Made by a program: the position numbers and the translations under genes | In this document: in pieces, positions 1 to 59,999 of the stretch | How positions within the stretch are numbered: position 1 is the first letter of the stretch | Layout of the letters: each line of letters opens with the position of its first letter | Notes under the pieces: model-generated | The model's database searches: none | The model's input: the letters and a program-made list of their open reading frames with translations, nothing else | Told to the model about the DNA's origin: nothing | Assembly (NCBI GenBank): GCA_025351485.1 | Contig: JANXVU010000088.1 | Location: 1-59,999 of the forward strand | Reading direction: 5' to 3' | DNA: 59,999 bases | From: Candidatus Eiseniibacteriota bacterium | GTDB lineage: Bacteria; Eisenbacteria; RBG-16-71-46; JACRLI01

Positions 1-411
1 GAACAGCACCGCTTCGGGCTCCCGCCTGGAATCCAGCGTCTGCACCCTGCCGGCCGGCGTGTCCAATACGTAGACGCGGGCCCCCCGGTCCGCCACGATC
101 CCGCGCGGATCCACGAAGCGCCCGGCGTCAAAGCCGTATCCACCCCGTTCACGCACGAACTGCAGAGATTCATCGAATTCCTGGATGCGGTGGTTGCCCC
201 GGTCCGCCACGAAGAGGTGGCCGAATGCGTCGAAGGAAAGCGCGGACGGGCGCTGGAACTCTCCGGGCGCGCGCCCGGCGCCGCCGAGACGGACCGAGGT
301 TCCAGCTGGAGCTTCCACCGCGGGGGTGTCATGGGGCAGGCACAGGGCGGCTCCGAAAAGGCAGGCCGCCAGCGGAAGAGCGGCCCGGGAGGCTCTCCGG
401 GCCCGGGGCAT
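1..411 (-). CDS. NHL-repeat exported protein, partial (3' end outside window)
   Basis: The reading frame opens with ATG at 411 and runs off the left edge, so only the first 137 residues are visible. It starts with an Arg-rich n-region and a hydrophobic stretch (ALPLAACLFGAALCLP), a signal peptide with a possible lipobox. From about residue 40 there are beta-propeller repeats of NHL type: GEFQRPSALSFDAFGHLFVA, then DRGNHRIQEFD, then FVDPRGIVAD and VYVLD. NHL propellers usually bind proteins or carbohydrates at or outside the envelope; no catalytic residues can be read. The ATG shares one base with the TGA of the upstream gene (TGATG), so translation is probably coupled. Function beyond a propeller scaffold cannot be called. 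Confidence 0.75.
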   Translation of the reverse strand, partial: MPRARRASRAALPLAACLFGAALCLPHDTPAVEAPAGTSVRLGGAGRAPGEFQRPSALSFDAFGHLFVADRGNHRIQEFDESLQFVRERGGYGFDAGRFVDPRGIVADRGARVYVLDTPAGRVQTLDSRREPEAVLF

Positions 412-1109
412 CAGAAGCTCGCGGACCAGGTCAGCGTGGGCGACGCGTCGGGCTTGAGTTGCAGCGACGGCACGGCCTGCCACAATCCAACCTTTTCATC
501 GTCCCCGTGACGGGGGCGGAGCGCATCCACGGCCGACAGCAGGTGATTGGCCACCACCAGGCCCAGCGCGTAGTTCCCGTTGCGGTTGGCGTTGAGGCCC
601 GATTTCAAGATCACCAGGTACTGAACCCGGCTGTCGTTGTTGTCCCAGCGCCAGGCCGAGTTGCCGGTGTAGCTGTTGTCCTCGACGAACTTCTTGACCA
701 GGCCCACGCGCACCGAGTCGGGCGCCTGGGCGTAGATGTTCTCGGCGGTGAAAAGCACCACGCTGCGGTTGAACTCGTCGCTGGATAGATACGAGCCCAC
801 GTCGCGGTCGTAGCCCTCCGCCGTTCCGTGGATGTCCACGCGCGCGTGGATCCTGGCATACAACTCCTGGCTGTCTCTCCGGAGCGCGACCTGCCTTCGA
901 AACGTGATGTAGGAGACGAGCGTGGCCCCCTCCACTCCCGCGAACACGGCGGCCATGCGGCCGTCGCCCAGCTTGTACTGGCCCAGCCCCGGAACGAGCA
1001 GCGAGAGCAGCGCGGCCCGTCCGTTGCTGATCCCGGCCCGCGCCTGCGGCGCACCCATCGGCAACAGCAGCGCCAGGGCGAGCAAAAATGCGGCCGCGCG
1101 AGCCTTCAC
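411..1109 (-). CDS. DUF5683-like exported/membrane protein
   Basis: A 232-residue protein with a GTG start inside a GTGA overlap with the gene before it. Residues 1-25 are a clear signal peptide (AAAFLLALALLLPMGAPQARA). The next block, LLSLLVPGLGQYKLGDGRMA, is the small-residue membrane motif seen in DUF5683-type proteins. It is followed by a soluble part and a second hydrophobic stretch near YALGLVVANHLLSAVDALR. The neighbour at 1106-1927 has the same plan, so the two are probably diverged paralogues. The family has no established function; it is common beside envelope genes in FCB-group bacteria. Confidence 0.7.
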   Translation of the reverse strand: MKARAAAFLLALALLLPMGAPQARAGISNGRAALLSLLVPGLGQYKLGDGRMAAVFAGVEGATLVSYITFRRQVALRRDSQELYARIHARVDIHGTAEGYDRDVGSYLSSDEFNRSVVLFTAENIYAQAPDSVRVGLVKKFVEDNSYTGNSAWRWDNNDSRVQYLVILKSGLNANRNGNYALGLVVANHLLSAVDALRPRHGDDEKVGLWQAVPSLQLKPDASPTLTWSASF

Positions 1110-1927
1110 CAGGAATGTCTCGTGAATCGGACACCCAGCTTGCCCCCGAACGGATCCAGGTTGAGCTTCATGCGAAAGCCCATGGGCACATCGTGCTCGT
1201 AGTTCTTGGCGGTGCGGTAGGCGTCGAAGGCGCTCACGATGTGGTTCAGGAGAACTCCGGAGAGAAGCGTGTTGGCGTGCTTGAGCAACCGGTTGCCGTC
1301 CTCGCGGCGCAGCGCGTACTGGCGCTGCTGGTCGCTGGAGCCACCCGAACCGCCCAGGGCGCGACGGAAGTCGCTCCAGCCGTACGCCAGGTCGTCGCGC
1401 TTCCCGATGTTTTCATAGTAGTCGTTGGGGCTTTCGGAGATGAGCTGCTCGAGCTCGCTCACGTTGCTCTGCACCGAGTCGGGATTGGCGCCCACGGCCA
1501 GCGCGCTGTCGCGGTAGCCTGCAACGCTGAAAGCGCTCCGGGCCATGGTCTCGGAAGAAGCCTGCCGGTCCCTGCCGCCGGAGCGCAGGCTGCGGTAGGC
1601 GAACAGCGCGCCGATCTCGGCGCCCAGCATTACGTAGCCCTTCAGCTCCCTTCCCCGGATCTGCGACGAGCCGGGAACCAGGGCGGAGGCGAGCAGGGCG
1701 GTCGCGGGAGAAAGGGGCCGGGGCGGGAGCGACTCCACCCCGTGGGTGGTGTCGGAGATGGCGATTCCGCGCTGGAAGAGGGCATCCGGCTGACCCACGC
1801 GCATGGCCGCGCCCACCCAGGAGTCCCCGCGAAGCAGCGGACTCGGGCCAGCGCTGGCGCCCGCCCCTTGCGGGGCGGTCAGGACCAGGAAGAGGAACGC
1901 CGCGAATGCGGCCAGCATCCTCTGCAA
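1106..1927 (-). CDS. DUF5683-like exported/membrane protein, paralogue of next gene
   Basis: A 273-residue protein. The first codon is TTG at 1927, preceded five bases upstream by GGGAG; the next ATG (1918) has a poorly spaced site, so TTG is preferred. A signal peptide (MLAAFAAFLFLVLTAPQGAGA) is followed by a soluble segment and then LLASALVPGSSQIRGRELKG plus YVMLGAEIGALFAYRSL, the same membrane motif as in the following gene. The C-terminal LLSGVLLNHIVSAFDAYRTA mirrors LLSAVDAL there. Stop and next start overlap as GTGA. It is likely an envelope protein of unknown role, part of a three-gene unit with the NHL protein. Confidence 0.7.
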   Translation of the reverse strand: MQRMLAAFAAFLFLVLTAPQGAGASAGPSPLLRGDSWVGAAMRVGQPDALFQRGIAISDTTHGVESLPPRPLSPATALLASALVPGSSQIRGRELKGYVMLGAEIGALFAYRSLRSGGRDRQASSETMARSAFSVAGYRDSALAVGANPDSVQSNVSELEQLISESPNDYYENIGKRDDLAYGWSDFRRALGGSGGSSDQQRQYALRREDGNRLLKHANTLLSGVLLNHIVSAFDAYRTAKNYEHDVPMGFRMKLNLDPFGGKLGVRFTRHSW

Positions 1928-2019
1928 ATGGACTCCCTGTCGGGCCGGCCGGGAGGCCGGCGAAATTGGGAGGGTCCAGGACCTCGCACGGTCAGACCCA
2001 GGAACCCTCCGCCCGGACG

Positions 2020-3042
2020 CTAGAACCGCGCCCGCAGACCGAACTTTTTGACCCGCGCCAGGCCGGTGGCCTGCGGCACGGACGCGAAGTCCAACTGGAA
2101 ATTGCTGATCATGATGCCCAGCCCAAAGGTGGCGGCCTTGATGTCGCCGTCCGGATCGCCGATCCAGCCCACGCGCCCGGCCAGCGTGCCGGCGGCCACC
2201 ACTTCGGCTCCGGCGTGCCAGATGCCGCGATCACGCTTGTTCACCAACGGCTGCTGCAGGTTTCCCGCGAGCGTCACGCTGTAGCCGTCCTGGAGCGCGA
2301 GCTTTCCGTGAACGCCGATGTGCAGGTTGCGCGGCAGCGGATCGGAATTGGCCTGGTCCACGAAGGAAATGCTGGGCCCGAGGTTCTGAAGCGCGGCTCC
2401 CGCGCCGATTTCCATGTCGTTCCCGCCGACCTTCAGCGAATCGCGCAGCAGGATGCCGAAATCGGCCGCCACCGAGGAGCCGGAGCCCTTGATGTCGCCG
2501 GCCGTTCCCACGCCGGCTTCCTTGAGCGCGTTGCCCGGAGCCAGGTTGACGTACAGGAGTTTCACGCTGAATCCCACCGCCACGTTGTCGTTGACCGCGG
2601 TGCCGAAGGACAGCGTGGGCGCCATCTCGTAGCTGGTAAAGGAGTCCACCGGGGTGGTGCTGCCGGTCCCGTTGTCGCTCGTGGTGACCTGGCTCGTGCC
2701 GTAGGAGAGGTACACGAAGCTGCCGCCGAAGGTGCCCCAGCTGCTGCTGCGGTGCACGTAGGCCAGGTACAGGTGGAACACGTCGTCCGCCAGATCCGGG
2801 ACCAGCTTGGCGTAGTTGGTCATCACGGAGGCGTCCTTCTGGAATCCCAGGCCGGCCGGATTCCACCAGGTTGCCGAAGGGTCATCCGCGATCGAAACGA
2901 ATGCCCGCCCCATGCCGTCCGCCCGGGCGCTCGGTGAAATAAACAAGGACGCGCCGCCCGCGCTCTGCTGGGCCATGGCGGGAACCGCCACGGCCGTAAG
3001 AACGACGGACAAGAGACAAATGCGCGCGAACAATCGATGCAT
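2020..3042 (-). CDS. PorV/PorQ family outer-membrane beta-barrel protein
   Basis: A 340-residue protein with a signal peptide ending at AMA-QQ. The block SPSARADGMGRAFVSIADDP followed by SATWWNPAGLGF is the N-terminal signature of the PorV/PorQ (UPF0164-like) family: FadL-like barrels of about 14 strands that take part in type IX secretion, where PorV shuttles cargo to the sortase PorU. Alternating hydrophobic strands with aromatic ends continue to a C-terminal Phe (KFGLRARF). A strong GGGAGGT ribosome site lies five bases before the ATG, and a candidate -10 (TATAGG) about 40 bases further up. The gene just upstream on this strand encodes a PorU-like peptidase, the pairing known from Bacteroidota. 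Which of PorV, PorQ or PorP it matches best cannot be settled here. Confidence 0.75.
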   Translation of the reverse strand: MHRLFARICLLSVVLTAVAVPAMAQQSAGGASLFISPSARADGMGRAFVSIADDPSATWWNPAGLGFQKDASVMTNYAKLVPDLADDVFHLYLAYVHRSSSWGTFGGSFVYLSYGTSQVTTSDNGTGSTTPVDSFTSYEMAPTLSFGTAVNDNVAVGFSVKLLYVNLAPGNALKEAGVGTAGDIKGSGSSVAADFGILLRDSLKVGGNDMEIGAGAALQNLGPSISFVDQANSDPLPRNLHIGVHGKLALQDGYSVTLAGNLQQPLVNKRDRGIWHAGAEVVAAGTLAGRVGWIGDPDGDIKAATFGLGIMISNFQLDFASVPQATGLARVKKFGLRARF

Positions 3043-3139
3043 GAATGACCTCCCGACTACGTGAAATGCTGTACCGGACCCCTATAGCATGCGGGCCCGG
3101 CCAGGACCGAAATATTAAAAGTATGTTATCACAAACAAA

Positions 3140-3187
3140 CCCCGGAATGCTCCCCGAATTCCTGAGAATCCGGAGGGCATTCCGGGG
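3140..3187 (-). terminator. Intrinsic-type terminator after the PorU-like gene
   Basis: Perfect 11-bp arms, CCCCGGAATGC (3140-3150) and GCATTCCGGGG (3177-3187), enclose a GC-rich loop. Read on the minus strand the hairpin is followed by TTTGTTTGT. It lies 16 bases past the stop of the gene ending at 3203 and separates it from the PorV-like gene, which therefore probably has its own promoter. Confidence 0.65.
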
Positions 3188-3202
3188 TCCAGGTGCCGCG
3201 AG

Positions 3203-6200
3203 TCAATTCCGCAGGATAACCAACTTCCCAAGGGCCTTGGCCAGCTGGCCAAATACGCTCTTCGCCTCCACTTGGAACAGGTAGGTTCCATTGGAGACCG
3301 GTTCGCCCGCCTCATCCCTCAGATCCCAGTGGACCCGATTGGTGCCCGGGGCGACGGATGTATTCAGCGTCCGCACCCGGACGCCGGAAACGGTGTAGAC
3401 CCTTACCGTAGCCTGCCCTTCGTCCTTGAAGTCGAAGTACAGGTCGGTCTCCCCACTCCGCACCGGGTTCGGGAAGTTGAAGACCTTTTGCACGTCAGGC
3501 GATCCGCCGCCGGCTACCGCGAACCGGGCGGTCACCTGGGAGCGGTGGCGTCCCTTGTCAACGGCAGTCGCGAGGTTGCTGGCACCCGAGACCAGCAGGG
3601 TGTGGCTGCCGGAATCCAGGGGGGGCAACACGTATCCGGCGGTGCCCTCGGTGTCCGTATCCGCCCGATAGTGAAACGAGGCGCTCAGCGGGATGCGCCG
3701 GCCATCGTCCACCACCAGGTACAGGCTGTTGGTAGCCTGCCCGCCAAGGTAGATCCCGTGGGGGCTGTGGGCCGTGATCAGGACCCGCGTCCCCGACTGG
3801 ATGTTCCCGGCATCCCCCTCGAAATCCACGCGGAGGACCGGGGCGTCGGGGGTGGTGTCGGGGCTTCCAGTCACTGTATTGAAGGCCAGCAGGCCGGCGG
3901 CGTCCCCGGCGCCGCCGGAGGCGTACAACCGGATCCGGGTATCCTTTCCACGCCGCGAGGAGGCGGGCAGATAGAAGCTCAGGTCCCCTTCCCCATTACG
4001 CAGGGTACCCGTTCCTCGATAAATAGTTCCAGCCGGGACCTCGTACGTACTGTCTTCGAAGCAATCGTAATAATATCCATCATAGTTTAGATCCGCGCTC
4101 TTACAATCGGCTCCACCGCTGGCCCGCACCAATTTGATGGTGGGCGGCTCCATCACCTCGATGGAGTCCACGCCGGAGAGCGGGACCAGCTGGCCGGTCG
4201 AAAAATCCCTAACCTTGATGTGCGCCGTGACCCGGGTCCCCTGTTCGGCCTCCGCGGGTCCGGTGACTTCCATCGTGTACCTGGGAAGGCCCAGGAACAG
4301 CGCCGGGTCCCCCTGCAGCACGTACTTGGAATTGTTCACGGGATCGGCCGAATTGAATTTGCCGGCAAACACCGACACGCCCACCGCGGACCGGATATTC
4401 CCGGTATGCAGGTCCATGACGTGTGCCAGCACCGAGTCGCACATCGGCACGCTCTCGTAGGCTATCGCTTCCTGGGTCGCCGAGAGTGACGCCACCGAGC
4501 CCCCTCGCGGAAGCTTCAGCACCGACTCCGCGAGTCCGTCCTGGTCGGGCGAGTCCACCTTGCCCACGGTGCAGGAAGCGGTCATGAACCACCCCAGTCG
4601 CCGTCCGTTGTGAAGGCTTCCCAGGTCCTGCGTGGAGAAGAGCTTCTCGGTGGCCATGGTCACCGGGTTGCCGTGCCCCACGTACCCCGAGATCAGGGCG
4701 CCCTGGTTCAGGCCCTCCAGGAAGTCGTGCTCCGCGCCGGGCTTGTTGCAGGTGTTGCCCGTGGATCCAAAGTCGTAGTCCACCATGAACACCCGCCGCA
4801 CGTCGATGATGGGGGGAAAGTACAGCCTGGACATGCGGGCCATCTGCTGCGTGTGCAGATAACCCAGGTCGTCGCGGTCCTGGCAGGTGTGGTTGTCGTC
4901 CGCGCTCATCAGCACCCGGCGGCGCCACGTTCCATACTCCGGATTCTGTTCGTAGGCGATGGTCTTGTCCGAGACCAGCAGCTGCGCCTGCTGCGCGTCC
5001 GCGGCCGGCAGGCGCCCGATGGCAAACGCCATGATCGCCTCGGGCCCGAGGCGCGTGTACCAGTCATCGGTGCCGTACTGGACCCCGAGCTGCCCATCGT
5101 AACTGTTCTCGTACATCGGCACGAAGTTGGTGATCCCGTCCCCGTTGGGCGAGCGGCGCAGGCGGTCCTTGAAGTCGTTGCTGCAGTCCCCTAGGAGCGT
5201 CAGGTAGCTGAGGCTCGCACCCGACCAGTTCCGGAACGCGTACCGCGCAAAGTTGCGGATCGCGGTGGGATCGAAGCGGCCGCCCGAATACTCGTCGTAC
5301 ACCGACTGGATGGCGGCCACCGCCACCCGGGGGCTCGCGATCCCGAACAGGTGCTGCGAGCGCCAGCCGGCCAGTTCGTTGGCCTGGGGAAGAAACGCCC
5401 CGTAGGTGATGATCACGTCGTCCGCGCCGCGCCCGAGGTCGTGCAGGTAGCTGGCGGCGCCCTGGAAGGCGCGCTCCATGCGAAGCGGCCTCAGGATCGA
5501 ATCCGGCTCCACCACCAGGTAGGCGCGCCCGCCGTCCAGCGTTTCTCCGAAGCCGGCCGCGGATCCACCGGTGATCCGCGAAACCGCCGTGAAGTCACGG
5601 ATGGAATAGACCTGCCGCAGCGCGGAAAATCCGGCCAGCGAAAAGCCCGCAGCTCCGGACGTCGCCGGGGCGCGGAAGAACAGGCGCCCGTCCGTCGCCT
5701 CGAGCCTGCGCGAATACAGGACCTCCAAGAAGGCCATGTAGTAGATGTCGGTGCGGCCCGGAGTGGCCGGAACGGTGAGCGTCAGCTGGTTGCGCCTCTC
5801 GCTGGGCAAGTAGGGACGCCGGAAATCGAGGCGGCCGTAGGACTCCCACAGTTCGGTGCCCAGGCTGCCGGTGCGGTCCGAGATCTCCACCTGGTGCTTG
5901 AACGAGATCCGGCTCCCCCACAGGCGCACCACGATCTCGGCGGGCCGGGTGCTGTCCGCGCCCGGCAGCGCAAACGGGCTGGCGGGCAGGCGGAACTGCC
6001 CCGCCACGGCTCCATTGGCCCCGTTGGAGTACTTCTCCCAGTACCACTTCTCCCAGCGGGAGTCCGGCTCAAGGAACGGCGCAAAATTGTCGGGGTCGAA
6101 GATGTTGTCCGACTCCAGGTGCACCCGGACCGGCGCCTCGGCAAAGGTGGCGGACGGGGCATCCACGCTCGGGACCCGGGCCATGCGCCTGGGAGGATTG

Positions 6201-7396
6201 CGCCATGAACCGGCGCCCCAGGTGATCCAGTAAACATTGTCGTCGGTGAACTGGTTGCGGAGGTACTCCGAGGTGCTCGAATCCCCCAGCGTGTCGGGCC
6301 AGAACTCCTCGGGAAAGCCCTGCGTCGCGGTGGCGTAGAAGACCACCTTGTCCCCGACCACGAAGGATCCGGAGGCCTTGGGATTACCCGAGGCGTCCGT
6401 CACATCCACATCCACCTCGCGCATGAAGCACGTATCGCAATCGGCGGATTCGTCCTCGGGAAGTCCGCCGGTGGCCCCGGTGAACATGCGGATCTGCGAG
6501 ACATCCACCGAGGCGAGCTCGGACGGGTTCAATCCCGCCCGGGCCTGGAGGTCCACCGGCGTAACCTGGTACATGCCCTGGCGGGTGAGGTGCATGCGAA
6601 CCCACGGCCCCGGACTGGAGCTGAAGAAGTTGGAACCGCCCACCGGGTTCGGGAAGGAAGCCTGGGGGCGCACTCGCCGGAAGGAGCGCGCCGTTTCGTA
6701 ATTCAGCACCGAGCGCGCGTACACATCCTCGAACGGGCCGTCGGCGTCGGAGGGCGCATGGACCTCTCCCCCGGTCCAATTCACCCGGACGCGCAGCCGG
6801 GACTGGGAGCGCATGAGCCCGGAGGCCGGAGAGGCCTGCAGCGGGTAGAGCTCGATCTCGGCGATCCGCTGGTTGCGCAGTTCATAGACTCGGGAGAGCC
6901 TGCCCAGGACACCCGGCTCGAATCGGTCGCGCGCATAGGCCGCCGGGTCCGCCGCTCGCCTTTCGGAGACGATCTTTCGAACGCCGCCTTCCTCTCCCAT
7001 GACCGGTTCGGACTGGGGCATCGGAACCCCCTCGATGCTTCGCGCCGGGCCCGCCGCCTCCACCTCCACGCTCACCTGGGCGCCGAACGGGACCGCCACG
7101 TGGATGGTGCGCACCGGGAGGGCGGGCGCGCCGGCCTTGCCACGGTTGAGCGCGCCGGGGATGCCCGGGCGCAGGTAGCGCCGGGTCCCGATGGTGTCCT
7201 CGGCGAACGAGACCTCCGGAACCGCGTATTCGAGCTCGCAGCCTACGGCATCGCTCCGGAGCAGGCCAAACTCGGCGCGGGCCGCCGCGACCGCAACGGG
7301 GGCCGGGTTCAGGGGCGCGTCCGCGCGCGCGGGTGGCGCCGCATGCAGGAGGCCTGCGCGGAGCGCCAGCACGAGGAGGAGCAAGGATCGCTTCAT
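3203..7396 (-). CDS. PorU-like C25 (gingipain-type) peptidase with FlgD-like C-terminal domain
   Basis: A 1397-residue exported protein. The ATG at 7396 is chosen because GAGGAG lies 11 bases before it and a signal peptide (KRSLLLLVLALRAGLLHA) follows; the frame is open 24 codons further upstream. A PorU-like N-terminal part contains GPWVRMHLTRQGMYQVTPVD. The C25 caspase-like domain occupies roughly residues 620-1010, with catalytic His908 in YVGHGN and Cys942 in MTASCTVG. The last ~85 residues (FNFPNPVRSGETDLYFDF onward) form a FlgD-type Ig domain with KVFNFPNP and GTYLFQVE, the tail used for surface sorting in T9SS-bearing groups. PorU removes C-terminal signals from cargo and joins cargo to the surface. 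It is adjacent to a PorV-like gene, as in Porphyromonas. A secreted gingipain-like protease is the main alternative. Confidence 0.8.
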   Translation of the reverse strand: MKRSLLLLVLALRAGLLHAAPPARADAPLNPAPVAVAAARAEFGLLRSDAVGCELEYAVPEVSFAEDTIGTRRYLRPGIPGALNRGKAGAPALPVRTIHVAVPFGAQVSVEVEAAGPARSIEGVPMPQSEPVMGEEGGVRKIVSERRAADPAAYARDRFEPGVLGRLSRVYELRNQRIAEIELYPLQASPASGLMRSQSRLRVRVNWTGGEVHAPSDADGPFEDVYARSVLNYETARSFRRVRPQASFPNPVGGSNFFSSSPGPWVRMHLTRQGMYQVTPVDLQARAGLNPSELASVDVSQIRMFTGATGGLPEDESADCDTCFMREVDVDVTDASGNPKASGSFVVGDKVVFYATATQGFPEEFWPDTLGDSSTSEYLRNQFTDDNVYWITWGAGSWRNPPRRMARVPSVDAPSATFAEAPVRVHLESDNIFDPDNFAPFLEPDSRWEKWYWEKYSNGANGAVAGQFRLPASPFALPGADSTRPAEIVVRLWGSRISFKHQVEISDRTGSLGTELWESYGRLDFRRPYLPSERRNQLTLTVPATPGRTDIYYMAFLEVLYSRRLEATDGRLFFRAPATSGAAGFSLAGFSALRQVYSIRDFTAVSRITGGSAAGFGETLDGGRAYLVVEPDSILRPLRMERAFQGAASYLHDLGRGADDVIITYGAFLPQANELAGWRSQHLFGIASPRVAVAAIQSVYDEYSGGRFDPTAIRNFARYAFRNWSGASLSYLTLLGDCSNDFKDRLRRSPNGDGITNFVPMYENSYDGQLGVQYGTDDWYTRLGPEAIMAFAIGRLPAADAQQAQLLVSDKTIAYEQNPEYGTWRRRVLMSADDNHTCQDRDDLGYLHTQQMARMSRLYFPPIIDVRRVFMVDYDFGSTGNTCNKPGAEHDFLEGLNQGALISGYVGHGNPVTMATEKLFSTQDLGSLHNGRRLGWFMTASCTVGKVDSPDQDGLAESVLKLPRGGSVASLSATQEAIAYESVPMCDSVLAHVMDLHTGNIRSAVGVSVFAGKFNSADPVNNSKYVLQGDPALFLGLPRYTMEVTGPAEAEQGTRVTAHIKVRDFSTGQLVPLSGVDSIEVMEPPTIKLVRASGGADCKSADLNYDGYYYDCFEDSTYEVPAGTIYRGTGTLRNGEGDLSFYLPASSRRGKDTRIRLYASGGAGDAAGLLAFNTVTGSPDTTPDAPVLRVDFEGDAGNIQSGTRVLITAHSPHGIYLGGQATNSLYLVVDDGRRIPLSASFHYRADTDTEGTAGYVLPPLDSGSHTLLVSGASNLATAVDKGRHRSQVTARFAVAGGGSPDVQKVFNFPNPVRSGETDLYFDFKDEGQATVRVYTVSGVRVRTLNTSVAPGTNRVHWDLRDEAGEPVSNGTYLFQVEAKSVFGQLAKALGKLVILRN

Positions 7397-7516
7397 CAAG
7401 ACGGTGACTCCTCGGCCCGGCCGGTCCGCCGGGCGCAGCTTGGAGACCTGAAGGAAACGGGGAAACAACGGGAAGGTGCCGCGGGCCGTGCCCGGAGGCC
7501 GGCCCTGCCGCAGTTT

Positions 7517-7690
7517 CTAGCCTTGGAGCTTTTCGGCCTCGTCGATCAGCATGACCGGGATGTCGTCCTCGATCCGGTAGCGCAACTTGCACTTGGGGCA
7601 GGTCAGCCTGGCCGCCTCCCGGTCGTAGATCAGATCGCCCTTGCAGGCGGGGCATACAAGGATTTGGAGCAGGTCTTCACTCAGAGCCAT
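7517..7690 (-). CDS. Trm112/YcaR-like zinc-ribbon protein
   Basis: A 57-residue ORF. It begins MALSEDLLQILVCPACKGDL and has a second pair CPKCK followed by LRYRIEDDIPVMLIDEAEKL. Two CxxC knuckles and the ending DIPVMLxxEA are typical of the Trm112/YcaR family, small partners that bind and activate methyltransferases in archaea and eukaryotes; the role of bacterial members is poorly defined. GGGAGA lies five bases before the ATG. It sits between accA and the PorU-like gene on the same strand. Length matches the family (about 60 residues). Confidence 0.85.
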   Translation of the reverse strand: MALSEDLLQILVCPACKGDLIYDREAARLTCPKCKLRYRIEDDIPVMLIDEAEKLQG

Positions 7691-7741
7691 GGGATCTCCC
7701 GGGACAAGGTCGATGAACCTACATCTATTACTGACAGCCTA

Positions 7742-8731
7742 TCACCGGGGTTCCCGGGGGGTCAAATCCGGGTCGGTGTCGAACACTCCCAATTTCAGGA
7801 ATCGCTCGCGGCGGCGGCGGAGCCGGTCCTCGGGATCCATGGCCTTCAGCCGCGCCAGGTGCCGGAGGACCACTTCCCGCACGGTCCTGCGGGCCGCCTC
7901 GGGGTCCCGGTGCGCCCCGCCCTCGGGTTCCGGGATGATCTCTTCCACCACCCCCAGCTGGATGAGGTCGCTGGAGGTGAATTTCAGGGCCTCGGCCGCC
8001 TGGGGAGCCTTGCTGGAATCCGACCAGAGAATCGAGGCGCAGCCCTCCGGGGTGATGACCGAGTAAAACGCGTGCTCCAGGATCAGCACCACGTCCGCCA
8101 CGGCGATCCCCAGCGCCCCGCCGCTCCCGCCTTCCCCGGTGATCACGGCCACGAACGGGGAGTGCAGCGAGAGCATGGTCTTGAGATTCCGGGCGATGGC
8201 CTCGCTGATGCCACGCTCCTCGGCGCCAATTCCCGGGTACGCCCCCTGGGTGTCCACGAAGGCAACGGCCGGCACTCCAAACTTTCCGGCCATGTGAAAC
8301 AGCCGGGCCGCCTTGCGATACCCTTCCGGGTGCGCGTAGCCGAAATTGCGCCGCACATTTTCCTTTACGTCGGAGCCACCCTTCTGGTGACCCATCCAGA
8401 CCAGCGGGGCTCCGGCGCTGAGCCCGAGGCCGGCAACCAAGGCCGGATCATCCCTGAAGTTCCGGTCCCCGGCGAGCTCCATGCTCTCCTCGCACAGGCT
8501 GGCAACGTACTCGAGCGTGTTGGGTCGGCCGGGGTGCCGGGCCAGCTGGACCCGCTGCCAGGGCGTCAGCCTGGAAAAGATCTCATGGCGCATCCGCGCT
8601 GCCTTGGTTTCCAGGCGGCGGAGCTCCTCCTGAATCTCCAGATTCTCCCCTTCGGCGAACCCGCGCAAGTCGCCGATCTGCCGTTCCAGTTCCAACAACG
8701 GTCTTTCAAATTCCAGGACAGGCTGGGCCAT
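7742..8731 (-). CDS. accA: Acetyl-CoA carboxylase carboxyltransferase subunit alpha
   Basis: A 329-residue protein, close to the ~320 usual for AccA. Family features in order: N-terminal helical LEFERPLLELERQIGDL; RPNTLEYV; FRDDPALVAG; GHQKGGSDVKENVRRNFGYA; HPEGYRKAARLFHMA; FVDTQGAYPGIGAEERG; VITGEGGSGGALGIAVADVV; YSVITPEGCASILW. With AccD it transfers carboxyl from carboxybiotin to acetyl-CoA, the first committed step of fatty acid synthesis; accD is not in the window. It starts 17 bases after the dnaE stop, and dnaE-accA adjacency is also found in Proteobacteria, so the pair is probably co-transcribed. No clear ribosome site is seen. Confidence 0.96.
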   Translation of the reverse strand: MAQPVLEFERPLLELERQIGDLRGFAEGENLEIQEELRRLETKAARMRHEIFSRLTPWQRVQLARHPGRPNTLEYVASLCEESMELAGDRNFRDDPALVAGLGLSAGAPLVWMGHQKGGSDVKENVRRNFGYAHPEGYRKAARLFHMAGKFGVPAVAFVDTQGAYPGIGAEERGISEAIARNLKTMLSLHSPFVAVITGEGGSGGALGIAVADVVLILEHAFYSVITPEGCASILWSDSSKAPQAAEALKFTSSDLIQLGVVEEIIPEPEGGAHRDPEAARRTVREVVLRHLARLKAMDPEDRLRRRRERFLKLGVFDTDPDLTPREPR

Positions 8732-8748
8732 GGATCGGGCGGAACCGG

Positions 8749-11700
8749 CTAGTGGCCGTTTCCCCGTCCTCCTTTCACTCGCACTCGGGCGTTGCCCACC
8801 ACATCGCCGAGGTCGGCCAGCAGAGTGGCGCTGATGGCGACCGTCTCCTTGATCTGGATCTTGACCTTGGAACCGCTCGGCTCCTGCATCAGGAAGAAGA
8901 CCGGCGTGGCCCCGCGATGGCTGCTTAGGATGCCCCGCAGATCATCGAGCCAGGCCGCGCTCGCCGGGGGCGTGGTCAGGTCCAGGTACAATTCTGCAGT
9001 ATAACGCTTCTGGGCCTCGGCGAGGGGCAGCACCTCGTCCAGGTAGAGCTTGGGCGCCTCGTCCTCCCTGGAGGTGGTCCGGCCGCGGATCCACACGATC
9101 CCGGACTCCACCAGCAGCGCCTTCGACTTCTCATACGCGTCCCCGAACGCGAAACCTTCCACGGACCCGGTGAAGTCCTCCAGGACCACGCGCGCCATGG
9201 GACGCCCTTTGCGGTCGGACCGCACGCCCACGGCGCCGAGCACTCCCACGAGCCGGACCTCCCCTGAGATTTCCCCGCTGGAGACCGCGCTCGCGGTGGC
9301 GCTCGCCAGGTGCGCGATCTCGTGGCGCACTTCGTTCAACGGATGCTCGGAGAGATAAAAACCCAGCAGGTCCTTCTCGCGCGCCAGCTTTTCCTTGGTC
9401 TCCCACTCGCGCGAAGGCTGCAGGGCCGGGGCCTCTTCAAAGGTCGAGCCCAGCTCGGCAAAGAGCGATTCCTGGCCGGGCGCGGCGCGTCCGCCCCGGG
9501 CCAGGCGGTCGAGGTACCTGGGCAGCGTCTCGAACAATTGGGCGCGGTGCCCATCGAGGCTGTCCATGCCGCCCGAGGAAACCAGGCACTCCAGCACGCG
9601 CCGGTTCACGCGGGCCAGGTCGATGCGGCGCAGCATCTCCCACAGGGACTTGAACGGCCCGTCCAGCTTGCGCGCCTCCACGATCGCCTCCGCCGCCCCG
9701 CGCCCCACGTTCTTGACCGCGGAGAGCCCGAACCGAACCCCCTCGCCCTCCGGCGCAAAGTCCACCTCGCTGCGATTCACGTCCGGGCCCAGCACCTCCA
9801 GGCCCATTCGGCGGCACTCCTCGCGCAGGATCAGCATGCGCGAGCCGTCCCCGGATTCGCTGCTGAGGGAGGCGGTCATGAACTCGACCGGGAATTGCAC
9901 TTTGAGCCACGCGGTCTGGTACATGAGCAGCGCGTAGGCGGCGCTGTGGGACTTGTTGAAGCCGTACCCGGCGAAGTGGGCCATGAGATCGAAGATCTCC
10001 TTGGCCACCGCGGCGGGAATGCTGTTTCCGGCCGAGCCCTTGAGGAAGCTCGACTCCTGCTTGGCCATCTCCTCGGGCCTCTTCTTGCCCATGGCCTTGC
10101 GAAGCAGGTCGGCCTGTCCCAGCGTGAAGCCGGCCATGGCCACGGCGATCTTCATCACCTGCTCCTGGTACAGGATCACCCCGTAGGTCTCCCCAAGGAT
10201 GGATTCCAGGATGGGGTGCTTGTACTCGATGGCCCGCCGCTTGTGCTTGCAGTCGATGAAGTCCTGGACCATTCCACTCCCGAGCGGGCCCGGGCGGTAC
10301 AGCGAGTTGATGGCGATCAGGTCTTCGAAGCGGTCCGGCTTCAACCGCGTGGCCAGGTCGCGGATCCCCGCCGATTCCATCTGGAAAACGCCCAGCGTGT
10401 GCCCCTTGCTCACCAGTTCGTAGACGCCCGGATCATCCAGATCCAGCTCCGAGGTCCGGGGCCGCTCCCCCGTGCGCCGCTGGATCAGGTCCAGGGCGTC
10501 CTCCATGACCGAGAGGGTCTTGAGGGCCAGGAAGTCCATCTTGAGCAGTCCCAGCTTTTCCAGCCCGCGCATGTCGTACTGGGTGGTGATTTCGCCCTTG
10601 CTGGTCTTGTAGAGCGGAACTTCGTCGGTAAGAGGTCCCGGGGTGATCAGGATGCCGGCCGCGTGGATCGAGGCGTGGCGCGAATTTCCCTCGAGCGACA
10701 GGGCCGCCCGCAGGAGCTTTCGGTGGTCCTCGCTGCGGTCAAAGGCAGTCTTGAGCTCGGGCACTTTGGCCACGGCCTCCGAGAGCTTGATCCCGAGCTG
10801 CGCCGGGACCAGCTTGGCCAGTTCGTCCACTTCGGGCAGCGGAAGGCCCATCACGCGGCCCACGTCGCGCACCACCCCGCGGGCGGCCATGGATCCGAAC
10901 GTGATGATCTGGGCCACGCAGTCCGCGCCGTATTTCTGGGTCACATAGTCGATGACTTCCTTGCGCCGGCGGTCCTCGAAGTCGATGTCCATGTCCGGCA
11001 TGCTGATGCGCTCCGGGTTCAGGAACCGCTCGAAGAGCAGCGAAAAACGCAGCGGATCCACGTCGGTGATGCGCAGGCAGTAAGCCACCAGGCTGCCAGC
11101 CACCGAGCCTCTCCCCGGCCCCACCACGATCCCGCGCTCCCGGGCCGCGTGCACGAAGTCGCGCACGATCAGGAAGTACGAGGCGAATCCGGTCTTCAAG
11201 ATGGTGTCCATCTCGAACTGGAAGCGCGTCTCCACCTCGGTGGCGGCGGACGGGTAGCGATCCATCAGCCCTTCCCGGGCCAGGTGCATCAGGTAATCCT
11301 CGGCTGTCGCAAATCCTTCGGGCAGCGGGAAGCGCGGGAGCAGCACGCGGCCCAGCTTGAGCTTGAACTCGCAGCGCTCGGCGATTTCCAGCGTGGCGTC
11401 CAGCGCGTCCGGCAGCTCCCGGAACTGCTCGCGCATCTCCGCGGGGGTCTTCAGATAAAACTCGGTTCCGCTGAGCTTCATCCGGTCCGCGTCCCGCATC
11501 AGCTTGCCGGTCTGGATGCACAGGAGCGCGTCGTGCGCCTCCGCGTCCTCGCGCTTCAGGTAGTGGGCGTCGTTGGTGACGACCCGGCGAATGTCCAGCT
11601 TGCGGCCCATCTCTTCCAGCTGGCGGGCCACGTAACGCTCGGTCTCCAGGCCGTGGTCCTGGATCTCCAGGAAGAAATTGTCCTTTCCGAAGATTTCCGA

Positions 11701-12195
11701 GTACCGGCCGGCCACTTCGGTGGCCCGGTGGACCTGCCCCATCTGAAGCCATCGAGGCACTTCACCGGAAAGGCACGCGCTGGTGGCGATAAATCCCCGG
11801 GAATGCGCCTGGAGCGATTCGAGGTCCACGCGCGGCTTGTAGTAGAAGCCTTCCAGGTAGCCGATGGAAGAAAGGCGCACCAGGTTGCGATAGCCCTCTT
11901 CGTCGCGCGCCAGGACCAGCAGGTGAAAAGCAGCGTCCCCGGTTTCCCCGCGTTCGCGCGCGGTGCGCCCACCGGGCGCCACGTAGAGCTCGCACCCCAG
12001 GATCGGCTTCACCCCTTCGGCGGAGGCGGCTTCGTAGAACTGCACGGCCCCGAAGAGATTGCCGTGGTCGGTCAGGGCGACCGAGGGCATCCCGAGTTCC
12101 TTCACGCGGCGAAGCATCGGCGCCAGCTGGCAGGCGCCGTCGAGGAGGCTGTAGTCCGAATGGACGTGCAGGTGCACGAAGGAGGATGGGTTCAT
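8749..12195 (-). CDS. dnaE: DNA polymerase III subunit alpha
   Basis: About 1148 residues, the normal DnaE size. The PHP domain is at the N-terminus (HLHVHSDYSLLDGACQL, ALTDHGNLFGAV, ILGCELYV, FIATSACLSGEV, VVTNDAHYL) and appears to keep the full set of metal ligands. The polymerase core follows with GPGRGSVAGSLVAYCLRIT, the catalytic PDMDIDFED and YQEQVMKIA. After it come the helix-hairpin-helix region and an OB fold (VRLVGVLGAVGVRSDRKG). ATG at 12195 is preferred because MNPSSFVHLHVHS matches the family N-terminus; ATG 12216 and TTG 12234 are in frame but add non-homologous residues, and no start has a good ribosome site. It is the replicative polymerase of the holoenzyme. Confidence 0.96.
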   Translation of the reverse strand: MNPSSFVHLHVHSDYSLLDGACQLAPMLRRVKELGMPSVALTDHGNLFGAVQFYEAASAEGVKPILGCELYVAPGGRTARERGETGDAAFHLLVLARDEEGYRNLVRLSSIGYLEGFYYKPRVDLESLQAHSRGFIATSACLSGEVPRWLQMGQVHRATEVAGRYSEIFGKDNFFLEIQDHGLETERYVARQLEEMGRKLDIRRVVTNDAHYLKREDAEAHDALLCIQTGKLMRDADRMKLSGTEFYLKTPAEMREQFRELPDALDATLEIAERCEFKLKLGRVLLPRFPLPEGFATAEDYLMHLAREGLMDRYPSAATEVETRFQFEMDTILKTGFASYFLIVRDFVHAARERGIVVGPGRGSVAGSLVAYCLRITDVDPLRFSLLFERFLNPERISMPDMDIDFEDRRRKEVIDYVTQKYGADCVAQIITFGSMAARGVVRDVGRVMGLPLPEVDELAKLVPAQLGIKLSEAVAKVPELKTAFDRSEDHRKLLRAALSLEGNSRHASIHAAGILITPGPLTDEVPLYKTSKGEITTQYDMRGLEKLGLLKMDFLALKTLSVMEDALDLIQRRTGERPRTSELDLDDPGVYELVSKGHTLGVFQMESAGIRDLATRLKPDRFEDLIAINSLYRPGPLGSGMVQDFIDCKHKRRAIEYKHPILESILGETYGVILYQEQVMKIAVAMAGFTLGQADLLRKAMGKKRPEEMAKQESSFLKGSAGNSIPAAVAKEIFDLMAHFAGYGFNKSHSAAYALLMYQTAWLKVQFPVEFMTASLSSESGDGSRMLILREECRRMGLEVLGPDVNRSEVDFAPEGEGVRFGLSAVKNVGRGAAEAIVEARKLDGPFKSLWEMLRRIDLARVNRRVLECLVSSGGMDSLDGHRAQLFETLPRYLDRLARGGRAAPGQESLFAELGSTFEEAPALQPSREWETKEKLAREKDLLGFYLSEHPLNEVRHEIAHLASATASAVSSGEISGEVRLVGVLGAVGVRSDRKGRPMARVVLEDFTGSVEGFAFGDAYEKSKALLVESGIVWIRGRTTSREDEAPKLYLDEVLPLAEAQKRYTAELYLDLTTPPASAAWLDDLRGILSSHRGATPVFFLMQEPSGSKVKIQIKETVAISATLLADLGDVVGNARVRVKGGRGNGH

Positions 12196-12539
12196 TTGCG
12201 CGTCATGGTGCCGCATCCGGGGGCTTGGAGGCAAGCGTTACGCCCGACAAGAGTGGCGAGAATGCCATGCGGTCTGCAATTTGCAGGAATCCTCCGTGAA
12301 AATTGCTTCTCGCAAGATGCGCGGCCGCTGAACTGTTCACCGCGGCGCCAATTCCACACCCCATTGCAGCCCCCAGTTAGCCCGTTTGGGTCGATGTGAC
12401 CCGGAGTGGCACGAGTCTGGCAATGGTAGGCCTCGGTCGTGGTCCCGTGGTCGTCGCTGTAGCGCCCGACTTCGGCGGAAACTTTCCTGACTTTGCTCTG
12501 GATGATTACCGTTCGTGGCACCACAAGGAGGCTCTACCC
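12196..12539. other. Divergent intergenic region between dnaE and a lipoprotein gene
   Basis: This 344-base stretch holds no gene I can support. It contains the perfect 13-base palindrome CTGCAA-T-TTGCAG (12274-12286) and, about 15 bases on, the looser inverted repeat TTGC-N5-GCAA. Both are possible operator sites in a region that must hold the dnaE promoter and the promoter of the gene at 12540. I see no convincing -35/-10 pair for either gene. The frame upstream of 12540 is open but has no coding character. Confidence 0.4.
12274..12286. repeat. 13-bp palindrome upstream of dnaE, possible operator
   Basis: CTGCAA, a central T, then TTGCAG: a perfect inverted repeat in an otherwise GC-rich intergenic region, about 80 bases before the dnaE start. 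Its regulator is unknown; the sequence does not match a LexA box that I recognise. Confidence 0.35.
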
Positions 12540-12974
12540 ATGCTCAGCCGCAAACTCTTGATTCTCGGAATCCTGGTGACCGCCTGTCTCGGCACCGCCC
12601 TCGTTGGTTGTGGCAGCGACTCCAGCGTCGTTGCGCCTCCGGGAGACCAGCAGCCGCTGCCGGTGCCGGACGGCCTGAATGCCACCGTGGACGCCCAGGG
12701 CAACGTGGCGCTCAGCTGGCAGGCCAGCGCGAACCCGGCCGTCGCGGGTTTCAACCTGTATCGTTACTCCCCGAGCCCGAGCCGCGAGAGCTCGTACCTC
12801 AAGGTGAACGGCGCCCCGCTCACGAACGCTTCGTCCTCGGGCGAGATCTTCGCCCTTGGCGGCGACTTCCGCGTGAAGTCGGTCGCCGCTGGCGGTCGCG
12901 AGAGTGCCGCTTCCCAGCTGTTCCACCTGGACCCGTTCAGCCCGTCGGACAACGTCCAGCACCAGGGACGCTAA
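12540..12974 (+). CDS. Lipoprotein with a fibronectin type III-like domain
   Basis: A 144-residue protein. The start is fixed by AAGGAGG nine bases before the ATG at 12540. The signal peptide KLLILGILVTACLGTALVGC ends in a lipobox with Cys at residue 23. After a short Ser/Pro linker comes a fibronectin III-like sandwich: PDGLNATVDAQGNVALSW, then NPAVAGFNLYRYS, a late Ala/Gly strand and the end. Such domains mediate adhesion or carbohydrate contact on the envelope. No enzyme domain is attached. A GC-rich hairpin follows the stop codon. Confidence 0.7.
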   Translation: MLSRKLLILGILVTACLGTALVGCGSDSSVVAPPGDQQPLPVPDGLNATVDAQGNVALSWQASANPAVAGFNLYRYSPSPSRESSYLKVNGAPLTNASSSGEIFALGGDFRVKSVAAGGRESAASQLFHLDPFSPSDNVQHQGR

Positions 12975-12995
12975 ACCACACCGCAGCTGCGAACA

Positions 12996-13024
12996 GGGCC
13001 CTGGGAGCCACGCTCCCGGGGCCC
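12996..13024. terminator. Hairpin between convergent genes, bidirectional terminator candidate
   Basis: GGGCCCTGGGAG and CTCCCGGGGCCC fold into a stem with one imperfection around a short CCACG loop, followed by TTT on the plus strand. It lies between the stop at 12974 (plus) and the stop at 13033 (minus), where it could end both transcripts. The U-run is short. Confidence 0.55.
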
Positions 13025-13032
13025 TTTCGCAT

Positions 13033-13386
13033 TCAGGCCGGAACCACCCGGTTCTCCCCGTCCACTTCCACCACGCGCGGCTCGTGCGACAGGGCCTCCC
13101 GATCCACCAGGGCGCACTCGGTCGAGACCCACAGGCGTTCCCCGGCCGCGATGCCCAGTTTGCCCGCTCCCGACACCCGAACCATGCCCGTGCCACGGCG
13201 GGCGGGCACGGCATAGGCCAGAAACTCCGAGCCCCCGCCCTCGCAGGTGATTCGAATCCGCTCCCCGGGCATGATCTGGGCGCTCGCAAGCAGCTGCGAG
13301 TCCAGATGCAGTCCGGGCTCCCCATCCTGCGCCGCCTCGATCACGGTCAGTGGCCCCAGGCGGGACTTCAAATAGGTCCTGAGCAT
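13033..13386 (-). CDS. PanD (aspartate 1-decarboxylase) homologue lacking the pyruvoyl serine and most catalytic residues
   Basis: A 117-residue protein that aligns without gaps over its first ~75 residues to PanD. It begins MLRTYLKSR (PanD: MLRTMLKSK), keeps E23, D29, Y58, the AYAVPARRGTG strand and the ending SHEPRVVEVDGENRVV. PanD self-cleaves at Gly24-Ser25 to make its pyruvoyl cofactor; here these positions are Pro24-Gly25. By E. coli numbering Lys9 is Arg, Tyr22 is Gly, Arg54 is Glu, Thr57 is Ala and Asn72 is Ser. Only Tyr58 of the usual set remains. Decarboxylation of aspartate to beta-alanine is therefore not expected; a double-psi barrel pseudoenzyme with another role is inferred. 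GGGAGG lies seven bases before the ATG, so the gene looks expressed and the frame is intact. Confidence 0.8.
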   Translation of the reverse strand: MLRTYLKSRLGPLTVIEAAQDGEPGLHLDSQLLASAQIMPGERIRITCEGGGSEFLAYAVPARRGTGMVRVSGAGKLGIAAGERLWVSTECALVDREALSHEPRVVEVDGENRVVPA

Positions 13387-13446
13387 GCATATCCTCCCTT
13401 TCCGGCCATTCTAGGGCCGGGCAGGCTCGGGCACAACGTGCGCGCG

Positions 13447-13475
13447 TTGACAGTTTGCCGCCGGCGGGGCAAAAT
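13447..13475 (+). promoter_or_regulatory. Promoter, TTGACA-N17-CAAAAT, leaderless
   Basis: A perfect -35 TTGACA (13447-13452), a 17-base spacer and CAAAAT (13470-13475). The -10 ends exactly 7 bases before the ATG at 13483, so transcription would begin at or next to the start codon. No ribosome site lies between. Confidence 0.7.
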
Positions 13476-13482
13476 CCGCCGC

Positions 13483-14571
13483 ATGCTCAAACCAACCTTT
13501 CGCGACCGTCTCGCCCGCGCCCGCCGCGCGGTCCGGGACGCTCGCCTCGATGCCATGCTGGTGTGCCCTTCGGCGGATCTTCTGTACCTGACCGGCGCCT
13601 CCCTCCACATGCGGGAGCGCCCGATCTTCCTGGTGATCACCCCCGCCCGCGTGACCTTGTTGTGCCCGCGGCTGGAAGCCGAGTCTTCCTCCCGGGTGCT
13701 TCCCGGCATCCCGGTGTGGGAGTGGCCGGACGGCGACGACGCCTTTGCCATGCTGCGGGAAAAGCTCGGAAAGGCCCGGCGCATCGGAATCAATTCCACC
13801 ATGCGCGCCGACTGGGTGATTTCGCTGCTCGAGGGTCGCCCGCATGCCCGGGTGCGCTCGGCGGCCCCGGTCATGGTTACCCTTCGATCCGCCAAGGAAG
13901 CCGGCGAGATCCGCCGGATCCAGGCCGCGGCCGATCAGGCCGATCAGGTCATGGGCGAGGCCCGGCGACGCCTCAAGGCCGGGGTGCGCGAAGAGGAGCT
14001 GGCACAGTGGATCATGGCCCGTTTCGAGAAGCTCGGCGCGGTGAATCCCTGGGCCCTGGTGGCGTCCGCGGAAAACGCCGCGATGCCCCACCATTCCTTC
14101 GGCCCCCGCAAGATGCGCCGAGGGGACGTGGTGATCGTGGACCTGGGCGCCGAACTGAACGGCTACCAATCGGACATCACCCGCACCTTCTTCCTGGGCG
14201 AGCCTGAGCCCGAGGCCTGGCACGTGTACGACGTGGTCAGGGGCGCCCAGTTCGCGGGCCGCGCCGCCGTGCGGGCGGGCTCCCCGGGCCGTTCCGCCGA
14301 CCGGGCCGCGCGCGAATTCATCGACCGGCACGGATACGGCGAGTTCTTCATCCATCGGTTGGGCCACGGACTGGGCATGGAGGTGCACGAGGAGCCCAAC
14401 CTGGATTCCTCCAACCGTCGGCCGCTCCCGGAGGGGGCCGTGGTCACCGTGGAACCGGGGATCTACCTGCCGGGCAGGTTCGGGATCCGGCTCGAGGACG
14501 TGGTGGTGGCCCGCAAGGGCGAGCCCCGCACGCTGACCCGCTTCCCGCTCGATCTCGCCCTGATCAAGTGA
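13483..14571 (+). CDS. M24 family aminopeptidase (Xaa-Pro dipeptidase/aminopeptidase type)
   Basis: A 362-residue cytoplasmic metallopeptidase. The N-terminal creatinase-like domain (residues 1-125, DAMLVCPSADLLYLTGA) precedes the pita-bread catalytic domain. Metal ligands are visible: Asp220 in VIVDLGAELNGY, Asp231 in SDITRTFF, His in HRLGHGLGMEVHEEP, Glu in VVTVEPGIYL and Glu in GIRLEDVV. M24B enzymes of this size remove residues before proline (PepQ/PepP type); which of the two cannot be told. The ATG at 13483 is supported by the leaderless promoter just upstream. The stop overlaps the next gene as GTGA, so this gene and the inositol-phosphatase gene form an operon. Confidence 0.9.
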   Translation: MLKPTFRDRLARARRAVRDARLDAMLVCPSADLLYLTGASLHMRERPIFLVITPARVTLLCPRLEAESSSRVLPGIPVWEWPDGDDAFAMLREKLGKARRIGINSTMRADWVISLLEGRPHARVRSAAPVMVTLRSAKEAGEIRRIQAAADQADQVMGEARRRLKAGVREEELAQWIMARFEKLGAVNPWALVASAENAAMPHHSFGPRKMRRGDVVIVDLGAELNGYQSDITRTFFLGEPEPEAWHVYDVVRGAQFAGRAAVRAGSPGRSADRAAREFIDRHGYGEFFIHRLGHGLGMEVHEEPNLDSSNRRPLPEGAVVTVEPGIYLPGRFGIRLEDVVVARKGEPRTLTRFPLDLALIK

Positions 14572-15380
14572 GCGGCTCCGAAAAGACCTGGACCCCGCGC
14601 GCGCTGCTGACGGTGGCGCGCGAGGCCGCCCGCGCGGGAGCGGCCATCGTGGGCAGGAACTTCGGCCGCGCCCAGCGCTATGTCCGCAAGGGCACGATCG
14701 ACCTGGTCACTTCCACCGACCTGGCCTCCGAGAAGGCCGTCCTCGAAGTGCTCGCCCGCCGCGTGCCTGGCCACGCGGTGCTCGCGGAAGAATCCGGCGC
14801 GCAAGAGCGCGGGAACGCGAAGGCTTCCGAGTACCGCTGGCTGATCGATCCCCTGGACGGCACCACCAACTTCGCCCACGGCTATCCCTTCGTGTGCACC
14901 TCGGTGGGCGTGGCCAGGAACGGGGTGATGCAGGCGGGAGTGGTGCTGGACCCGGTGCGCGGAGAATTGTACGCGGCCGCACGGGGGCTGGGCGCCACGC
15001 TCAACGGGCGCCGGATCCACGTCTCCGGCGTGCGCCGCGTGCACGACGCCCTGCTGGTGACCGGGTTTCCCTACGATGTGTTCAAGAGATCCAGACGGGT
15101 GATGCGCGAGACCGAAGCGTTCCTGGTCCGCGCCCAGGGGATCCGCCGCGATGGGTCGGCCGCGCTGAACCTGTGTTATGTGGCCGCCGGCCGGTTCGAC
15201 GGGTTCTGGGAACTGAAGCTGCACCCGTGGGACGTGGCCGCGGGCAGCCTGATCGTGGCCGAGGCCGGTGGAAAGGTGACCGACTACGCGGGCGGGCGCT
15301 ACGACCTGAGCGGCGGGGAAACCATCGCCAGCAACGGCCTGCTGCACCCCGAAATGAAGAAGATCCTCAAGGGCGCCTGA
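14568..15380 (+). CDS. Inositol monophosphatase family protein
   Basis: A 270-residue protein with a GTG start overlapping the previous stop (GTGA). All diagnostic IMPase motifs are present: EESGAQE for the first metal, IDPLDGTTNFAHGYPF, GVVLDPVRGELYAA and the C-terminal WDVAAGSLIVAEAGGKVTDY. These are Mg-dependent, lithium-sensitive phosphatases acting on inositol 1-phosphate and related sugar phosphates; the bacterial SuhB group also binds rRNA transcription complexes. Substrate cannot be fixed from sequence. It ends four bases from the stop of the convergent transporter gene. Confidence 0.9.
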   Translation: MSGSEKTWTPRALLTVAREAARAGAAIVGRNFGRAQRYVRKGTIDLVTSTDLASEKAVLEVLARRVPGHAVLAEESGAQERGNAKASEYRWLIDPLDGTTNFAHGYPFVCTSVGVARNGVMQAGVVLDPVRGELYAAARGLGATLNGRRIHVSGVRRVHDALLVTGFPYDVFKRSRRVMRETEAFLVRAQGIRRDGSAALNLCYVAAGRFDGFWELKLHPWDVAAGSLIVAEAGGKVTDYAGGRYDLSGGETIASNGLLHPEMKKILKGA

Positions 15381-15383
15381 GGC

Positions 15384-16283
15384 TCAGCCGAACTGCACCA
15401 CCAGCACTCCCGCCAATACCATCGCCCCACCCACGAAAAAGTTCACCGCGAAATGCTCATGAAAGATCAGGAACGCGAGCAGCGTGGTCACCACCGGCTG
15501 GAAGTTGGTGAAGACGGCCACCCGGCTCGCCTGGGTGTGGGACAGGCACCAGATCCACAGATAGTAGGACAGCACGGAAGTGATCAGCCCCAGGAACAGG
15601 ATCGCTCCCCAGGCCGCCATGGGATAGCTCGCGGGGTGGAATCCCCGGAATGCCCACGGCGCCGCCGGAAGCGACATCGCGGTCCCCAGCACCAGGCTCA
15701 GCGCCGTCACGGTCATCGGCCGGTGCTCGCGCATCAGCCCCCTTCCCTGCACCGAGTAGAGCGCCCAGCAGATCACCGCCATCAGGAGCAGCCCGTCGCC
15801 CAGGAGATAGCGCCGGTCCATCCGCAGTCCGTGTTCCAGCAGAATCAGCACCACGCCTGCGAGGGCCGCCAGCATGCCGGCCACCTTGAGCGGCGTGAAT
15901 CGCTCCTCACCCCTCAGCACCGAAACAATCAGCACGAAGAGTGGGGTGGTGGAATAGAAGAGCGCCGCGTGAGCCGGCGAGCTGTGGCTGAGCCCCCACA
16001 GGAAGAAGCCCTGGTTGAACGGCACCGCCAGCAGACCCAGCCATGCGAGGTTCTTCCAGTCCGTGCGGCTGAACTCCCGCGCATCTCCGCCCCGGCCGAG
16101 CCACAGCGACGAGAGCGCGATGGACGCCACCAGGAACCGGAGCAGCGCCAGCGGGGCGACCGGCATCACGCCCAGCACGTACTTGGCCACGATGAAGGTG
16201 CAGCTCGAGATGAGCAGGTGCAGCGTGAGCGCGGGATAGAGCCCGCGGGGCGGGGCTCCCGTGACCGAAGATGGATCAGCCAA
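15384..16283 (-). CDS. EamA/DMT family transporter
   Basis: A 299-residue membrane protein with ten predicted hydrophobic segments in two EamA repeats. Visible segments include LLISSCTFIVAKYVLGVMPV, LAWLGLLAVPFNQGFFLWGL, FYSTTPLFVLIVSVL and VAVFTNFQPVVTTLLAFLIF. DMT transporters export metabolites or amino acids; the substrate is not predictable. The likely start is TTG at 16283, without a well-spaced ribosome site. A good GAGGAG instead precedes a 7-codon ORF (16276-16299) that overlaps this start, so the true initiation mechanism is unclear. Confidence 0.85.
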   Translation of the reverse strand: MADPSSVTGAPPRGLYPALTLHLLISSCTFIVAKYVLGVMPVAPLALLRFLVASIALSSLWLGRGGDAREFSRTDWKNLAWLGLLAVPFNQGFFLWGLSHSSPAHAALFYSTTPLFVLIVSVLRGEERFTPLKVAGMLAALAGVVLILLEHGLRMDRRYLLGDGLLLMAVICWALYSVQGRGLMREHRPMTVTALSLVLGTAMSLPAAPWAFRGFHPASYPMAAWGAILFLGLITSVLSYYLWIWCLSHTQASRVAVFTNFQPVVTTLLAFLIFHEHFAVNFFVGGAMVLAGVLVVQFG

Positions 16284-16322
16284 GCGGGGACTCGGGCATG
16301 GGGATGCTCCTCTCCTCGGGAT

Positions 16323-16811
16323 CTACTTGATGTGGCAGCTGGAGAGGCCCCTTTTTTCCAGGTACTGCTGGTGATAGTCCTCGGCCTCGAAGAACTCGGG
16401 CGCGGGCTCGATCGTGGTGACGATCGGGCGGCGATGGCGCCCGGCGGCCTCGAGCGCGGCCTTGGATGCCCGGGCTGCCTGGTCCTGCGCGGGGCCATGC
16501 GTGAAGATGGCCGAACGATACTGCGAGCCCGAGTCGGGCCCCTGGCGGTTCAACTGCGTGGGATCGTGGTTTTCCCAGAACACCCACAGCAGCTGCTCGT
16601 AGGTCGCCTGCGCCGGGTCGAACGTGACCTCCACCACCTCGGCATGGCCGGTGCGGTCGGTGCAGACATCCTGATAGGTGGGATTCGCCGAGCTGCCGCC
16701 CGCATACCCGACGCGGGTGGACTTCACGCCGGGGATCTGCCGAAAGGCCGCTTCGACCCCCCAGAAACAGCCGGCTCCGAATGTCGCCTTTTCCAATGTC
16801 GCCTTTTCCAT
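16323..16811 (-). CDS. msrA: Peptide-methionine (S)-S-oxide reductase
   Basis: A 162-residue protein. The catalytic cysteine is in [19 protein letters not shown], followed by VGYAGG and the conserved [20 protein letters not shown] plus QYRSAIF. One further Cys near the C-terminus (LSSCHIK) is a candidate resolving residue. MsrA repairs oxidised methionine using thioredoxin. GGGAGGT lies six bases before the ATG. No msrB domain is fused or adjacent. Confidence 0.95.
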
Positions 16812-16921
16812 GGAATTACCTCCCTCGGTGCGGGGCCTGGCCCCGCCGGGTTCACGAGCACTATTGGATGAGACTCGATTCCCCTACGATTCAGCCCCGG
16901 ACTGCGTGACGCAGGCGCGGC

Positions 16922-17662
16922 CTAGCGGACCGACTCGGCTTCCCTCGCCCTGGGGACCGCAGCAGCTTCGCGAACCGCTGCCGGCGCCGAAGCCTGGGTG
17001 GATGCGGAAGCGGACGTGTCCACTCCATTGTCCCGCAGCTTCTTGCCGTAGTTGCTGTGGCGGCGGGCGGTGCGACGGGCAGCGTCGGGCGTCTTGCGGG
17101 TGGCTTCCACCAGTGGAGCGAGCTCCAGGCTTCCCAGGCACCAGTCGGCCAGGGGCAGCACCACGTTCAGGTTCGTGTTCATGCGGGTGTGATGGATCAC
17201 GTGGTGCCGCTTGAGGAACAAGAAGTAGCCGGAGTTCTCGATCCACGGGTACTTGGGCTTGTGCATCAACAGATGGAAGCCTTCGTAGGCCAGGTAATAG
17301 AGCGTGAACATCACTCCGAACGAGACCAGGAACGGAATGAACGGCAAAGAAACCCCGCGGCTCGCGAGCGCCCAGCAGATGCCGGCCCACGGCAGCAGGT
17401 TGATGCCCACCAGGACGGGCCCGTTCCACCACAGAAAGGTCAGGGCCTCTTCCTGTTCTTCCTCGGTCACATGGAACGTGTCGTCGTACTTGCACAGCTG
17501 GTGGTGCACCAGGGTGTGGGCCGTGTAGATGTTTTCGGGCAGCCAGGGGCGATGCAACCAGAAGCGGTGAAAAGCCCATTCGAAGAAGCTGGCCTGGACG
17601 AGCGAGATCAGCACGCCCGCGGCAATGATTCCTATCTGCAGAGGATCCTCCAGGATCGTCAA
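16922..17662 (-). CDS. Fatty acid hydroxylase/sterol desaturase superfamily membrane protein
   Basis: A 246-residue integral membrane di-iron protein. The histidine clusters of the superfamily are present: HRFWLH (about 32-37), HTLVHHQ, HLLMH and HHVIHH, separated by hydrophobic spans (IIAAGVLISLVQASFF, GINLLPWAGICWAL, IPFLVSFGVMFTLYYLAY). Members hydroxylate or desaturate lipid carbons using O2; beta-carotene hydroxylase and sterol oxidases share the fold, so the substrate is open. The frame opens with TTG at 17662 and no ribosome site is visible. The last 50 residues are Ala-rich and probably disordered. Confidence 0.8.
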   Translation of the reverse strand: MTILEDPLQIGIIAAGVLISLVQASFFEWAFHRFWLHRPWLPENIYTAHTLVHHQLCKYDDTFHVTEEEQEEALTFLWWNGPVLVGINLLPWAGICWALASRGVSLPFIPFLVSFGVMFTLYYLAYEGFHLLMHKPKYPWIENSGYFLFLKRHHVIHHTRMNTNLNVVLPLADWCLGSLELAPLVEATRKTPDAARRTARRHSNYGKKLRDNGVDTSASASTQASAPAAVREAAAVPRAREAESVR

Positions 17663-17899
17663 GGTGGTGGGGCCGGCAGTGGAGCTGGACGGCGAGCGGG
17701 CCCGGCGAGCCGATCTGGCTAGCCTTGACCTGCCAGGGCGAGGGCGGCCCCGGCGGACTCCTGGGCATCTTACGACCCGGGGGCTCCTTTGTCTTGTGAA
17801 AACGGATTTTATTTATGGATCACGCTTCTGCGGCGGAGTCCCCCGCATCCACGCTGCTTGCTGCCCAAGTTCAGACATTATGTCCCTTCGGGCGATAGA

Positions 17900-18124
17900 T
17901 CAGTAGTGGGTGGAGTCCTGCCGGGCAGCCTGGGCGGCGGCCGTATCCGAGACTTCGAGCGCCCGCTTCACCACTCTGGAGCCGGGCAGCACCTCCGAGG
18001 CGCCGATCAAGCTGTCGCGTTCGCGCTCGGATAACTCCTTCTTCCGGCCTGAATCCGGGGACTTGGCGCAGGAAGCCGACAGGAGCGCGGCCAGCAGGGA
18101 AACGAACAGGAATACTCTGCGCAT
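17900..18124 (-). CDS. Small lipoprotein of unknown function
   Basis: A 74-residue ORF with GGAGGG eight bases before the ATG. Residues 1-19 are a lipoprotein signal peptide (RRVFLFVSLLAALLSASC) with the lipidated Cys in LSASC. The mature part is hydrophilic and Lys/Glu/Ser-rich (GRKKELSERERDSLIGASEV) and has no recognisable domain. It is probably a periplasmic-face lipoprotein; no function is proposed. The 237 bases downstream to the next gene hold no feature I can support. Confidence 0.6.
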   Translation of the reverse strand: MRRVFLFVSLLAALLSASCAKSPDSGRKKELSERERDSLIGASEVLPGSRVVKRALEVSDTAAAQAARQDSTHY

Positions 18125-18220
18125 CGGGGAGTCCCTCCATGCCTTGGGAGTGCCCCAGGATCCCTCCGGGGCTATGAACTTCGGGAGGTCGCGTCCGCCC
18201 GGATCTTCACGAAATCCAGC

Positions 18221-18751
18221 CTACGGCCGCAGGTGAGGCGCCCGCCGGAAGGTCATGCGCTCGTGGTCCTTCACCACTCCCGGGAAGCGCAGCACCGTAT
18301 TGTGCATGGCCACGTAGATCCCCGGCGAAACAATCTGGACCGCCAGCAGCGCCTCGGTGAGGTTCTGCAGCGCGTCGGTGGTTCGAAGCTCGTAGGGCCG
18401 CATCGCGCCGGTCAGCACGATCGGGACCCGCGGCATCTCCCCCAGCCGGGTCACCAGCAGCTCGCCGGTCTGCTGAAGCCGGTCGGTGCCGTGGGTGATC
18501 ACGATCCCGTCGTGCGATCCGGCGTAGACGCCGGCCAGCTGGACGATGCGCTCGTGGTCGGACTCGCTCATTTCAAGCGAGTCCACGTTCATCATCGGAA
18601 CCTGGTCCAGCACCACCCCGTGCAGCACCAGGGAAGCCAGCATGATCTCCAGAACGCTGCGCTGATTGGCCAGCGTGCCGTCCGATTCATTGTAGGTCTT
18701 TTCGATGGTGCCGCCGGTGCGCAGGATGGCGATGCTCTTGGGTTTGTCCAT
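18221..18751 (-). CDS. Single-domain asparaginase-like protein
   Basis: A 176-residue protein equal to only the N-terminal domain of L-asparaginases, which are usually ~330 residues. The first catalytic Thr motif is visible (ILRTGGTIEKTYNESDG), as is the second (VITHGTDRLQQTGELL) with Thr-Asp, and then PIVLTGAMRPYELRTTDA with the conserved Lys of TGAMxP-K replaced by Arg/Glu context. Short stand-alone proteins of this kind are known as asparaginase-domain proteins; their activity is not well established. The ATG at 18751 is favoured over the upstream in-frame ATG because a TAGACT hexamer ends 7 bases before it. Confidence 0.8.
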   Translation of the reverse strand: MDKPKSIAILRTGGTIEKTYNESDGTLANQRSVLEIMLASLVLHGVVLDQVPMMNVDSLEMSESDHERIVQLAGVYAGSHDGIVITHGTDRLQQTGELLVTRLGEMPRVPIVLTGAMRPYELRTTDALQNLTEALLAVQIVSPGIYVAMHNTVLRFPGVVKDHERMTFRRAPHLRP

Positions 18752-18758
18752 GGCCGGC

Positions 18759-18764
18759 AGTCTA
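18759..18764 (-). promoter_or_regulatory. -10 element TAGACT, leaderless spacing
   Basis: TAGACT on the minus strand is separated from the ATG at 18751 by exactly seven bases (GCCGGCC), the spacing shared with other starts in this window. There is no good -35 at 16-18 bases (GGCTCC), so support comes from spacing alone. Confidence 0.45.
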
Positions 18765-18824
18765 GCATCCGGGGGCACGCGGAGCCTACTGGCGCCGACG
18801 GCCGGGCCGGGTTAAGCTCCTGAC

Positions 18825-19292
18825 ATGCGCATGCCCAACCCCTCTCCGCTGCGGCTCCTGGTGGCCGCCCTGTTCTTCGTCGTGGGAGTCTATCTGATGA
18901 CTCGCCCGGGAGCCCCAGCCGTGCCCGGGGGCTGGAATCGCGTCCAGGCAGGTCCAGTCTCGTTCGCCCTCCCGCCGGACTTCCGCCAGAATCCGCTTCA
19001 CGCCATCGCCGGCGAGGTCGGACAATGGAGTTCGCGCCGCGGAATCATCGGGTACAATCTGTCTCCGGCCGCGCTTTCGCCCGCTGTGCGACGCTCGCCC
19101 GACCGGGAAGAAGTGATCGACGGCCGCAAGGTCCGTATCATGACCCAGCAAGATCCGGGTGGGCTCGTGGAAATGGAAGCGCGCTTTCCCATCCCCGGGG
19201 CGCGCGAGATGAACCTGCTCCTGTGGGGCCCCGAAGCGGGTCTGGAGCGGGAGTTCCTCTCGGTGGTCCGCAGCGTAAGTTTCGAACACTAG
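18825..19292 (+). CDS. Hypothetical membrane-anchored protein
   Basis: A 155-residue protein with one N-terminal hydrophobic segment (PLRLLVAALFFVVGVYLM), either a membrane anchor or an uncleaved signal, followed by a soluble domain. That domain contains WNRVQAGPVSFALPPDFRQ, IIGYNLSPAAL, VRIMTQQDPGG and a closing FLSVVRSVSFEH. The alternating pattern suggests a beta-rich fold of the kind seen in PsbP/MOG1-like proteins, but this is only an impression. A weak TAAGCT six bases before the ATG may be a leaderless -10. The gene precedes the prolyl oligopeptidase by 76 bases. Confidence 0.6.
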   Translation: MRMPNPSPLRLLVAALFFVVGVYLMTRPGAPAVPGGWNRVQAGPVSFALPPDFRQNPLHAIAGEVGQWSSRRGIIGYNLSPAALSPAVRRSPDREEVIDGRKVRIMTQQDPGGLVEMEARFPIPGAREMNLLLWGPEAGLEREFLSVVRSVSFEH

Positions 19293-19368
19293 CGCATCGC
19301 TTCATGATCGACCTTCCCGGGGCCGGACTCCGGGGCCAGGCCTCCATCCTTTGCCAAGGAAGAACGAC

Positions 19369-21540
19369 TTGAACCCAATTCACTTCCGGTTTGCGACCGC
19401 TGCGGCGCCACTGGCCGCTCTGGCCCTGCTCGCGCTCTTCGTGCCCCGCCTATCCCGCGCTGCCGGCGCCCCCACGCCCCCCGTCGCCCGCAGGATCCCG
19501 ATGGCCGACACGACCCTGGGCGACGTGCGCACCGACGACTATTCCTGGCTCCGCGACCGCAAGAACCCCGAGACCATCGCCTACCTGGAGGCCGAGAACG
19601 CCTATACCAAGGCCCGGATGGCCCACACCGAGGGGCTGCAGGAGGCGCTCTACCAGGAACTCCTGGGCCGGATCAAGGAGACCGACCTCAGCGTGCCGGC
19701 TTTCAAGGACGGCTACTTCTACTACACCCGCACGGTGAAGGGCCTGCAGTACCCCATCCACTGCCGCAAGAAGGGCAACCTGGAAGCGCCCGAGGAAGTG
19801 TTGCTGGACGAAAACCTCGACGCCGGCAAGGACGCGCACTACGCCATCGGCGCGTTCGAAGTGAGCCCCAACCACAAGCTGCTGGCCTACACCACCGATC
19901 GCTCGGGCGCGGAGCGCTACACCCTGGTGGTAAAGAACCTCGAGACCGGCCAAGTGCTCCCGGACCACATCGGGAACCTGGCCGAGGACGTCCACTGGGC
20001 CAACGACAACATCACGCTCTTCTACGACGTCGCCGATTCGGCCAACCGCCCCTATCGCCTGTACCGCCACAAGCTCGGCACCGACCCTTCGAAGGACGAT
20101 CTGGTCCTGGAAGAAACGGATCCGCTCTACAACCTGGGTCTCTCCCGCAGCCGCAGCGGCAGCTACCTGTTCGTCACCATGGACGCGTTCGGCTCGACCG
20201 AGGTGCACTACCTTTCCGCCGATGCTCCGGATGGAAAGTTCCAGGTGATCCGGCCCCGGGCCAAGGGGCTGGAATACGGCGTGGACCACAGTGGCGGCTT
20301 CTTTTACATCCGCACCAACGACGGCGGCGCCACGAACTTCAAGGTGTCCCGCGCACCGGTGACGGATCCATCCCGCTGGGAGCCGTTCATCGAGTACCGA
20401 CCCGATGCGCTGGTCGACCGGATCCTGGCGTTCAAGGGCCACCTGGTGGTGGCGGAACGCAAGGACGCGCTGCGGCAGCTTCACGTCTATGACCTGAACA
20501 CCCGCGCGGAACACTTCGTTCCGTTCGAGGAGTCGGTGTTCAGCGTGAGTCCCTCGGTCAACCCCGAGTTCAACACCGGGCTGCTGCGCTTCGAATACAC
20601 CTCGCTGGTCACGCCGCGGAGCGTGTATGACTACGACATGGCCGGGAAGACGCGCGAGCTCAAGAAAGCCACCGAGGTGCTGGGAGGCTACGACCCCTCG
20701 CTCTACGCCACCGAGCGCTCCTGGGCCACTGCCGCCGACGGTAAGCGGGTGCCCATCTCCCTGGTCTACCGGAAGCCCCTGGTCAAGGATGGCAAGCGGC
20801 CCATGCTGCTCTACGCGTACGGTTCCTACGGGCTCAGCACCGACCCGTCCTTCAACTCGGGCAACCTGACCCTGCTGGATCGGGGCTACGTATACGCCAT
20901 CGCGCACATCCGCGGCGGCGAAGAACTGGGCCGCGAGTGGTATGACGACGGCAAGCTGCTGAACAAGAAGAACACCTTCACCGACTTCATCGCCTGCGCC
21001 GAGCACCTGATCAAGGAGAAGTACACTTCCAGCGACCGCCTGGCCATCCGCGGCGGAAGCGCCGGCGGACTGCTGATGGGCGCGGTGGTGAACATGCGCC
21101 CTGAACTGTTCAAGGCGGTGGTGGCGGACGTTCCGTTCGTGGACCTGATCAACACCATGAAGGACGCGTCCATCCCGCTGACCACCCAGGAATGGGAACA
21201 GTGGGGCAATCCCAACGAGGCGAAGTACTACGGCTACATGAAATCCTACTCCCCGTACGACAACGTAGAACCCAAGGCCTATCCGAATATGCTGATCACC
21301 GCGGGGCTCAATGACCCCCGGGTGGGATACTGGGAACCCGCGAAGTGGACCGCCAGGCTGCGGGCGCTGAAGACCGACAAGAACACCTTGCTGCTCAAGG
21401 TGAACATGGGCGCCGGCCACGGCGGGGCTTCGGGGCGCTACGACGCGCTGCGGGACATCGCGCTGCGGTACGCGTTCCTCTTTGACGTGATGGGGATCCA
21501 GGCGCAGCCCGCCAGGGCGGCCGAGGCGGCCAAGCCCTAG
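19369..21540 (+). CDS. Prolyl oligopeptidase (S9A), exported
   Basis: A 723-residue protein. TTG at 19369 is chosen because AAGGAAG lies eight bases before it; an earlier in-frame TTG (19351) overlaps that site. A signal peptide (AAAPLAALALLALFVPRLSRA) precedes the family N-terminus RRIPMADTTLGDVRTDDYSW. A seven-bladed propeller leads to the alpha/beta-hydrolase domain with YAYGSYGLSTDPSFNSGNL, catalytic Ser564 in RGGSAGGLLMG, Asp in LNDPRVGYW and His in GAGHGGASGRYD. These enzymes cut short peptides after proline. The signal peptide suggests a periplasmic or secreted location. A perfect-stem hairpin follows. Confidence 0.93.
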   Translation: MNPIHFRFATAAAPLAALALLALFVPRLSRAAGAPTPPVARRIPMADTTLGDVRTDDYSWLRDRKNPETIAYLEAENAYTKARMAHTEGLQEALYQELLGRIKETDLSVPAFKDGYFYYTRTVKGLQYPIHCRKKGNLEAPEEVLLDENLDAGKDAHYAIGAFEVSPNHKLLAYTTDRSGAERYTLVVKNLETGQVLPDHIGNLAEDVHWANDNITLFYDVADSANRPYRLYRHKLGTDPSKDDLVLEETDPLYNLGLSRSRSGSYLFVTMDAFGSTEVHYLSADAPDGKFQVIRPRAKGLEYGVDHSGGFFYIRTNDGGATNFKVSRAPVTDPSRWEPFIEYRPDALVDRILAFKGHLVVAERKDALRQLHVYDLNTRAEHFVPFEESVFSVSPSVNPEFNTGLLRFEYTSLVTPRSVYDYDMAGKTRELKKATEVLGGYDPSLYATERSWATAADGKRVPISLVYRKPLVKDGKRPMLLYAYGSYGLSTDPSFNSGNLTLLDRGYVYAIAHIRGGEELGREWYDDGKLLNKKNTFTDFIACAEHLIKEKYTSSDRLAIRGGSAGGLLMGAVVNMRPELFKAVVADVPFVDLINTMKDASIPLTTQEWEQWGNPNEAKYYGYMKSYSPYDNVEPKAYPNMLITAGLNDPRVGYWEPAKWTARLRALKTDKNTLLLKVNMGAGHGGASGRYDALRDIALRYAFLFDVMGIQAQPARAAEAAKP

Positions 21541-21572
21541 CGGCGATCCTCGAAGCACTTTGCGGTTGCGAT

Positions 21573-21606
21573 GAGGGGCCGGGGCGCATGCGCATCCCGG
21601 CCCCTC
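21573..21606. terminator. Perfect 11-bp hairpin between convergent genes
   Basis: GAGGGGCCGGG (21573-21583) pairs fully with CCCGGCCCCTC (21596-21606) around a 12-base loop. It lies between the prolyl oligopeptidase stop and the stop of the cytochrome c gene on the other strand. There is no U-tract, so it may act as a Rho-independent-like pause or an mRNA end stabiliser. Confidence 0.5.
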
Positions 21607-21657
21607 CGAATTGTGTCCGCCGTTCCCACTTGCCAGCCATGGACTCTAGGGGAGGCC

Positions 21658-22467
21658 CTACTTTCCCCCGCTCTTGATGTACTCCACCAGCGCCCGGGCC
21701 TCCTCGGCGTTCACCGGGACCGGGGGAACCATCTGCACCTTGAACTGCTGGAGCAGCTGCCGGGCAATGGGATCGCTCTTGGTCATGTCGGCCGGATGCA
21801 GGATCATGGACATCATCCAGGCAGCGGTGCGCTCCCGGGGCACGGGCCCTAACGCCGGGCCGGTCATCTTTGAATCCATGCTGTGGCAGGCATTGCAGGA
21901 CTTCTGCATGAACAGCTTTTTTCCCCGCGCAGCAAGGGCCGCATCGGCCGGCATGCCGGCCGCGCGGGGACCGTCGTCCAGGCCTCCGGCGCTCGCGGCG
22001 GGCGCCGCCGCCGGTGTGGAAGCTGCAGGAGTGGACGGGGTAATCGCCGGGGGACTCGTTTTGGGCGCGATCACCGCCGCGATCGGAGTGGCCTCGACGG
22101 GCCTCTTGGAGGCCGGATGAGGAACCTCTTGGGTCACCGCATTGGCCGCGCCGGTGACGCTCCCCGAACGAACGTTCTTGTGAACGGAGTTCGTCGATCG
22201 AGAAGACTTGGCGGCAGCAGGCGCCCCACCAGGCATCGTCCCCCCGGGCGCGGCGATCCTTGCCGATTCCGCCTTGGCCGCCGCCGCGACCGCGAGAGCA
22301 CCGGCCCGAGCGCTGTCCACCGCGGCGAGAGAATCCCCACCGGTCCTGGCGCCCTGCTCACCCCTCGGACCGCATCCCGAAGAAGAGATCGCCAGGGCCA
22401 GCAGAGCGGCCAGGATCCCCCAGCTGACGTGGAAGCTCAGGCTGCGAGGTGAAAGTCTATCCCTCAA
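21658..22467 (-). CDS. Cytochrome c lipoprotein with long Ala/Pro/Ser linker
   Basis: A 269-residue protein. TTG at 22467 overlaps the stop of the preceding small gene as TTGA. Residues 1-31 are a lipoprotein signal (SFHVSWGILAALLALAISSSGC) with lipobox SSGC. Then follow about 145 residues of low-complexity Ala/Ser/Pro/Thr, an extended tether. The C-terminal ~90 residues are a class I cytochrome c: KKLFMQKSCNACHSMDSKMT with haem motif CNACH, and a distal Met ligand candidate in KVQMVPPVP. It ends EEARALVEYIKSGGK. An electron-transfer role on the outer face of the inner membrane or on the outer membrane is inferred. The frame stays open further upstream, but that part has no coding character. 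Confidence 0.8.
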   Translation of the reverse strand: MRDRLSPRSLSFHVSWGILAALLALAISSSGCGPRGEQGARTGGDSLAAVDSARAGALAVAAAAKAESARIAAPGGTMPGGAPAAAKSSRSTNSVHKNVRSGSVTGAANAVTQEVPHPASKRPVEATPIAAVIAPKTSPPAITPSTPAASTPAAAPAASAGGLDDGPRAAGMPADAALAARGKKLFMQKSCNACHSMDSKMTGPALGPVPRERTAAWMMSMILHPADMTKSDPIARQLLQQFKVQMVPPVPVNAEEARALVEYIKSGGK

Positions 22468-22631
22468 CGGACCAACCGCAGGCCGCCGAACAGGTACAGG
22501 CACAGGAGGACGATCAACACCACGCCGACGATGCCGATCCCCCCGCCCGAACCCCACTTCCGATATCCGTAGTAGCCGCCACCACCGCCAAAAACCAGCA
22601 CCAGAACTACAATTAGCAGAAGCATGGACAT
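22464..22631 (-). CDS. Small membrane protein, DUF3309-like
   Basis: A 55-residue ORF. AAGGAG sits six bases before the ATG at 22631. Two hydrophobic helices (MLLLIVVLVLVF and IGIVGVVLIVLLCLYLF) flank a Gly/Tyr/Trp hairpin (GGGGGYYGYRKWGSGGG). The plan helix, YxGYRxWG, helix is that of DUF3309 proteins, small inner-membrane proteins of unknown role. Its TGA overlaps the TTG start of the cytochrome c lipoprotein gene, so the two are translationally coupled. Confidence 0.65.
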   Translation of the reverse strand: MSMLLLIVVLVLVFGGGGGYYGYRKWGSGGGIGIVGVVLIVLLCLYLFGGLRLVR

Positions 22632-22890
22632 TTGAAGCTCCTTTCCAGAACTGGATGGAGGAATTCAGGTGAGAGCAGGTGTTGGATTGCCGACAAAAGT
22701 CGGCGTGGGCTGCTGAGTCTACTCTCGCGGGCCGGGCGCCCGATGTGTTCGCCATCGGCTGCCACGCCGAGTGAACCGCATCGACGCCCTGCCGACCATG
22801 AGGTAAACCCATGGGGATGTGTTCAAATAATCGAAGGATATCGGGAGCAGCTCCACAAGCTGACCCGCGCACCTGATCGCCATACAATGT

Positions 22891-22975
22891 GCCGGGGCCG
22901 GGAGTTGAACCCGGACGGGGGTTTCCCCCCAGCGGATTTTAAGTCCGCTGCGTCTGCCAGTTTCGCCACCCCGGC
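22891..22975 (-). tRNA. tRNA-Leu (anticodon UAA)
   Basis: An 85-base cloverleaf on the minus strand. The acceptor stem GCCGGGG/CCCCGGC, anticodon stem GCGGA/TCCGC around loop CTTAAAA (anticodon TAA, reads UUA), a long class II variable arm GGGGG-AAA-CCCCC and T-arm CCGGG-TTCAACT-CCCGG all pair perfectly. The bases after the acceptor are ACAT, so CCA is not encoded and must be added by the CCA enzyme. It begins 17 bases after the stop of the GNAT gene on the same strand. Confidence 0.97.
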
Positions 22976-22992
22976 GTGGTCGCGCTTCTGCC

Positions 22993-23508
22993 CTAGGCAC
23001 TCCCCTGCACGGTGGCGAGGTCGCACTCCATGAACGCCACGATCGGCTTGAGCTCCTCGGGGAAATCGTCCGGCGTAGGGATTCTCTTGAAACCGGCCGC
23101 CTCGTAAAGCTGGTGAGCTTTCTCCATCGAGATATGGCTGTCCAGCACCATGCGCCGATACCCGCAAGTGCGGGCCTCGTCCATCAGCGCGGTCAGCAGC
23201 TTCCACCCGATCTTGAGGCCCCGGAGGCCCGGGCGCACGTACAGCCGCTTGAGCTCGCAGGTCCCGACGTCCACGGGTTTCATGCACACGCAGCCCGCGG
23301 GCTCGCCGTCCACCGTGGCCAGCATCATCCGGCCGCGGGGCGGCGCGTAGAGTCCGGGAAGGGAATCCAATTCCTCCTCGAAGCCGGAAAAGGTCGGCGC
23401 CGTACGCACTGCAATTCCGCTGCTCTCCAACCAGGCCATGTAGTCTCGGATCATCTCTCGGACGATTTCGATGTCCTCACGGGATCTGGCCTGTTCGATC
23501 TTCGTCAT
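22993..23508 (-). CDS. GNAT family N-acetyltransferase
   Basis: A 171-residue protein with a GGAGGAGGG ribosome site six bases before the ATG. The GNAT fold is readable: beta strands around MMLATVDGEPAGCVCMKPV, then CELKRLYVRPGLRGLKIGWKL, which holds the acetyl-CoA loop (RPGLRGLKIG, the R/QxxGxG/A region), and the helix-strand MDEARTCGYRRMVLDSHISM. The C-terminal HQLYEAAGFKRIP is the typical last helix-strand. The acceptor is unknown; the family modifies amino acids, peptides or antibiotics. The downstream tRNA-Leu may be co-transcribed. Confidence 0.88.
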   Translation of the reverse strand: MTKIEQARSREDIEIVREMIRDYMAWLESSGIAVRTAPTFSGFEEELDSLPGLYAPPRGRMMLATVDGEPAGCVCMKPVDVGTCELKRLYVRPGLRGLKIGWKLLTALMDEARTCGYRRMVLDSHISMEKAHQLYEAAGFKRIPTPDDFPEELKPIVAFMECDLATVQGSA

Positions 23509-23547
23509 GTTGGACCCTCCTCCGGTATGCCGACCAGCACCACCCGG

Positions 23548-24099
23548 TCAGCTCGCGGGCGAATCGCCATCGGCCATGAGGCTCGCGATGGCATCCGCCA
23601 GGTGCCGCTCGTTGATGTTGTAATCTCCCGCCTCGCGACGCAGCGCGTCCGCCCGGACCAAAACGTCCGCGTCCCGCATGCCCTCCGGAGCCTGGAACTT
23701 GTAGCACGCCAGTTCCAGGCGCAGGCCGTTGGGGTCGCTGAAGTACATGGAGTCCATGAAGCCGCGGTCCCTGGAAACAAACGGGGTCCCCCGCTCCCCG
23801 AGCCGCTCGGCGACCTGCAGGAGCGTGGCCCGGGAGACGTGGAAGGCGATGTGTTCCAGGTGGCCAACCCCGCGAGGGTGGGGCTCGGGATCGTCCTTTC
23901 GCTCCTCGTTCGTGAATACCGTGATCAGGCGGCCGTCGCCGGGATCGAAGTAAAGGTGGTTCTCCTCCGGGCGGCTCAAGTTCGGCTGTTCGAACAGCAG
24001 CCGCATGCCCAAGAGCCCCTGCCAGAAGTCCACGGCGCTCCGGCGAGTGGAGCCGACAAGGGTGATGTGGTGGACGCCCTGCACCTGGATGGGTTTCAT
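23548..24099 (-). CDS. VOC (glyoxalase/extradiol dioxygenase) superfamily protein
   Basis: A 183-residue protein. ATG at 24099 has GGAGG ten bases upstream; the longer open frame to 24264 is not needed. VOC features: VQGVHHITLVGSTRRSAVDF (first metal His), LYFDPGDGRLITVFTNEE, GHLEHIAFHVSRATLLQV (second His) and FMDSMYFSDPNGLRLELACY (metal Glu). The His-His-Glu set suggests an active metal site. Glyoxalase, ring-cleaving dioxygenase and resistance proteins share the fold, and nothing here decides between them. It runs parallel to the GNAT gene 39 bases downstream. Confidence 0.85.
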   Translation of the reverse strand: MKPIQVQGVHHITLVGSTRRSAVDFWQGLLGMRLLFEQPNLSRPEENHLYFDPGDGRLITVFTNEERKDDPEPHPRGVGHLEHIAFHVSRATLLQVAERLGERGTPFVSRDRGFMDSMYFSDPNGLRLELACYKFQAPEGMRDADVLVRADALRREAGDYNINERHLADAIASLMADGDSPAS

Positions 24100-24251
24100 C
24101 AGGCTTGATCCTCCGTGGAATTTCCGGCTCGTCCGGCCGCGCCTGCGGGCCCTCTCCGATGCAACCGACTGTACCCCAAACGGCCCGCCTCGGGATAGAA
24201 TGCTCACTGGAGCCCCGGTTTCAAACCGTCGAACACCATTCCAGGAGGTCC

Positions 24252-24622
24252 TTGAACCTGGCAACTCTCATCTCCGCTCCCACCGTGATGCAGGCCGAAG
24301 GAAACGTACCCAAAGAGATTCGTGAATTCGTCGGCCGGGCCAACACCGGCACGGCCCAGGGGAGAGAGCCCGCATGAAGAGCCCGGCGGGATGGCAGGAG
24401 CCCGGGCAGACCCCGGAGTTTGATGAGTATTCCTTGGTGCTGGAAGGAATGCTGCGCGTGGAAACCAGGTCGGGCATCCTGGAGGTCCGGGCTGGGCAGG
24501 CGGTGCACACGCCGGCCGGTGAGTGGGTGCGCTACGGGACACCGGAGGCCGGCGGCGCGGAGTACACGGCGGTGTGCGTGCCGGCGTTTTCGCCCGGGAC
24601 GGTTCACCGGGATGGGAATTAG
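24252..24622 (+). pseudogene. Cupin-domain protein interrupted by a -1 frameshift
   Basis: Two reading frames together make one ordinary ~120-residue cupin. The first part (from TTG 24252, after AGGAGG) reads SAPTVMQAEGNVPKEIREFV then GRANTGTAQG. The second part (frame of 24374) reads RMKSPAGWQEPGQTPEFDEY, VLEGMLRVETRSG, VRAGQAVHTPAGEWVRYGTP and ends VPAFSPGTVHRDGN. Adding one G to the GGGG run at 24359-24362 joins them as TGTAQGERARMKSPAGW with nothing lost. The cupin barrel with its GQTPEFDEY strand is complete. This is either a young pseudogene, a sequencing or assembly slip in the G-run, or a slippery site. The second half alone could be translated from the ATG at 24374 but would miss the N-terminal strands. 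Confidence 0.75.
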
Positions 24623-24623
24623 C

Positions 24624-26633
24624 TCACTTCAGCCAAACTAGGCGGGCAGTGCTGAATCTTCCATCCACGTCGAGACGGCAGAAATAGATTCCGCTGGAGG
24701 CGGGGCTTCCCCGATCGTCCAAGCCGTCCCAGGACCGGGTGTTCAGACCGGCCGATCCGAAGACCCGCCCCAGATCCCTGACCCTTCTTCCTTCCGCATT
24801 GAAAATCGCGAGGAAGGTCGGCCCTCCGACTCCAAGATCGAAGTGGATGTCCACCTTTCCGCGGGCCGGGTTCGGTGAGATCTGCCGGAGCAGAAATGTC
24901 CCACACTCGGACCGGGCGCCGGGCGCGTCCATCTGGATATCGTCCACCCAGACCGAGCCCGCCGAGGGAGTGTCCGGGTCCAAACTGGAATGGCGAAGGA
25001 TGACTTCGATTTCGCCCACGGCGGTCATCGGCCGCCGGTAGCTGAAGAATCGCAACGTATCCTCTCCCGAACCGATCACGACGCTGGCGGGCGCGTTGAT
25101 GGGCAGGCCGGTGGCCCTGTTCAGGAGACGATTGAAGTCCGCGTGCTTCCATTCCCATGCATCCCGGGGGACGGGCGTGGAGTACTCGTACCAGGTTTCA
25201 AAAAACACATCTCTCAAACGAATCGCGATCCGGGGCGCGGGGCCGCTCAAGTGAGATCCCCGCACGTGGAAATTCAACCCTGGATAGAGCGGAGCATCGG
25301 GAAACGGGAAGGCCCGGCCCACGGAGAGAGAGCTGCGGGGCACCAGGTCGACAAAGTCTACCGACATGGATTGCTCTCTCCTGGCGAGTCCCCCATTCCC
25401 CGGAACGGCACCCACGTCCACCCCCGGAGGCGGCGTGTAGTCCGCGTCCTCCTTGTTGCTGACCGAAGTGACGCGGATCGGGTCATACCACGGCTCCATT
25501 TCGATCATTCCGGTTCTTCCCCACGAATAGTTGACGAGGCTGATCTCCCCGATCGAGAGCCGGTTGCCGGACAAGGCCCCCTCGACCCAGACCCGGACGT
25601 ACTTGACGTGGCACCGATCCACTTCCCAGCTGCGATTGGGTGACAGGCTGAAGAATCCCATTCTCAACCGCTTCCAGCCCGTCCCCGGGGCGCCATGTCC
25701 GACGACGGCGGCATCCTGCTCCAGGGTCGCGAGCAAGGTCGAATACGAGCTGTACAGGTTCACCGTATCCAGCTGCCCGTTTCCATCCAGATCCTCGGTG
25801 TCGAACCGCCGATTCTTCTCGGTGCCATTGACCCCCATGTACTTGAGCCAGTACGAGGAGTCGCGGTTCTCGTCTTGAAATCTGCCCGCCACATCATGAA
25901 AATCGTCGCCGTTCCGATCCGCGGGGTCTGCGTCGTAGTCCAGTCCCACCTCGAGCGAATCCGGCACTCCGTCCAAGCCCACATCGTCCCGGTCAGCCCG
26001 CCATGCGGATGGCCCCTGCGCGTTCTCGGTGTCCAGCCTGCCGTTGGGAAGCGCATTCGGATCCCACTGGGCGTCCTCGCTCACCAACCCCAGATCGACA
26101 TGAAGCACCGCGTTCGCCGGCCACGCCTGCCGGCCGCTCTCGCCGGCAAGCTGCGATTCCGGGTGCTCGTTCACCCAGATTTCCAGGTCCTGAACGTGGA
26201 TGACGTCGAGTGGCGTCTTGTCGATGCACTGCTGGACCCCGCCCCATAGATAGAGCCCTGAAAGATCGTAGCGGTCCCGCTCAAATCGCAGTTCCAGCGG
26301 CCTGCGAACAGCATTGGCCTCCGAGCCCGGGAGTTGCGGATGCAGGTCCCCTTCCCGCATGCGGGAGAGCGGGTTGCACCAGTGCGTGCGCGCGGCGTGG
26401 AGGTGTTGCTTAAGAAGCGGCAGGCTCGCGGGATCCCAGGAGCGCTGCGAGAGGTCAATTGAAGTGACGTTCTTGATCGACTCCATGTCGTCGACGATGC
26501 GCGAGCAGCTTCCGGAGGAACGATTGGAGGGGCCGGCCGCCACGGAACCGTTGAATAGCAAAGGGGAAGCGGCGAACAGCACGAGAATGATTGGGGCGCG
26601 GGACACCCGGGTGTTCGAGGATCGAATCTTCAT
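24624..26633 (-). CDS. SprA-like exported protein with FlgD-type C-terminal domain
   Basis: A 669-residue protein. ATG at 26633 has GGAGG five bases upstream, and a signal sequence (RAPIILVLFAASPLLFNGSVAAG) follows. The middle resembles segments of SprA/Sov, the T9SS translocon: DLEIWVNEHPES, AVLHVDLGLVSEDAQW, DDVGLDGVPDSLEVGLDYDA, then YMGVNGTEKNRRFDTEDLDG with NGQLDTVNLY and a later KRLRMGFFSL. Repeated Asp-Gly-Asn-Asp loops look like calcium sites. It is far shorter than SprA (over 2000 residues) and lacks its huge barrel. Residues ~585-669 form a FlgD-like Ig tail (NPARGKVDIHFDLG to SGIYFCRLDVDGR), the sorting-type end also seen on the PorU-like protein. Function unknown; the SprA relationship is by motif only. 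Confidence 0.65.
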   Translation of the reverse strand: MKIRSSNTRVSRAPIILVLFAASPLLFNGSVAAGPSNRSSGSCSRIVDDMESIKNVTSIDLSQRSWDPASLPLLKQHLHAARTHWCNPLSRMREGDLHPQLPGSEANAVRRPLELRFERDRYDLSGLYLWGGVQQCIDKTPLDVIHVQDLEIWVNEHPESQLAGESGRQAWPANAVLHVDLGLVSEDAQWDPNALPNGRLDTENAQGPSAWRADRDDVGLDGVPDSLEVGLDYDADPADRNGDDFHDVAGRFQDENRDSSYWLKYMGVNGTEKNRRFDTEDLDGNGQLDTVNLYSSYSTLLATLEQDAAVVGHGAPGTGWKRLRMGFFSLSPNRSWEVDRCHVKYVRVWVEGALSGNRLSIGEISLVNYSWGRTGMIEMEPWYDPIRVTSVSNKEDADYTPPPGVDVGAVPGNGGLARREQSMSVDFVDLVPRSSLSVGRAFPFPDAPLYPGLNFHVRGSHLSGPAPRIAIRLRDVFFETWYEYSTPVPRDAWEWKHADFNRLLNRATGLPINAPASVVIGSGEDTLRFFSYRRPMTAVGEIEVILRHSSLDPDTPSAGSVWVDDIQMDAPGARSECGTFLLRQISPNPARGKVDIHFDLGVGGPTFLAIFNAEGRRVRDLGRVFGSAGLNTRSWDGLDDRGSPASSGIYFCRLDVDGRFSTARLVWLK

Positions 26634-26740
26634 AGGCGCCTCCATTGGCGGACCGGGGAGCAATTCCGGGCCTGAGCCGTCGAGGAGGGGTGCCTTCCAT
26701 CACTTTGCTCCGGGCGAGAACCCGAGTCAAGGGTACAAGT

Positions 26741-27433
26741 TCAGGGAGCCAGCGCCGCCTCCACCGCCGCCCGCGCGTGGATGGCGGTGGTATCCAGCAA
26801 CAACACGGGCGAGTCGGATTCCTCCACCAGCAGTGAGATCTCGGTGCATCCCAGGATGATCCCCTGGGCTCCAGCTGCCGCCAGGGCGTTCATGATCCGG
26901 CGGTACTCCGTGCGGGATGCGGGCTCCAGCCTTTCCTTCACCAGCTCCTCGAAGATGATGCGGTGCACCACCTCCCGGTCCTCGGCGGTCGGCAGGATCA
27001 CGCTGAGTCCGCGATCCTCCAGACGCTTACGGTAGAACGGCATTTCCATGGTGGCACGCGTGCCCAGCAACCCGACCGCGGAGATCCCTGCCCGGTGCGC
27101 CTCGGCCGCGGTCACATCCACCAGATGCAGGAACGGGATCTTCACCGCCGCCTCGATCTCGGGGGCCACCTGGTGAAACGTGTTGGTGGCCAGGATCAGG
27201 AAATCCGCGCCCGCCGCCTCGATCTTTCGCGCGGCGTCGCACAGGATGTTCGCGGCCGTCCCCCAGTCGCCGGTGCGGATGCACCTCTCCATGTCGGCGA
27301 ACTGCACGCTGTGCAGGATAAGCTCGGCCGAGTGGAACCCTCCCAGCCGACGGGCCGTCTCCTGGTTCAGGATCCGGTAGTAGGGCAGGGTGGATTCCCA
27401 GCTCATCCCACCCAGCACTCCGATGGTCTTCAT
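26741..27433 (-). CDS. Aspartate/glutamate racemase family protein (YgeA type)
   Basis: A 230-residue protein collinear with E. coli YgeA from the first residue (MKTIGVLGGMSWESTLPYYR). The usual first catalytic Cys is absent: ILATNTFHQV has Ala-Thr, so Thr83 would be the partner of the Cys in ILGCTEISLL. That Thr/Cys pair is the atypical active site described for the L-Asp/Glu-specific racemase YgeA, so the enzyme fits that subgroup rather than being inactivated. The ATG follows the SulP stop with no gap (TAG-ATG), so it is coupled to that gene. It probably interconverts or handles L-Asp/L-Glu and D forms. Confidence 0.88.
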   Translation of the reverse strand: MKTIGVLGGMSWESTLPYYRILNQETARRLGGFHSAELILHSVQFADMERCIRTGDWGTAANILCDAARKIEAAGADFLILATNTFHQVAPEIEAAVKIPFLHLVDVTAAEAHRAGISAVGLLGTRATMEMPFYRKRLEDRGLSVILPTAEDREVVHRIIFEELVKERLEPASRTEYRRIMNALAAAGAQGIILGCTEISLLVEESDSPVLLLDTTAIHARAAVEAALAP

Positions 27434-29161
27434 CTAGGGGCCCCCGTCCTTGCGCTCCCGGAACACCGTGGGCTCGGCGCCCTCCGGGGGCGGAACGGTT
27501 TCCAGTCCCATGAACTCACGCGCCCGGTTCAGGGCATCGTCCAAGTTTCCGGTGAGGTTGTCTTCTCCGATCAGATCCAGGATGTCCGAGCGTCCCAGCG
27601 CCATCAGGGGCTGAGTGTGCACGTCGGAAAGGACCAGCAGCGCCCCGTCGTGCCGGGCCCGCTTGGACAGGTCGGCCAGCACGTGCAGCCCGGTGGAGTC
27701 GATCGAAGGCACGTTGCGCATGCGGATGATCAGCACCTTGGGCCGCCCCGACACCTGGCCCAGCGTGTCGCGGAACTGCTCGGCGGCCCCGAAGAAGAAC
27801 GGGCCGTCGATCTCGAACACTTCGACCCCCTTGGGGATGGCCCGGCGCCGCACGGAGTTCGGATCGTCCTCGTACTTGTCCCCGTTCTCGCGGTCCAGCT
27901 CGCGCGTGACCGCGCTCACGTTGGTCACCTCGGCCATGCGGGCCATGAACAGGAACGAGGCCAGCACCATGCCTACTTCGATCGCCACGGTGAGATCCAC
28001 GAACACGGTGAGCAGGAAGGTGACCAGCAGCACCGCCAGGTCGCCCTTGGGCGCGCGGAACTCGCTCCGGAAGCTCCGCCACTCGCTCATGTGGTAAGCC
28101 ACCAGCACCAGGATGGCCGCCAGGCACGCCATGGGCACCAGCGCCACCCAGCGGCCGAAGAACAGCGTGATCAGCAGCAGCGTGACCGCGTGAACGATTC
28201 CCGCGACCGGGGTGCGCCCGCCGTTCTTGATGTTGGTCGCGGTCCGGGCGATCGCCCCGGTAGCGGGAAGGCCCCCGAAGATCGGCGAGACCATGTTGGC
28301 AATCCCCTGGGCCACCAGTTCCATGTTGGAGCGGTGGCGGCTGCCGATCATGCCGTCGGCCACCACGGCCGAAAGAAGCGATTCCACCGCGGCCAGGATG
28401 GCGATGCTGAAGGCCGGCCCGGCCAGGCTCGTGATCACCTGGAAGCTCACCGATGGAATCTGCGGGGCCGGAAAGTTGGCGTGGATCTGGCCGAAGCGGC
28501 TCCCGATGGTCTCGATCGGCAGGTGCAGCAGTTGCGCCGCAGCCGTGGCGGCCAGGAGCGCCACCAGCGGCGAGGGGATGCGCCGGTTCACCTTGGGCCA
28601 CCACACCAGGATCAGCAGCGAAAAGAGCGCCACCGCCAGCGCGTAGGGATTGAACGTGCGCAGGTGCTCCCGGTAGGAAGTCACCTTGGCCACCAGATCC
28701 GCGGGCACCGCCCCCATTTCCAGCCCCAGGAAGTCTTTCACCTGCCCCAGGGCGATGATCACGGCGATCCCGCTGGTGAAACCGGTGATCACCGGGAACG
28801 GGATGAACTTGATCACCCCGCCCAGCCTGGCCAGGCCCAGGATCACCAGGATCACGCCGGCCATAAACGTGGCCGCGAAGAGCCCTTCCAGGCCGTACTT
28901 TTCCACGATCCCGTAGATGATCACGACAAAGGCGCCGGTGGGCCCGCCGATCTGCACGCGGGAGCCGCCCAGGGCCGAGATCAGGAAGCCGGCCAGGATG
29001 GCCGTGTAGAGGCCGCGCTCGGGGGTGACGCCGCTGGCGATTCCGAAGGCGATGGCAAGGGGCAGCGCGACCACGCCGACGATCACGCCGGCTAGCAGGT
29101 CGCGCTGGAATTGTTCGAGGTTGTAGGTCTTGAGCGTGGTGAAGATCTTGGGAAGGATCAC
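27434..29161 (-). CDS. SulP/SLC26 family anion transporter with STAS domain
   Basis: About 575 residues. GTG at 29161 is chosen, with GAGAGG nine bases upstream; the frame is open to 29245 but would overlap the previous gene by 70 bases. The membrane domain has the SulP fold, beginning QFQRDLLAGVIVGVVALPLA, then FGIASGVTPERGLYTAILAG and QIGGPTGAFVVIIYGIV. A cytoplasmic STAS domain follows (GVEVFEIDGPFFFGAAEQF, IRMRNVPSIDSTGLHVLADL), including the phospho-acceptor-type DSTG. SulP proteins move sulfate, bicarbonate or dicarboxylates; the substrate is not clear. Its stop abuts the racemase start, so aspartate/glutamate transport is a thinkable alternative. Confidence 0.92.
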   Translation of the reverse strand: MILPKIFTTLKTYNLEQFQRDLLAGVIVGVVALPLAIAFGIASGVTPERGLYTAILAGFLISALGGSRVQIGGPTGAFVVIIYGIVEKYGLEGLFAATFMAGVILVILGLARLGGVIKFIPFPVITGFTSGIAVIIALGQVKDFLGLEMGAVPADLVAKVTSYREHLRTFNPYALAVALFSLLILVWWPKVNRRIPSPLVALLAATAAAQLLHLPIETIGSRFGQIHANFPAPQIPSVSFQVITSLAGPAFSIAILAAVESLLSAVVADGMIGSRHRSNMELVAQGIANMVSPIFGGLPATGAIARTATNIKNGGRTPVAGIVHAVTLLLITLFFGRWVALVPMACLAAILVLVAYHMSEWRSFRSEFRAPKGDLAVLLVTFLLTVFVDLTVAIEVGMVLASFLFMARMAEVTNVSAVTRELDRENGDKYEDDPNSVRRRAIPKGVEVFEIDGPFFFGAAEQFRDTLGQVSGRPKVLIIRMRNVPSIDSTGLHVLADLSKRARHDGALLVLSDVHTQPLMALGRSDILDLIGEDNLTGNLDDALNRAREFMGLETVPPPEGAEPTVFRERKDGGP

Positions 29162-29174
29162 CGCGCCGGGCCTC

Positions 29175-29675
29175 TCAGGTTCTTGGAAGCTGCGGATCCG
29201 GCTGGTGCGCCGGATCAACGATCGGGGTCGCGGCCGCGCGGACAACGACGCCCGGCGCCTTTTCTGCCGCCGCTTCGGCCCGAGCCTTGCGGAATCCGAG
29301 GTACACCTTGAGTCCTTCGAAAGCCGCCAGGGCGATGCGCGCCCCGCCCCCGCCGGGACCTTCCGCGCTGTGCACGAAAGTCTCGCCCACGTGGGCCACC
29401 ACGTCCTTGACCCTCCTGGCTCCCTCGAAGACGCCGTAAACGCCGTTCATCATGGTGTCCACGCGCTCGGCCTGGGTCTTCATGTGGTCCAGCAGGACAT
29501 CGGTCCGGTCCAGGGTGGGCCCGAGGCGGGTGAGGGTTTCTTCGGCCTTCTTCATCAACTCATCGGCCTGCTGAAGGGTCCGCGTGAGCTGGCGCACGGT
29601 GCTGATCACGTAGACGATCAGGATCAGGAAGCCCGCGGTCAGCAAAGTAACAGCGACGATGATGACGGTCTGCAT
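29175..29675 (-). CDS. DUF948-like membrane-anchored coiled-coil protein
   Basis: A 166-residue protein with GGGAGGT five bases before the ATG. One N-terminal transmembrane helix (TVIIVAVTLLTAGFLILIVYVI) is followed by a coiled coil (TVRQLTRTLQQADELMKKAE to LLDHMKTQAERVDTM) and an Ala-rich tail. This is the plan of DUF948 and other phasin- or YtxG-like stress proteins. The C-terminal tail, rich in Pro/Ala, is likely disordered. It lies 39 bases after argH and 13 bases before the SulP gene, so it may be read from the arginine operon transcript. Confidence 0.65.
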   Translation of the reverse strand: MQTVIIVAVTLLTAGFLILIVYVISTVRQLTRTLQQADELMKKAEETLTRLGPTLDRTDVLLDHMKTQAERVDTMMNGVYGVFEGARRVKDVVAHVGETFVHSAEGPGGGGARIALAAFEGLKVYLGFRKARAEAAAEKAPGVVVRAAATPIVDPAHQPDPQLPRT

Positions 29676-29714
29676 GACTACCTCCCAGGGGCGCTGCCGT
29701 GACCCGTCACAACC

Positions 29715-31052
29715 CTAAGGAGTGAACACGTTTTCGAGCTTTCTGTCGAGTGCCTCCCGAACCGAGTGCTCCCACGCGGCCATTTCCGCGCATTCCGACC
29801 GGGCCTGTTCCAGCTCGGAACGCGATTCCGCCAGGACGTGTTCCGGGGCGCCGCGCGAGGTCCCTGCGGACGGCAGGTCCCCGGCCACGTCGCGATAGGC
29901 CTCTCGGAACGGGACTCCTTCGAGGGCCCGCTCGGAGGCTTCCCGGGCGGCGTCCAGGTCGCCGGTCATGGCGGCCCGGATTCGGTCCATCTGCAGTTCC
30001 AGGCGCGATGGCAGTAGCGCGGCCACGCCCAGGATCTCCGAGATCTCCGCGATCCCCCGCAGCACCGGCCCCTTGAGCAGTTGCGAATCGCGGTGGTAAT
30101 TGGAAGGCAGCTTGGCGGAGACCCACTCGTGCTCGTCGCGCACCGCGCGCAGCCGCGCGCTGCGGGCCCGCAGGAGCTCGACCACGTCCGGGTTCTGCTT
30201 CTGGGGCATGATCGAAGATCCGGTCCGGAAGCTCTCGTCCAGTCGCAGGTAGCCGTACTCACGGGTCAGAAACAGCGACAGATCGCACGCGAACTTTTCT
30301 ATCACCGAAGCGGCGACGCAGATCTCCGAAAGCAGCCTGCCCTCCAGGCGCGAGCGGCTGTGGATCACGTCGATCACCGAACGCTGCGCGGCGCGGAAGC
30401 CCAGCGATTCGGCGACCGCCTCCCGGTCCACCGGGACCGGCGAGCCGAAACCCGCGGCGGACCCCAGGGGCGAAACGTTCAACTGGCTGTAAATAAAGCG
30501 GGTTGCACGCATGGATTCTAGCGTTGCTTCAATGAAGGCATGGGCCCACATCCCCCAGGTGCAGGGCATTCCGGGCTGCAGGTGGGTCTGGCCGGCCAGA
30601 GGCGCGGAGGCGCAGCAGTCGATGAACTCGAACATGCTGGCGGCAAAGCGCTCCAGGTCCGCGTGGAGCCCCAGCGCGGCCGAGCGCTGGTGGAGCCGCA
30701 GGGCCAGGATCACCTGGTCGTTGCGCGAGCGCCCCAGGTGGATCTTGCCTCCCAGAGGCCCCAGCCGCTGAGTCAAGGCGGCTTCGATCGCCGTGTGGCA
30801 GTCCTCATCTCCATCGGCCACGGTGAACCGGCCGGCGGCGCACTCGGCGGCCAGGGCGCCCAGCGCCTCCAGGAGCCGACGCGTCTCGTCCGCGGAAAGC
30901 ACGCCGATCCCCCCGAGCATCCGGGCGTGGGCGGCCGAGCCACGCAGGTCCCATGGGAGCAGCGTCCGGTCCAGGTGGGCGTCCTCCCCCACGGTGAAGG
31001 CCTTGATGCGCGGGTCCAGCGGGACGCCCTTGTGCCACAAGTTCACCGACAT
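29715..31052 (-). CDS. argH: Argininosuccinate lyase
   Basis: A 445-residue protein. ATG at 31052 overlaps the end of the upstream deacylase gene by 10 bases. The superfamily signature is GSSIMPQKQNPDVVELLRAR, with catalytic Ser in the GSSxM loop, plus the family regions HLGRSRNDQVILALRLHQRS and AGQTHLQPGMPCTWGMWAHA. It splits argininosuccinate into arginine and fumarate, the last pathway step, and is the last arg gene of the operon. The C-terminal portion past residue 380 is somewhat short and Glu-rich compared with E. coli ArgH (457). Confidence 0.95.
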   Translation of the reverse strand: MSVNLWHKGVPLDPRIKAFTVGEDAHLDRTLLPWDLRGSAAHARMLGGIGVLSADETRRLLEALGALAAECAAGRFTVADGDEDCHTAIEAALTQRLGPLGGKIHLGRSRNDQVILALRLHQRSAALGLHADLERFAASMFEFIDCCASAPLAGQTHLQPGMPCTWGMWAHAFIEATLESMRATRFIYSQLNVSPLGSAAGFGSPVPVDREAVAESLGFRAAQRSVIDVIHSRSRLEGRLLSEICVAASVIEKFACDLSLFLTREYGYLRLDESFRTGSSIMPQKQNPDVVELLRARSARLRAVRDEHEWVSAKLPSNYHRDSQLLKGPVLRGIAEISEILGVAALLPSRLELQMDRIRAAMTGDLDAAREASERALEGVPFREAYRDVAGDLPSAGTSRGAPEHVLAESRSELEQARSECAEMAAWEHSVREALDRKLENVFTP

Positions 31053-32125
31053 GAAGCTGCCCCTTCCCGCGCCAGCGCGAAGTAGCTGCGGGCCAGGTCG
31101 GTGTAGACCCGGACCCCCTGATCCAGTTCCGATTCGTCCAGGTACTCGTCGGCGCGGTGAGAGCGGGCGGTGTCTCCCGGGCCGATCTTGACCGTGGGCA
31201 CGTGGGAAAGCCCCACCCAGTCGCTGGTGGTGCGCGAACCTTCCGGCGGAGCGCCGCTGGCCAGGACGGCCGCCCGCGCGATCGGCTGGGCGGCGTCCGT
31301 TTCCACCGCCATCAGGCGCGAGCTGTGGATGACGAGTTCGCACTCGGACAGGCCCTGCAGCCGGGCGTGGATTTCAGGGTGGCTGGTGCCCGGATTGGTG
31401 CGCACGTCCACCCAGAACTCGCACTCATCCGGCACGGCGTTCCGGGCGTGCCCGCCTTCGATCATGGTGACCTGCACGCTGGGCGGCCCGAGAAGCGGGT
31501 GCGCCGGGCCGGGCACCGCTTCGGCCAGGGCGGTGATCGCGCGGGCCGCGGAGTGAATCGCGTTGCGGGCGCCGCCGGTTTCCCCGTGCGCCGCGTGGCC
31601 CGCCACGCCGTGGGCCACGCCCCTCAGGATGAGCAGGCCCTTTTGCGCCAGCACCGCGCGGCATCGCGTGGGCTCTCCCACGATGGCCGCGTCCGGGGCG
31701 GAAAAGAGAGGCAGCACACTTAGGATTCCCGCCCCGGTGGTCTCCTCTTCGGTGGTCAGGGCCACCCGCAGCGTCCCGCCCAGCGGGGACTCGCGGTCCA
31801 GGTCACGCAACCGCGCGGCCGCCGAAACCAGCGCCACCACGCATCCCCCGGCGTCGTTGGCCCCGAGGCCGTAGAGCCGGCCGTTCTCGAGCACGCCGCC
31901 CAGCGGGTCCTGCGTCCAGCTCCCGCAGGCGGGCACGGTGTCCAAGTGTGAGTTGAAGAGCAGCGTGGGCCCGGTCCCCTGGAAAGCGTCGAAGTACAGG
32001 TTGTGCACCGAGCGCTGGACGTCAAACCCAAGGGCCGCCAGCGCGGCGGAGACGTGGTCCGCCACGGCTCCCTCCGAGCCCGAGACGCTCGGGATGCGCA
32101 CCATCTCCTGGAGCAGCCGGATCAC
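31043..32125 (-). CDS. argE: M20 family deacylase, probable N-acyl-citrulline/ornithine deacylase
   Basis: A 360-residue M20 peptidase-family enzyme with a GTG start overlapping the argB stop (GTGA). Metal-site motifs: LLFNSHLDTVP, YGLGANDAGGCVVA (Asp bridging), TTEEETTGAGI (general base Glu and ligand Glu), VGEPT and, near the end, GPGDTARSHRADEYLD with the last His. The dimerisation lid includes GVAGHAAHGE. Since the operon's transcarbamylase is of the N-acylornithine type, this enzyme would remove the acyl group from N-acylcitrulline, giving citrulline for ArgG. ArgE, DapE and LysK cannot be separated by sequence reading alone; context favours arginine. Confidence 0.85.
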   Translation of the reverse strand: MIRLLQEMVRIPSVSGSEGAVADHVSAALAALGFDVQRSVHNLYFDAFQGTGPTLLFNSHLDTVPACGSWTQDPLGGVLENGRLYGLGANDAGGCVVALVSAAARLRDLDRESPLGGTLRVALTTEEETTGAGILSVLPLFSAPDAAIVGEPTRCRAVLAQKGLLILRGVAHGVAGHAAHGETGGARNAIHSAARAITALAEAVPGPAHPLLGPPSVQVTMIEGGHARNAVPDECEFWVDVRTNPGTSHPEIHARLQGLSECELVIHSSRLMAVETDAAQPIARAAVLASGAPPEGSRTTSDWVGLSHVPTVKIGPGDTARSHRADEYLDESELDQGVRVYTDLARSYFALAREGAASCR

Positions 32126-33045
32126 TCCGTCTCCACCGTCTCCGGGGAACCCGATTCGTGGAGCGACTTCACCACCAGGGTCCCGGAGCCCTCGTTGGTG
32201 AAGATCTCGCGCAGGAGCGCGTGCGGGACCAGCCCCGCCACCAGGTGGGCGCGCTCCACGCCGGACTCCAGCGCCAGGCGGCAGGCCCCCAGCTTGGGCA
32301 GCATGCCGCCCCGGACCACTCCGTTGCCCATCAGTTCATCGCATTCCTCGACGTCCAGCAGGCTGATCAGCGTGGAAGGATTGGTCACGTCGCGCAACAG
32401 CCCCGGCACCTCGGTCACGAAGATGACCTTGGCCGCTCCGAGCGCTCCGGCCAGGCGGGCCGCCAGGGTGTCGGCATTGATGTTGTAGATCCGGCCCTTG
32501 TCGTCGCCGGCGAGCGGGGAAACCACCGGCACGTGGCCCGCCTTGAGCAGGTCGTGGAGCACCTCGGGCCGCACGGAAGCGATGTCGGCGACGTGCCCGT
32601 AGTCGACCACCCGGGTGTCTCCCCCGGGATCGGTGACCGGGACCGGCGGGCGCCTGACCGCCGCGGTGAGATGGGCGTCCACGCCGGAGAGTCCCACGGC
32701 GGACATGCCCTGGCGGCGCAGCGCGGCCAGGAGCTGGGTGCGCGCCTGCGAAAACGCCATGGTCACCACTTCGAGCGTGGCATCGTCGGTAATGCGCCGG
32801 CCGGCCACCTGCTTCTGGGGCACTCCCAGCCGCTCGGCCAGCTTGTTGGCCTGCGACCCGCCGCCGTGCACCAGCACCAGGCTGATGCCCAGCGAATCCA
32901 GCAGCGCCAGCTGGGTCGCGAGGCTCTCCAGCGCCTGCGGCTCTTCCACCAGCCGGCCCGAGATCTTCACCACGAACATGCGACCCCGGAAGTGTTTTAC
33001 AAAGGGCGCCGCCGCTTCCAGCGAAAGCCCGCTCTCATGAACCAT
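32122..33045 (-). CDS. argB: N-acetyl(acyl)glutamate kinase
   Basis: A 307-residue amino-acid-kinase-fold protein. ATG at 33045 has AAGGAGA seven bases upstream and overlaps the end of argF' by 11 bases; an open extension to 33096 lies inside argF'. Motifs: FVVKISGRLVEEPQALESLA for the phosphate loop (canonical ArgB has KYGG, so KISG is a variant), LVLVHGGGSQANKLAERLG, SAVGLSGVDAHLTAAVR and YNINADTLAARLAGALGA. It phosphorylates the gamma-carboxyl of N-acylglutamate. The sequence leans toward the LysZ/ArgB-like subgroup, but it sits in a complete arginine operon. Confidence 0.92.
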   Translation of the reverse strand: MVHESGLSLEAAAPFVKHFRGRMFVVKISGRLVEEPQALESLATQLALLDSLGISLVLVHGGGSQANKLAERLGVPQKQVAGRRITDDATLEVVTMAFSQARTQLLAALRRQGMSAVGLSGVDAHLTAAVRRPPVPVTDPGGDTRVVDYGHVADIASVRPEVLHDLLKAGHVPVVSPLAGDDKGRIYNINADTLAARLAGALGAAKVIFVTEVPGLLRDVTNPSTLISLLDVEECDELMGNGVVRGGMLPKLGACRLALESGVERAHLVAGLVPHALLREIFTNEGSGTLVVKSLHESGSPETVETE

Positions 33046-34141
33046 GGATCGTCTCCTTGATGGACTCGTTGAATCCCGCTGCGGCGGCACTGGCAAGAAG
33101 GCCGGAATCGCTCCAGCCCGGGCGCAGCAACGTCAGCAACAGGGACATGAACACCCACATGCGGTTCTCGGCCTGGTCCACGACGCGCGAGCGCGCGCTG
33201 TCCAGGACCTCGGAGTCCACCACCACGTCGCGGCGAACGGGCAGGCAATGCAGCACCGGGGCCGACGTCGGGCGAAGCCTGGATTCGCTCACCCGCCAGG
33301 CGGCGAGCCTGGAGAAGTCCTCGCCCTGCGCCGCCTCCTGCGCGTAAAGATCCGCCCTTCCCCAACTCTTCACATACACGACTTCCGCGCCCTCCAGGAA
33401 GGAAGGATCGTTGGACATCTCGAAAGACGTGCCCGCGGAGGCACACTGCTCGCGCGCCGCAGCCACGTAACGCGGATGCAGGTCGTAGCCCTCCGGGTGG
33501 AGCACCCGCACGTGCATGCCGGCCCAGGCGGCCCCCAGCATGGCCGAATGCGGCACCGCCATCGGCGTGGCCTTGGCCTGCGGCGCCCAGGTCAGGCAAA
33601 AGGTTCGACGGGCCGTGGATCCGCCCAGGACTTCCCGGGCAGTCAGCATGTCGGCTAGCGCCTGGCACGGATGCTCCATGGCCGATTCCAGGTTGATGAC
33701 CGGCACGCTGGAGTGCGCGGCGAACGCGTTCAGCATGGGGTCCAGCGCGTCCTCTTCCAGGTCCTTCATGCCGGCAAAGCAGCGGATGCCCAGCGCTTCC
33801 GCATACCGCCCCAGCACCGGTACGGCTTCCCTCACGTGCTCGGAGGCGGCGCCGTTCATGGGCACGCCGTCCCGCCATTCCAGGTTCCAGGTGCCCTGGC
33901 CCACGTGCAGCGGCACGGCCGAGCCACCCAGGCGCTGCATGGCCGCCTGGGAGGAAAAAAGCGTCCGGAGCGACGAGTTGAAGAACACCAGCCCCAACAC
34001 CCGGTCTTCCAGGGCGCGCGCGTAGGCCGGGCGGTCCCAGCCGGCGGCGCGGTGCCGCTCGCGCTTGAGCCGGGCGGTCAGGTCGAGCAGCGTTTCGATT
34101 TCGCGGGGCTCCCAGTCCAGGTGGCTCAGGAAGTGCTTCAA
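33035..34141 (-). CDS. argF': N-acylornithine transcarbamylase (AOTC/SOTC type)
   Basis: A 368-residue protein. TTG at 34141 overlaps the argD stop (TTGA); AAGGGGGG lies seven bases before. The N-terminus MKHFLSHLDW matches the N-acetylornithine enzyme of Xanthomonas, and LHVGQGTWNLEWRDGVPMNG plus LTWAPQAKATPMAVPHSAML match the N-succinylornithine enzyme of Bacteroides. Ordinary OTCase motifs fit less well. The residue that sets acyl specificity (Glu92 in Xanthomonas, Pro90 in Bacteroides) is Ser100 here, in GAASEHV. The carbamoyl-phosphate loop is SLRTL, with the second Arg of SxRTR replaced by Leu. HCLPVRRDV near the end is the conserved HCLP block. It makes N-acylcitrulline. Confidence 0.9.
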   Translation of the reverse strand: MKHFLSHLDWEPREIETLLDLTARLKRERHRAAGWDRPAYARALEDRVLGLVFFNSSLRTLFSSQAAMQRLGGSAVPLHVGQGTWNLEWRDGVPMNGAASEHVREAVPVLGRYAEALGIRCFAGMKDLEEDALDPMLNAFAAHSSVPVINLESAMEHPCQALADMLTAREVLGGSTARRTFCLTWAPQAKATPMAVPHSAMLGAAWAGMHVRVLHPEGYDLHPRYVAAAREQCASAGTSFEMSNDPSFLEGAEVVYVKSWGRADLYAQEAAQGEDFSRLAAWRVSESRLRPTSAPVLHCLPVRRDVVVDSEVLDSARSRVVDQAENRMWVFMSLLLTLLRPGWSDSGLLASAAAAGFNESIKETIHGS

Positions 34142-35298
34142 GAAAGGCCCCCCTTCCAGTCGAGCAGCGCGGTGCGTAGCTGGTCCACGTGCTTCTCCTC
34201 GATGATGAGCGGCGGCAGCAGGCGCAGCACGCGGGGATCCCCGCTCGTGCCGGTCAGGATTCCCCGCTCCAGCAGGAACTTGTGAACCTGCTTTGCCGGC
34301 ACGGTGGTCTCGAGCCCCATCAGCCAACCGTCGCCGCGGACTCCGCTCACCGGGCCCACCGCGAGCGACTTCCGGGCGTAGTCCGAGACCCGGCGCACCT
34401 GCGCTTCGATCCCGCGGTCACGGATAGCGGTCACCATAGCCAGCACCGCGGCCGAAGCCAGCGGCCCGCCGCCGAACGTGGAGCCCAGGTCGCCTTCCTT
34501 TACCTGCGAGGCCAGCTGCTCCGAAAAGATCACCGCGCCCACCGGGACTCCGCCGCCGAGCGCCTTGGCCGAGGTGATCAGGTCGGGCGTGACGCCAAAC
34601 CGGGTGGCGGCAAAGGGAGCGCCCAGGCGCGCCATGCCGGTCTGCACTTCGTCGAACACCAGCACGATGCCGAGCTCCTGGGTGCGCCTGCGCAACGCCT
34701 CCAGGTAGGGCTTTTCCAGCGTGACCACGCCGGCCATGCTCTGGATCGGCTCGACGATCACGGCGGCCATGGTGTCGTCCAGGCGGGCCAGATCAGCAGG
34801 TTGGTTCGGGGCCAGCCGCTCGGTCGGTACCAGCAGCGATTCCATGCCGGCGCAGTAGTGCTCGCCGTCGGTGGCTGAAAGAGAGAGCAGCGTTCGTCCG
34901 TGGAACGCGCCGCTCAGCGCCGCGATCCGCCGGCGGCCGGTGGTCTGCATGGCCACCTTCAGCGCGGCCTCGTTGGCCTCGGTTCCCGAGTTGCAGAAGA
35001 ACACCTGCGCAAACGGTGGTCCGGCAAAATCCACCAGCGCCCGGGCGGCCTGGTCGCGCACCGGAATCCGGGCCACGTTGGAGTAGAACAGGAACTCCGA
35101 GGCCTGGCCCGAGATCGCCGCCACGATTTCCCGGGGCGAGTGTCCCAGGGCCGCCACCGCGTGGCCGCCGTAAAAGTCCAGGTAGGCGCGGCCCTCGCGG
35201 TCGCGCACGTATACGCCTTCCCCTTCCACCAGTTCGAAGGGATAGGTGGCGTAGGTCGGGATCAGGGCCGAGCGGGTGGACATGTCGGTCGCGGACAT
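34138..35298 (-). CDS. argD: Acetylornithine aminotransferase family protein
   Basis: A 386-residue class III PLP aminotransferase. It starts MSATDMSTRSALIPTYATYP with AAGGA ten bases upstream. Features: FYGGHAVAALGHSPREIVAA, FFCNSGTEANEAALKVAMQT, AFHGRTLLSLSATDGEHY, LVFDEVQTGMARLG and the PLP lysine in LITSAKALGGGVPVGAVIFS. It converts N-acylglutamate semialdehyde and glutamate to N-acylornithine and 2-oxoglutarate. It lies 55 bases downstream of argC and overlaps argF'. Confidence 0.93.
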   Translation of the reverse strand: MSATDMSTRSALIPTYATYPFELVEGEGVYVRDREGRAYLDFYGGHAVAALGHSPREIVAAISGQASEFLFYSNVARIPVRDQAARALVDFAGPPFAQVFFCNSGTEANEAALKVAMQTTGRRRIAALSGAFHGRTLLSLSATDGEHYCAGMESLLVPTERLAPNQPADLARLDDTMAAVIVEPIQSMAGVVTLEKPYLEALRRRTQELGIVLVFDEVQTGMARLGAPFAATRFGVTPDLITSAKALGGGVPVGAVIFSEQLASQVKEGDLGSTFGGGPLASAAVLAMVTAIRDRGIEAQVRRVSDYARKSLAVGPVSGVRGDGWLMGLETTVPAKQVHKFLLERGILTGTSGDPRVLRLLPPLIIEEKHVDQLRTALLDWKGGLS

Positions 35299-35353
35299 CC
35301 GGTGGATCCTTTCGGCGAATGAAAGATGGGAGCGGAAAACCGCGCCCCCGGGA

Positions 35354-36445
35354 TCAGATGGGCCGGGGCGCGGCGTGCCACAGTCCGGTGGTCTCGGCGA
35401 GCCCGAGGCTGAGATTCATGTTCTGCACGGCCTGGCCGGCCATGCCCTTGCCCAGGTTATCCAGGGCCGCGCACATCACCACGCGGTCGGTGTGTCGGGA
35501 TATGTGCAGGTCGCAAAAATTCGTGCCGGCCACGTCCAGCACCGTGGGCGAATCTCCCCGCAGCCGGATGAACGGCTCGCCGGAGTAATGCGCCCGCACT
35601 TCCTCGGGCCCGGGAAGTTCGCCGGTGAAGGACTCCCGGGGCGCATGCACGGTGACAAAGATGCCCCGCACCATCGGCGCGCTGTGCGCCGCGAAGCTCA
35701 ACCGCGGCGAGGCGTCGCCGAATTGCTGAAGCACCTCCGGCACGTGCTGGTGGCCCGCCAGCTTGTAGGCCCGGTAACCGGAATGCCGGATCGGGTGATG
35801 AGCCGTCTGGGAGGCGACCGCGCCCGATCCGGACGATCCGGTGGCCCCGTCGGCCGAGACGAACCCGCGCAGGCCGTTGGCCACCAGCGGCGCCAGCGCC
35901 AACTGCAGGGCAGTGGCGAAACAGCCTGGATTGGAGATCAGCCCGGCGCTTCGCAGGGCGCCGCGGCCAAACTCCGGAAGCCCGTAGCAGGCCCGGGCAC
36001 GAAGCCCGGGGAATGCGGGGGTGTCCGGATAGGCGCGCGCGTGCATCGCGGGATCCGAGAGGCGCAGATCGCCGCTGAGATCCACCACGGTGAGCCCCTC
36101 GGGCCAGGACGAATCCGAGGCCGAGCCCTTACGCGCCGGCGAGGAAACGAGCTGGCTCGCCCGCGCCAGCGCCTGTTCCAACGCGACCGCGCTCTGGCCG
36201 TTGGGAAGCGCGGAGAACAGCACTGACCTGCCTTCCGAAACCAGGCCCTCGATGTCCAGCTCCGGCGTGAAGCCCAGATCGCACATGCCCAGGAGGTGCG
36301 GATGCGCTGCCGCCACCGGCTTTCCAGCGTGGTGCCGCGAGACCACCTGGGTCACGCGCACCCCGGGATGCGCCAGGAGCAGGCGCAGGAGTTCCCCACC
36401 GCCGAAACCCGAACCTCCAAGGATCGCGACCGGAACCGTGTTCAA
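35354..36445 (-). CDS. argC: N-acetyl(acyl)-gamma-glutamyl-phosphate reductase
   Basis: A 363-residue protein. TTG at 36445 overlaps the stop of the P-loop gene as TTGA. The NAD(P) loop is VPVAILGGSGFGGGELLRLL. The catalytic Cys is in LISNPGCFATALQLAL, and the C-terminal AGHQHVPEVLQQFG holds the conserved His. It reduces N-acylglutamyl phosphate to the semialdehyde. Residues ~100-125 carry a Ser/Lys-rich loop (SSPARKGSASDSSWPEG) not seen in most ArgC. Confidence 0.94.
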   Translation of the reverse strand: MNTVPVAILGGSGFGGGELLRLLLAHPGVRVTQVVSRHHAGKPVAAAHPHLLGMCDLGFTPELDIEGLVSEGRSVLFSALPNGQSAVALEQALARASQLVSSPARKGSASDSSWPEGLTVVDLSGDLRLSDPAMHARAYPDTPAFPGLRARACYGLPEFGRGALRSAGLISNPGCFATALQLALAPLVANGLRGFVSADGATGSSGSGAVASQTAHHPIRHSGYRAYKLAGHQHVPEVLQQFGDASPRLSFAAHSAPMVRGIFVTVHAPRESFTGELPGPEEVRAHYSGEPFIRLRGDSPTVLDVAGTNFCDLHISRHTDRVVMCAALDNLGKGMAGQAVQNMNLSLGLAETTGLWHAAPRPI

Positions 36446-37506
36446 GCCCGCGCCCCGCGAGATTCCTCGAGCTTTTCCATCAGCAGCTCCGCCAGCTCCT
36501 TGCCGTGAGTGCGCGCATTGAAGGCGGGCAGGCCGAGCTGCGAGCGCACGTACCGCACGCCCACCTCGTTGTCCGTCGCGGGGCCTGTGACCACGTCGGT
36601 ATTCCACCCGAACGTATCGCGCAGGATCTGCACGCCGCCCCATGCGCCCACCGGATCGTTGGCGCACAGCACCATGGCCGTGGCGCACGAGCGCAGCTCC
36701 GGATCCGCAAGGATCGACTGGACGCCGTACTCGCCCAGGATTCCGTCCCCGAGTTCGGCCAGGATCACGTCGGGATTGCCCCGCATGAGCTCGGCGAACA
36801 CCGCCCGCGTGGCCGCGATGGCCGTGTCGGCCCCGGTGGTGACCACTCCGGTCTCGTTGAAGCTGGTGGCCCGCTCGGCTCCGTAGTCCTTCATGGACAG
36901 CGTGTCCCGGAGCAGCGAGATCCCGGTCAGCTTGGCCCCGGCCACGCGCATTCCCCGGTGCGAGAGGTGCCGCACCAGCTGGCAGGCGGCCAGCGTCTTG
37001 CCGGCGTTCATGCAGGTTCCCGCGATATAGATCACCGGCGCCATTCCGGGCAGGCTGGGCGCTGCCGGCAGCGCGTTCATGGTGATATGGGCCTGCACGC
37101 CCTGGCGGCTCTGGAAGTTGGGATAGGCCAGCACCGCGCCCAGCACTTCGGCCGAAAAAGGCGCGCCCACTTCCGGGTTCTGCGACAGGCACGTGCCCAG
37201 CACTCCGCCCAGGTTCAGCACGTGGATCTTGTCGCCCGCCTTGAGCGTTTCCGGGACCACCCCGAAATAGCCCTGCAGCGCGTGCCGGTGGCCCAGCGCG
37301 CCGGCGATCACATCCCCTCCGTGCAGCATGCTCATGCGCCCGTGCACGTCCTCGAGCTGGTTGTAGACGCTCTTCTCTCCCAGGATGCGAACGGCGATCA
37401 CCGCGCCGGCGCGGCAGTCGATGTCCGTGGTGACGGTCACGTCGGGTTTGAGGCGGATGTTGCGCGTGACCGAGGCGATCTTGTCGAGCCGAATCCGAAA
37501 TTCCAT
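36442..37506 (-). CDS. P-loop NTPase of unknown function inside the arginine operon
   Basis: A 354-residue protein, start ATG two bases after the argG stop, stop overlapping argC (TTGA). Residues 1-140 form a beta-rich domain (VTVTTDIDCRAGAVIAVRIL, GGDVIAGALGHRHALQGYFG, AGDKIHVLNLGGVLGTC). Residues 158-354 are a P-loop domain: Walker A GTCMNAGKT at 163-171, a second conserved block AGAKLTGISLLRDTLSMKDY, a Walker B-like DVILAELGDGIL (246-257) and LCANDPVGAWGGV. The layout GTxMxxGK followed by TG recalls DUF1611/MobB-type proteins, whose member DgcN is a glutamate N-acetyltransferase. I do not recognise the family. Because no N-acylglutamate synthase is in the operon, that role is a hypothesis; a regulator or carrier is also possible. 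Confidence 0.75.
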   Translation of the reverse strand: MEFRIRLDKIASVTRNIRLKPDVTVTTDIDCRAGAVIAVRILGEKSVYNQLEDVHGRMSMLHGGDVIAGALGHRHALQGYFGVVPETLKAGDKIHVLNLGGVLGTCLSQNPEVGAPFSAEVLGAVLAYPNFQSRQGVQAHITMNALPAAPSLPGMAPVIYIAGTCMNAGKTLAACQLVRHLSHRGMRVAGAKLTGISLLRDTLSMKDYGAERATSFNETGVVTTGADTAIAATRAVFAELMRGNPDVILAELGDGILGEYGVQSILADPELRSCATAMVLCANDPVGAWGGVQILRDTFGWNTDVVTGPATDNEVGVRYVRSQLGLPAFNARTHGKELAELLMEKLEESRGARA

Positions 37507-37508
37507 GA

Positions 37509-38753
37509 CTATTCCCTTCCTGCCGGTGCCAGCTCCGGCCGGCCGCTCTCCGCCAGCCGGCGGTCCCGCCGCGCGGCCAGGGCATCTTGCAAACCATAGA
37601 GGCGGCAGAATCCCTGCGCATCGCGGCCGTCCCACAGGTGGTTTTCTTCGCCATACAGGGCCACGTCCGAGAGCATCAGCGAAGCCGGGCTCTCTACCCC
37701 TTCCACCGAGGCCTGCCCCTGGTAGAGCCGGACCCGGGCCGTCCCGGTGACGTGCGCCTGGCTGGATTCCAGGAACGCCTCCAGGTCGCGCATGAGCGGG
37801 TCGAAGTATCGGGCTTCGTGCAGCATGGATCCGTAGAGGTTGCCGAGCTGCTCCTTCCAAAACATCTGCTGGCGCGAAAGGACCAGCTTTTCCAGCTCGC
37901 GGTGCGCCGTGATCAGCGTGATCGCGGCCGGAGCCTCGAATCCCACGCGACCCTTGATGCCCAGGATGGTGTCCCCGAGATGCACGCCCCGGCCCACCCC
38001 GTGGGCGGCGGCGCGGCGCTCCACTTCCAGGATCAGGGCCACCGGATCCATGGCCTGTCCGTCCACGGCCACGGGCACGCCCTTCTCGAATCGAATCCCG
38101 AACACCTCGGGCCTGGACGGCCACATGGCGGGCGGCTGGGTGTAGGGGAACGCGTCGTCAGGAACCGTTTCGGTGCTCTGGTGCGTCGGCCCGCCACCCA
38201 GGGTCGCGCCCCACAGCCCGCGGTTGATGGAAAACTTGCGGGCCACTTCCGGCACCGGCAGCCCGGCATCCGCCAGACGGCTCGCGGCGCGTCCCCGCTC
38301 CAGGCGGTTTTCGCGTATGGGCGCGATCACCGGAAGACCCGGCGCGAGAACCCGGAACGCGAGGTCGAAGCGCACCTGGTCGTTGCCCGCTCCCGTGGAC
38401 CCGTGCGCGATCGCGTTCATGCCGCCCGCCACCGCCAGCTCGGCCACCGTCTCGGCCTGGGCCACGCGCTCGGCCGCCACGCACAGTGGATAGGTCTGGC
38501 CGCGCAGCACGTTTCCGAAGAGCAGGTAGCGCAGGTAATGCTGGAACAGGCGCGGCCGGGCGTCCACCGTGGTGTGGTGCGTGGCGCCCAGCACGTAGGC
38601 CCGGCGCTCGATGTCGGCCAGTTCCTCGGCCGAAAAGCCGCCGGTGTCCACGGTGATGGTGTGCACCTCGTACCCGTAGTCCTCGCGGAGCGCCACGCAG
38701 CAGTAGCTCGTGTCCAGACCGCCCGAGAACGCCAGCGCCACTTTCGTCGTCAT
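37509..38753 (-). CDS. argG: Argininosuccinate synthase
   Basis: A 414-residue protein whose ATG overlaps the argR stop (ATGA). The N-type ATP pyrophosphatase loop is KVALAFSGGLDTSYCCVALR. Further family regions: YGYEVHTITVDTGGFSAEEL, AIAHGSTGAGNDQVRFDLAF, IAPIRENRLERGRAASRL and FSINRGLWGATLGG. It joins citrulline and aspartate with ATP cleavage to AMP. It is the second gene of the operon. Confidence 0.96.
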   Translation of the reverse strand: MTTKVALAFSGGLDTSYCCVALREDYGYEVHTITVDTGGFSAEELADIERRAYVLGATHHTTVDARPRLFQHYLRYLLFGNVLRGQTYPLCVAAERVAQAETVAELAVAGGMNAIAHGSTGAGNDQVRFDLAFRVLAPGLPVIAPIRENRLERGRAASRLADAGLPVPEVARKFSINRGLWGATLGGGPTHQSTETVPDDAFPYTQPPAMWPSRPEVFGIRFEKGVPVAVDGQAMDPVALILEVERRAAAHGVGRGVHLGDTILGIKGRVGFEAPAAITLITAHRELEKLVLSRQQMFWKEQLGNLYGSMLHEARYFDPLMRDLEAFLESSQAHVTGTARVRLYQGQASVEGVESPASLMLSDVALYGEENHLWDGRDAQGFCRLYGLQDALAARRDRRLAESGRPELAPAGRE

Positions 38754-39196
38754 CCGTTGCCGCCTTTCGTGAATCCCTTGAGCCAGTGCAGAAGCCGGCC
38801 CTGGTCGGCCCGGCCCTTCACCGCGATGAAAATCGTGTCGTCCCCGGCCACGCTGCCCATCAGTTCGGCGCGGCGGGCGGTGTCCAGAAAGTTCGCCGCC
38901 ATGGGCGCGCCCCCCGGGGCCGTGCGGACCACGATCAGGTTGGCCCCCACCGGAACCGCGCTGGTCAGGATGCGCGCCGCGGGCGGCGTGTCCATGCGCT
39001 GCGGGCGAAGTTCCCCCGGCAGCCGGTACTTGCCGCCCAGTTTGACCAGCCCGAGCTCCCGGGTGTCCCGGCTGATGCTGGCCTGGGTCACCTCGAACCC
39101 CTGGGCCACCAGCGCCCGCACCAGTTCGTTCTGGTTGCGGACCTCGTCCTTGCGGACGAGCTTGAGAATGGCACTCTGACGCTTACCCTTTTCCAA
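38750..39196 (-). CDS. argR: Arginine repressor
   Basis: About 148 residues. TTG at 39196 is preferred: GGAGGT lies six bases upstream, within the first codons of the alternative ATG frame at 39214. The N-terminal winged helix reads KGKRQSAILKLVRKDEVRNQ and QGFEVTQASISRDTRELGLV (recognition helix SISRDTRELG). The C-terminal oligomerisation and arginine-binding domain reads ANLIVVRTAPGGAPMAANFL with LMGSVAGDDTIFIAVKG, including the GDD-type arginine contact. It represses arginine synthesis as a hexamer. It is first in the operon, behind a candidate ARG box, so autoregulation is likely. Confidence 0.95.
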   Translation of the reverse strand: MEKGKRQSAILKLVRKDEVRNQNELVRALVAQGFEVTQASISRDTRELGLVKLGGKYRLPGELRPQRMDTPPAARILTSAVPVGANLIVVRTAPGGAPMAANFLDTARRAELMGSVAGDDTIFIAVKGRADQGRLLHWLKGFTKGGNG

Positions 39197-39238
39197 GGCG
39201 GGACCTCCATGCATCGAATCCGACTAATACATATCTTG

Positions 39239-39254
39239 ACGTATATTTATGCAT
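39239..39254. promoter_or_regulatory. Candidate ARG box
   Basis: ATGCATAAATATACGT (minus strand) matches the common ArgR operator pattern ATGCATA-WNW-ATGCAT at nearly all positions and is near-palindromic. It stands out as A/T-rich in GC-rich DNA, 43 bases before the argR start. A second A/T-rich stretch (ATACATAT, 39227-39234) next to it may be a weaker site or the -10. The divergent S9 peptidase gene begins 125 bases away. Confidence 0.65.
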
Positions 39255-39378
39255 CTGAGGGCGCGCGTCAACCGTTTTTTCGACCGGCCGGCCACTTCTT
39301 CGCGGCGGCGCGGCGGGCCGGGGGCGTGGTATCCTGCCCCCGTCGACCATCGCAGGCCACTCACGACGGAAGAGGTCC

Positions 39379-41448
39379 ATGCACAAGCCCCAGTCGCTGT
39401 TGAAATTCCCCGCCGCGTTCGCGCTGCTGGCTGCATTGGCCGCCGCTCCGGCCCCACTCCGCGCCATGACCCTGGACGAGTTCTTTCGATATGTGGAAGT
39501 CGGCGACGTGCAGATGGCCCCCGACGGCCGTTCGCTCCTGTGCGTCACCCAGACCCGCAACTTCGAGAAGGACCTGATTGAATCCTGGATCTGGAGGGTG
39601 GGCCTGGAGCCGGGAGCCGGGCCACCCACGCGACTGACCGTCTCCGGTAGCGATGACCGTCCCCGCTGGTCCCCCGACAGTCGCACGTTCGTCTTCCTGG
39701 GACGCCGCGGCGAGGACAGTGATCGGCTGTACCGGATGAACGCCTTCGGGGGCGAGCCCGAGGCGCTGCCCGCGATGGACGGCGACATCCGCGACTACGA
39801 ATATTCCCGGGACGGCTCCCGGCTGTACCTGAGCGTGGGCTTTGACACCGCCGACACCACCGACGGCGCCCCGCTGGATTCCGACGTGCGCCGCTACGAC
39901 CGCGACGCCCGGGCCAGCGAGCTGGACGCGCTGGAGCTGGCCACCGGGAAGCTCTCGCACCTGGCCGAGATCAACTACGACGTGTCCAATCTTGAAGTCT
40001 CTCCCGACGGCGCCCGGATCGCCTTCACCACCTTCACTCCTTCGGGGCTGGAAGAGGACGTGCGCGACGCGGAGATCTTCGTCATCGGCGCGGACGGCGC
40101 CGGCCTGCGCCAGCTCACCCACAACTACGTGGACGAGGAGCAGGAGCTGCGGTGGAGCGAAGACGGCCGGTGGATCTATTTCACCGCGGCGGGCGACGAG
40201 TTAGCCGACCACAATGTGATCACCCAATCGCGCCTCTACCGGGTGGGCATCGAAGGCGGCAAGCCCGAGTGGCAGACCCGGGGCTTCACGGGATCGGTGG
40301 GCTGCTACCTGCTCGGCGGGCCATCCTACCTGCCGCCCCGCGCGGGCCGCGCCGCCCTGGTGACCGCCCAGCGCGGGCTCGATGCCTCTCCGGCGTGGCT
40401 GGACGAGAAGACCGGCACTCTCCAGCCCATGGCCTTCCCCTCCGGGATCACCTGGGGCTACGCGGAATCGCCGGCCGGTCGGATCGCCTTCCTGCACTCC
40501 GACATCCACCAGGCGCCGGAAGTATGGGTGGCCGAGAGCCCGGCGCGGCTGGCCGAGGCGAAGTGCGTCACCCGCTTCAACGCCGCCTTCGAAAGCGTGC
40601 CCTTTGCCCGGACCCGCGACTTCCACTACCGCGCCCCCGACGGGCGCGAGATCGAGGGCATGCTCACCTATCCGCCCGGCAAGGAGGACGCCCGCAAGTT
40701 GCCGCTGCTGGTGAGCCTGCACGGAGGCCCGGAATTCTTCGTGGGCCACTACTGCATGCCCGGATACGACGAATACCGGCTGCTCGCCGCTTCGAGGGGC
40801 TTCCTGGTGTTCGAGCCCAACTATCGCGGCAGCTACGGGTACGGGGACGCCTTTCACTCCGACTTGGTGGGCCACCCGGTCTCGAAGCCTGGCCAGGACG
40901 TGCTCGCGGGCGTGGAGGACCTGGTGAAGCAGGGTTTGGCCGATCCCGACCGGCTCTCGGTGACCGGTTACAGCTACGGGGGCTATCTTTCCAACTGGCT
41001 CATCACCCACAGCGACCGCTTTCGCGCGGCCGCCACCGGCGCGGGCGCCGCGAACCACGTGTCCGCCTGGGGCAACCACGACCTCACCGCCTGGGGCGAG
41101 TTCCTGTTCGGCGGAACGCCCTACGAGCGGCGCGAACTCTACGAGCGCGAGTCCCCGTTCTGGCTGCTGCCGCGGGTGAAGACCGCGACCCACATCGTGA
41201 CCGGCGAGACCGACACCACCGTGCCCGCCGAGGAGGCCTACCAGCTTTACCGCGGCCTGCGTCTTTCCGGGGCCCCGACCACGCTGCTGATCTTCCCGGG
41301 CGAAAGCCACGTGTTCAACCGGCCTTCGCACGAAAAGGAAAAGATCCGCGCCGAGCTGGCCTGGCTGGAGCGCCACGGGCAAAGCCCGCGCCCGGCGCCG
41401 ACCCGCCGGCCTTCCGCCGCCCACGCTTCCGGAAAGAAGCATGGTTGA
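39379..41448 (+). CDS. S9 family peptidase with WD40-like propeller, exported
   Basis: A 689-residue protein with GAAGAGG five bases before the ATG and a signal peptide (FALLAALAAAPAPLRA). A TolB-like propeller has repeats such as PRWSPDSRTFVFLGRRG, EYSRDGSRLYLSVGF and LEVSPDGARIAFTTF. The C-terminal alpha/beta hydrolase contains SLHGGPEFFVGHYCMPGYDE, nucleophile Ser532 in VTGYSYGGYLSNWL, Asp in GETDTTVPAEEAY and His in FPGESHVF. The domain order is that of dipeptidyl/acylaminoacyl peptidases (S9B/S9C). It probably degrades peptides in the periplasm. No operon partner other than perhaps the metallo-beta-lactamase-fold gene 77 bases on. Confidence 0.92.
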   Translation: MHKPQSLLKFPAAFALLAALAAAPAPLRAMTLDEFFRYVEVGDVQMAPDGRSLLCVTQTRNFEKDLIESWIWRVGLEPGAGPPTRLTVSGSDDRPRWSPDSRTFVFLGRRGEDSDRLYRMNAFGGEPEALPAMDGDIRDYEYSRDGSRLYLSVGFDTADTTDGAPLDSDVRRYDRDARASELDALELATGKLSHLAEINYDVSNLEVSPDGARIAFTTFTPSGLEEDVRDAEIFVIGADGAGLRQLTHNYVDEEQELRWSEDGRWIYFTAAGDELADHNVITQSRLYRVGIEGGKPEWQTRGFTGSVGCYLLGGPSYLPPRAGRAALVTAQRGLDASPAWLDEKTGTLQPMAFPSGITWGYAESPAGRIAFLHSDIHQAPEVWVAESPARLAEAKCVTRFNAAFESVPFARTRDFHYRAPDGREIEGMLTYPPGKEDARKLPLLVSLHGGPEFFVGHYCMPGYDEYRLLAASRGFLVFEPNYRGSYGYGDAFHSDLVGHPVSKPGQDVLAGVEDLVKQGLADPDRLSVTGYSYGGYLSNWLITHSDRFRAAATGAGAANHVSAWGNHDLTAWGEFLFGGTPYERRELYERESPFWLLPRVKTATHIVTGETDTTVPAEEAYQLYRGLRLSGAPTTLLIFPGESHVFNRPSHEKEKIRAELAWLERHGQSPRPAPTRRPSAAHASGKKHG

Positions 41449-41525
41449 TGCTTCCTGCCCCGGATCCCGTTATCGTGGCATCTTCAATTCTCCCGCTTCC
41501 CCTTGACCCGAATGATGGAGGCTCC

Positions 41526-42539
41526 ATGAAGCAGCTGCGCCGCCTTGTTCCCCTGGCCCTTCTCGCGCTCGCGCTGGCCACGCCGGCCCGCGCGGCCGAC
41601 GACCACCACGACCGCAATCCGGACGATCCCTTTCGCCTGCAGCCGCTCCGGGGCGGGGTGTACGCGCTCTACGGGCGCGGGGGCAACATCGGCTTCTTCG
41701 TGGGGCCCAAGTCGGTGCTGATGATCGACGACCAGTTCGGGAATCTGGCCGAGGGCATCAAGGCCCGGATCACCGGCGTGACCGACAAGCCCATCAAGTT
41801 CCTGGTGAACACCCACCACCACGGCGACCACGTGGGCGGCAACGCGTTCTTCTCCCAGTTTGCCGAGGTCATCGGCCAGGACAACGTGCGGGTGCGGATG
41901 CTGGAAGGCCCCAGGGAGGTCCTGCGCAACTATCCCGCTGACCTCGACACCCTGAAGACGCAGCTGGCCGCGGAGCGGGACACCACCAAGATCAAGTCGC
42001 TGAAGAAGAATATCGCCGCCTACGAAGACGCCATCGCCACCGCGAAGACCGTGAAGATCGAGGACATCGCGCCCTTCCTGACCTTCACCCAGGAAATGCG
42101 CGTCTACCTGGGCGACGAGACCATCCGGTTGATCCACGTCGGCCCCGCCCACACCGACGGGGACTGCGCGGTCTATTTCGTGAAGGCCAACGTGGTCCAC
42201 ATGGGCGACTGCTACTTCCACAAGGTGATCCCGTACATCGACCAGAAGCATGGCGGCTCGGTCCCCGGATACCTGGCGTTCATCGATGCGATGGTGGGGC
42301 AGGTGCCTGCGGATGCGACGTTCATTCCGGGACACGGCGAGGTGAGCGGGTTGGACGGGTTACAGGAATTCCGGCAGTACATCCAGGACCTGCGCGACCT
42401 GGTGGCGGCGGAAAAGAAAAAGGGCGGAAAGCTGGAAGACGCCAAGACGACGCTGCGCCTGGAGAAGTACAAGGATTGGAGCGGCTACGCGGACCGTTTC
42501 AAGGACAACGTGGAAGCGGCCTGGAATTCGCTGCCCTGA
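41526..42539 (+). CDS. Exported metallo-beta-lactamase-fold hydrolase
   Basis: A 337-residue protein. ATG at 41526 follows GGAGG and begins a signal peptide (RLVPLALLALALATPARA). MBL metal motifs: NTHHHGDHVGGNAFF (HxHxDH), HVGPAHTDGDCAVYF (His), MGDCYFHKV (bridging Asp) and IPGHGEVS (last His). It also has a ~40-residue helical insertion, TLKTQLAAERDTTKIKSLKK, and a charged C-terminal helix. Close relatives act as lactamases, lactonases or other hydrolases; the insertion argues against a plain B-class lactamase. The same frame is open far upstream inside the S9 gene, but that part is a shadow. Confidence 0.88.
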   Translation: MKQLRRLVPLALLALALATPARAADDHHDRNPDDPFRLQPLRGGVYALYGRGGNIGFFVGPKSVLMIDDQFGNLAEGIKARITGVTDKPIKFLVNTHHHGDHVGGNAFFSQFAEVIGQDNVRVRMLEGPREVLRNYPADLDTLKTQLAAERDTTKIKSLKKNIAAYEDAIATAKTVKIEDIAPFLTFTQEMRVYLGDETIRLIHVGPAHTDGDCAVYFVKANVVHMGDCYFHKVIPYIDQKHGGSVPGYLAFIDAMVGQVPADATFIPGHGEVSGLDGLQEFRQYIQDLRDLVAAEKKKGGKLEDAKTTLRLEKYKDWSGYADRFKDNVEAAWNSLP

Positions 42540-42557
42540 CCGGGATGGCCGGGCCGG

Positions 42558-43058
42558 CTAGATGGCCTTGAATTGCTCGAAGGGGGACCGGCAGGCCTTG
42601 CAGTAGTGCACGGCGCGGCACAGCGTGGGTCCGAAGGAGCTCTCCAGCATCGTGTCGCTCGAATCGCAGTAGGGGCACCGCGCGTGGGGCTGGAGCACGT
42701 GGAGCTCCAGGGAGTCCCCCCTCGGCGGAGGCGCGAAGCCCGAACAGCGCAGCTTTTCGCGCCCCTGCTCGGTAATTCGGGACGTGGTCCACGGTTCGTC
42801 CGTCACCAGTTTCACATCGATCGTTCCCAGTTCCGCGAGCTGCTCGCGGATCATCTGCTGCATGGCTTCGATGGCCGGGCAACCGAGGAACGTGGGCATG
42901 AGCTCCACCAGGATGGCGGCGGGCCCCTGCTTCACGCTTCGGATCAGCCCCAGTTCCAGCACTGAAACGGTCGGGATTTCGGGGTCTTTCACTTCCTGGA
43001 GCAGCGTCCAGGCGCGGTCCTCGCGCAGCGCGTGGGGCCGGGCGACGGGCGCTACCAT
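42558..43058 (-). CDS. paaD: 1,2-phenylacetyl-CoA epoxidase subunit PaaD
   Basis: A 166-residue protein overlapping the end of paaC by 7 bases. The N-terminal DUF59/MIP18-type domain (WTLLQEVKDPEIPTVSVLEL, then LVELMPTFLGCPAIEAM) is followed by a zinc-binding tail with RCPYCDSSDT and YCKACRSPFEQF. PaaD is needed to load or mature the metal centre of the epoxidase, by analogy with Fe-S assembly proteins. It is last in the visible paaABCD set; no paaE reductase follows. Confidence 0.93.
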   Translation of the reverse strand: MVAPVARPHALREDRAWTLLQEVKDPEIPTVSVLELGLIRSVKQGPAAILVELMPTFLGCPAIEAMQQMIREQLAELGTIDVKLVTDEPWTTSRITEQGREKLRCSGFAPPPRGDSLELHVLQPHARCPYCDSSDTMLESSFGPTLCRAVHYCKACRSPFEQFKAI

Positions 43059-43822
43059 ACGGCCTCGGGGTCAACCCCGTAGACCAGGGTCATCTCATTC
43101 CACAGCTTCACGAAGTCCTCGCTGTGGCGGCCTTCCCGGCCGCCGTAGCCGCTGTGGTCGCTGAACGCGTTGAGTCCCAGGTTCGGGCCGTGCAGGCCGT
43201 GGCGGGCCAGCACCGGCTCCACCACCTGCCACCACCTGGGGAGGAGCGCGGAGAAGGGCTCGGGCAGAACGCCGGCCTTCACCAGTTCGGCCTCCCCCTC
43301 CACCGGCTCGAAGAATCCCGGCAGATCGGGCCACAACTGGAGCAGCGCGGCTTCCAGCCGGCGGTGGGACTCGTCCGTGCCGTGGGCCAGCTTGCCGATC
43401 CAGGACTCGCCGTGCATGCGGTGGTACTTTTCTTCGCGGATCACCTTAGCCACGCCCAGCGCCAGCGGCTTGTGGGTCGAGCGGGTGAGCATTTCCAGGC
43501 GCACCCCATCGGCCGCGTCGTAAAGAAACTGGCGGGCCATGGAGTAGGCCCAGTCGCCGCGCGGCCGTTCCACCAGCCGGCAATGGTGAAATCCGGACGG
43601 CTCGCGGCCCAGGGCGATCGAGTCGGGGCTCTTGTCGAGGATCCCGGAGACCATTTCGTAGAACATTCGCGCGTGCCCGATCTCGTCCTGGGCCATGGAC
43701 GAAAGCGCCACGTCCTCCTCCAGCAGCGGAGCGATGCCGGTCCATTCGGAATCGCGGTAGCCCAGCACCAGTTCGTCGTCCGCGAGCGCCATCAGGAGCG
43801 GAACCAGCTTCTCGTCGATCAC
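43052..43822 (-). CDS. paaC: 1,2-phenylacetyl-CoA epoxidase subunit PaaC
   Basis: A 256-residue ferritin-like protein. GTG at 43822 overlaps the paaB stop (GTGA). Motifs: LMALADDELVLGYRDSEW, LSSMAQDEIGHARMFYEM (the E..DEIGHA helix), ARQFLYDAADGVRLEML and REEKYHRMHGESWIGKL. PaaC is the structural partner of PaaA in the (PaaA-PaaC)2 core; it keeps ferritin-like helices although the iron site is in PaaA. It ends VYGVDPEAVW. Confidence 0.94.
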   Translation of the reverse strand: MIDEKLVPLLMALADDELVLGYRDSEWTGIAPLLEEDVALSSMAQDEIGHARMFYEMVSGILDKSPDSIALGREPSGFHHCRLVERPRGDWAYSMARQFLYDAADGVRLEMLTRSTHKPLALGVAKVIREEKYHRMHGESWIGKLAHGTDESHRRLEAALLQLWPDLPGFFEPVEGEAELVKAGVLPEPFSALLPRWWQVVEPVLARHGLHGPNLGLNAFSDHSGYGGREGRHSEDFVKLWNEMTLVYGVDPEAVW

Positions 43823-44136
43823 TTGGCTTCCCCTCTTTCTGCGGCCACCCTGGCCCGCAGCGCTTTGCGCTTTTCCACGGTGATGCGGTAGCCGGCGCCC
43901 TCGCGATAAGTCCGGTCCAACTGCGAGGCCAGCAGGTCCGCGTCCTTCACTTCCATGATCGCCGCGCGACGCACCACCCACAGCCGGACCGACTCGTGTC
44001 GGCGCCCGTAGAGGTCGCGCGCGTACTGAAGGGCCAGGTCGTCATCGGGGGCCAGCAGATTGCCGGCGTGGCGAAAGGGATCGCCCTGCTCCTCCTGGCG
44101 GAACACTTCGTACACGTCCCCGACCGTGGTGTCCAT
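43819..44136 (-). CDS. paaB: 1,2-phenylacetyl-CoA epoxidase subunit PaaB
   Basis: A 105-residue protein, the usual PaaB length. It begins MDTTVGDVYEVFRQEEQGDP followed by FRHAGNLLAPDDDLALQYAR and RRHESVRLWVVRRAAIMEVK, the conserved small-subunit core. PaaB bridges PaaA-PaaC heterodimers. It starts two bases after the paaA stop and overlaps paaC. Confidence 0.94.
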   Translation of the reverse strand: MDTTVGDVYEVFRQEEQGDPFRHAGNLLAPDDDLALQYARDLYGRRHESVRLWVVRRAAIMEVKDADLLASQLDRTYREGAGYRITVEKRKALRARVAAERGEAK

Positions 44137-44138
44137 GG

Positions 44139-45056
44139 TCAGGCCGCCACGGAGGCGGAGCCCAGCACGGCGTCGCGCACCCAGCGGGTCTCCTCGTAGT
44201 TGAAGCGCCGGAAGCCCAGCCGCTCCTGGCTCGCGGGGCCGGCGCCGCGCACCACCGTCTTGAGCTCTTCCCAGTCCGGCTCAGTGTAGAGCCAGGAGCC
44301 GGTCGCCTGGTCGTGCCGCATGTTGGGATCGGGCACTTCAAGGCCGATCTCGCGGATCTTGGGAATGTAGGTGGCCAGGAACTCCTGCCGCAGGTCGTAG
44401 TTGCACTTGGTCTTGATCTTCCAGGCCAGGTCGCCGTCTCTTTCGGCCGGGGTGTTCGGCCCGTGCATGTGCATGAGCGGCCCCCACCAGCGGTTCAGGG
44501 CTTCCTGGCACATCTCCTTCTGCCTCTCCGTTCCGGCCATCAAGGTGAGCACCGCGTCCTCGCCCTGCTTCAGGTGGAAGGCCTCCTCCCAGCAAATGCG
44601 GGTCATGGTGCGGGCGTAGGGCGCGTAGGAACTGGAGCGCAACGCCGTCTGGCTCACGATCGCGGCGGCGTCCACCAGCCAGCCGATGATGGCCACGTCG
44701 GCCCACGTGCGCGTCGGGTAATGAAAGACGTTGTGGAACTTGGTGCGACCGGCGATGAGGTCCTCCAGCATGGCCTCGCGCGGCTTGCCCAGGTCCTCGG
44801 CCACGCGGTAGAGCAACTGGCCGTGCCCCACTTCGTCCTGGATCTTGGCGGTCAGCGCCAGCTTGCGGCGAAGGCTGGGGGCGCGCAGGATCCAGTCGCG
44901 CTCGGGGAGCGCTCCCATGAGTTCGGAATTGCCGTGCATTTCGATGAACCGGATGGCGCGGGTGCGGTAGTCCTCGGGCATCCAATCGCCCACTTCCACC
45001 TTGCCTCCGGCGTCGATGCGGGCCTTGAACTCGTCGATCTGGGCCTGGTCTTCCAT
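44139..45056 (-). CDS. paaA: 1,2-phenylacetyl-CoA epoxidase catalytic subunit PaaA
   Basis: A 305-residue protein; ATG at 45056 has GGGAGG four bases upstream. The di-iron ligands of this bacterial multicomponent oxygenase are readable: KIQDEVGHGQLLYRVAEDLG (Glu and His of the first EVGH helix) and ICWEEAFHLKQGEDAVLTLM (Glu, Glu, His). WMPEDYRTRAIRFIEMHGNS and WWGPLMHMHGPNTPAERDGD are conserved surface regions. The enzyme epoxidises the ring of phenylacetyl-CoA with O2. It is first of four paa genes, 52 bases after the TetR gene. Confidence 0.95.
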   Translation of the reverse strand: MEDQAQIDEFKARIDAGGKVEVGDWMPEDYRTRAIRFIEMHGNSELMGALPERDWILRAPSLRRKLALTAKIQDEVGHGQLLYRVAEDLGKPREAMLEDLIAGRTKFHNVFHYPTRTWADVAIIGWLVDAAAIVSQTALRSSSYAPYARTMTRICWEEAFHLKQGEDAVLTLMAGTERQKEMCQEALNRWWGPLMHMHGPNTPAERDGDLAWKIKTKCNYDLRQEFLATYIPKIREIGLEVPDPNMRHDQATGSWLYTEPDWEELKTVVRGAGPASQERLGFRRFNYEETRWVRDAVLGSASVAA

Positions 45057-45108
45057 GGTTCCTCCCTGCTCGGGCGCCTCCCGGGCGCCCATCGGTTCGA
45101 TCGAGCGG

Positions 45109-45711
45109 CTAGCGTGAGCGCTCGACGCCTCTCAAGATCATGTCGGCCATGCGGTCGGCCACTTCGTCGGGGCTGAGCGGCCCTTCGGTCCGGAACCACT
45201 GGTGCGCCCAGTTGAGCGCGCCCAGCAGGAACAGGCTCGCGAACTTGGGCTCGGTCGGCGAAAACTCGCCGCTCGCCACGCCGTCCTCGATCACGTGCCG
45301 GAAGTGGGCCTCGTACTGGTCGCGCTTCGCCTTCAGTGCGGCCCGGCGTTCCGTACCAAGCAGCTTCCACTCGTTCAGGTAGCACGCGGCGGCCGCAAGG
45401 TCGCTGGCCACCAGGTTCACGTGGGCCCGCACCAACCGGCGCAGCCGGTCCGAAGCCGTGTTGGGACCGGCCACGGCACGCTCGGCCGCCCCCAGGAACT
45501 GGCCCGCCGCGCGGTCCACGATCTCCCAGAGGAGATCCTCCTTGCCCCCCATGTGCGAGTACAGGCTGCCCCCCTGCAGGTCCAGGGCCGAGGCGATGTC
45601 CCGGACACTGGTGGCAGCATAGCCCCGATCCGCGAACAGCCTCGCGGCCGCTCGCAGAATCTGCTCCTTACGGGTTTCGGGCGCGTGCAATTCGGCCAAA
45701 CCAGCCTCCAT
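45109..45711 (-). CDS. TetR family regulator of the paa genes (PaaR-like)
   Basis: About 200 residues. The HTH domain is ETRKEQILRAAARLFADRGY, AATSVRDIASALDLQGGSLY and SHMGGKEDLLWEI. The C-terminal domain (LVRAHVNLVASDLAAAACYL, FLLGALNWAHQWFRTEGPLS) is of the TetR_C group common beside acyl-CoA degradation genes. Start: ATG 45711 is given; a TTG at 45699 is better spaced from GGAGG and may be the real start, whereas the ATGs further up lie inside the promoter. It is likely released by phenylacetyl-CoA and represses itself and paaABCD. Promoter and operator are listed separately. Confidence 0.85.
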   Translation of the reverse strand: MEAGLAELHAPETRKEQILRAAARLFADRGYAATSVRDIASALDLQGGSLYSHMGGKEDLLWEIVDRAAGQFLGAAERAVAGPNTASDRLRRLVRAHVNLVASDLAAAACYLNEWKLLGTERRAALKAKRDQYEAHFRHVIEDGVASGEFSPTEPKFASLFLLGALNWAHQWFRTEGPLSPDEVADRMADMILRGVERSR

Positions 45712-45739
45712 GGGTCGATTCTGGAAGTGAGCTCGCGAA

Positions 45740-45753
45740 CTAGCGTTTGTTAG
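45740..45753. promoter_or_regulatory. Candidate TetR (PaaR-type) operator
   Basis: CTAGCGTTTGTTAG is a near-palindrome placed just downstream of the -10 of the tetR promoter, where a bound repressor would block initiation. It agrees at 8 of 10 fixed positions with CNAACGNNCGTTNG, the site I recall for Thermus PaaR. Confidence 0.5.
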
Positions 45754-45757
45754 CTTC

Positions 45758-45786
45758 ATTATCGGACAAACCGGTAGAAAAGACAA
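45758..45786 (-). promoter_or_regulatory. Promoter of tetR-paaABCD, TTGTCT-N17-GATAAT
   Basis: On the minus strand TTGTCT (45786-45781), a 17-base spacer and GATAAT (45763-45758), a near-consensus sigma-70 type promoter. It gives an untranslated leader of about 40 bases containing the candidate operator. Confidence 0.65.
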
Positions 45787-45803
45787 CCTCCTGGGAGCGC
45801 CGA

Positions 45804-46550
45804 CTACTTCAGAAGATTGTGCGCAGAAACCGTCTGGGAAGTCATCCCCGGCGCGGCCGCGACCGCGGAATCCACGACAACCGTCACGTCCAACGGCGGC
45901 GTGTCCCCGCGCAGGCCGGTGAGTGCCACGGTACAGCGCTGTCCCCCCGGCAGGTTCACTGTCCGGCTGACATAGACCAAGCCGGTGTCGCTCACCGAAA
46001 CGAACTTGAAAGTGTGGGCGCCGGCGACGACGGGATTGTAGGGCGCGTCCACCACGACCTGGCTCAGGTCACCGTAGAGAGCGCCGTCCAAAATCAGCCG
46101 GACATCGGCCTGGATGTTGGGCACCAGGTGGTAGACCCGCAGATCGACCTCGCCGGCCGGGATCCCCGAATGGCGGTTGTCGATGGACGTGAGCAGCTTG
46201 TAGCCGAAGCCCGGGTTCCCAACCAGGAAGATGGTGTTGTCCTGTCCCGGGGCAAACGCGACCGGAGTGGGGCCGGTGGTGGCCACGACCGAGCCCGCCT
46301 CGCTCAGGATCCGGATCTGCTGATTGAAATTGGTCAGTGCGACGTAGCGGCCCGCCGCCGGAAATGGGAGCGTGTCCCCGGCAACGGCCCCGTTCATGGA
46401 AAGGTAGCACCGGGGCGAGCCCGGGGCAGCGTTCAGCAGGCGGACCCGAAAGGTCGGGACGGTGGCCACCAGGTCCGAGCCGCAGCCGGCTCCGGCGAAG
46501 GAGACGAAGGCCAGCAGCGCGGGAGCCAGGAGGCGTCGAAACGGGGTCAC
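45804..46550 (-). CDS. DUF4397 domain lipoprotein
   Basis: A 248-residue protein with a GTG start and AAAGGAAG five bases upstream. The signal peptide LLAPALLAFVSFAGAGC has a lipobox Cys. Two tandem Ig-like halves have the DUF4397 pattern: TFRVRLLNAAPGSPRCYLSM through QIRILSEAGSVVATTG, and EVDLRVYHLVPNIQADVRLI through AGAHTFKFVSVSDTG. DUF4397 proteins are surface or periplasmic with no known activity. It stands alone between the tetR promoter and a divergent membrane-protein gene. Confidence 0.8.
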   Translation of the reverse strand: MTPFRRLLAPALLAFVSFAGAGCGSDLVATVPTFRVRLLNAAPGSPRCYLSMNGAVAGDTLPFPAAGRYVALTNFNQQIRILSEAGSVVATTGPTPVAFAPGQDNTIFLVGNPGFGYKLLTSIDNRHSGIPAGEVDLRVYHLVPNIQADVRLILDGALYGDLSQVVVDAPYNPVVAGAHTFKFVSVSDTGLVYVSRTVNLPGGQRCTVALTGLRGDTPPLDVTVVVDSAVAAAPGMTSQTVSAHNLLK

Positions 46551-46628
46551 GGGGACTTCCTTTCAAGTATGGGACGGGCCGCATGGGCGACCCACTGAAT
46601 ATAACACATCGTTTCCCCATCGGTTCCG

Positions 46629-46658
46629 TTGCGGTGGCGGCCTGCTTCCGACTACATT
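46629..46658 (+). promoter_or_regulatory. Promoter TTGCGG-N18-TACATT, leaderless
   Basis: TACATT (46653-46658) ends seven bases before the ATG at 46666; TTGCGG lies 18 bases further up. No ribosome site is seen between -10 and ATG. Confidence 0.5.
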
Positions 46659-46665
46659 AGTCGCC

Positions 46666-48414
46666 ATGCCCGACCGCCCGCTGAAACCACTGGAGAGCAG
46701 GGAACGGCTTTCCACGCGTATCTGGGGCATCGCCTTCGCGGTGCTCTACTGGATGACGCGAACGGCCTCCCATACCATGGATGCCCTCTCGTACTCGCGC
46801 CTGGTGCGGGACGGAGGGATCGCCGACCTGTTCCATCCCCACCACCTCCTCTACAACCTCGGCATCTGGACGCTGTGGAAGGCGCTCACCGGGGTCCACC
46901 CGTCCCTGGATCCGTTCAGCGTGGCGGCCGTGGTGAACTCCGCCCTCGGCGGCCTCCTGCTCACCGTGTTCGCGCGCACCCTGCTGGAAAACGGCACGAC
47001 CTACTTCTGGACCAGCTTCGCGACCCTGGGTCTGGGGCTCTCGCAGTGCATGTGGACGCTGGCCTCCGAGAACGAAGTGTACGTGGCGACCACGCTGTTC
47101 CTGACCCTGTCCGCGCGCCACGCGCTGCGGGCATCCCGCAGCGCCGGAGGACACGATTCCCTGCGATCCGGCCTGTGGGTTGCGGCGGCCGCCCTCGTGC
47201 ACATCGTCGCGCTGCTGTTCCTGGCGCCGGCCCTGATCCTGGCCGGATGGGGCGCCTCATCCCGGGCCGCCGCGTGGAAACGCCGGCTGGTTACCGCCGC
47301 CGCCGCGTTGCTTCCGGTGCTGGCCTGCTACGCCACGGCGATCGTGGTGCGCCACGCCAACACCCCGGAGCGGGTGGCCGGCTGGGTGAACCGCTACATG
47401 CGGTGGGAGTCCTGGACGGAGCGCAATCCGGTTCGGGTGGGCCTTGGCTTTCTGTGGTTCCTGCGCGGAGCGCTCCCCGACTTCGGCCTGATCGGCCGCG
47501 CTCCGAGCCCAACCGCCATTCCGTGGCTCAACGACCTGGTGCGCCTGCCCTTCCTGCTCTTCGGGGCCGCGGCCGGCTATCTCCTCTATGACGGCTGGCG
47601 CAAACGCGCCTACCTGGCCTGGCGCTTCGGAGCTCTTCCGGTCCTGTGCCTGGCCTGGTTCCTGTGCTTCGAGCTCTTCCTGGGGTGGGTGGGCAGGTCG
47701 AGCCTCAAGTTCTGGACGCTTACCCTGCCCCCGCTGTGGGCCTTCTCGGCCATGTGGGCGGATCTGCGCTTCGGGGACCCCGAGGCCGAGGGGCTGCGCC
47801 GCATGTCGCACCGCTCGGTTCTGGCGGTGCTCTCGATCCTGGCGCTCCAGATCGCCACGACCGGGTTCCTGGTGGTGGCCCCCCGGCACGATCCGTTGCG
47901 CGATCGCCCGCGCTCGTGGTCGGACAACGTGGCCCGCTTGACCGGCCCCAACGACTTCATCCTGGTGCCCGAGGGCGAACTGGAGGGCTACCTGCTCTAC
48001 TACGGCCGGCGGCCCAATCTGCTGACGCTGGAAAACGACGCCCGGCACACCGGCAGCTTCCAGGAGTCCATGGACACGCTGTTCGCGCGGGCCACCCGCG
48101 CGCGCGCCCGGGGCGGACGGGCCTGGATGCTTGGAACGGGACTGGTGGTCACGCCGGATGCGGCCGCGATGTGGCGCCGCCGGCACGTGCCCGACGACGT
48201 CTACCGGCTGGTCGCTGCCCGGCTCCGGGACCGTGGCCCCTACGATTCCACGTTGCCGATCGCACCGGGCGACTCACCGCTGGGTTACCCGCGCATGCTG
48301 GAATTCATGCCCGATTCGGTTTTGGCGAGCCCCGCGCCCAATTCCGGCGCGCCGGACAGCGTTCCCGCATCGCCGGCTAAAACAACTCCGGCCGCAGCTG
48401 CTCCGCGGAGGTGA
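46666..48414 (+). CDS. GT-C-like integral membrane protein (putative glycosyltransferase)
   Basis: A 582-residue protein with about ten transmembrane helices (WGIAFAVLYWMTRTASH, NSALGGLLLTVFARTLL, GLWVAAAALVHIVALLFLAP, ALLPVLACYATAIVV, LFGAAAGYLLYDG, VLCLAWFLCFELFLGW, VLAVLSILALQIATTGFLVV). It has an early acidic loop (HTMDALSYSRLVRDGG) and a soluble C-terminal ~130 residues with ANDFILVPEGELEGYLLYYG-like alpha/beta segments. The pattern fits GT-C/PMT-like lipid-linked sugar transferases, but no diagnostic catalytic motif is certain. Pro/Ala-rich tail. Its last 38 bases overlap the convergent fetB gene. Confidence 0.65.
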   Translation: MPDRPLKPLESRERLSTRIWGIAFAVLYWMTRTASHTMDALSYSRLVRDGGIADLFHPHHLLYNLGIWTLWKALTGVHPSLDPFSVAAVVNSALGGLLLTVFARTLLENGTTYFWTSFATLGLGLSQCMWTLASENEVYVATTLFLTLSARHALRASRSAGGHDSLRSGLWVAAAALVHIVALLFLAPALILAGWGASSRAAAWKRRLVTAAAALLPVLACYATAIVVRHANTPERVAGWVNRYMRWESWTERNPVRVGLGFLWFLRGALPDFGLIGRAPSPTAIPWLNDLVRLPFLLFGAAAGYLLYDGWRKRAYLAWRFGALPVLCLAWFLCFELFLGWVGRSSLKFWTLTLPPLWAFSAMWADLRFGDPEAEGLRRMSHRSVLAVLSILALQIATTGFLVVAPRHDPLRDRPRSWSDNVARLTGPNDFILVPEGELEGYLLYYGRRPNLLTLENDARHTGSFQESMDTLFARATRARARGGRAWMLGTGLVVTPDAAAMWRRRHVPDDVYRLVAARLRDRGPYDSTLPIAPGDSPLGYPRMLEFMPDSVLASPAPNSGAPDSVPASPAKTTPAAAAPRR

Positions 48415-49159
48415 AGGTCGCCTTGCGCAGCATGGTGAGCAGGGCCCAGGAAGCCAGCGTCACGCCGCAGCTCAGCATGAACATCACCACCACCTGGTAG
48501 CGCACCGCCTCTCCGGGATCCTGGCCGGCGATCAGCTGGCCGGTCATCATCCCGGGCAACTGCACCACGCCCACCACCATCATCGCGCTCACCGTCGGAA
48601 GGGCGGCTGCCCGCAGCGCTTCCCGCCGAGCGGCGGCGGAGGCCCGCGCGGGGGATGCTCCCAGGGCCAGGGCCGCTTCCACCTCCGCCCTTCGAAGCTT
48701 CAGTTCCGCCAGCCAGCGGTTGCCCGCGAGCACCGCGGCGCTCATCGCGTTTCCCAGGATCATCCCCGCCACCGGCACGATGTACTGCGGCTGGTACCAG
48801 GGTTTCACTTGCAGGACCAGCAGGATCACCGTGGCCACCGGGATGGACGCCCCGAAGCCGATCGCGAGCAGCATGGAAAGCCGAAGCCCCGGCACGCGCG
48901 ACTTGAGCCGGCCCGCCGCGTTCCACGCGGCCACCGCCAGCATCACCGCCAGCAGGAGCAACACCCATCCGGGTTCGGGATGCCGGAACAGCGCTCCCAG
49001 CACGAAGCCCATGGCGGTCAGTTGCAGAAAAGCGCGCACTCCTCCGATGGCGATGTCGCTTCCCATGCCCAGGCCCTCCCGCCATGAGATCGCCCAGGCC
49101 ACCACCAGCATGGAGGCGGCGATCAGCAGGTGCAGGTACGGGATCGCCACGTAGCTCAC
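48377..49159 (-). CDS. fetB: FetB/UPF0014 family ABC permease
   Basis: A 260-residue membrane protein; GTG at 49159 overlaps the ATPase stop (GTGA), with GAGGAG upstream. It has seven hydrophobic segments and the family hallmarks YIVPVAGMILGNAMSAAVLA, ALALGASPARASAAARREAL and MMVVGVVQLPGMMTGQLIAG plus QDPGEAVRYQVVVMFML. FetB with FetA forms an exporter linked to iron homeostasis in E. coli. Its 3' end overlaps the opposite-strand gene by 38 bases. Confidence 0.88.
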   Translation of the reverse strand: MSYVAIPYLHLLIAASMLVVAWAISWREGLGMGSDIAIGGVRAFLQLTAMGFVLGALFRHPEPGWVLLLLAVMLAVAAWNAAGRLKSRVPGLRLSMLLAIGFGASIPVATVILLVLQVKPWYQPQYIVPVAGMILGNAMSAAVLAGNRWLAELKLRRAEVEAALALGASPARASAAARREALRAAALPTVSAMMVVGVVQLPGMMTGQLIAGQDPGEAVRYQVVVMFMLSCGVTLASWALLTMLRKATFTSAEQLRPELF

Positions 49160-49890
49160 GGCGACTCCTCCCCGCCGCTGGCGATAAACTCGCGTGCCTC
49201 GGCGCAGGCGGGGGACTCGAAGAACTCCGTCACCGGCTGCACGGCCCGTATCCGTCCTCCGGACATGAATGCCACCCGCGTACCGAAGGCGCGGGCGTGC
49301 TCCAGTTGGTGGGTGACCAGCACCGCGGCCAGCGAGCGCCGCGTGCACAGTTCCACCAGCATCTGCACCAGGGCGCGGGCATTGGGGGGATCCAGGGCCG
49401 AGGTCGGCTCGTCCAGCAGCAGCAGCCGCGGTTCCAGCGCCAGGGCCCGGGCCAGCGCGACCCGCTGCTGCTCCCCGATCGAGAGCGACCGGGCTTCCCG
49501 CGCCAGGAATTCCGGGGCCAGGGACACGTCCGCGAGAAGCTCCAGGAGGCGGGTTTCGTCCAGTGCCCTGCCGGCCTGCGCGGGCCCGAAAAGCAGATTG
49601 GCGCGAACCGTGCCATCGAACAGCGCCGGGACCTGGAAGACCAGCGCCGCCGCGCGCCGGAGTTCGCGCACGGGCCAATCCGGGAGCGACTTGCCCAGAA
49701 CCCGGATCTCCCCCGAGCTCGGCTCGCTCAGCCGGTTCACCAGTCGGAGCAGCGAAGATTTTCCCGCACCGGAGGGCCCCACCAGCGCCAGCCGGTCGCC
49801 CACACGCAGCTCCAGGCTCACCTCTTCCACCAGCGGGCGCGCCGCTCCCGGGACGGTGCAAGTGACGCCCTTGAGGCCAAGTAGATCCAT
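49156..49890 (-). CDS. fetA: ABC transporter ATP-binding protein, FetA type
   Basis: A 244-residue ATPase. ATG at 49890 is fixed by the promoter 7 bases upstream; the frame is open 12 codons further, across the -10. Motifs: Walker A LVGPSGAGKSSLLRLVNRL, Q-loop FQVPALF, signature LSIGEQQRVALARALA (LSGGQ variant), Walker B RLLLLDEPTSALD and switch His VTHQLEHA. It powers the adjacent FetB permease. Confidence 0.9.
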   Translation of the reverse strand: MDLLGLKGVTCTVPGAARPLVEEVSLELRVGDRLALVGPSGAGKSSLLRLVNRLSEPSSGEIRVLGKSLPDWPVRELRRAAALVFQVPALFDGTVRANLLFGPAQAGRALDETRLLELLADVSLAPEFLAREARSLSIGEQQRVALARALALEPRLLLLDEPTSALDPPNARALVQMLVELCTRRSLAAVLVTHQLEHARAFGTRVAFMSGGRIRAVQPVTEFFESPACAEAREFIASGGEESP

Positions 49891-49897
49891 GGCGCGA

Positions 49898-49926
49898 ACG
49901 CTAGCCTCCAAGTTGCTTTCTGTCAA
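49898..49926 (-). promoter_or_regulatory. Promoter TTGACA-N17-TAGCGT, leaderless
   Basis: On the minus strand a perfect -35 TTGACA (49926-49921), 17-base spacer and TAGCGT (49903-49898), then exactly seven bases to the fetA ATG at 49890. It is the clearest example of the leaderless layout in the window. Confidence 0.75.
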
Positions 49927-50027
49927 TGGCTTACGAATCTCTCTGGACTACAGATCCCCCGGCCGGCAACCGATAACTCCCTTGATCGATCGCGCAGTCC
50001 GACTTGTCCGCAGGGAGACCCATTTCC

Positions 50028-52094
50028 GTGAGCCCGAACCCGGCCGCCGCACGCACACCCCAGGAGATGCTCCAGAAGATCCAGGGCACCCTGGACGAGC
50101 TCGAGCGCGCCCGAGGCTGGATCACCAGCCTGGAGCAGGTGACCGAAGCGCTGTCGGTTTCGTCATCGCTGGTCCGGTCGCTGGAGGAACTGATCGCGGC
50201 CGCCATGGACAACACCGCCACCCAGATCGCCGCCGTGGCCATGCGCGACGAGCCCGGGCGCCCGGTCCAGGTGCTGTGCCGCCGCGAGATCGACGAAGGC
50301 CTGCTGGACCGCGCGCGCGCCGAGCTGGAAGGCCGCCACTACCTGTGGGTCATCGAACACGGAAGGCCGCTGCTGCTGGCGCCTCCCGGCGTGCCCAACA
50401 CGCTGGAGGGCATCCGCACCGAGCACTTCCACGCCGGCAACTTCCTGCTGGTGCCGCTGGCCGCCGGCCTGGAAACGGGCGGCGTGATCTGCGTCGGCAC
50501 CCTGGAGCGCCGCCACACCTTCAAGCCCGACGATCTTCGCTTCGTGAAACTGCTGGCCACCATGGCCACCGGCACCATCCGCAGCATGCACGCGGTGGAA
50601 GATCTTCAGCACTTCCTGATCGCCACCATCCGCTCGCTGTGCGCGGCGCTGGACGCCCGCGATCCCTACACCCGCGGCCACTCCGAGCGCGTGGCCATGG
50701 TGTCCATGGCGATCATGAACGAGCTGGAGGGCCTGCGCGCCCAGCCTTTCCCCGAGGGATTCCGCGACTCGGTGCGCCTGGGGGCGATGCTCCACGACGT
50801 GGGCAAGATCGGGATCTCGGACGAGATCCTGCACAAGCCCGACCGGCTCACACCGGCCGAATTCGAAGAAATGAAGTCGCACACCCTGAAGGGCGCGGCC
50901 ATCGTGAGCGCGGTCAAGAACACCCGGGACATCCAGCACGCGGTCAAGTACCACCACGAGCGCCTGGACGGCTCCGGTTACCCCGAAGGCCTCAAGGGCG
51001 ACGCGATCCCGGTCATCGCCCAGATCGTGGCGGTGGCCGACACCTTCGATGCCATGACCAGCGACCGCCCCTACCGGGAAGGCATGCCCCACGCCGAGGC
51101 GGTGCACGAGATCGTCACCCTGGCGGGCAAGCACTACCAGCCGGACATCGCGCACTCGCTCCTGCGCGCGTTCGAGGACGGATCGTTGCTGCACACGTTT
51201 GAAAGGGAACTGAACGAGAACGGCGCCGAGCCCAACGAAGTGGTGGGACGGCTGTTCGACACTGAGATCCGCGAACTGCCGTCGATGCCGCAGGTGGTGC
51301 ACACGGTGATCGAAAAATCCCGCGATGCGAACTGCTCGGTCAAGGAGATCTCGGAGCTGGTGGCCCGCGACCAGGGGCTAGTTTCCCGCATCCTGCGCCT
51401 GGTGAATTCCGCCTTCTACGGGTTCTCGCGCCGGATCTCGACCATCAACCTGGCCATCACCATCCTGGGGCTGCGCAACGTCCGCAACCTGGTCATCAAC
51501 GTGGGGCTGGCGGGCTTCTTTCGCGGCGGCAGCCCCGAGAGCCGGGAAACGCGGCTGAGATTGTGGGAGCACTCCGTGGAGACCGCGGTGGGCGCGATGA
51601 CGCTGGCCCGCATGCGGGGCATGGCCGAGCCGGACGAAGCGTTCACCGCCGGGCTGTTGCACGACATCGGCCGGATCGCGCTGGACTACCACCACCACGA
51701 CCTGTCGGTGCGGATCGAAAACCTGGTGCGGGAAGAAAACCTGAGCCCGGCGCTGGCGGAAGAGCGGGTGGTCGGAGTGGACCACGGCGCCATCGGCGCC
51801 TGGGTGGCCGGCCAGTGGAACCTGCCCCGCCCGCTGTGCGACGCGATCCGCTACCACCACGATCCGGCCCGCTGCGCGGTGGACGCTCCGCAGTCGCTTT
51901 CCCTCACCTACATCGTGGGTGCGGCCGAGGCGCTGTCGGACCTGAGGCACGAGATCGAGGACAACATGGAAACGCACCTGTGGCATCCGGCCGTGCAGCA
52001 CATGGCCCTGACCCAGGAAGAGACGCGTGCGGTGCTGGAGGCGATGGAACGCGAGAAGGAATCGCTGCTGCAAGTCCTGGGCCGGGAGCCCTAG
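50028..52094 (+). CDS. GAF-HD-GYP-HDOD signalling protein
   Basis: A 688-residue cytoplasmic protein. GTG at 50028 has GGGAG ten bases upstream. A short N-terminal coiled coil leads to a GAF-like sensor (about 45-195). Then an HD-GYP phosphodiesterase (about 200-395) with HDVGKIGISDEILHKPDRLT and YHHERLDGSGYPEGLKGDAI, all signature residues intact. Finally an HDOD domain (about 410-680) with LPSMPQVVHTVIEKSRDANC and LVNSAFYGFSRRISTINLAI, plus its own HD-like LLHDIGRIALDYHHHDL and IRYHHDP. HD-GYP domains cleave cyclic di-GMP; HDOD domains are regulatory. The fusion probably links an input signal to c-di-GMP breakdown. Confidence 0.9.
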   Translation: MSPNPAAARTPQEMLQKIQGTLDELERARGWITSLEQVTEALSVSSSLVRSLEELIAAAMDNTATQIAAVAMRDEPGRPVQVLCRREIDEGLLDRARAELEGRHYLWVIEHGRPLLLAPPGVPNTLEGIRTEHFHAGNFLLVPLAAGLETGGVICVGTLERRHTFKPDDLRFVKLLATMATGTIRSMHAVEDLQHFLIATIRSLCAALDARDPYTRGHSERVAMVSMAIMNELEGLRAQPFPEGFRDSVRLGAMLHDVGKIGISDEILHKPDRLTPAEFEEMKSHTLKGAAIVSAVKNTRDIQHAVKYHHERLDGSGYPEGLKGDAIPVIAQIVAVADTFDAMTSDRPYREGMPHAEAVHEIVTLAGKHYQPDIAHSLLRAFEDGSLLHTFERELNENGAEPNEVVGRLFDTEIRELPSMPQVVHTVIEKSRDANCSVKEISELVARDQGLVSRILRLVNSAFYGFSRRISTINLAITILGLRNVRNLVINVGLAGFFRGGSPESRETRLRLWEHSVETAVGAMTLARMRGMAEPDEAFTAGLLHDIGRIALDYHHHDLSVRIENLVREENLSPALAEERVVGVDHGAIGAWVAGQWNLPRPLCDAIRYHHDPARCAVDAPQSLSLTYIVGAAEALSDLRHEIEDNMETHLWHPAVQHMALTQEETRAVLEAMEREKESLLQVLGREP

Positions 52095-52112
52095 GGCCGG
52101 TGGAACAGAAAA

Positions 52113-52134
52113 GGCCCGGCCGGGAGGCCGGGCC
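52113..52134 (-). terminator. Intrinsic terminator, 9-bp stem with U-run
   Basis: GGCCCGGCC and GGCCGGGCC pair perfectly around GGGA; on the minus strand the stem is followed by TTTT. It ends the small membrane-protein gene at 52144 and probably also stops reading from the HD-GYP gene. Confidence 0.8.
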
Positions 52135-52143
52135 CTGGAAGAG

Positions 52144-52311
52144 CTAGGCTTTGCCGTCCCAGCGGAAGGCGTCGAACAGCGCCACGCCCAGGAGCAGGCC
52201 GCCGATGCCGAGCGGCGGAAGAGCCTTGAAGATGTCGTAGCCGAACAGCATCAAGCCGGTCACCAGGAACACGATCCCGATGGGGCCGACGATCTTTCCA
52301 ATTCCTCGCAT
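52144..52311 (-). CDS. Small two-helix membrane protein
   Basis: A 55-residue ORF from ATG 52311 with GGGGAG just upstream. Two hydrophobic helices (IVGPIGIVFLVTGLMLFGYD and PPLGIGGLLLGVALFDAF) and charged ends; no family recognised. A canonical terminator follows ten bases downstream, which supports a real monocistronic gene. Confidence 0.6.
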   Translation of the reverse strand: MRGIGKIVGPIGIVFLVTGLMLFGYDIFKALPPLGIGGLLLGVALFDAFRWDGKA

Positions 52312-52412
52312 GATCTCCCCGGATTTTGCGGACCACAGCGCCGGGCCGGATGGCCCTCTCCAAACCACGGCAGGATAGTCGGATCGGTGCGGATTTGCAA
52401 GGCATCCTCTGC

Positions 52413-52418
52413 TATAGT
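52413..52418 (+). promoter_or_regulatory. -10 element TATAGT, leaderless spacing
   Basis: TATAGT (one mismatch to TATAAT) lies exactly seven bases (GCCGCCC) before the ATG at 52426. No -35 is convincing at 16-18 bases, and no ribosome site is present. Confidence 0.55.
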
Positions 52419-52425
52419 GCCGCCC

Positions 52426-53409
52426 ATGTGGCTCCTTTCCGAATCCGACGTCGCCCGGGTGCTCGATGCCGGCCTCGCCATCCAGGCGGTGGACGCGGGC
52501 CTGCGCTCGCTCTCCGGCGGCCAGACGCTGCAGCCGCTCCGAACCGTGCTGCGCCTGGAACCCCACGGCAGCTTCCTGGGACTGATGCCCGCCCACATGC
52601 GCGACTCCGATCTGCTGGGCCTGAAGATCGTCACCGTCGCCCACGGCAACCCGTCCCTGGGGCTGCCCTCGCACCTGGCGGGAATCATGCTGCTGGATCC
52701 CGCCACCGGCCAGATCCTCTCGTTCATGGACGGCCGCCTGATCACCGAGGTGCGCACGGCTGCGGCCTCCGCCGTATCGACGCGGCTGCTGTCACGGCCT
52801 GAATCCACGTCGCTTGCAATCCTTGGGTCCGGAGTGCAGGCCCGGAGCCACCTGGATTGCTTGCTGCGTGTTCGGGGCTTCAAGGAAGTCAGGGTGTGGA
52901 GCCCGACCCCGGCCCACCGTGAAAAATTCGCGATCGACGAATCAGCGCGGCACAGAATCGAGGTACGGGCGGTGGCCGGTCCGGAAGAAGCCGCCCGAGG
53001 GGCGGATGTGATTGCGTGCTGCATGTCCTGCGAGGGGCCGGTACTGCTTGGGGACTGGCTCTCCCCCGGCCAGCACATCACGGCCGTGGGCGCGAGCCAG
53101 CGCGCCACGCGGGAACTGGACGGCCAGGCGGTGTCGCGCTGCACCGTGTGGGTGGACCAGCGGGAAGCGGCCCAGGCCGAGGCCGGGGACCTGCTCCAGG
53201 CTGCGGCAGAGAGCCTATACACCGAGTCCCAACTCGCCGGAGAGCTGGGCGAGGCGCTGCTCGGGAGCGCCCGCGGCAGAAGCTCTGCCGAAGAAATCAC
53301 GCTGTTCAAGTCGGTCGGGGTGGCCGTGGAAGATGTCACCACCGCCACGCTGGTCTACCTGCGCGCCCGCGCCCTCGGCTTCGGGCAGGAGTTCCACCTC
53401 CAAGCGTAG
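52426..53409 (+). CDS. Ornithine cyclodeaminase/mu-crystallin family protein
   Basis: A 327-residue protein. Family N-terminus MWLLSESDVARVLDAGLAIQ, substrate region GLMPAHMRDSDLLGLKIVTV (with the conserved Lys), then GQILSFMDGRLITEVRTAAA and the Rossmann NAD loop LAILGSGVQARSHLDCLLRV. LVYLRARALGFGQEF closes it. The family includes ornithine cyclodeaminase, alanine dehydrogenase (archaeal) and ketimine reductases; which is not decided. Ornithine breakdown to proline would link with the arginine operon, but the genes are far apart here. Confidence 0.88.
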   Translation: MWLLSESDVARVLDAGLAIQAVDAGLRSLSGGQTLQPLRTVLRLEPHGSFLGLMPAHMRDSDLLGLKIVTVAHGNPSLGLPSHLAGIMLLDPATGQILSFMDGRLITEVRTAAASAVSTRLLSRPESTSLAILGSGVQARSHLDCLLRVRGFKEVRVWSPTPAHREKFAIDESARHRIEVRAVAGPEEAARGADVIACCMSCEGPVLLGDWLSPGQHITAVGASQRATRELDGQAVSRCTVWVDQREAAQAEAGDLLQAAAESLYTESQLAGELGEALLGSARGRSSAEEITLFKSVGVAVEDVTTATLVYLRARALGFGQEFHLQA

Positions 53410-53420
53410 CGATGCCTTCC

Positions 53421-54260
53421 CTACTCCATCGCCCTCTCAGCCTCGTTCCAGTCCGGCTGCCCGTTCCGCACCCAGTAGTACAGACTGTCCAACTGGTCGA
53501 TCACGCTGTCGGGGAGGTGATCCTTGAACGCCGGCATCCGCACGGGCTCATGGGTCAGGAAGAACATCGCCACCTTGTTCTTTGCAAAGCGGTCGGGGCG
53601 GCCTTCCTTCACCCATTGCCTGAACTCGTCGTGGCTCGCGACCAGGTCTTCGGTGTCCTTGCCCTGCCAGGCGGGCACGATGCCCTTGAGGGAACCGGGG
53701 TTCGGCCGTGCGAACAGCCCCAGCGGCCCGTGACAGTGAAAACAGCCCGACTTTTGCGCCGCCTCGGCCCCGGCCTTGACCGCCGGGGAGGCCTGGTCCA
53801 CTCCCCACTGGCTCTGGGCCAGCGCAAACACCGTGAGATCCGAGATCTGGGCCGCGTTAAAGCGGCCCCGGAACGAGGGCATTTCAAGTGCCGGTGGCTT
53901 CTCTTCCGTCCGGGCTTCCGGGGCCAGGCCCTGCCCGGCGCGCTTCAGCGAGTCTTCGCGGGCCTTGCGCGCGTCCATCCCCTCGGTGCCCAGGAGCAGC
54001 CAATCCCGGACCTGCGAAGCGCCCTTCGGTGTATCCATCATCAACAGCCCGCCCGCAAATCCTGGCACCGGGTCCTTCTCACCCAGGTTGGGCGCGCCCT
54101 TGCCGGCCTCCGCCCCGTGGCAGGCGAAACAGCCGTTCAGTTCGGCCAACCGGCGGCCGCGCTCCGCCGCGGGCAGGGCCGGCTTGAGCAAGATGGTCAG
54201 ACTGGCGGCGGCGATCACGCCGATCAGGCAAAGCAGGCCCAGCACGGTTCGACGATTCAA
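53421..54260 (-). CDS. Dihaem cytochrome c protein
   Basis: A 279-residue protein with an N-terminal anchor/signal (TVLGLLCLIGVIAAASLTILLK). Two haem motifs: CFACHGAEAGKGAPNLGE (about residue 44) and CFHCHGPLGLFARPNPGS (about 171). The second domain ends DEFRQWVKEGRPDRFAKNKV with a candidate distal Met in VRMPAFKDHLP, and the first has MPSFRGRF. This is the layout of membrane-anchored dihaem cytochromes c that serve respiratory complexes. Partner oxidase or reductase genes are not nearby. Confidence 0.85.
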   Translation of the reverse strand: MNRRTVLGLLCLIGVIAAASLTILLKPALPAAERGRRLAELNGCFACHGAEAGKGAPNLGEKDPVPGFAGGLLMMDTPKGASQVRDWLLLGTEGMDARKAREDSLKRAGQGLAPEARTEEKPPALEMPSFRGRFNAAQISDLTVFALAQSQWGVDQASPAVKAGAEAAQKSGCFHCHGPLGLFARPNPGSLKGIVPAWQGKDTEDLVASHDEFRQWVKEGRPDRFAKNKVAMFFLTHEPVRMPAFKDHLPDSVIDQLDSLYYWVRNGQPDWNEAERAME

Positions 54261-54327
54261 TGGATCCTCCCCTGTATCAAATGAGCCCCGAGTGAATTAT
54301 TTGGACTCTAGCATCCCCGGGCGGCGC

Positions 54328-54356
54328 TGGACAGTTGGCCGGTGGTGCCCTAAAAT
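54328..54356 (+). promoter_or_regulatory. Promoter TGGACA-N17-TAAAAT
   Basis: TGGACA (54328-54333), 17-base spacer and TAAAAT (54351-54356), both one mismatch from consensus. The ATG follows ten bases later with no ribosome site, so the leader would be absent or only a few bases. Confidence 0.65.
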
Positions 54357-54366
54357 TGAGCGTTGA

Positions 54367-55452
54367 ATGAGTGCCTCTTCCCCGAGCGCCCGCCCAGCCG
54401 TCGGAATCGTCGGTCCCTATCCCCCACCCTATGGCGGGATCTCCGTGGGCATTCAGCGCCTGGCCCGCCGACTGGACGACGCCCGCATCGACTACGCGAT
54501 CTACAACGAGTCCGCCACTCCGAGCCCTGAGCCCCACGTGGTGTCCGCTCCCGGCCCGCGGCGGCTGTTCCTGGAACTGCTGCTCGGCGGCCCACGCCAG
54601 ATCCTTCACTACCAGAGCCCCGACTGGCGCATGCGCTGCCTGGTGGCGCTGTGGGGCATGCTGACCGGGCGCAAGAGCGTGATCTCCATCCACGGCGCCA
54701 GCTTCGACTTCTCCATGCGCTCCGGCGGCCTGCAGCGCGCGATCATCCAGTTCTTCACCGCCCGCACCTCGGCGGTGATCGCGTGCAATCCCGAGATCCA
54801 GGCCCAAGTGGGAGCGCTGACCGGCCGGCCCGAGCGGGTGCACATGGTGCCGGCGTTCATCCTGCCGCCGCCCTCGGCGGCCGACGCGCCGCTCCCGGCC
54901 GGCTTGACCGCGTTCCTGGCCGCGCACCGGCCGAATCTTCTGTGGGTGGGCTGGGTGGAGCCCTTCCAGGGGCGGGACCTGTACGGGCTGGACCTGACCT
55001 TTGATCTCCTGGAGCGGCTTCGGACCCGTTTCCCCGAAATCGGCTGCGTGTTATGGTTCAGCGGCATTCGGGACGAGGCGCTGTGGAAGGAACTGTGGGC
55101 CTCGGCGGTCCGGCGCGGCCTGGAAGGCCACATCCACATCGAGCGGGAAGGCCTGCCCGAGATCTATCCCCTGTTCCGCCGCGCGGACGTGTACCTGCGC
55201 CCGACGCTGACCGACGGGGACTCGGTTTCGGTGCGCGAAGCTCTGTCCCTGGGAACTCCGGTGGTGGCGAGCGATGCCGCCCCGCGAAGCCCGGCGTGCG
55301 TGACCTTCAACAAGGGTGACGCCGAAGATTTTATCCGCGCCACGGAGCTCGTGCTCGCGGACCTGGAATCGGCGCGCGCGCGCGCCCGCAGCGAAGCGCA
55401 GGAAGACAACGGAGCAAAGATCCTCGCCATTTACCGGGAGCTCGGTCTGTGA
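54367..55452 (+). CDS. Glycosyltransferase family 4-like protein
   Basis: A 361-residue GT-B protein. N-terminal VGIVGPYPPPYGGISVGIQR with the Gly-rich acceptor loop, SVISIHGASFDFSMRSGGLQ, AVIACNPEIQAQV, then C-terminal EPFQGRDLYGLDLTFDLLER, RADVYLRPTLTDGDSVSVRE and the nucleotide site ALSLGTPVVASDAAP with EX7E-type Glu. It transfers a sugar to a lipid-linked or protein glycan. First gene of a four-gene operon; its stop overlaps the next start (GTGA). Confidence 0.9.
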   Translation: MSASSPSARPAVGIVGPYPPPYGGISVGIQRLARRLDDARIDYAIYNESATPSPEPHVVSAPGPRRLFLELLLGGPRQILHYQSPDWRMRCLVALWGMLTGRKSVISIHGASFDFSMRSGGLQRAIIQFFTARTSAVIACNPEIQAQVGALTGRPERVHMVPAFILPPPSAADAPLPAGLTAFLAAHRPNLLWVGWVEPFQGRDLYGLDLTFDLLERLRTRFPEIGCVLWFSGIRDEALWKELWASAVRRGLEGHIHIEREGLPEIYPLFRRADVYLRPTLTDGDSVSVREALSLGTPVVASDAAPRSPACVTFNKGDAEDFIRATELVLADLESARARARSEAQEDNGAKILAIYRELGL

Positions 55453-56447
55453 GCGCATACTGGAAGACCCGAAACGTGCTGGTGACGGGGGCGGCCGGCT
55501 TCATCGGCAGCCACCTGGTGGAGCGACTGGTCCGGGAAGGCGCCAGGGTGACGGCGCTGGTGCACTACAACAGCCAGTCCAGCTGGGCCAACCTGGAACT
55601 GGCCGCGCCGCAGTTGAAGAAGAAGGTCCGGGTGGTCATGGGCGACCTGATCGATCCCCGGAGCGTGCAGGACGCCGTGGACGGCCAGCACACGGTGTTC
55701 CATCTGGGCGCGCTGATCGCCATCCCCTACTCCTACATGGCCCCCGCGAGCTACGTGGAAGTGAACATCAAGGGCACCTTGCACGTGCTGGAGGCCTGCC
55801 GGCGCTGCAAGACCGCCCGCATGGTGCACACGTCCACTTCCGAAGCCTACGGCACCGCGCGCTACGTTCCCATGGACGAGGAGCACCCGCTCCAGGGGCA
55901 GTCTCCCTATTCGGCCAGCAAGATCGCCGCGGACAAGATCGCCGAGAGCTACTTCCTGTCGTTCAAGCTGCCGGTCTCCACCATCCGGCCGTTCAACTGC
56001 TACGGCCCCCGGCAATCGGCGCGCGCCATCATCCCCACCATTCTGACGCAGTTCCTGGCCGGGAAAACCGAGCTGAAGCTCGGCTCACTGAAGCCGGTGC
56101 GCGACTTCACCTACGTGGAAGACACCGTGGACGGCTTCCTTAGAGTGGCGCAGTCCAAGGCGGCCATCGGACAGGTGATCAACGTGGGCGCCGGCAAGGG
56201 CGTGACCATCGGGGAACTGGTGGAGGTCGCGGCCAGAGTGTGCGGCGCCAAGTACAAGGTGCGGGAAGACCGCGCCCGGGTGCGCCCCGAGGCCTCCGAA
56301 GTGCTGCGGCTCATCTGCGACAATCGCAAGGCCCGCAAGCTGCTCGGCTGGAAGCCCCGCGTGACGCTCCGCCAGGGGCTCACCCAGGTGCGGGATTTCC
56401 TGAAAGAGAACATGGATCGCTACAAGACCGACCGGTACAACGTCTAG
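55449..56447 (+). CDS. NAD-dependent sugar-nucleotide 4,6-dehydratase, LegB-like
   Basis: A 332-residue extended SDR. Rossmann loop VLVTGAAGFIGSHLVERLVR, active-site TSTSEAYGTARYVPMDEEHP with HPLQGQSPYSASKIAADKIA (YxxxK), and FNCYGPRQSARAIIPTILTQ. VFHLGALIAIPYSYMAPASY is the stretch shared with LegB-type NDP-GlcNAc 4,6-dehydratases of nonulosonate pathways. Plain UDP/GDP-sugar 4,6-dehydratase is the alternative. GTG start, overlapping the glycosyltransferase gene. Confidence 0.85.
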   Translation: MSAYWKTRNVLVTGAAGFIGSHLVERLVREGARVTALVHYNSQSSWANLELAAPQLKKKVRVVMGDLIDPRSVQDAVDGQHTVFHLGALIAIPYSYMAPASYVEVNIKGTLHVLEACRRCKTARMVHTSTSEAYGTARYVPMDEEHPLQGQSPYSASKIAADKIAESYFLSFKLPVSTIRPFNCYGPRQSARAIIPTILTQFLAGKTELKLGSLKPVRDFTYVEDTVDGFLRVAQSKAAIGQVINVGAGKGVTIGELVEVAARVCGAKYKVREDRARVRPEASEVLRLICDNRKARKLLGWKPRVTLRQGLTQVRDFLKENMDRYKTDRYNV

Positions 56448-56448
56448 C

Positions 56449-57162
56449 ATGCGCGCAATCATCCTGGCGGGCGGCCGCGGCTCCCGGCTCAAGCCCTACA
56501 CCACCGTGTTCCCCAAGCCGCTGGTGCCGGTGGGCGACCAGCCCATCCTGGACCTGGTGCTCCAGCAGCTCAAGGCCGCGGGCTTCACCCACGTCACGCT
56601 GGCCCTGGGGCACATGGGCGCGCTGATCCAGGCCTACTGCGGCGACGGCTCCAAGTGGGGCCTGGATATTTCCTACTCCATCGAAGACTCGCCGCTCGGC
56701 ACGGCCGGGCCGCTGGCGCTGGCCGCCCCTCCGGAAGAGCACTTCCTGACCATGAACGGCGACCTGCTCACCACGCTCGACTACGGCGAACTGCTCCGCG
56801 GCCACATCCGGAGCGGCAAGCTGGCCACCGTGACGGTGTTCGAGAAGAAGGTCCCCATCGACCTGGGCGTTCTGGAAGTGGACGCCCAGGGAAACCTCAC
56901 CGACTACATCGAAAAGCCCACCCTCACCTACAAGGTGAGCACCGGGATCTACGCCTTTCACCGGCGCATCCTGGACTTTGTTCCGAAGCGCCAGCGGCTC
57001 GACTTTCCCGACCTGGTTCGCACCCTGATCGGGCGCAAGGAATCCCTCGGGACCCACCTGTTCCAGGGCCAGTGGCTGGACATCGGGCGCCCGGAAGACC
57101 ACGCGCTCGCGATGGACATGCTGGAGCGCGACCCGCAGGCTTTCATCCCCAGGAAATCATGA
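56449..57162 (+). CDS. Sugar-1-phosphate nucleotidyltransferase
   Basis: A 237-residue protein starting one base after the previous stop. MRAIILAGGRGSRLKPYTTV and FPKPLVPVGDQPILD form the nucleotide and Mg site; EDSPLGTAGPLALA, FLTMNGDLLT (the DxD-like Asp) and YIEKPTLTYKVSTGIYAF complete it. No CBS or left-handed helix domain is attached. It makes an NDP-sugar, probably feeding the neighbouring dehydratase and reductase. It overlaps the next gene by ATGA. Confidence 0.9.
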   Translation: MRAIILAGGRGSRLKPYTTVFPKPLVPVGDQPILDLVLQQLKAAGFTHVTLALGHMGALIQAYCGDGSKWGLDISYSIEDSPLGTAGPLALAAPPEEHFLTMNGDLLTTLDYGELLRGHIRSGKLATVTVFEKKVPIDLGVLEVDAQGNLTDYIEKPTLTYKVSTGIYAFHRRILDFVPKRQRLDFPDLVRTLIGRKESLGTHLFQGQWLDIGRPEDHALAMDMLERDPQAFIPRKS

Positions 57163-58091
57163 GGCTGCTGGTGACCGGCGCTTCCGGGTTCACCGGGAGC
57201 GCGCTGGTGCGGGCGGCGCTGCGCTCGGAGCCGGGCATGTTCGTGGCCGGCCTCGGGCCGCGCGACCCTGCGAACGGCGCGTCCGGGGCACTCCCCTGGG
57301 AGATCGGCAGCGCCTCGGATTCCGCCTGCGTGGCGCGCGCGATCTCGCTGCACCGGATCAACGCCGTGGCGCACCTGGCCCGCTCGGAGCGCCAGGGCAG
57401 CGACGCCGAGGTGATGCGCTCGCACGTCTCGGGAGCGCTGGGGGTGCTGGCCGGAGCGCAGAAGGCCGGAGGAGTGGAGCGGGCGCTGATCCTGGGCTCG
57501 GCCGCGGAGTATGGCCTGCTCGCCGAGAAGGACCTTCCGATTGGGGAAGACCATCCGCTCTCTCCCAATTCGACCTACGGGCTGGCCAAGGTGGCCGAGA
57601 CTTCCCTGGCCAGGCTTGCTCCGGGATCCTTGGGTGTTCCAGCCGTGGTGGGCCGGCTGTTCAATCCGGTGGGCCCGGGGCAGGGTGCAAGCTTTGTATG
57701 CGGCTCGCTGGCCTCGCAGTTTGCGGCCATGAAGCGCGCCGGCGCACCTTCCCCGCTCCAGCTCGGCGCGCTCACCCCGATGCGGGATTTCATCGACGTG
57801 GAGGACGCCGCAGAGGCCCTGCTGGAGCTCTTGCGCTCGGGCGTCCCCGGCGAGTGCTACAACATCGGGACGGGTCGTGGGACGCGCGTGAGCGAAGTGG
57901 TCGCGATGTTCCGGGAGATCAGCGGGATGGATGCGACGGTCGCGGGCCCGGCAGCGGCCGCGCCTGCGCCGGACTCCCCGGAGCACAGCGTCGCCGACGT
58001 TTCCAAGATCCGCTCGCTCACCGGTTGGGCGGCAAGGAAGCCGCTCCGGGAGTCGCTGCGGGAGATCTTTGAGCGGGCGCTGAGGGGGTAG
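57159..58091 (+). CDS. NAD-dependent epimerase/reductase (Rmd-like)
   Basis: A 310-residue extended SDR. Rossmann loop MRLLVTGASGFTGSALVRAA, LILGSAAEYGLLAEKDLPIG, active-site SPNSTYGLAKVAETSLARLA (YxxxK with Ser), and RLFNPVGPGQG. The C-terminus has MRDFIDVEDAAEALLELLRS and YNIGTGRGTRVSEVV. It resembles GDP-4-keto-6-deoxymannose reductases, which would finish a 6-deoxysugar made by the upstream dehydratase. The exact sugar is open. It ends before a bidirectional terminator. Confidence 0.85.
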   Translation: MRLLVTGASGFTGSALVRAALRSEPGMFVAGLGPRDPANGASGALPWEIGSASDSACVARAISLHRINAVAHLARSERQGSDAEVMRSHVSGALGVLAGAQKAGGVERALILGSAAEYGLLAEKDLPIGEDHPLSPNSTYGLAKVAETSLARLAPGSLGVPAVVGRLFNPVGPGQGASFVCGSLASQFAAMKRAGAPSPLQLGALTPMRDFIDVEDAAEALLELLRSGVPGECYNIGTGRGTRVSEVVAMFREISGMDATVAGPAAAAPAPDSPEHSVADVSKIRSLTGWAARKPLRESLREIFERALRG

Positions 58092-58150
58092 CCCGCGCTG
58101 CAGCCCCGGTACCAGCCCCACAGGACACACCGATCCCTGCACAAAAAGAA

Positions 58151-58176
58151 CGGGCGCCCCGAATCCGGAGCGCCCG
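58151..58176. terminator. Bidirectional intrinsic terminator
   Basis: CGGGCGC and GCGCCCG (with inner CCG/CGG) form a hairpin with AAAAA on the left and ATTTT on the right. It can end both the glycan operon on the plus strand and citrate synthase on the minus strand. Confidence 0.8.
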
Positions 58177-58210
58177 ATTTTCATTCCTGCTCTTGCGCGA
58201 CCTGGGGCCG

Positions 58211-59497
58211 CTACTTCTGCCCCACCGTGGAGTAATCCCGGCGGCCCGCCCCATCGTAGATCTGGCGCGGCCGGGCGATCTTCTGCTCCGAGTCCAGCAT
58301 CATCTCCAGATAGTGCGCCGCCCAGCCGCCGGTGCGGCCCAGGGCGAACATCACCGTGAAATACGCCGCCGGGATCTTCAGCGCCTCGTAGATCAGACCC
58401 GAATAGAAGTCCACGTTCGGGTACAGCTTGCGCTTGATGAAGTACTCGTCCGAAAGGGCGATGCGCTCCAGTTCGATGGCGATGTCGATCAGCGGGTTCT
58501 TGCCGGTCTCTGCGAACACCGCGTCCGCCATCTCCTTGGTCACCTTGGCGCGGGGATCGTAATTCTTGTACACCCGGTGCCCGAAGCCCATCAGGCGGCC
58601 CTTGCCGGCCTTCACGCTGTCCACGAACGCCGGCACGTTTCCAATCGAGCCGATCTCGCGCAGCATCTTCAGAACTTCCTCGTTGGCCCCGCCGTGCAGC
58701 GGCCCATACAGCGCCGACATCGCCGCCGAGGCGCAGCAGAAGATGTCGCTCTGCGAGCTGGCCACGTTGCGCAGCACGCTGGTGGAACAGTTCTGCTCGT
58801 GGTCCAGGTGCAGTATAAGGAGCACGTCCAGCGCCCGCTCCAGCGACTTGGACGGCACGTACTTCTCGCCGGGCTTCCCAAACATCATCCTCAAAAAGTT
58901 GCCCGAATAGCTGAGCGAAGCGTCCGGCTCCACCGGCGCCTGGCCGGTGTGGTGCCGGTAAATGGAGGCGCAGATCGGAGCCATGTGGCCGATCAGGCGC
59001 AGCGCCATCTCCTCGCGAACCGCCACGTCCAGGACTTGGCGCGACTCCGGGTAATCCGCGGAGAGCGCTCCCAGCACCGAGACCAGCATGCTGCACGGGT
59101 GCGCGTCCGCCGGGAACGAAGAGATGATCTTCTGGATGTTGGCGGGCACGGCCGAATGCGCCGCGATCTCACTGGTCCAGGCCTTGAGCTGCCCATCGCT
59201 CGGAAGCTCACCCTTGACCACCAGGTAAGTGCACTCCAGGTAGCTGGCCCGCTCGGCCAGCTGGTCGATGGGGTAGCCGCGGTAGAGCAGGATGCCCTTG
59301 TCGCCATCGATGAAGGTGATCTTGCTGCGGCAGGAAGCGGTGTTGAGGTAGCCCGGGTCGTACGACATCAGACCGAAGTCGTCGGCGGAAGTCTTGAACT
59401 CCCGGAGCTCGGCGGCCTTGACGGTTCCATCCTTGATGGCAAGTTCCTTGGAGTTTCCGGTGCGATTGTCGGTGATTTTGATCGTTTCGCTGGCCAT
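58211..59497 (-). CDS. gltA: Citrate synthase (hexameric type)
   Basis: A 428-residue protein, as for the Gram-negative type II enzyme. ATG at 59497 gives MASETIKITDNRTGNSKELA; the frame is open to 59575 without need. Catalytic residues: His in ALDVLLILHLDHEQNCSTSV, His in LYGPLHGGANEEVL, FVDSVKAGKGRLMGFGHRVY with YKNYDPRA, and the late Asp in YPNVDFYSGLIYEAL. N-terminal NTASCRSKITFIDGDKGILL and YRGYPIDQLAERASYLE are typical. It condenses oxaloacetate with acetyl-CoA at the start of the TCA cycle. It stands alone and ends at a terminator. Confidence 0.97.
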   Translation of the reverse strand: MASETIKITDNRTGNSKELAIKDGTVKAAELREFKTSADDFGLMSYDPGYLNTASCRSKITFIDGDKGILLYRGYPIDQLAERASYLECTYLVVKGELPSDGQLKAWTSEIAAHSAVPANIQKIISSFPADAHPCSMLVSVLGALSADYPESRQVLDVAVREEMALRLIGHMAPICASIYRHHTGQAPVEPDASLSYSGNFLRMMFGKPGEKYVPSKSLERALDVLLILHLDHEQNCSTSVLRNVASSQSDIFCCASAAMSALYGPLHGGANEEVLKMLREIGSIGNVPAFVDSVKAGKGRLMGFGHRVYKNYDPRAKVTKEMADAVFAETGKNPLIDIAIELERIALSDEYFIKRKLYPNVDFYSGLIYEALKIPAAYFTVMFALGRTGGWAAHYLEMMLDSEQKIARPRQIYDGAGRRDYSTVGQK

Positions 59498-59713
59498 GGT
59501 ACCGGCGTTCCCTTCCAGGCCCCGTGGGCCATACGTAAGCCTTGGTTGCAATGCGTGGCCTCTCCCGAGAATCATAACTGATTCCGGGGAGGGCCGTTAA
59601 GGGGGAAGTTTTGGGAGGGTCTCCGGGAGAATTGACGATTCTATTCCGGCCTGTCAGGATTATTTACTCTTTCCACCAAGCTCATACGAACCCCGCCACC
59701 TCAGGAGGCCACC

Positions 59714-59917
59714 TTGAGATCCCGGTTCTGGTTCCGCTCCCTGCTGTTCGCAGGCCTGCTCCTTCTGCCCCTCCCCGCGTCCGCCAAGCGACTGATCTAC
59801 ATCGCGGATGACTGCGTCATTTCCATGATCGAGGGCTGGTACCGGACCAATCCCAAACCCGAGTCAATCCCGTTTCCCGTTGAAAAGTGGCGGCTCCGCA
59901 CTCAGGCTGCTGCCTGA
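59714..59917 (+). CDS. Small exported ORF, probably truncated
   Basis: A 67-residue ORF from TTG 59714, with AGGAGG five bases upstream. A good signal peptide (WFRSLLFAGLLLLPLPASA) is followed by KRLIYIADDCVISMIEGWYR and then PFPVEKWRLRTQAAA. The last part lies on the opposite strand of another ORF, and its character changes near PVEKWR, so the gene may have been cut by a mobile element. Function unknown. Confidence 0.5.
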   Translation: MRSRFWFRSLLFAGLLLLPLPASAKRLIYIADDCVISMIEGWYRTNPKPESIPFPVEKWRLRTQAAA

Positions 59918-59999
59918 CGCTTCCTGATTCCCAGTTCCTTCTGCACCGCCTCGCGCAGCGCCGACAGATGGTTCTTGCCACGCACCCGCCGCAGCCTGG
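59902..59999 (-). CDS. Unidentified ORF, C-terminal end only (possible transposase)
   Basis: The minus strand reads RLRRVRGKNHLSALREAVQK then ELGIRKRQAAA and a TGA at 59904, entering from the right edge. It is basic and helical. Just beyond its stop lies GTTGAAAAGTGGCGGCTCCG (59879-59898), which looks like the repeat-bearing end of an IS21-type element by recall only. With 31 residues no family can be fixed. Confidence 0.3.
   Translation of the reverse strand, partial: RLRRVRGKNHLSALREAVQKELGIRKRQAAA

Follow-up and report, generated by a model that had tools for sequence, protein, structure and literature searches.

A P-loop protein family embedded in arginine operons is a candidate non-GNAT N-acylglutamate synthase

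Gene content and organization of the arginine operon

The window analyzed here, i.e. the whole 59,999-nucleotide stretch from a Candidatus Eiseniibacteriota genome, carries on its minus strand an operon of the order argR-argG-X-argC-argD-argF'-argB-argE-argH, as assigned with Pfam and NCBIfam models. The first gene, argR (38750..39214), codes for the arginine repressor and is followed by argG (37509..38753; argininosuccinate synthase), X (36442..37506), argC (35354..36445; an N-acylglutamyl-phosphate reductase with a TTG start) and argD (34138..35298; a member of the N-acylornithine aminotransferase family). Downstream of these lie argF' (33035..34150, start approximate), an acylornithine carbamoyltransferase recognized by NCBIfam whose alignment displays the diagnostic residues of the succinylornithine type, argB (32122..33000, start approximate; an N-acylglutamate kinase free of any fused GNAT domain), an argE-like gene for an M20 deacylase (31043..32125), which matched the ArgE/DapE-family models below their cut-off, and argH (29715..31085, start approximate; argininosuccinate lyase). 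Thus, all arginine pathway steps other than that proposed for X are assigned within the operon, and the initial description of a cluster holding the argB to argH steps together with argR was confirmed for each gene by these profile searches.

The remaining gene, X, is the 354-codon open reading frame with the Walker A motif GTCMNAGKT that the initial annotation had placed on the minus strand at 36442-37506. Its product combines a beta-rich N-terminal domain (approximately residues 1-145; 37072..37506) with a SIMIBI-type P-loop domain (approximately residues 155-354), in which the GTCMNAGKT motif occupies residues 163-171 (36994..37020). Reading of the sequence verified both proposed junctions: the argG stop codon TAG is separated by 2 bases from the ATG of X, and the TGA stop of X lies inside a TTGA that is shared with the TTG start of argC. 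A scan of the window for ARG boxes found none. Elsewhere on the minus strand, past a divergent peptidase gene, open reading frames at 43052-45092 resemble by eye a phenylacetate-degradation (paa) operon, with a TetR-like frame close by at 45109-45786.

Domain architecture and conserved residues of X

Searches of X against Pfam and NCBIfam recovered no family match at an E-value of 0.001, no NCBIfam match to bioD models and no GNAT domain in either collection. Sub-threshold similarity was seen to DUF1611 (PF07755; 16.1 bits, E = 0.0078, against a gathering score of 25), limited to the Walker A region, and to AAA_26 (15.5 bits against a cut-off of 27), limited to the P-loop. An AlphaFold2 model of X built from 24 homologs has a pLDDT of 91.8, and the C-terminal domain of this predicted structure, on which the fold class rests, falls among the SIMIBI P-loop proteins, with matches to dethiobiotin synthetases, SRP GTPases, HypB, MeaB-like proteins and DgcN (7xrj). 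The N-terminal domain modeled by itself has a pLDDT of 90.7 and matches neither a PDB structure at E <= 0.001 nor a Pfam family; the earlier view of it as beta-rich and unlike DUF1611 is hence borne out by the model.

Comparison of 84 orthologs revealed twelve invariant residues, namely R57, R74, K170, T171, K192, D201, D207, E251, D254, Y260, D284 and D312. Among these R57, R74, K170, K192, D201, D207 and E251 are kept also in distant homologs, one of which has a serine in place of T171. The best matches of X in PDB by sequence profile are dethiobiotin synthetases and MobB, and K192 of X aligns with the lysine of the Lys-Pro motif of BioD. X shares with the BioD/AAA_26 proteins the GTxxxxGKT P-loop, a subsequent lysine and an acidic EGxG-type motif, but differs from them in its additional N-terminal domain, and the similarity is marginal.

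The initial annotation had drawn an analogy to DgcN, a DUF1611 protein that, going by the title of PDB entry 7xrj, is a D-glutamate N-acetyltransferase. The analogy holds at the level of the broad fold class of the P-loop domain and of a probable N-acylation of glutamate. However, membership of X in the DUF1611/DgcN family was ruled out by the Pfam score and by two profile-profile comparisons with hhalign, which yielded a probability of 4.8% over 35 columns and, with a broader profile, of 2.5% over 109 columns, the DUF1611 side of both comprising only 3 sequences. Structurally, too, X resembles DgcN no better than it does many other SIMIBI P-loop proteins. The N-terminal domains of the two are unrelated, and the P-loop of DgcN lacks the threonine and lysine kept by X: the BioD-like GKT of X is GKM or GKK in DgcN-like proteins. 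In the genome of the window there is also a canonical DUF1611 gene with, next after it, a DgcA-like gene of the enolase superfamily (L045; G000:C25, approximately 7170-7763), a pair that likely constitutes a D-glutamate route separate from X.

Linkage to arginine genes and mutual exclusion with ArgJ

A genome scan recovered 29 homologs of X from other genomes, at 46-60% identity, in Myxococcus, Planctomycetota, Holophagaceae, Verrucomicrobiota, Elusimicrobia and gammaproteobacterial metagenome-assembled genomes. All 29 are located within or next to an arg cluster, and in most of these loci the cluster is tight, X following argG and preceding argC, with gaps too small for an extra gene. In a further 55 loci from Myxococcota and Planctomycetota, argG adjoins X in 54, the sole exception being a contig end, and argC is on the other side of X in 51. 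The association with argG and argC that had been anticipated in genomes devoid of argA and argJ is thus found widely, and as dozens of unrelated genomes show it, chance can be dismissed as its cause.

The genome to which the window belongs (3.44 Mb in 186 contigs, 98.6% complete) encodes no ArgJ, and no ArgA over the cut-off; its sole match to TIGR01890 is ArgB itself, over positions 5-281 of 429. A fusion of ArgB to a GNAT domain was considered as a source of the synthase and ruled out, as the ArgB matches end at the kinase part. There are 17 GNAT-domain matches in this genome, in about 16 proteins, one of them inside the window (23089-23367) with weak resemblance to RimI. A search of NCBIfam with ten of these approximately 16 proteins brought none above the cut-off for a glutamate synthase, the best score among the ten being 33 bits as against the 180 of PRK07922. 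The absence of argA, argJ and a GNAT-type synthase, first noted for the operon, therefore extends to the whole genome for ArgJ and for ArgA over the cut-off, and to the ten scanned proteins for GNAT-type synthases.

The pattern extends to the other genomes with X. ArgJ was found in none of 30 X genomes, whereas the same search detected it in 10 of 14 reference genomes used as a control, and ArgA over the cut-off was likewise found in none of the 30. PF04768, the vertebrate-type NAGS, had no match in the 30 X genomes, nor did it have any in the control. Among 116 Myxococcota genomes 46 have X, 41 have ArgJ, none has both and 29 have neither (Fisher p ~1e-12, a value that ignores shared ancestry). 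Among 148 Planctomycetota genomes the corresponding numbers are 44 with X, 68 with full-length ArgJ, none with both and 36 with neither (Fisher p ~8e-16, again ignoring shared ancestry); one Planctomycetota X genome has a partial ArgJ match of 33 bits. The exclusion is hence repeated in two phyla, while the genomes with neither gene (29/116 and 36/148) show that absence of ArgJ alone does not imply X. Relatives of the window's genome from the same order mostly have ArgJ and no X, and their ArgG proteins are only 34-38% identical to that of the window, from which it appears that the X operon in this phylum was probably acquired as a unit.

These observations point to X as the enzyme of the first committed step of arginine synthesis, i.e. 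a non-GNAT N-acylglutamate synthase, a reading to which, as far as the step itself is concerned, we assign a probability of roughly 70%. It draws on sequence-derived evidence, namely the operon context, the absence of ArgJ and ArgA, the exclusion of ArgJ and the carbamoyltransferase residues discussed below. The core of the original proposal, a new non-GNAT family filling the argA/argJ gap, is strongly backed by the context and the ArgJ exclusion, while its acetyl option and its DgcN-type mechanism call for revision. It could alternatively be envisaged that X is an accessory protein, such as a regulator, a nucleotide-dependent assembly factor or a carrier, and that an unlinked GNAT protein supplies N-acylglutamate. 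Many SIMIBI P-loop proteins indeed have non-enzymatic roles in assembly or sensing, as with the SRP GTPases, HypB and MeaB-like proteins matched by the model, and the genome has 17 GNAT matches. Nevertheless, the operon already contains ArgR, X and ArgJ behave as alternatives in two phyla, none of the ten GNAT proteins scanned scored as a glutamate synthase, and in most X operons the gaps between genes are too short to hold a GNAT gene; we consider such a role for X improbable.

The acyl group transferred by X

The nature of the acyl group may be sought in the carbamoyltransferase of the operon. In the acetylornithine carbamoyltransferase of Xanthomonas campestris Glu92, Asn185 and Lys302 are diagnostic, while succinylornithine carbamoyltransferases have A/S/P/V/Q, P and V/I/E at positions 92, 185 and 302 (PMC4581275). 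Alignment of the window's ArgF' to PDB 3kzc and its mutants places S, P and V at these positions, the pattern published for N-succinylornithine carbamoyltransferase, and succinyl-type residues are present in 26 of the 27 other X loci with argF', the remaining one having T/P/K. A succinylated arginine pathway is known from Bacteroides (PMC7311316), and by these residues the pathway of the X operons is probably succinylated too. X is consequently predicted to make N-succinyl-L-glutamate and is probably best read as an N-succinyl-L-glutamate synthase. Where the initial annotation had left acetyl- and succinyl-CoA open as donors, the diagnostic residues of ArgF' favor the succinyl part and disfavor the acetyl part. 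Transfer of succinyl rather than acetyl would also make the rescue of an argA-deficient E. coli a poor test.

It might be argued that these residues mislead and that X transfers an acetyl group after all. NCBIfam names ArgF' an N-acetylornithine carbamoyltransferase, at 337 bits against a cut-off of 288, and of the residues that anchor the succinyl group in the Bacteroides enzyme (His176, Arg178 and Arg278) the first two are apparently replaced in the window's ArgF' by Gln and Lys, as matched by motif. On the other hand, the three discriminating positions known from the literature all carry succinyl-type residues, and most other X loci have H and K, again matched by motif, at the positions of His176 and Arg178, so that the histidine is conserved there. 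Transfer of acetyl is regarded as improbable.

A possible reaction mechanism and its alternatives

In the activity that we infer, X would acylate the alpha-amino group of L-glutamate and most likely form N-succinyl-L-glutamate. From there citrulline would be reached through the actions of ArgB, ArgC, ArgD, the ArgF' of succinylornithine type and the M20 deacylase ArgE, and arginine in turn through ArgG and ArgH. The chemistry would take place at the P-loop domain, around K170, T171, K192, D201/D207, E251 and D284, and the N-terminal beta-rich domain, with R57, R74, Y48-N49 and the LNLGG motif, would close over the substrate. The assignment of acyl group and donor is weaker than that of the step. 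Two donors can be envisaged, since analogy of the reaction suggests succinyl-CoA, which is somewhat favored, and analogy of the active site suggests succinate plus ATP.

The latter option would make X an ATP-dependent N-acyl-L-glutamate ligase, a sub-case of the synthase reading, in which the P-loop domain phosphorylates a free carboxylate, that of succinate, in a step akin to carbamate phosphorylation by dethiobiotin synthetase, and the amine of glutamate then attacks the acyl phosphate. Its appeal lies in the canonical GKT and in the invariance of K170, T171, K192 and E251 among the orthologs, with K170, K192 and E251 extending to the distant homologs, as well as in the profile matches to dethiobiotin synthetases and MobB and the position of K192 on the Lys-Pro lysine. 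As the BioD-like GKT, K192 and E251 are kept in X and lacking in the DgcN-like proteins with their GKM or GKK, ATP-driven acylation has to be taken as a serious alternative. However, succinyl-CoA is the usual donor in N-succinylation and needs no ATP, DgcN is an example of a P-loop domain at work in an acyl-CoA transferase, and conservation of a P-loop is by itself no proof of NTP use. On balance the ligase mechanism seems to us possible but doubtful.

Distant homologs outside the arginine context

The two-domain layout of X is also seen in distant homologs, some of them annotated as DUF1611, which are encoded by plasmids and by other genomes and of which some have as neighbors ABC transporters with alpha/beta hydrolases, or other genes. 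In three loci (L122, L123 and a Priestia plasmid) the distant homolog adjoins an M20 deacylase gene. This repeated pairing fits a couple of acylating and deacylating enzymes and supports an acylation role without proving it. In the first two, from two Planctomycetota genomes (L122:2766-4984 and L123:2591-4770), the X paralog comes directly after the deacylase gene, overlapping it in L123, and a flavin reductase-like gene precedes the deacylase in both. In the third, on Priestia megaterium plasmid NZ_CP085446.1 (L053:4730-13418), the homolog belongs to what is probably a gene cluster for a phosphonate natural product, with genes also for PEP mutase, the halves of a sulfo/phosphonopyruvate decarboxylase, two ATP-grasp ligases, an ornithine carbamoyltransferase and an M20 amidohydrolase. 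A 407-residue paralog outside any arg context (L050:8577-14626; G048:C207) neighbors an esterase-like gene, an HlyD-type protein and an ATP-grasp/7TM-transglutaminase protein.

A middle class of homologs, with E-values of approximately 1e-32 to 1e-45, was found in five genomes (G201, G244, G285, G314 and G080), four of which also have ArgJ (G080, G244, G285 and G314), as would be expected of paralogs with a different task; these homologs probably function outside arginine synthesis. More speculatively, the entire superfamily might consist of amine acyl ligases that are driven by ATP in the manner of BioD and bear a new N-terminal beta domain. Its arginine branch would make N-succinyl-L-glutamate from succinate and ATP, and the branches that go with M20 deacylases or ABC exporters, including that of the Priestia phosphonate-type cluster, would act in other pathways; we view this generalization as rather unlikely.

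Relationship to known synthases and implications

The step predicted for X is that of ArgJ and ArgA, to which X has no detectable sequence relation and a dissimilar domain content, and with the former of which it is mutually exclusive in the sampled genomes. A further functional parallel is ArgA2 (BT3761 / Cabys_1732), for which the same step is predicted and which is likewise encoded in arg loci: Bacteroidetes and Caldithrix have a GNAT synthase inside the arg locus (PMC5317091, PMC9026213), and in Bacteroidetes ArgA2 accompanies a succinylornithine-type carbamoyltransferase, BT3761 having been proposed to make N-succinylglutamate (PMC7311316, PMC9026213). ArgA2, however, is a GNAT protein, whereas X has an unrelated two-domain architecture devoid of a GNAT domain. 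No description of X was found in the literature searched, a scope that excluded subscription papers and preprints, and X is thus a real and widespread family that is undescribed within that literature.

Arginine synthesis is committed and regulated at the N-acylation of glutamate, a step for which metabolic reconstructions repeatedly lack an enzyme. If the proposed role is correct, X would provide that enzyme in Myxococcus, in many Planctomycetota and in several further phyla, so that apparent arginine auxotrophs would become predicted prototrophs, and its role is amenable to testing in M. xanthus, a bacterium in standard laboratory use. It would also mean that the succinylated arginine route reaches beyond Bacteroidetes, and that a new fold joins the short list of enzymes for the N-acylation of glutamate.
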